A stretch of 17,420 nt of DNA from Desulfobacteraceae bacterium (GTDB lineage Bacteria; Desulfobacterota; Desulfobacteria; Desulfobacterales; Desulfobacteraceae). The translations under genes and the position numbers were made by a program. Below are positions 1 to 17,420 of the stretch, in pieces; within the stretch, counting starts at the first letter, position 1, and each line of letters opens with the position of its first letter. The notes beneath the pieces are model-generated. The model ran no database searches. It saw only the letters and a program-made list of their open reading frames with translations, and was not told the DNA's origin. The stretch is from the NCBI GenBank assembly GCA_003354055.1, contig PIVQ01000081.1:1-17420 (forward strand). The letters are read 5' to 3'.

Positions 1-104
1 TCCAAACCGGAGTCAGACTGAAAAACCGCAGCAGTGTAACCATTGGCGGCCCTAAATTTAAAAAAGGCGTATTACTCCTCAATATCCAGGGCCGCGCCCA
101 ATAA
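1..104 (+). CDS. C-terminal end of an unidentified protein (partial)
   Basis: An open frame enters from the left edge (first complete codon at base 3) and stops at the TAA at 102-104, giving about 33 residues ending in KKGVLLLNIQGRAQ. The stop lies only three bases before the stop of the convergent membrane-protein gene on the other strand, a common tail-to-tail arrangement that supports a real gene end. Too little is visible to name a family. It could also be a chance open frame, because only about 100 bases are available. Confidence 0.35.
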   Translation, partial: QTGVRLKNRSSVTIGGPKFKKGVLLLNIQGRAQ

Positions 105-107
105 GCA

Positions 108-1163
108 CTATTCCTTCTGGCGGCGGGCCATAATCTCTGCCGCCTCCCGGTTGGATCCCAGAAGAATGGAAATCCACTGGGTGGACTCCTTTCCTCCGAG
201 GGCAATCTTCACAGCCATGGTCAGGGGAACTGACAGCAGCATCCCCACCGGACCCAATACCCATCCCCAGAATGCCAAGGACAAAAAGACCACCAGGGTG
301 GACAGACCGATGCCTTTACCCATAATTTTAGGTTCTATAACACTGCCCACCAGAACATTGACCAGCAAAAATCCGAGCCCTGCCACCAGTGCGGACCCCA
401 CCCCCAGCTGAATCAGCGCCAGCAGCACCGCCGGTACTGCCGCGATAATGGAGCCGATATTGGGGATATAATTCAGTAAAAAGGCAAATACCCCCCACAT
501 CACCGGGTAATCTACCCCCTGGACCACCAGCCAGACGGTAATGATCACACCGGTCGCCATACTGGTCAGGGTCTTGATCCCCAGATACCGGTTTACCCCG
601 TCTGTGATTTCCGTATACTTGCTTAAGTCTCCGTTACCGTCATGGGACAGTGCCCGCAACTTACTGGGAAAACCAGCTGCCTCGGCCAGGATAAACAAAA
701 AAGTCAGAAAGACAAAGAAGGTATTGGTCAGCATCCCGCCCAGTCCGTTCAAAATATTGGACACCAACCCCAGAATCCGGCTGGGATTGAACAACTCCGT
801 AATTTTGTCCGCCTCCACTGGGACACCGTAGTTGGCCAGCAGTTTAAGACTGCCTGACATCAAGGCCACCAGCCGCTCCTGATAAAAGGGGAGGTTCTTT
901 GCAAAGTCGGCAATGGACGAGGAGACAAGCGACACCAGAAGCACCTGGGTCACAATGACGCCTGCCATGAGCAGCAGAACACTCAAAAAACTTGGAATGC
1001 CCTTTCTTTGCATCCAGTACAGAGGCGGCGCACAGATAATGGCCAAGAAACCTGCCAGTAAAAACGGCACCACCAAAACAGTAGCCGACTTCATCCCAGC
1101 CACCACCACAACAAAGGCGGCACATCCCAAAAGAGAACCACCCCTCATACGTATTCCATCCAT
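108..1163 (-). CDS. AI-2E transporter family (PerM/YdiK-like) membrane protein
   Basis: A 351-residue polytopic membrane protein. Hydrophobic segments lie at about residues 11-45 (two spans), 56-80, 145-163, 197-215, 222-250, 253-275 and 288-320, with a soluble stretch at about 85-140 between the early and late spans, as is usual for this family. The late signature blocks are present: FLLNYIPNIGSII near 228-240, EPKIMGKGIGLS near 277-288 and GPVGMLLSVPLT near 304-315. The family (once DUF20) includes the proposed AI-2 exporter TqsA, putative permeases and Na+/H+ antiporter-like proteins, so the substrate cannot be told from sequence. The start has an AAGGTG ribosome site seven bases upstream. 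It is separated from the BMC operon by other genes, and nothing links it to ethanolamine use. Confidence 0.85.
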   Translation of the reverse strand: MDGIRMRGGSLLGCAAFVVVVAGMKSATVLVVPFLLAGFLAIICAPPLYWMQRKGIPSFLSVLLLMAGVIVTQVLLVSLVSSSIADFAKNLPFYQERLVALMSGSLKLLANYGVPVEADKITELFNPSRILGLVSNILNGLGGMLTNTFFVFLTFLFILAEAAGFPSKLRALSHDGNGDLSKYTEITDGVNRYLGIKTLTSMATGVIITVWLVVQGVDYPVMWGVFAFLLNYIPNIGSIIAAVPAVLLALIQLGVGSALVAGLGFLLVNVLVGSVIEPKIMGKGIGLSTLVVFLSLAFWGWVLGPVGMLLSVPLTMAVKIALGGKESTQWISILLGSNREAAEIMARRQKE

Positions 1164-1511
1164 TTTTTCACCTTGTATCGTTGAAATGACTTTTTAGATC
1201 TTTCTACCCCAGGCACCTGGTTAAAGTCAAGCAGCTCAGTCCCTCCAGTCAGGGCAAACACATGTAGGTAATGCGGGGTTCGTCGCTCTTCAGCGGGCAC
1301 ACCTTTTTATGCTCCGCTGGAAGAGCATGGTTGTGTTTTCCTTCCTACGATAACAGCCACAAGTGGATTCAGGATATGGGTGCAAAATGAAAGTCCTGTC
1401 TCAACAAAGACTTCTTCCAAAAAGGATCGATGAGATGGTGTATCACATCCTGGTCCGTATCCTACAATATCAAATAGGGATTTATATTTATCCGGATGAT
1501 TACGGTGGCCC
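1164..1511. other. Intergenic stretch without a convincing gene
   Basis: About 350 bases between the AI-2E-family gene and the DUF3795 gene. The only sizeable open frame (1307-1546, minus, 79 codons) overlaps the 3' end of the DUF3795 gene, lacks a good ribosome site and matches no family I know. The stretch contains one long imperfect inverted repeat (listed separately). Confidence 0.5.
1285..1326. repeat. Long imperfect inverted repeat
   Basis: The arms GCTCTTC-AGCGG-GCA (1285-1299) and TGC-T-CCGCT-G-GAAGAGC (1310-1326) pair over about 15 base pairs with two single-base bulges, closing a loop of about ten bases. Neither strand shows a long T-run directly after the stem, so it is not a typical intrinsic terminator. 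It lies downstream of the minus-strand DUF3795 gene and could be a transcript end, a REP-like element or an operator. Confidence 0.45.
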
Positions 1512-1853
1512 CTATAAATATTTTCCATACTGATTTTTCCAAGCATCGGCCACTTCCAAAAATTTGCTGTAGCCCTTCTCTCTGATAAATAGGGTGGCTT
1601 CTTCGTATTTCTTATATTTATAGCCCTTTTTACTATAAAAGCTTTGAATTATCACGCAGGTGGAATAACTGCCACAATCTGCGCAGGTGTTTAGGCCTTT
1701 TCCCATGCAGCAAATTTTCATCTTACACTTGGCTTTTTTAATATCTCTTTTACCACTTTCATAACCAATCTTGCATCCCTGACACCTGGTATTTCGAGAT
1801 TCAGGGCAAGTTTTACAATATGCTCCGCAACATCCTATCTCTAAAATCGTCAT
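1512..1853 (-). CDS. DUF3795 family cysteine-rich protein
   Basis: A 113-residue protein with twelve cysteines, starting CCGAYCKTCP (residues 8-17) followed by CQGC (24-27). This CG.YC..CP then C.GC layout is typical of the DUF3795 family, small presumed metal- or Fe-S-binding proteins of unknown function common in anaerobes. More cysteines follow at about 43, 48-49, 57, 60 and 66. The tail (about 70-113) is rich in Lys, Tyr and Glu and looks helical. Codons are clearly more AT-rich than in the BMC operon, hinting at a different origin. The ribosome site is weak (AAGAG about seven bases upstream). A TATAAT box lies 34 bases upstream of the ATG. No functional link to neighbours is apparent. 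Confidence 0.7.
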   Translation of the reverse strand: MTILEIGCCGAYCKTCPESRNTRCQGCKIGYESGKRDIKKAKCKMKICCMGKGLNTCADCGSYSTCVIIQSFYSKKGYKYKKYEEATLFIREKGYSKFLEVADAWKNQYGKYL

Positions 1854-1886
1854 CTTTTACTCTTCATGATGGATTAATGAAGCTCG

Positions 1887-1892
1887 ATTATA
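1887..1892 (-). promoter_or_regulatory. Candidate -10 box for the DUF3795 gene
   Basis: On the minus strand this reads TATAAT, a perfect sigma-70 -10 hexamer, 34 bases upstream of the DUF3795 start codon. The sequence 16-18 bases further upstream is a poor match to TTGACA, so the promoter call is tentative. Confidence 0.4.
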
Positions 1893-1907
1893 ACACCGCA
1901 AAACACC

Positions 1908-1947
1908 GACACTTAAAAGTAGAGTGAAGCGGCACTTTTCTGGTGTC
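1908..1947. repeat. Inverted repeat near the DUF3795 promoter
   Basis: GACAC (1908-1912) and AAAAGT (1915-1920) are mirrored by ACTTTT (1934-1939) and GTGTC (1943-1947), forming a two-part dyad. It covers the region just upstream of the candidate -10 box of the minus-strand gene, so an operator role is possible. Confidence 0.35.
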
Positions 1948-2070
1948 AGAATGAATCCTTGTACTATAGCACAACCTTCTAAGGTAAATAACGAATCCGA
2001 TAAATTAAGCTAACGGTGAATCGTAAATGGCTGGTATCTTCAGGACAGAGAGATCCGGGCATTTCCGCTT

Positions 2071-2097
2071 CTCAAGCAGTCATGACGACTGCTTGAG
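2071..2097. repeat. Perfect 11-bp inverted repeat
   Basis: CTCAAGCAGTC (2071-2081) and GACTGCTTGAG (2087-2097) form a perfect 11-bp stem around a five-base loop. No T-run follows on either strand. It lies about 270 bases upstream of the exported-protein gene and could be an operator or a small structured RNA element. Confidence 0.5.
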
Positions 2098-2369
2098 ATT
2101 TAACGCCCCCCCTCACCCTGCCGTTGCCGGATTGGGGCAAAACGATTGAATTTTCTTAAAAAACTACATGCATTGGTCAAACCCCGCTGTTCAATGAGTG
2201 TCAATCCGATTGCAGACCGGCTTAATTGGTGGTATGACATCTTGAATTGAGTTTCTTAATATTTCGTTTGAATATCACAAGGAAAAATTCTAAAACCTTG
2301 GCTGCAATAGACAACCAGCGTTTTTCAATATATGCGCTCAATAAAATAAAAAGTATTCCGAGGGGAGCC

Positions 2370-3011
2370 ATGTTACCGTATCGACAATTGCTGATTGTTT
2401 TCATTTTCCTGTCCGTCCTTGTACCGGCCATATCCTCCCATGCGGATGAAGAAACAGAGGATCTGATTGACATTGCAGAAGGCAAGGGAAAGATCATCGC
2501 GATAATCGAGGGGAAACAATCCGTTTCCCTTGATCTTCAATCAAAGGAAGAGGTGTCTTGGAGTGAAACAAGAGGCCATTTAGCTGCGGTCTTGACAAAT
2601 GAACGGTTTTTGGTGATATCCGAATCATCCTCTTTCTGGCAGATAATGCCGCTGCGATTAAAAAATTCAGAAAAGCCTGTTGTGACCTTATCCCCTTATC
2701 TTGCACTATTGGTAACCGGGGATCGTGCAATCGGATTTGATGCGAAGACCAATCAATTTATTGAAACCCGGCTCCCGGTTCATGATGAACTGATCGCAGC
2801 AGAAGCCGACAAATACGTTGCCGTGGTTGTAACCTCCGGCCGGGCATTGGGATTGGCCGTTAAATCACCCGCCTTCTCTGAGATCAGACTGCACGTCCGT
2901 GAGTCCGTCAATAAGATAAAACTCACATCAGGCAAGGTAACAGTCCACACCTCTGATCGGTTTCTGACTTACAGCGCCAAGGAAGGTGGGTGGAATGAAC
3001 ATAGATTTTAA
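2370..3011 (+). CDS. Exported protein of unknown function
   Basis: A 213-residue protein with a clear Sec signal peptide: an Arg near the N-terminus, a hydrophobic core at about residues 7-19 and a probable cleavage after SHA at residue 25, so it should be periplasmic or secreted. The start at 2370 is chosen because a GAGGGGA ribosome site lies just upstream and the signal peptide begins there; the frame stays open to 2247, but that extension would bury the signal. The mature part is rich in short beta-strand-like repeats with Val/Ile/Leu alternation and phrases such as GKGKIIAIIEG and TSGRALGLAV, suggesting beta-propeller-like or beta-sandwich folding. I recognise no family. It ends 45 bases from the convergent chemotaxis-gene remnant. 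Confidence 0.7.
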   Translation: MLPYRQLLIVFIFLSVLVPAISSHADEETEDLIDIAEGKGKIIAIIEGKQSVSLDLQSKEEVSWSETRGHLAAVLTNERFLVISESSSFWQIMPLRLKNSEKPVVTLSPYLALLVTGDRAIGFDAKTNQFIETRLPVHDELIAAEADKYVAVVVTSGRALGLAVKSPAFSEIRLHVRESVNKIKLTSGKVTVHTSDRFLTYSAKEGGWNEHRF

Positions 3012-3056
3012 TAGTTCCCGGAAGATGGATCGCAGGTAGATAAAAACAAGCCTGCA

Positions 3057-3371
3057 CTATGAAATTACGGGGCCAAGGGCTCCTGTTTTTTGCTGCCCGG
3101 CCATTTCATCTATTTCCAAACCCGTTTCTGATTCCAAGGTATCCAACTCCGGTATAGGGGTTTCAGATAAGCCAGAACTTTGTTCACACGGTTCATCTTT
3201 GGCAGAGACCTTGAATACACTGATCATATCCCTTAATTTTAAAGACAAATCAGACAACCCCATTGCGTTCTGATTCATCTGTGTGCATCGTTTGGACATA
3301 CTTTCCGCCACGGAATTAACGCTTAGGATATCTTGTGCAACTTCCGAAGAAACCTGAGAACCGCATGTGAT
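3057..3371 (-). pseudogene. 3' remnant of a methyl-accepting chemotaxis protein gene
   Basis: The minus strand is open from just after an in-frame TAA at 3372-3374 down to TAG at 3057. It encodes about 104 residues beginning near SQVSSEVAQDILSVN and continuing VAESMSKRCTQMNQNAMGLSDLSLKLRDMISVFKV. This is the typical end of an MCP signalling domain (helical heptads followed by L...L..M...F.V), then an acidic linker of about 45 residues. The membrane-spanning, HAMP and hairpin-tip parts are missing and no ribosome site fits a full gene, so this is best read as a decayed fragment left at the edge of the BMC operon. An internal ATG or GTG could still make a short helical protein. Confidence 0.65.
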
Positions 3372-3463
3372 TTATGGCGTTTTTGGGAAATAAAACACTT
3401 AATTTTTCGGCAAACAAACGTTGAAGAATTGGCCTATGCTTGAGTTAAAGATTACCCAGAGCC

Positions 3464-3886
3464 TTACTCCAGTAACGCCAGTACCCCCTGAACCCCAATT
3501 TTTTCAACAGCAGATGTTTCCAGTATGGTACCGGCACCGGCGAGTTTCAGGAACCGTTCTGAGCGCTCGATATCTCCCCCATCAAGATCCGTCTTGGAGA
3601 TGATGCCGACCACCTCTTTTTTAAACATGGTGGCAAATTTAGGCGGAAAGATGCTGACACGGGCAGTGGCATCCTGGACAAAGCCGATGATGTCGGCCTT
3701 GGCAGCAGAGACCATGAGGGCGGAATAAAACCTGCGGTTTTCGGCAAATTCACCGGGCGTATCCACCACCATGCCGTTGTACTTCACAGCCTGGGTTTTG
3801 AGATAGGTGATGTCCTGGCCGTGGAGGGCCTGGGTCAGTGAGGTTTTGCCGCAGCCTGATTTACCGATGAACATTATTTTTTTCAT
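3464..3886 (-). CDS. eutP: EutP/PduV-type small GTPase-like protein
   Basis: A 140-residue P-loop protein. The Walker A motif GKSGCGKT is at residues 8-15, G3 is DTPGE at 42-46, the G4-like SKTD is at 97-100 and the G5-like TSA is at 124-126. This is the usual layout and length of EutP/PduV. These Ras-like proteins are encoded in BMC operons; PduV has been linked to microcompartment positioning, and the precise role is unsettled. The start at 3886 is chosen because the family begins with MKKIMFIG and an AAGGTG site lies upstream. The frame is open to 3970, but that extension would encode a hairpin region. It is the last gene of the operon, 102 bases after pduT with a hairpin between them. No clear terminator is visible after its stop. 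Confidence 0.85.
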   Translation of the reverse strand: MKKIMFIGKSGCGKTSLTQALHGQDITYLKTQAVKYNGMVVDTPGEFAENRRFYSALMVSAAKADIIGFVQDATARVSIFPPKFATMFKKEVVGIISKTDLDGGDIERSERFLKLAGAGTILETSAVEKIGVQGVLALLE

Positions 3887-3911
3887 TTTACTTTTCACCT
3901 TGGGGTTAGGG

Positions 3912-3963
3912 AAAAACCGGTTTCCACGGAAAAGGGAGAGAGGAAACTCCGAGGAAACCGGTT
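3912..3963 (-). terminator. Hairpin with T-run between pduT and eutP (possible attenuator)
   Basis: On the minus strand AACCGGTTTCC (3953-3963) pairs perfectly with GGAAACCGGTT (3915-3925) around a 27-base loop, and the stem runs into TTTTT at 3912-3916. A smaller hairpin just upstream (GGTTG and CAACC around TGCAC) shares bases with the first arm and could compete with it. This looks like a weak terminator or attenuator lowering expression of eutP. The long loop and the CCC after the short T-run reduce confidence. Confidence 0.45.
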
Positions 3964-3988
3964 GGTGCACAACCTTATTAAAGGGTGA

Positions 3989-4543
3989 TCAGATATATTC
4001 TTTGAGCAGCTCCGGTGATGCGGATGGGATGACCACCCGGTTAACCAGCATACCTGATTCTTTTATAGTTTCGCAGGCAGCATCCACTGCCGCATTCACC
4101 GCTGCGGTGTCCCCGTTGACCAGCATAAAGCCTTTACCGCCGATAGCCATGGAGACATGGACCCGAAGCAGGACCACATCGGCTGATTTGACAGCCGCAT
4201 CAGCCGCTTCAATGATGGGAGTTGCGGAAAAGGTTTCAACGATCCCAAGGGATCTGTGGTTACGCCCTGTGAGATCCGCATTTCCGGAAATGGCAACGAA
4301 TACCTGAGGATCCACGTTGGGAATGTTCAGGGCTTCGATGAGAAAGCCTGATGCTTCAATTTTGCCTGCATCCAGGGCAGCGCTGACGGAAGAAACCGAG
4401 CCGCCGATGATAATGAGAAACTTGCCGGAGCAGATGGTTCTGGCGACCAGCGGGGTAACGTCGGCTGCCTTGAGCATGGCATCCTGGGCCTGGTATCCAG
4501 CGGCAATGCTGGACAACTCTAAAATTCCAATGGCATTGGACAT
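3989..4543 (-). CDS. pduT: PduT-like trimeric shell protein (BMC-T) with candidate Fe-S cysteine
   Basis: A 184-residue protein with two fused BMC domains: residues about 3-88 (starting AIGILELSS) and about 95-180 (starting SLGIVETFS). The overall layout and sequence follow PduT, including Cys38 in RTICSGKF at the same position as the cysteine that holds a [4Fe-4S] cluster at the trimer pore in Salmonella PduT (established for that protein; inferred here). Such shell proteins are thought to pass electrons across the shell, working with PduS. The gene starts two bases after the pduS stop, with AAGGA inside the end of pduS as ribosome site, implying translational coupling of the two electron-transfer partners. 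It ends with VIPSASPELLKEYI. Confidence 0.92.
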   Translation of the reverse strand: MSNAIGILELSSIAAGYQAQDAMLKAADVTPLVARTICSGKFLIIIGGSVSSVSAALDAGKIEASGFLIEALNIPNVDPQVFVAISGNADLTGRNHRSLGIVETFSATPIIEAADAAVKSADVVLLRVHVSMAIGGKGFMLVNGDTAAVNAAVDAACETIKESGMLVNRVVIPSASPELLKEYI

Positions 4544-4545
4544 GT

Positions 4546-5895
4546 TTATTCCTTATTTTGATATTCTGATGGTGCTATTCCGGCGGCGTCTATCCGGATA
4601 TTGATACATTTCTCATCCACCCGTGTTACAATCCCGTTCGCAGGGGAATGGATCTCGCTGCCCAGGGCTTCGCCCATGGTGGCAATCTTCTGCCCCTTTT
4701 CCACCCGGTCTCCTTTTGAAACAACCGGTGTTGCAGGCCCGCCGATATGCTGCTGCAGGGGCAGGCTTAAGGATTCAGGGGAAAGGTTGTGGCCTGTAAG
4801 ATCACCCGTATCCGGGAAACGGTTCAGATCCAGCATGGTTTTCAAGCGCCGTGACGGAGTCTTCCTGAACTGTGCCAGCGGATGTCCCTGGTTGGACAGG
4901 GGGCCATTGTATTTAGCCTTCTGTGCCAATGCCTGTTTCCTGTTGTTGATACAGACCTGGGAGGGATAAAGCCCTTCGGGACAGGAGACAAAGGAACACA
5001 GGTTGCACTGGCAGCAGTAGAGGGTATGTGTCACAGGCTCCGCAGGTCGATCCCCGGAATGATGAAAGATCAGGGAACGCATGGCCTTGTGGGGCTGGAT
5101 GGGGTGGCCCAGCAGATATCTCGGGCAAAGCTCGGTGCAGAAGGTACACTGATCGCAGGCAGATTTGCCGATACGGTTTACCCGCTCTTCCGAGGCCATG
5201 TCCGTATATTTTTTGATCAGGACATGGTCTTTGGGCAGAACGATGAGGGCTGCCGTGGTTTTGGTCACCACGCTATCCATATCCGTGACAATCGTTCCCA
5301 TCATGGGGCCGCCCTCAATGACCGCGTAATCAGCCAGAGTCGGGCGGGCATAGGCCAGGAGTTCGGCAAAACTGATGCCGATGGGCACCTCAAGGGTATG
5401 CCGGTTTTCAACATCTCCTGCCAGGTTGATAAACTTGGTGATCACGGGGCCCTCTGAGCCGATGTTGACCAATGACTCCACATTGTTGACCACGATCCCC
5501 TGGGAAATGGGGAGTTCCCCCGGCGGCACAATGGTCCCGGTAGTTTCCCGTATCAGGGTAATTTCATCCCCTGCCGGATAAAAATCATCCACCCGGCAGA
5601 TCTCCACATCAGACGGTAAACAGCCCGCCAGCATATCAATCAGGGCCGTGTGCTTTTTCTTGATGCCGATAATGCCTTTCGGTGCCTCAACTGCGCTCAT
5701 CACCATCCCAAGACCTTTGAAAAAAGCCTCGGTCCGGTGGAGAAGGAGCTGCTTGTCCTTATGCAGCAGAGGTTCACATTCCGCTGCATTGACCAGCACG
5801 GTATGGGCGGTAGCCCCAACCTTTACATGGGTGGGAAATCCCGCACCGCCAGCACCCACCACGCCCTTTTCCTTAATCAGGTTCTGTAAATCCAT
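4546..5895 (-). CDS. pduS: PduS-like RnfC-type flavo-iron-sulfur protein (cobalamin reductase family)
   Basis: A 449-residue protein. The N-terminal glycine-rich stretch GAGGAGFPTHVK (about residues 14-25) is the Rnf/Nqo1-type nucleotide- and flavin-binding start. Two ferredoxin-type cysteine groups follow: CDQCTFCTELCP (247-258) and CCQCNLC...CP (294-306), each able to hold a [4Fe-4S] cluster. The C-terminus (about 385-440, with GDRVEKGQKIA and HSPANGIV) is a barrel-sandwich domain as in RnfC. Salmonella PduS reduces cobalamin inside the propanediol compartment. Here it could reduce cob(II)alamin for EutT, or take electrons from NADH and hand them to the PduT-type shell protein encoded directly downstream. 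The ribosome site upstream of the ATG is weak, 11 bases after eutQ. Confidence 0.92.
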   Translation of the reverse strand: MDLQNLIKEKGVVGAGGAGFPTHVKVGATAHTVLVNAAECEPLLHKDKQLLLHRTEAFFKGLGMVMSAVEAPKGIIGIKKKHTALIDMLAGCLPSDVEICRVDDFYPAGDEITLIRETTGTIVPPGELPISQGIVVNNVESLVNIGSEGPVITKFINLAGDVENRHTLEVPIGISFAELLAYARPTLADYAVIEGGPMMGTIVTDMDSVVTKTTAALIVLPKDHVLIKKYTDMASEERVNRIGKSACDQCTFCTELCPRYLLGHPIQPHKAMRSLIFHHSGDRPAEPVTHTLYCCQCNLCSFVSCPEGLYPSQVCINNRKQALAQKAKYNGPLSNQGHPLAQFRKTPSRRLKTMLDLNRFPDTGDLTGHNLSPESLSLPLQQHIGGPATPVVSKGDRVEKGQKIATMGEALGSEIHSPANGIVTRVDEKCINIRIDAAGIAPSEYQNKE

Positions 5896-5906
5896 AGTAT
5901 AATCTT

Positions 5907-6365
5907 TTATTGGTCTTCCCAGTTGGCCGGATAGGTAACAAAGATAAACTTTGCGTAGTCAGGCACAGAAAACTGGATGGTGGTGTTCTTGGGGATAAAA
6001 ATAATTTCTCCCTGGTTTGCCGTAACCTTGCGGCCGTCCACGATGATGCTCAGGCTGCCCTCAAGCACCACATCCACCTCATCATAGTTCAGGGTCCAGT
6101 CAAAGGTGGTCTCTTTCATCTCCATGACCCCGCAGCCCAGACGCGGACTTTCTTCAACGGTCAGTACATCGGTAAGACCGACCCTGTCACCTGCCTTGCC
6201 CGTATCAAAGGGCTCGGGCTTTACCGTGGCGGTTTTGATGGCCATGACACCGCTTGCGGCATCCACCTGGCGTTCAAAACTTTTACCGGCAACCGCATTA
6301 TCCGCCATATGACGCGCCAGCACTTCCCGGACAATGGCTTCCAGTTTTACATTATCAACATCCAT
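5907..6365 (-). CDS. eutQ: EutQ-like cupin protein with N-terminal helix, lacking the usual N-terminal domain
   Basis: A 152-residue protein whose residues about 50-150 form the EutQ cupin: KPEPFDTGKAGDRVGLTDV, then GVMEMKETTFDWTLNYDEVDVVLEG and DGRKVTANQGEIIFIPKNT. EutQ has been reported to have acetate kinase activity in Salmonella and to be needed for compartment formation. Enterobacterial EutQ is about 230 residues with an extra N-terminal domain. Here that part is replaced by a short amphipathic helix (DNVKLEAIVREVLARHM, residues 4-20) resembling a BMC encapsulation peptide, then a flexible linker. A small gene two places upstream (6713-7042) resembles the missing domain. The ribosome site AAAGGAG is well placed. 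Confidence 0.88.
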   Translation of the reverse strand: MDVDNVKLEAIVREVLARHMADNAVAGKSFERQVDAASGVMAIKTATVKPEPFDTGKAGDRVGLTDVLTVEESPRLGCGVMEMKETTFDWTLNYDEVDVVLEGSLSIIVDGRKVTANQGEIIFIPKNTTIQFSVPDYAKFIFVTYPANWEDQ

Positions 6366-6395
6366 TACAGATTCTCCTTTGCAAGCTGATCAGGC

Positions 6396-6680
6396 CTATT
6401 CTTCAGAGGCGGCCCGTTGAGGCAGAATACCTTCCACATCAGTGTGAGGTCTTGGAATCACATGGATGCTGACCAGTTCCCCTACCCTTTCTGCCGCAGC
6501 AGCACCGGCATCAGTGGCCGCCTTTACAGCGCCGACATCCCCGCGTACAATAACCGTTACCAGACCTGAACCGACCTCTTGCCTGCCAACCAGTTCCACG
6601 TTGGCAGCCTTTACCATTGCATCTGCCGCTTCAATAGCCCCTACAAACCCTCTTGTCTCAATCATTCCCAATGCACTCAT
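6396..6680 (-). CDS. Hexameric shell protein (BMC-H, EutM/PduA type), copy 2
   Basis: A 94-residue single-BMC-domain protein starting [25 protein letters not shown] and ending in a short polar tail ([10 protein letters not shown]). It is the EutM/PduA/CcmK type that forms flat hexamers, the main facets of the shell. The pore-loop segment reads EVGSGLVTV, with Ser at the position lining the central pore. The protein is about 90% identical to the other BMC-H of this operon (10025-10309), but synonymous positions differ at many sites, so the duplication is old or one copy was acquired separately. A strong AAGGAG site lies ten bases before the ATG. Its two neighbours are pieces resembling the two halves of EutQ. 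Confidence 0.95.
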
Positions 6681-6712
6681 CGTATTTTTTCTCCTTGCTC
6701 AATGTTCAATTT

Positions 6713-7042
6713 TTATTTGGTTTCTTCGATTCTCTTTAAGACCTTTAATGTAACATCCCGAATCATTCCGGGATCACTAAGGTTAAATTCCGTTTTCAGC
6801 AGCAGAACAACTTTTCTGCCAAGTTCTTCCCGGCTGTCCTCCGTTGCCGAGACTTTGGTTTCAGCCAGGTTTTTGCTTTTACCCGCCTGGACCGAGTTTC
6901 CATAAACAATGGAAATCCCGCGGTTCCTTGCCGCATCCCTGGCACCAGGCGACAGGATATGTTCCGGCCCCACCTGTAGAATGCCTTTATCCGCCAGGAT
7001 AAATTCTTCAAGGTTATGGGGTCCGATTAATTTTTTCTTCAT
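6713..7042 (-). CDS. Small EutQ/EutT-N-terminal-domain-like protein
   Basis: A 109-residue protein. Residues about 1-48 (MKKKLIGPHNLEEFILADKG, then ILSPGARDAARNRGISIVY) match the pattern '(L/V)xx..ILTPSARxxxxxxxIxIV' found at the N-termini of EutQ and EutT, including the EutT of this operon (ILTPSARGFLSERRIAVV). A Lys/Ser/Glu-rich linker follows, then helices at about 70-85 and 92-107. The last (GMIRDVTLKVLKRIEETK) is amphipathic and may be an encapsulation-like tail. It therefore looks like a free-standing EutQ N-terminal domain. Its ATG immediately follows the TAA of the BMC-T gene, with GGAG inside that gene's end, so the two are translationally coupled. Biochemical function is unknown. 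Confidence 0.75.
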   Translation of the reverse strand: MKKKLIGPHNLEEFILADKGILQVGPEHILSPGARDAARNRGISIVYGNSVQAGKSKNLAETKVSATEDSREELGRKVVLLLKTEFNLSDPGMIRDVTLKVLKRIEETK

Positions 7043-7612
7043 TTATATCTCCTTGCATCCGTCAATAGTATTTAAAGGGCATAGTGCCCGGATCGTGTCC
7101 GGGTCAGGACTGGGAAGAACAAGCCGGTCAACCAGCTCTTTTCCCAGAGTCCCGCAAGCAGAATTCACTGCCTCTTCCACCGATGCCACGTTTCCGCCTA
7201 CCACCAGATAAGATTTTCCGTTTATGCCGTTGGCCACGGCCAACCTTGCCAGGACTACCCCGGCCTGTTTAACGGCAGCATCAGCCGCTGCAATCCCTGC
7301 CACGGCACGCCGGCTTTCCACAAGCCCCATTGCCATGCCGGAGGTCAAAGGAGTCTGCTTGCCAAGGGCGAAAATCACCTCCGGGCTGACCCGTTGTAAA
7401 ATACGTATATCCGCAGGACCGGGATAAGATTCCCGGGCTGCATTCAGTGCCTCTTCCACATTGGCCTGAAGACCTGCAACCTGGATCATATACCGTCCGG
7501 AGCAGATGCTGGTGCCCCGGATGAGCGAAACATCCGCAGCCTTGAGCATCCTGTCCATGATACCGACCCCCTGAACAATGGTCCGGGTTTCAACAAGTCC
7601 CAGGGTTTCCAT
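7043..7612 (-). CDS. Second trimeric shell protein (BMC-T, PduT-like)
   Basis: A 189-residue protein with two BMC domains, about residues 2-86 (LGLVETRTIVQGVGIMDRML) and about 92-178 (GMAMGLVESRRAVAGIAAADAAV). Cys37 in TSICSGRYM aligns with Cys38 of the PduT-like protein, the residue that binds a [4Fe-4S] cluster at the trimer axis in PduT, so this too may be a redox-active shell tile (inference). It is clearly different in sequence from the other BMC-T and from EutL, giving the operon three trimeric tiles. It starts three bases after eutN with AGAGGAAG as ribosome site. Confidence 0.92.
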   Translation of the reverse strand: METLGLVETRTIVQGVGIMDRMLKAADVSLIRGTSICSGRYMIQVAGLQANVEEALNAARESYPGPADIRILQRVSPEVIFALGKQTPLTSGMAMGLVESRRAVAGIAAADAAVKQAGVVLARLAVANGINGKSYLVVGGNVASVEEAVNSACGTLGKELVDRLVLPSPDPDTIRALCPLNTIDGCKEI

Positions 7613-7615
7613 GGC

Positions 7616-7894
7616 TTAGTCTTCCTCTTCCCGGACTTCCATCTCGTCGATGATGCCCACAATGGCGGCATCCACGGGCGCATCCGCATGCTGAACCGTT
7701 TTCCGGGCAGAACTGCCCAACGCCACAAGAACGTTTTCTCCTATGCCTGCCCCCACCTGATCAACAGCCACAAGACTGTCCCGGGCTCCGGGATTCACCG
7801 GGTCATTCGGCACAACAATCATAAATTTCAAACCGTTCAGACTCTCTTCCTTACGGGTAGCCCATACATTTCCCACTACTTTTCCCACGATCAT
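7616..7894 (-). CDS. eutN: EutN/CcmL-type vertex protein (BMC-P)
   Basis: A 92-residue single-domain protein beginning MIVGKVVGNVWATRKEESL, the classic start of EutN/CcmL/PduN, and containing DQVGAGIGENVLVALGSSAR and DAAIVGIIDEMEV. BMC-P proteins form pentamers that close the vertices of the polyhedral shell. The start at 7894 is chosen because the family begins MIVGKV and AAGGAAGG lies just upstream; the frame is open to 7987, but that would read through the previous gene. It sits two bases after the stop of the eut-specific protein of unknown function. One vertex gene is enough for a closed shell. Confidence 0.95.
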   Translation of the reverse strand: MIVGKVVGNVWATRKEESLNGLKFMIVVPNDPVNPGARDSLVAVDQVGAGIGENVLVALGSSARKTVQHADAPVDAAIVGIIDEMEVREEED

Positions 7895-7896
7895 TT

Positions 7897-8562
7897 TTAA
7901 GCCTTCCTTTTCCCGGCAACGCTGCCGGTGATAATTCGGATGCTGTTTTCCCTGGCCATATCCGCGGCAAGGGCAGTTACCAGACACCCGGGCCCGGTAA
8001 TAATTTCAGTTACGCCTATGGCTGACAGTTCGGTGACAACCCTTTCCGTAACCAGACGGTCATGGATAGTCCTTGAATGTCCGCAGCCCGATTGGAACCG
8101 GCACAGCCCGAACCCGGCCAGGGTCTCTTCATAACCTCTGTACAATTGAAACAGGGCCGGCGGTGCCGTGTCCTTGAATTCATAATAGTCAAAGGCCAGG
8201 ACCTCGATCTTCTGCCCCTGCATGAGAAGGGACAGGACCAGCCCCGGTATCCTGCCGGCAGTTCGTCCTAAGGCCAGATCGGCCATTTCCTTAAGGCAGA
8301 GACGGGGCAGGATGATCCGTTCATATGCCGCATCCACAATGTCCTGAGCAGTAACCTGATCCTTATGTTCCATGAACACGGGACAGGCAGCTGTTGGCAA
8401 TAACCGGGCAAGTTTTTTTTTATCCACCCTGTCCTGCTCTGCCAGAATCAGATATCTTGGCCCGGTTGAAACCTGCGACTGTTGGACAGACATCTGATTA
8501 TTCAAGCCGGATTCAGCCAGAACCTTCCGGACGATCTCCTCAATTAATTGGACAGACGGCAT
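7897..8562 (-). CDS. Eut-operon conserved protein of unknown function (eut_hyp type)
   Basis: A 221-residue protein resembling the conserved hypothetical family found only in BMC ethanolamine operons (the TIGR02536-type family, from memory). Its N-terminus MPSVQLIEEIVRKVLAESGL is an amphipathic helix like those that direct enzymes into BMCs. The body has ILAEQDRVDKK near 40-49, a basic/hydrophobic core with YYEFKDTAPPALFQLYRGYEE in parts near 126-146, then FQSGCGHSRTIHDRLVTERVV near 156-176 and TGPGCLVTALAADMA near 189-203. The conserved Cys, His and Arg residues could form an active or metal site. The start at 8562 is chosen for the GGAGG site four bases upstream. The gene overlaps the pduL end by 19 bases. 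It is probably a lumen protein, but its reaction is unknown. Confidence 0.75.
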   Translation of the reverse strand: MPSVQLIEEIVRKVLAESGLNNQMSVQQSQVSTGPRYLILAEQDRVDKKKLARLLPTAACPVFMEHKDQVTAQDIVDAAYERIILPRLCLKEMADLALGRTAGRIPGLVLSLLMQGQKIEVLAFDYYEFKDTAPPALFQLYRGYEETLAGFGLCRFQSGCGHSRTIHDRLVTERVVTELSAIGVTEIITGPGCLVTALAADMARENSIRIITGSVAGKRKA

Positions 8563-9203
8563 GGTTCCTCCGTTTCCGGGATCACGATCCTGCACCGGGT
8601 GTTGCTGTCACAGCCGCAGCCGTTGGCCTCATCCGCATCAATGTGCAGCGCCAGACGGAACTCCGGATGAACCCGGACCAGAACGTCCCGGAAGACGGCC
8701 GGGCGTTGACCATCCATATTGACACAGACCAGCTGCCGGTCTTCGACATTCAATTTTGCGGCATCTTCCGGGGACATGTGAATGTGGCGGCCGGCAACGA
8801 TCACTCCCTGTTCCAGGCCGATAATTTTCTTTGTGGAGGCCAGGACAATACCGGGGGTTCCCTGGATATCTCCGGACTGGCGGATGGGCACCCGGATGCC
8901 TAAGGTTCTTGCATCGGTCAGGGAAATCTCCACCTGGGAGGCTTCCCGGGCAGGGCCAAGCACCGCCACATTGTCCATCACGCCCTTGGGACCGATGAGT
9001 CTGACCCTTTCTTTGCACAGATACTGGCCGGGCTGGGACAATTCTCTCATCGGGGTCAGGTCGGAACCAAACAGTTCCAGGGCATCGGCCCTGGACAGAT
9101 GAACATGCCTGGCCGACATCTCCACGGGAATGGCATCGTCTGCTTCCCCTGTAAGCCGGGCCATCACCTGACCCACAATTTCATCCAAATTTATCTCTTG
9201 CAT
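8544..9203 (-). CDS. pduL: PduL-type phosphotransacylase
   Basis: A 219-residue protein of the PduL family, which converts acetyl-CoA and phosphate to acetyl phosphate and frees CoA inside the compartment. Visible are an N-terminal amphipathic encapsulation helix (INLDEIVGQVMARL, residues 4-17), the first zinc motif in SARHVHLS (His33, His35), GPAREASQVEIS (83-94), the second zinc motif GRHIHMSPEDA (His140, His142) and HIDADEANG (His187). It takes the role that EutD plays in enterobacterial eut operons. An unusual C-terminal tail of about 25 residues contains GCGCDSNTRC (195-204) and another Cys near the end. The ribosome site is AAGGG. It starts five bases after eutT and overlaps the next gene. 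Confidence 0.93.
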   Translation of the reverse strand: MQEINLDEIVGQVMARLTGEADDAIPVEMSARHVHLSRADALELFGSDLTPMRELSQPGQYLCKERVRLIGPKGVMDNVAVLGPAREASQVEISLTDARTLGIRVPIRQSGDIQGTPGIVLASTKKIIGLEQGVIVAGRHIHMSPEDAAKLNVEDRQLVCVNMDGQRPAVFRDVLVRVHPEFRLALHIDADEANGCGCDSNTRCRIVIPETEEPCRLSN

Positions 9204-9208
9204 TACGC

Positions 9209-10018
9209 TTATCCCTTTGCTGCCAAACCGGGTTTTACTTTAGACGACGGGCCGTACAGCCCGGCCCGTTCTCTTACCATCATGATATACAGGGCAGAAC
9301 TCATCCGGTTCAAAGCGGTGAGAATATCCGGCCGCAGTACTTCGAATTCCCGGTGAAAGGCTCTTACTCCTGCAGTTTCCGCCTCCCGAACCAGGCTTCT
9401 TAAAAAATTGAGGCCCAGAAGAGAGGTTCCCATGTCTGCGGACGGTGTAATATGCTTAACCCCATAGGCTTTTTTAGGATTATGAGAATGCTCCCGAAGC
9501 TGGTCCGAGGTCAGCCCAAGGGCTGAGGCTTTTTCCAGGGGACTATCCAGCACATCCGCCTTCATGATCTGTCGCACCCAGTCCAGAATCTCATCCAGCT
9601 CCCGCACCATCCCGTCCAGCCCCTTTTCCAGGGCACCGGCCTGGACCATGAGAACGGCGGACTGAAAACTATCCAGCCGCCCCCGGAATACGATCCGATC
9701 ATGATCCTTTGCCACCAGAAGGTCCCCCTTAAGATGGGTCATGAATTCAGGCTTTGCCTCAAAACATCCCCCGTCCAGGGCTGACACATACTTAGGTTTG
9801 ACCGGAACGGGCAGGTCTCGTATCCGGCCTGATACCGAATCAGATCCGGCACCGGCTTTTGCTTTAGCAGCCTCCCCGGCCGTCACGACTGCTATCCTCC
9901 GTTCACTCAGAAATCCCCTGGCAGAAGGGGTTAGGATCTGCCCTTCCGCCAAGGTAAACCGGTCAACCGGATTGTTCCTGAAAAGGGATCGCAAGGATGC
10001 CTCGGTGACAACTCTCAT
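9209..10018 (-). CDS. eutT: EutT-type cobalamin adenosyltransferase
   Basis: A 269-residue protein that should make adenosylcobalamin for ethanolamine ammonia-lyase from ATP and reduced cobalamin. Residues 1-46 carry the EutQ/EutT N-terminal motif (ILTPSARGFLSERRIAVV). The core begins KPEFMTHLKGDLLVAKDHDRIVFRGRLDSFQSAV (in two parts, about 89-122), as in EutT, followed by four helices ending RPDILTALNRMSSALYIMMVRERAG. The cysteine-rich metal motif of enterobacterial EutT (H-x11-CC-x2-C) is not visible; only Cys85 lies near that region. This resembles the cysteine-poor EutT type reported in Listeria. The gene lies six bases after a BMC-H gene, with a modest AGGA ribosome site. Confidence 0.88.
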   Translation of the reverse strand: MRVVTEASLRSLFRNNPVDRFTLAEGQILTPSARGFLSERRIAVVTAGEAAKAKAGAGSDSVSGRIRDLPVPVKPKYVSALDGGCFEAKPEFMTHLKGDLLVAKDHDRIVFRGRLDSFQSAVLMVQAGALEKGLDGMVRELDEILDWVRQIMKADVLDSPLEKASALGLTSDQLREHSHNPKKAYGVKHITPSADMGTSLLGLNFLRSLVREAETAGVRAFHREFEVLRPDILTALNRMSSALYIMMVRERAGLYGPSSKVKPGLAAKG

Positions 10019-10024
10019 TTAATC

Positions 10025-10309
10025 TTATTCCTGAACCTGGGGAAGGATCAGTTCAACATCACCGTGGGGACGGGGAATGACGTGGATGCTGACCAATTCT
10101 CCAACCCGTTCGGCAGCGGCTGCTCCTGCATCAGTGGCAGCTTTCACAGCGCCCACATCACCTCTTACAATCACGGTGACTAGCCCTGCACCCACTTGGG
10201 TTTTCCCGACAAGCTTTACATTGGCCGCTTTGACCATGGCATCTGCTGCTTCCACAGCTCCGACAAATCCTCTTGTTTCAATCATTCCCAATGCGCTTAA
10301 TGATGACAT
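10025..10309 (-). CDS. eutM: Hexameric shell protein (BMC-H, EutM/PduA type), copy 1
   Basis: A 94-residue single-BMC-domain protein ([20 protein letters not shown] at 5-24, then [20 protein letters not shown] and [16 protein letters not shown]). It forms the hexameric facets of the shell. Compared with the other BMC-H copy it has three extra residues at the start, and its pore-loop segment reads QVGAGLVTV, with Ala instead of Ser at the central pore position. A strong AAGGAG site lies upstream. The 62 bases between it and the aldehyde dehydrogenase gene hold no terminator or gene, so it is cotranscribed. The symbol follows closest similarity to EutM by eye; PduA or PduJ would be equally defensible. 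Confidence 0.95.
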
Positions 10310-10371
10310 TTTCTCTCTCCTTAAATTAATTAGTTAGACGTATGGTTTCTTGCATTAAATCTTTGGTTTGG

Positions 10372-11811
10372 TTACATTTTTTCCAGCTGGGCCAACACCA
10401 TCCGGGTGATCTGCTCGACCTCGGCTGCCATATCCGTTTCCGCGCAGGCTGCGGGGGCGTTCTCCGGCATAACGCCTGTATCATAGGCAACATACCGGAT
10501 GTTAAACAGATGCTGGGGTCCGACATTATCCGATGTTGAACTACCGCCCACAGTACCGCACCCCAGGGTGAATGAGGGGGGCAGAAACGTTGATATTCCC
10601 ACGGCTCCCTGGGTAGAAGGAGTATTGACCAAAAGACGGGAGACCGGCTTTTTCAGGGCAAATTCCCGGATAACGGCATCGTTATTTGAGTGAATGGCCA
10701 GGGAATGGCCGATGCCGCCGTTCTTCAGGAGTTTAAAACAGAGCTCGCAAGCTTCCTGCCAGTCCTCAGCCGTATAAAATCCGAGGAGGGCAGTGAGTTT
10801 TTCCTTGGAAAAGGGAAACCCTTGGCCTATGCCTTTCTCCCGGTAGACCAAAAGAAGGGTGCCCGTCGGGATGCTGATACCGGCAAGCTCCGCAATATAG
10901 GCGGCACTTTTCCCGACAATGGCCGGGTTCATGGAGCCGTCGGGACGTTCCATTACCGGTTTCACCTTCACGACCTCATCCTCGTTCAGGAAATAACCGC
11001 CCCGGGCTGCAAGCTCCCGGACCACGGTATCTGCCACAATATTTTCAGTGACAATGGCCTGTTCCGAGGCGCAGACCGTTCCGTTATCAAAAGTCTTACT
11101 CTGGATAATCCGGTCCAGAGCCTTAGGGATATCTGCGGATCGTTCGATAAAGGCCGGAACATTACCGGCCCCCACACCCAGGGCTGGTGTGCCTGAGCTG
11201 TAGGCCGCCTTAACCATGGCAGGTCCGCCCGTGGCCAGGATAAGATCGGCCTTTTTCATGAGTTCTGCCGTGCCTTGGATGGTAGGAATGCTCATCATGG
11301 TTGTAAGATCTGCAGGGGCGCCCTGGGAGATTAATGCCACTTGGATAATTTCCACGGTGCGGCGGATGCAATTGGCCGCAGAAGGATGAGGACTGAACAC
11401 AATGGCGTTCCCGGCCTTGATTGCAATCATTGCCTTGTACAGGGTGGTGGAGGTGGGATTTGTGGACGGAATCAGAGCTGCAATCACACCGGCGGGTGTT
11501 GCAATTTCCAGAAGTTTTTTCTCCTTGTCCTCTTTGACAATCCCGATGGTCTTCATGGGGGAGATATGTTCGTACAGAGATTTTGTGGCCAGGTAATTTT
11601 TGGCCTGCTTGTCCTCCCATTTCCCGAATCCCGTATCTTCCACAGCCATTTTGGCCAATTCTTCGGCATGGGCTTCCCCTGCCCCGGCAATGGCCTGGGT
11701 CAGGGCATCGACCTTCTCCTGGGACAGGCCGGATAAAAAACCCTGAGCCTTTCGGGCACCCCTGACCAGGGCTCGTGCCTCCTGGATGGATAGTAAATCT
11801 TTATCTACCAT
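10372..11811 (-). CDS. eutE: CoA-acylating acetaldehyde dehydrogenase (EutE-type), BMC-targeted
   Basis: A 479-residue protein of the aldehyde dehydrogenase superfamily, acylating branch: acetaldehyde + CoA + NAD+ to acetyl-CoA + NADH. The catalytic cysteine is Cys247 in TFDNGTVCASEQ. Other landmarks are TPAGVIAALIPSTNPTSTTL (105-124), SPHPSA (140-145) and GVGAGNVPAFIERSADI (212-228). Sequence style is closer to AdhE-like and firmicute BMC enzymes than to enterobacterial EutE, which begins with its targeting peptide. Here the targeting-like helix is at the C-terminus (AAEVEQITRMVLAQLEKM, residues 462-479) after a Pro/Ala linker. NADH made here needs re-oxidation, but no alcohol dehydrogenase gene is seen in the window. 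Confidence 0.93.
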   Translation of the reverse strand: MVDKDLLSIQEARALVRGARKAQGFLSGLSQEKVDALTQAIAGAGEAHAEELAKMAVEDTGFGKWEDKQAKNYLATKSLYEHISPMKTIGIVKEDKEKKLLEIATPAGVIAALIPSTNPTSTTLYKAMIAIKAGNAIVFSPHPSAANCIRRTVEIIQVALISQGAPADLTTMMSIPTIQGTAELMKKADLILATGGPAMVKAAYSSGTPALGVGAGNVPAFIERSADIPKALDRIIQSKTFDNGTVCASEQAIVTENIVADTVVRELAARGGYFLNEDEVVKVKPVMERPDGSMNPAIVGKSAAYIAELAGISIPTGTLLLVYREKGIGQGFPFSKEKLTALLGFYTAEDWQEACELCFKLLKNGGIGHSLAIHSNNDAVIREFALKKPVSRLLVNTPSTQGAVGISTFLPPSFTLGCGTVGGSSTSDNVGPQHLFNIRYVAYDTGVMPENAPAACAETDMAAEVEQITRMVLAQLEKM

Positions 11812-11837
11812 AATTAATCGTTATCCTTATATCTGTG

Positions 11838-11852
11838 CCGGTCGTTAACCGG
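11838..11852. repeat. Small hairpin in the spacer before the aldehyde dehydrogenase gene
   Basis: CCGGT and ACCGG pair around a five-base loop. A T-rich run follows only on the plus strand, where no gene ends, so on the operon strand it is not a terminator. It may be a transcript-stability or processing hairpin. Confidence 0.3.
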
Positions 11853-11854
11853 TT

Positions 11855-12400
11855 TTATTTTTCTTGTGCCTTTAAAAATGCGCGGATTTTTTTGATCAGT
11901 TCCTTCTTCCTGGCAAACTTGACCTGTTCCGGTGTCATGGGAAATTGCGTTCCAGAACCTGGTTCTGCGATCAGGGATCGGGCCAGTTTCCTTAAATGCA
12001 CCACCCGCATCCGTGACAGTTTTGACGGATCGAGAAGCGCAGGTGCCGGCACTTCAGGTTTCGACAACTCCCGGGCAATAGCCGGGACTTCAGTTTCGGC
12101 ATCAGCCGGCTGACAGGCGCAGGAATCAGGCCCACACACAAGGGCAGGGATTCCCTCCCCCGTTCTGCCGATAACCGTATAAGACTGAACCTGACCCAGC
12201 CGTTCTGCAGCAGATCTTGCCGCTTCCACTCCGGCTTTAACGGAAGAGATATCCCCCTGGAGCTTTACTGTGACCAGGCCCCGGCCAATGAATTCCAGAC
12301 CGGTAAGGGTGACATCGGCGGACTTCACAGCCGTGTCCGCAGCCTCCAGGGCAGGCACCAGTCCCATGGTTTCAACCAGGCCCAACGCAAGGGTGTCCAT
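11855..12400 (-). CDS. BMC-H shell protein with C-terminal extension (EutK-like layout)
   Basis: A 181-residue protein. Residues about 5-88 are one BMC domain (ALGLVETMGLVPALEAADTA; pore loop EFIGRGLVTV with Arg at the pore position). A cysteine cluster C-x4-C-x-C follows (89, 94, 96: CGPDSCAC), then a Pro/Ala/Glu linker (97-125) and a basic helical tail of about 50 residues (RMRVVHLRKLARSL, then FARKKELIKKIRAFLKAQEK). EutK also joins a BMC domain to a basic nucleic-acid-binding domain (a winged helix), and PduK joins one to an Fe-S motif. This protein has hints of both. The tail resembles small SAP/Rho-N-like nucleic-acid-binding modules by eye (L..LA...... then KK.ELI..I), but this is a weak resemblance. 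It starts one base after eutL. Confidence 0.85.
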   Translation of the reverse strand: MDTLALGLVETMGLVPALEAADTAVKSADVTLTGLEFIGRGLVTVKLQGDISSVKAGVEAARSAAERLGQVQSYTVIGRTGEGIPALVCGPDSCACQPADAETEVPAIARELSKPEVPAPALLDPSKLSRMRVVHLRKLARSLIAEPGSGTQFPMTPEQVKFARKKELIKKIRAFLKAQEK

Positions 12401-12401
12401 C

Positions 12402-13055
12402 CTAATACCTCATGGGGTTATCTGCCACGGAATGGACGGCCTCGGCAAAGGCATCACAGGCAGCCATACAGGCAGACTGGCTGCCGGTAAGCAGACCGCC
12501 GCCAAAGTTAGTTTCAGACGGCGGGCCGAAAAAAGCGGCCATGGATACATCCGCGGCCTTCATGGCCACATCCAGGGCATAGATGGATTCAATGGGCGGG
12601 GCAATAAGATAGGCCAACGCCTCTCCCTCCGGGATGCCTGCGGTCTCGGACAGATAGGAACCTGTCCTTGAAATGCAATGGGCAAAATAGGCAATGGAAT
12701 CATCTTCATTGGCTGAATAAAAACAGGCATCGTTTTCAACATAATCAACCGCCGCATCAATCCCGCTTTTAACCTCAGCCGGGGTAGGACCGGACATGAT
12801 ACCGATGAACTCCCCTGCAAGCTTGGTATTGGCGTTGTCTGCCCCACCGTAAAAAGACTTGGCATATGCCACTGAGACCTCAGCCTTTTTGGTGGCCTCG
12901 TCCAGAGCCGCATATCCCACATCATCGCAGTCTGTAGTTAAAAGTCCCAGGCTTCTGTGGGTCGGGTCCAGCTTCAATTCTTTGGCCATGTCCGGGTTGA
13001 CATTGGGAATCAACCGGATACTCAATACCTGTGCGCGTAGTGCATCACCTTTCAT
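12402..13055 (-). CDS. eutL: EutL trimeric shell protein
   Basis: A 217-residue protein matching EutL, a trimeric shell tile with two circularly permuted BMC domains. It starts MKGDALRAQVLSIRLIPNVN and contains PTHRSLGLLTTDCDDVGYAA, AKSFYGGADN, GEFIGIMSGPTPAEV, AHCISRTGSYLSE and GGGLLTGSQSACMAACDAF. Known EutL structures show a large gated central pore and bind ethanolamine at side pores, so it may control substrate entry. The start at 13055 is chosen for the MKGDALRA start and AGGAGAG site; the frame is open to 13136, but that lies inside eutC. It follows eutC by ten bases. Length is normal for the family. Confidence 0.95.
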   Translation of the reverse strand: MKGDALRAQVLSIRLIPNVNPDMAKELKLDPTHRSLGLLTTDCDDVGYAALDEATKKAEVSVAYAKSFYGGADNANTKLAGEFIGIMSGPTPAEVKSGIDAAVDYVENDACFYSANEDDSIAYFAHCISRTGSYLSETAGIPEGEALAYLIAPPIESIYALDVAMKAADVSMAAFFGPPSETNFGGGLLTGSQSACMAACDAFAEAVHSVADNPMRY

Positions 13056-13065
13056 TGGGTCTCTC

Positions 13066-13968
13066 CTATAATTTGAGTTCCAGGCCACTGGCCTTTTGAT
13101 CGAGCATTTTTTTGATGACTTCGGCAATATGGGCACCGGCTTCCACCGCAGGGGTGCCGCCTCTGTGGATATTGGAAATCACGGTACGATTGGCTTCGGG
13201 CATGGTGGTAGAGGCCTTGTAGGCCATGTAGCAGGACATGCTTTCTCCGGTGGCAAGGCCCGGACGCTCACCGATGAGCAATACGGTAACCTCAGGGGTC
13301 AGCAACTCGCCGACGGCATCCATTGACGGTACCCGGCCGTACTTGAGAAAGAATGGGTTACCCGCATCAATACCGTAACCCTTTAAGCCCTGGACAATAG
13401 ATTTAAATGCATCTGCGGCATTGGCCTCCACGGCAGTTGAACTCAGGCCGTCGGCAATAAAAATCTGAACTTGGGGCTGGGGTTTGCAGATCTCCTTGAG
13501 ACGCTGTGCAGCTTCAGGAGAAAGTTTCCTGCCAAGATCCGGACGGGTGAGAAACTCATCCTTGTCCTTGCAGCAGGAAAGCACGGTTTCAAGCCCGAGA
13601 CTCTGTACAAATTCATCGGACACATTTGAGAACACCGCGTCCATGGCCACGGCATGATCGGCCCGGAACCTGAGTAACGACCTTGTAAGGGGTCTTGGGC
13701 CTGCACGCCAGATGCCAACCCGTGCCGGGGTGGTTTTCTTGAGTTTGAGATAGATCGCAGGGTTTGCCGCATCAGGCACCAGGAGTTCGGTTTTCAGGTC
13801 AACCTCGGTAAGGTCTGGCAAATCATTGTCACTTAGGCCGGCAGTTATGACCGGGACAGTCGTTGCGGCCGGGGCAACAGGAACGGATGCGCTGTCGGCG
13901 GTATGAGCAGACGCCATGTCTCCCATGACCTCTTGAATAATCTGTTTTATCTTATCTTCTGAAATCAC
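13066..13968 (-). CDS. eutC: Ethanolamine ammonia-lyase small subunit
   Basis: A 300-residue light chain of ethanolamine ammonia-lyase, which with EutB splits ethanolamine to acetaldehyde and ammonia using adenosylcobalamin. The N-terminus (ISEDKIKQIIQEVMGDM) is an amphipathic helix like the known EutC encapsulation peptide, followed by an Ala/Val/Pro-rich linker to about residue 50. Conserved core segments are TPARVGIWRAGPRPLTRSLLRFRADHA, QIFIADGLSSTAVEANA, VTVLLIGERPGLATGESMS and NRTVISNIHRGGTPAVEAGA (in parts). I chose the GTG at 13968: it has a perfect AGGAG site seven bases upstream and gives the family-like start, whereas the ATG at 14010 lies inside eutB with no site. Gap to eutB is 16 bases. 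Confidence 0.95.
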   Translation of the reverse strand: MISEDKIKQIIQEVMGDMASAHTADSASVPVAPAATTVPVITAGLSDNDLPDLTEVDLKTELLVPDAANPAIYLKLKKTTPARVGIWRAGPRPLTRSLLRFRADHAVAMDAVFSNVSDEFVQSLGLETVLSCCKDKDEFLTRPDLGRKLSPEAAQRLKEICKPQPQVQIFIADGLSSTAVEANAADAFKSIVQGLKGYGIDAGNPFFLKYGRVPSMDAVGELLTPEVTVLLIGERPGLATGESMSCYMAYKASTTMPEANRTVISNIHRGGTPAVEAGAHIAEVIKKMLDQKASGLELKL

Positions 13969-13984
13969 TATGAATCTCCTTCGC

Positions 13985-15349
13985 CTATTTAATAAAGATT
14001 GAGGCATCACCGGCCCGACTGCTTAATCTGCCGTTTTCCCGCAGTCCCATTTTTTCAAGCCAGGCTGCAAATTCCCTTGTCGGGTTCAGGTTGAGGGTTT
14101 CTCTAAGGGTGGATGCATCATGATAGCCTGTGCACTGGTAGTTAAGCATGATGTCGTCGCCCTGGGGAACCCCCATGAAATAGGTGCAGCCGGCAGCAGC
14201 CAGGAGCACGGCCAGGTTTTCAATATCATTCTGGTCTGCCTTCATGTGGTTGGTGTAACAGGCATCGACGCCCATAGGCAGGCCGGAAAGCTTGCCCATG
14301 AAATGGTCTTCAAGCCCGGCCCGGATTACCTGTTTGCTGTCGTAGAGGTATTCGGGTCCGATGAACCCGACAACGGTGTTGACCAGAAAGGGGGAAAAAT
14401 TCTTGGCAAATCCGTAGCACCTGGCTTCCATTGTCACCTGGTCCACCCCATGGTGGGCTTCGGAAGAGAGTTCCGATCCCTGGCCGGTCTCAAAGTAAAG
14501 TACGTTGGGTCCGGTTGAGGTGCCCTCTTTAAGGACCAGGTCCCGTGCCTCGGCCACAAGCTTACCGGTAAGTCCGAATGCGGTATTCCCCTTCTCACTA
14601 CCGGCAATACTCTGGAAGATTAAGTCGGCTGGCGCCCCCTTGCGGATGGCCTCCATCTGGGTCGTCATATGGGCCAGTACACAGGTCTGGGTAGGAATCT
14701 CATAGGTTTCTTTGATGTCCTGGAAGAGCCTGAGAATGGCAGACACTGAATCGGCTGTATCATTGACCGGGTTCAGGCCGATGACGGCATCTCCCACCCC
14801 GTAGCTTAAGCCCTCAAAGGTGGAGATGCGGATACCGTCCAAATCATCCGTAGTATGGTTGGGCTGGAGCCGGAAGCCCAGGGTCCCCTCTTCACCGATG
14901 GTGGTGTTGCAATGGGCAGTCACCCGGATTTTTTTGGCGGCATAGATCAGGTCCAGGTTGGACATGAGTTTGGCCACACCTGCAATCATTTCCGAAGTCA
15001 GGCCACGGGAGATACGACGGATGTCGCAGGCGTCTGTCTCATTGCTGACCAGCCATTCCCTGAATTCCGCCATCGTCCAATTCTTAATTGTCTCATAGAC
15101 CCGCTCGTTGACCTGGTCCTGAATAATCCGGGTCACCTCGTCTTCCTCATAGGGTACGGCCGGATTATTTCTAAGATCGCCCAAAGTGAGATTGCTTAAG
15201 ACCTCCTTGGCCGCAATCATCTCGGTAACGGAACCTGCCGCAACACCGGCCAGCTGGTCTCCGGATTTTTCTTCGTTCGCCTTTGCCATGACGTCATTAA
15301 CATCATTGAACGCGTAAAGGGTTCCAAACAACTTTGTTTTAAGTCTCAT
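13985..15349 (-). CDS. eutB: Ethanolamine ammonia-lyase large subunit
   Basis: A 454-residue catalytic subunit, full length for EutB. Residues known from Salmonella/E. coli EutB structures are all present with the same numbering: Arg160 and Gln162 (FRLQPNHTTDD), Asn193 (GLNPVND), Glu287 (YFETGQGSE), Phe329 (VVGFIGPE) and Asp362 (GVDACYTNH). The TIM-barrel enzyme binds adenosylcobalamin and ethanolamine and forms an (EutB2)3 core with EutC. AAGGA lies upstream of the ATG, 14 bases after eutA. The intact active site says the operon is for ethanolamine rather than propanediol or glycyl-radical substrates, despite its pdu-type accessory genes. Confidence 0.98.
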   Translation of the reverse strand: MRLKTKLFGTLYAFNDVNDVMAKANEEKSGDQLAGVAAGSVTEMIAAKEVLSNLTLGDLRNNPAVPYEEDEVTRIIQDQVNERVYETIKNWTMAEFREWLVSNETDACDIRRISRGLTSEMIAGVAKLMSNLDLIYAAKKIRVTAHCNTTIGEEGTLGFRLQPNHTTDDLDGIRISTFEGLSYGVGDAVIGLNPVNDTADSVSAILRLFQDIKETYEIPTQTCVLAHMTTQMEAIRKGAPADLIFQSIAGSEKGNTAFGLTGKLVAEARDLVLKEGTSTGPNVLYFETGQGSELSSEAHHGVDQVTMEARCYGFAKNFSPFLVNTVVGFIGPEYLYDSKQVIRAGLEDHFMGKLSGLPMGVDACYTNHMKADQNDIENLAVLLAAAGCTYFMGVPQGDDIMLNYQCTGYHDASTLRETLNLNPTREFAAWLEKMGLRENGRLSSRAGDASIFIK

Positions 15350-15363
15350 TTTGTTTTCCTTAT

Positions 15364-16806
15364 TTAATAGCCGAAGACCAGTGTCTTTACGATAACGGGC
15401 ACGACCCTGCCGTTGGCAAGACCTTTGCCGATATCGATGTAGTCACCGTTTTCAACCTTAATTGTGTCGATACAGATCACCTGTTTCTTCTGACCCAGCC
15501 GGGCCCGCAATGCCTGACCCAGAGCCTTTGCCAGATCGTTTTCCACCACAATGGTCAAGGGAGCCGCCAGATGCATCACACGATCCATGCCGGTGATGAT
15601 ACTTTTAGCCAGCGTCTGGATCTCATCGAATCCCGGCGCGACGGGTCCGGTAAATGCCAGGGCCGGCATCTGATTTTCCCCCTGAAGGTCAAACCATGCC
15701 ACTTTTTTCTCTATGATCACGGCCCATTGGTTCAGACCGGCCGCCTCATCTTCAGGTGACAGCTTTAAAACCGGAACATTTAGAAGGGGAAGGACGTCAT
15801 CGGTAAAGGTCACCGTGGAGCCGCTAATATCCGTGGTATGGGATCCTGCCCCCACCACTGTGGCCCTGATGGTTTCCTTTGCCGCAATTACCGGCACCTC
15901 CCTGACAAGGGCTGAATTTGAAATAGCTTGACCCAGAAACAGACCCAGATCGCCAAAGGCAAACATATCGGACGGTGCCGTTGCTGTAATACAGTCAGCA
16001 ACTCCGCCGGAAAAAGTCAGGTAGTCAATGGGGGAGTCCAGAGCCAGGGTCTTGTCCGTGGCCATAGCTTCCAGATCCGGGGTGGCCGAAACAATCCCCA
16101 AAGCCTGGACCAGAATATCTGCCATGGCCGATGCCAGGGTCTGAATCTGGTCCGGCGTCATCACACGGCCCTGTTCCAGGGGAATCCCCAGAGTGCCTGC
16201 AAGATGACGGATCTTTTTCGATGCATAGGCGACAGTGCCCTTTTTATCGGAAAATTTAACCAGGCGTCCCCCGATATCCAGACAGGCCGTATCCCTGACC
16301 TCTCCATTGTGGAAGACCGCAATATTGGTGGTACCACCGCCGATGTCCAGGTTGGCCACCGCAGCCCCGCGGGTTTTAGATTCTGCATGGGCGTGGGCTC
16401 CCTTCCCGGCAATGATCCCTTCCAGAGCGGGGCCGGCTGTGGCCACTACAAATTCTCCGGCCAAACCGGACAGGGTATTCAGAACCTGGGCGGCATTTGA
16501 TTTACGGGCGGTTTCTCCGGTGATGATGACGGCACCGGTACCGACCTGCGCTGGTGTCACCCCAGCCCGTTCATACTCGGTTTCCACAAGACGCCTGACC
16601 CCTTTTCCGTCAATCTCACTGGCGGAAATCAAAGGGGTATAATGGATCTCACTTCTGTGGATGACCCGCTTGTCCATGATCCTGATTCTGGGGACGGAAA
16701 CCATGGAGGCCATATTTTCGATACGGATCTCACTGAACACCAGCTGAGTGGTGGAAGTGCCGATATCAATGCCCACACTTAAAATGGTTTCTTTCACGCT
16801 ATTCAT
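15364..16806 (-). CDS. eutA: EutA, ethanolamine ammonia-lyase reactivating factor
   Basis: A 480-residue actin/Hsp70-type ATPase that swaps damaged cobalamin out of ethanolamine ammonia-lyase. The phosphate-1 motif VGIDIGTSTT is at residues 11-20 and phosphate-2 NLDIGGGTTN at about 152-161. SETARKSNA-like text (GETARKSNAAQVLN, 97-110), a LTFSGGVADCI segment and VVGAGSHTTDISGST further on are also typical of EutA. It is the first gene after the leader. The ATG at 16806 directly abuts the best ribosome site (AAAGGGAG), which is too close. Either a weaker AGGGG nine bases upstream serves this ATG, or translation begins at the GTG three codons later (16797), which is nine bases from GGGAG. Confidence 0.95.
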   Translation of the reverse strand: MNSVKETILSVGIDIGTSTTQLVFSEIRIENMASMVSVPRIRIMDKRVIHRSEIHYTPLISASEIDGKGVRRLVETEYERAGVTPAQVGTGAVIITGETARKSNAAQVLNTLSGLAGEFVVATAGPALEGIIAGKGAHAHAESKTRGAAVANLDIGGGTTNIAVFHNGEVRDTACLDIGGRLVKFSDKKGTVAYASKKIRHLAGTLGIPLEQGRVMTPDQIQTLASAMADILVQALGIVSATPDLEAMATDKTLALDSPIDYLTFSGGVADCITATAPSDMFAFGDLGLFLGQAISNSALVREVPVIAAKETIRATVVGAGSHTTDISGSTVTFTDDVLPLLNVPVLKLSPEDEAAGLNQWAVIIEKKVAWFDLQGENQMPALAFTGPVAPGFDEIQTLAKSIITGMDRVMHLAAPLTIVVENDLAKALGQALRARLGQKKQVICIDTIKVENGDYIDIGKGLANGRVVPVIVKTLVFGY

Positions 16807-16852
16807 CTCCCTTTACCCCTGTTGACAAGGGTTCCGGCGGCTAATCCGCCAT

Positions 16853-16900
16853 AAAAAAAAGCCTTAGATGCGGATGATATAGCTCTCCCGCATCTAAGGC
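16853..16900 (-). terminator. Intrinsic terminator in the leader before eutA
   Basis: On the minus strand GCCTTAGATGCGG (16888-16900) pairs perfectly over 13 bp with CCGCATCTAAGGC (16861-16873) around a 14-base loop, followed by eight T (16853-16860). This is a textbook Rho-independent terminator lying about 47 bases upstream of eutA in the direction of transcription, so it would stop transcripts coming from the kinase gene or leader unless it is prevented from folding. Confidence 0.9.
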
Positions 16901-16939
16901 TTCGTTGCCTTATTACTTTCCTGTACCCCGTTGTACAGG
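16895..16939 (-). promoter_or_regulatory. Putative EutV (ANTAR) dual-hairpin antitermination element
   Basis: On the minus strand two hairpins follow one another. The first (16920-16939) has a 7-bp stem CCTGTAC/GTACAGG and a six-base loop AACGGG. After seven bases the second (16895-16912) has a 6-bp stem TAAGGC/GCCTTA and a six-base loop AACGAA. Both loops have A at position 1 and G at position 4, the hallmark of RNA sites bound by ANTAR proteins such as EutV. The 3' arm of the second hairpin is also the start of the terminator's 5' arm, so folding of one excludes the other. With a EutW-type kinase gene directly upstream, this strongly fits ethanolamine-induced antitermination of the whole operon. 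Confidence 0.82.
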
Positions 16940-16957
16940 CGTCTGTTACAAATTGTC

Positions 16958-16977
16958 AGGACCGGTTGTCCGGTCCT
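16958..16977. repeat. Perfect 8-bp hairpin upstream of the ANTAR element
   Basis: AGGACCGG and CCGGTCCT pair around a four-base loop. No T-run follows on the operon strand. It may end or stabilise the kinase transcript, or be part of the leader fold. Its loop does not fit the ANTAR A..G.. rule. Confidence 0.5.
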
Positions 16978-17017
16978 TCGTGTTTTGGCCTGCCCCCGAT
17001 TGAAGGGAAGGCCTATT

Positions 17018-17094
17018 CCGGATCAGACTGGTGCAGTCAGATCCTGATTAAACTGGTACAGTCGAACCCTTGGTTAGACCGGGACGGTCGAACC
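17018..17094 (-). repeat. Three degenerate 25-26 base tandem repeats over the kinase stop codon
   Basis: On the minus strand three units begin with GGTTCG, GGTTCG and GATCTG, spaced 26 and 25 bases apart. Each contains a small dyad (GACCG/CGGTC, ACTG/CAGT, GACTG/CAGTC) with a three-base loop. The first unit encodes the last residues and stop of the kinase (GSTVPV then TAA). The second would read GSTVPV-stop and the third DLTAPV-stop in their own frames, which argues for duplication of the gene end. A protein-binding array is an alternative reading. Confidence 0.6.
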
Positions 17095-17420
17095 TTGCTC
17101 ATGGAAAAAATCAAACAATACCTTGGTGCCGTTTTCCCCGGATTCCACGGTGAGGTTTCCCCCGAGTTTATCAGAGACAAGCTGCTGGACGATTCTGCGT
17201 CCCAAAGAGCCCACATGGCTGGCCTGGTCCTCATCATACCCCACACCATCATCAATGATGGCAATATTGGAATAGGTTTCCCCCCGGTGGATCTCCACCC
17301 TGATATGCCCCTTGTCCCTGCCCACAAATGCGTACTTAACGCAGTTTTGAATCAACTCGTTAACCACAAGGGCTATGGAGGTGGCAGTGTCCGAATTTGT
17401 TTTAATGGAGTCCCCGCCGA
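17074..17420 (-). CDS. eutW: EutW-type sensor histidine kinase, C-terminal ATPase domain (partial)
   Basis: The gene enters from the right edge; about 115 C-terminal residues are visible. They form the ATP-binding domain of a HisKA_2/HWE-like kinase: the N box TATSIALVVNELIQNCVKYAF, interrupted here for length as TATSIALVVNEL and IQNCVKYAF, then the G1 box IDDGVGYD and the G2-like segment GSLGRRIVQQLVSDKLGG, ending DFFHEQGSTVPV. This kinase type is the EutW/PdtaS class, which usually signals to an ANTAR-domain RNA-binding response regulator (EutV). The dual-hairpin element just downstream makes that pairing likely. The sensor domain and any EutV gene lie outside the window, so the eutW name rests on context. 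Confidence 0.8.
   Translation of the reverse strand, partial: GGDSIKTNSDTATSIALVVNELIQNCVKYAFVGRDKGHIRVEIHRGETYSNIAIIDDGVGYDEDQASHVGSLGRRIVQQLVSDKLGGNLTVESGENGTKVLFDFFHEQGSTVPV

Follow-up and report, generated by a model that had tools for sequence, protein, structure and literature searches.

The window, which is the whole 17,420-nt stretch of Desulfobacteraceae DNA that was analyzed, carries on its minus strand an eut microcompartment operon preceded by a leader. The window ends inside a kinase gene located upstream of this leader, and the 3′ end of the gene that is present (17074–17418) encodes the HATPase_c domain of an EutW-like histidine kinase, with 108 of 113 residues identical to the EutW that adjoins EutV in the nearest relative, locus L001. 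The first gene past the leader is eutA (15364–16806), which matched NF007992 above cut-off, and it is followed by eutB (13985–15349), eutC (13066–14010) and the shell protein gene eutL (12402–13136), all three also above cut-off; the true starts of eutC and eutL may be inside their frames. Further along the same strand are the genes of an EutK/EutM-like BMC shell protein, below cut-offs (11855–12400), the acetaldehyde dehydrogenase EutE (10372–11811; TIGR02518, above cut-off), a BMC-domain shell protein (10025–10309), an EutT-like cobalamin adenosyltransferase, below cut-off (9209–10018), and a PduL-type phosphotransacylase (8544–9203), which scored above cut-off for NF011652 and below it for NF040837 (EutD). 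Other minus-strand genes encode an EutN/CcmL-type shell vertex protein (7616–7900, the end of a frame at 7616–7987), a double-BMC-domain shell protein (7043–7612), a BMC-domain shell protein (6396–6680), EutQ (5907–6365), a PduS/RnfC-like flavoprotein matching Complex1_51K and RnfC_N (4546–5895), another double-BMC-domain shell protein (3989–4543), and EutP (3464–3970). The PduL-type phosphotransacylase and the two-component regulator are features shared with EUT2 loci, and PduS is present as in EUT2B and EUT2D loci (Axen et al. 2014, PMC4207490). The main text of that survey contains neither EutV nor antiterminat-, which indicates that leaders were not treated in it.

The leader between eutW and eutA

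The leader, also on the minus strand, is located in the gap that separates the kinase gene, ending at 17074, from eutA, starting at 16806. It contains a first hairpin, P1 (16920–16939), in which a 7-bp stem closes the hexaloop AACGGG (CCTGTAC-AACGGG-GTACAGG), and, after the 7-nt linker AAAGTAA (16913–16919), a second hairpin, P2 (16895–16912), in which a 6-bp stem closes the hexaloop AACGAA (TAAGGC-AACGAA-GCCTTA). Both loops have adenosine in position 1 and guanosine in position 4 (A1 and G4). The hairpins are followed on the same strand by an intrinsic terminator (16861–16900) with a perfect 13-bp stem, which is formed by the 5′ arm GCCTTAGATGCGG (16900–16888) and the 3′ arm CCGCATCTAAGGC (16873–16861) and closes a loop at 16887–16874, and by its T8 tract (16853–16860). 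The 5′ arm of the terminator overlaps the 3′ arm of P2, so that the terminator and P2, the putative antiterminator, are mutually exclusive. The initial annotation had described the two loops, the gap of 7 nt between the hairpins, and the terminator that uses the 3′ arm of P2, and its letters and coordinates proved correct.

A scan of the window found only one dual hairpin, which is the one that bears the terminator. When the window was resampled 200 times with a first-order Markov model, a dual hairpin, regardless of a terminator, was found at 0.185 per sequence, with up to 3 in one sequence, which means that it is not very rare by itself. The combination of a dual hairpin with a terminator was found in 0 of the 200 resamples. 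The calculated fold energies were −9.2 kcal/mol for P1, −6.6 kcal/mol for P2, and −28.1 kcal/mol for the terminator, and the comparison of the latter two values suggests that the leader should terminate transcription without help. The whole leader folded far better than its shuffled versions, with a z value of −8.8 to which other upstream hairpins contribute, and the energy minimum of the entire leader, terminator included, contains P1. No sigma-70-like promoter was found within 16780–17420. The window gave no Rfam match at gathering score, and the six matches obtained with a lax threshold, all of them below gathering scores, were to unrelated families and were rejected as an identity; hence, the element is named by no Rfam family.

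Regulator genes and eut leaders in relatives

A comparison of EutA with a genome collection returned one matching locus, L001, with 85% identity. This locus belongs to a Desulfobacterales MAG (genome G001), which agrees with the earlier guess, made from the letters of the window, that the host was not a Firmicute. The gene order in L001 is eat, eutS, eutV, eutW, leader, eutABC, eutL, a shell gene and eutE, and the loops of its eutA leader are AACGAG in P1 and AGCGGA in P2. The protein encoded directly before the kinase has Response_reg and ANTAR domains, and thus the ANTAR regulator that had been expected beside the kinase is present there in the nearest relative. Its closest PDB entries (E = 1.3e-60) were 6wsh and 6ww6, which we take to be the E. 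faecalis EutV response regulator of Walshe et al. In the EutW-like kinase of L001, HisKA_2 is preceded by a GAF_PdtaS domain and by a PAS match below cut-off.

The RNA-contact and phospho-acceptor positions described for EutV by Walshe et al. (PMC8934654) were compared in 11 EutV sequences of relatives, and most of them are kept, also in L001. The residues D54, R142, K149, E160, M172, and R175 were the same in all 11 sequences, and Y164, R168, and K143 in 10 of 11 each; the EutV of L001 has A143 and F164 at these contact positions. K147 was kept in one sequence and replaced by R in the ten others. Neither N173 nor R177 was kept in any of the 11 sequences, with D in place of N173 in all of them, and S or P in place of R177.

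The search for EutV in the 291 genomes of the order gave matches in all of them, mostly to receiver domains, and only full-length matches of at least 66% identity were counted. Such a close EutV was present in eight of the 291 genomes, including G001, and in all eight the eutV–eutW pair adjoins eutA (the domain scan was that of L001).

A second EutV copy, 57–59% identical to the EutV of L001, was also observed at the far end of the eut locus, together with eutS, in L034 (8396–9410; G148), L036 (7753–9163; G170, with eutP too), and L038 (406–1591; G186). No EutW match was found beside these copies in the three stretches, and, because the L038 stretch ends 405 bases past its EutV, a kinase could be missed there. 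No site was found at any of the three second copies.

The eutA leaders of the window, L001, and seven other loci, which represent eight genomes and the window, were compared. In all nine leaders P1 has a stem of 7–11 pairs and a hexaloop with A1 and G4, and a terminator with a T-run uses the 3′ arm of P2. P2 is built on GGC-loop-GCC, with G4 in all nine loops, A1 in five, and G1 in four. Hence, the expectation that orthologous leaders would keep the shared arm and the A1/G4 loops held for the arm, for P1, and for G4 of P2, but A1 of P2, if read literally, fails in four orthologues because these have G1. The linker, as drawn, is 5–12 nt long in seven of the nine leaders, and it is 18 nt in L040 and 2 nt in L042.

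Because MAFFT alignments of nine and of eight leaders split the P1 stems, the covariance model R1 was built from four leaders of relatives, with P1 and the terminator as its structure and with the window excluded, while the rest was aligned by Infernal. R1 found the window leader with a score of 42.4 bits and E = 1e-8 in 231 kb. Sites were also found before eutH (six loci), eat (L001), and eutS (seven loci), so that the eut loci contained 23 sites in total, three in each of six of the eight genomes, and two each in G001 and G048. With the alignment of these 23 sites fitted to the structure, the covariation score was 0.608 versus 0.211 in shuffles, and the proportion of paired cells was 96.7% versus 74.6%. 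Thirteen of the 17 pairs were changed on both sides, which included six of eight in P1 and seven of nine in the terminator; the pairs of P2 were left out of this count, because they are mutually exclusive with those of the terminator. The closing pairs A-U and C-G of P1 were invariant over the 23 sites, and closing pairs of this type matter in E. faecalis (PMC3369931). In the sites of the eutH/eat type P2 is weakly paired, with a mismatch under the closing pair, and in L040 the closing pair itself is C-A; as the stem is interrupted, the hexaloop is less certain there.

The co-occurrence of the sites with EutV was analyzed using model R2, built from all 23 eut-locus sites. At E ≤ 1e-4 sites were present in 10 of the 291 genomes, which were all eight genomes with close EutV, where the result is partly built in because R2 contains their own sites, and G162 and G198, with one site each. 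At E ≤ 1 there were 48 matches in ten genomes, of which 34 with E ≤ 4e-5 were followed and 14 with E values of 0.03–0.99 were excluded. In the scans of the order and of the phylum the filters were stricter and no more than 15 and 11 candidates per genome, respectively, were evaluated; some sites were missed, so that the absence of a site in these scans says little. EutB matches were found in 29 of the 291 genomes, in 17 with at least 52% identity and in 12 with 34–39% identity. The latter 12 were excluded from the comparison, and none of them is among the ten site-bearing genomes. The 17 genomes consisted of eight with both close EutV and sites, and nine without either (Fisher P = 4e-5, which ignores relatedness, although the genomes are related and the counts are not independent). 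Receiver-ANTAR proteins of G271 and G276, with 39–41% identity, were dropped as candidates, and these genomes had no R2 site better than E = 0.2.

In both G162 and G198 the site is located before a frame in which a resemblance to a glutamate synthase domain can be seen by eye. The 1.8-Mb genome of G162 (site L104) yielded no ANTAR gene, and the ANTAR gene present in G198 is another frame, of 303 aa. Frames resembling the same domain by eye follow the sites of L103, L104, L108, and L109, in other Desulfobacterota; among the nine phylum loci the downstream genes were read in the right direction for L108 and L109 only. It was also observed that G120, G148, G170, G186, G202, and G214 have two to four EutB-like matches each, with the extra ones at 54–60% identity, and some of them partial at contig ends.

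Second-loop variation and sites outside the eut locus

The loops were counted in 44 sites from 33 loci (3 loci were site-less), with the P2 loop taken to be the six nucleotides ahead of the terminator arm; the sites of L112, L113, and G060 (E of 4e-4 to 6e-4) were left out. In P1, A1 was present in 43 sites and G4 in all 44, and in L110 the loop of P1 could not be aligned as a hexaloop. In P2, G4 was present in all 44 sites, and position 1 was G in 30 and A in 14, with the window among the latter; since the sites come from related genomes and some are near-identical, the 30 of 44 do not represent 30 events. The published rule has A1 and G4 in both loops (PMC3369931; PMC8164766), and in E. faecalis induction was reduced by the second-loop substitution A53U. 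In the structural work of Walshe et al. no protein contact to A1 was described, and the proposed role of this base was to prevent pairing across the loop (PMC8934654). The 30 natural G1 loops have A5 in 29 cases and G5 in one, so that neither a G1-C5 nor a G1-U5 pair is possible. A1-U5 was present in one P2 loop and two P1 loops among the 44 sites. As far as can be judged from their sequences, the natural G1/A5 loops fit the cross-loop-pairing proposal, and, as natural variants of this one base, they could serve as a direct test of it. Three of the genomes (G120, G202, and G214) carry a single ANTAR protein, which suggests that the same EutV would there need to recognize loops of the A1 as well as of the G1 kind.

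Six relatives (G120, G148, G170, G186, G202, and G214) have two further R2 sites each outside the eut locus, with E values from 3e-10 to 4e-5. The first of these sites is located in all six genomes 173–632 nt before an hdrC-like gene, which is followed by an hdrB-like gene (L090, L091, L093, L094, L095, and L096), and the encoded proteins are in the five others 82–91% identical to those of L096. The hdrC-like protein of L096 has 4Fe-4S dicluster domains and HdrC as its best NCBIfam match, and the hdrB-like protein has a CCG domain and its best NCBIfam matches are the fumarate reductase anchor SdhE and HdrB; as all these scores are below cut-off, the term hdr-like denotes a family resemblance and no assignment. 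The stretch between the site and the hdrC-like gene is long in five of the six relatives. A mafft view of the hdr leaders, in which L091 is misplaced, contained no further nameable element.

The second extra site is located 58–67 nt before the gene of an ~245-aa protein, again in all six genomes (L092, L097, L098, L099, L100, and L101), and this protein is in the five others 53–83% identical to that of L099. The Pfam scan of the L099 protein gave no match. An AlphaFold model of the ~245-aa protein (pLDDT of 80.5, with the C-terminal 33 residues low) matched 19 PDB entries at E ≤ 0.001, without exception methionine synthase reactivation domains, including 1j6r with TMt of 0.75 and rmsd of 4.0. 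There were 15 homologues of this protein, and the organism names, which were given for two of them, were Desulfoluna sp. and D. spongiiphila. A DUF2284 gene was observed at most 3 kb from the site in all six loci; L097 and L098 have it on the same strand, and the four others on the opposite one.

In G120, G202, and G214, with their single ANTAR protein, EutV is the only candidate regulator found for these sites. These data lead us to favor, with some reserve, the view that in Desulfobacterota the recognition code of EutV is relaxed, with a purine in position 1 of P2 and strict A1 in P1, and that its regulon is enlarged by the hdrC/hdrB-like redox pair and the protein with the MetH-reactivation fold, which could serve in corrinoid repair. 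If this is true, ethanolamine sensing by antitermination would be coupled to electron transfer and corrinoid maintenance, and the enlarged regulon would take ANTAR control past the nitrogen genes, to which most of the published sites belong. At E ≤ 1e-4 the genome nearest to the window, G001, has no sites other than those of eat and eutA, and its copies of the hdr-type and reactivation-fold proteins are distant, with 34% and 38% identity, and, hence, the wider regulon is not claimed for the organism of the window.

Proposed antitermination and its alternatives

Considered together, the parts of the leader, the EutV of the relatives, the kept leaders, the match of R1, and the co-occurrence of sites with EutV argue strongly that the leader in the window is an EutV-type ANTAR attenuator, and we regard it as highly probable that it controls the eut microcompartment operon. 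The control by EutV proposed in the initial annotation thus appears to be supported by the linked EutV/EutW genes and the kept leaders of the relatives. By default, the leader RNA would fold the strong terminator after P1, and the polymerase would stop ahead of eutA. By analogy with E. faecalis, ethanolamine would be the signal upon which EutW, encoded by the adjoining gene, would phosphorylate EutV. Dimers of EutV would then bind the hexaloops of P1 and P2, and with P2 held in this way its 3′ arm would be unavailable to the terminator. The regulator would, therefore, probably grip both hairpins and block the formation of the terminator, and the polymerase could read on into the eutABC/shell operon.

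This arrangement is similar to the E. faecalis EutV/EutW system (PMC3369931; PMC8934654) in the two A1/G4 hexaloop hairpins with a short linker, in the terminator overlapping P2, in the eut genes as targets, and in the adjacent genes of a receiver-ANTAR EutV and a kinase EutW, which are here those of the relatives. The 7-nt linker of the window is also inside the range of 5–12 nt described for the E. faecalis eut sites (PMC3369931). On the other hand, the host is here a member of Desulfobacterota, the eut sites of the relatives are located before eutH or eat, eutS, and eutA, position 1 of their P2 is often G, and N173 and R177 of their EutV are changed. While E. faecalis has a sponge RNA with a cobalamin riboswitch (EutX), none was found here, as no Rfam riboswitch reached the gathering score in the window or in eight eut stretches of relatives. 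Such a riboswitch is not defining for the EutV class, because Clostridium is described without an obvious one (PMC5821096).

The data point to a known EutV mechanism in a new lineage, with more target genes and a slightly different second loop in the relatives, which would extend complete EutVW/ANTAR control beyond the Firmicutes, to bacteria of the sulfate-reducer type. NasR and AmiR systems have other signal parts than EutV/EutW, and Pelobacter carbinolicus is a delta-proteobacterium. The NasR/nasF and AmiR/amiE attenuators share the ANTAR RNA motif with the leader and have other targets (PMC3369931). ANTAR sites were also described before nitrogenase genes of P. carbinolicus and glutamate synthase genes of Desulfotomaculum reducens, and these are similar in being dual hairpins of anaerobes and in the organization of the regulon, while their targets are different (PMC3369931). 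The eut locus of Fusobacterium nucleatum, which is also Gram-negative and has an ANTAR-domain EutV, belongs to another phylum, and whether antitermination takes place there is left open in that report (PMC11796344). Among the matches listed in the literature search no title or abstract start dealt with EutV/ANTAR control of eut in Desulfobacterota, although the supplementary tables of PMC3369931 may list such sites. The searches for Desulfoluna with ethanolamine, and for EutV and EutW with sulfate-reducing, gave no match, and ethanolamine is not mentioned in PMC11887813, which concerns Desulfobacteraceae.

The choice of ethanolamine as the signal is consistent with the position of eutV–eutW next to eutA in all eight genomes and with the activation of the E. 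faecalis EutW by ethanolamine (PMC5821096). It appears unlikely, although it is the alternative that deserves the most weight, that EutV antitermination responds here not to ethanolamine alone, with the kinase sensing corrinoid, acetaldehyde, or redox state. Such a cue could be considered because the extra sites in six relatives precede corrinoid-type and redox-type genes, namely those of the MetH-reactivation fold and the hdrC/hdrB-like pair. It would also be compatible with the domains of the L001 kinase, which do not fix its ligand, and with the lack of a detected cobalamin riboswitch that would bring in B12.

The assignment of the leader as an EutV-dependent attenuator may also be compared with two explanations that do not require it in this form. 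That the terminator is a mere constitutive end of the eutV–eutW transcript, with the two loops there by coincidence, is very improbable, since, even though the terminator comes after eutW and dual hairpins as such are not very rare, the P1 stem covaries, with invariant closing pairs and with its A1/G4 loop kept across the sites, the dual-hairpin/terminator unit is also present before eutS, eutH, or eat, where no eutW ends, and the presence of sites tracks EutV. Equally hard to credit is a three-state switch, in which a third hairpin at 16931–16951 (TTGTA-A-CAG/CTG-TACAA) would exclude P1 and add a further input: this hairpin, suggested in the initial annotation, can indeed be drawn, has both arms identical in the window and L001, was formed at the energy minimum (−10.8 kcal/mol) of a single 42-nt piece of the window, made up of the P1 segment and the 22 nt upstream of it, and reached a probability of 0.30, versus 0.35 for P1, in a 179-nt piece up to P2, but alone it has −4.6 kcal/mol against the value given above for P1, its probability was at most 0.001, with 0.99 for P1, in window pieces of 57 and 82 nt, and at most 0.003 in L001, P1 was formed in the upstream-plus-P1 folds of all eight other leaders, and the full-leader fold with the terminator likewise contained P1, so that a conserved third state is not supported.

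Two other features were observed in the region upstream of the EutV-type hairpins. A strong 8-bp hairpin (AGGACCGG/CCGGTCCT) is located in the leader at 16958–16977, a short distance upstream of P1. Three imperfect copies of an ~25-bp unit (GGATCAGACTGGTGCAGTCAGATC-like), in which dyad symmetry can be seen by eye, spaced by 25–26, are located at 17017–17094, where they span the end of eutW and the start of the leader, and in L001 only a remnant of these repeats was seen by eye.
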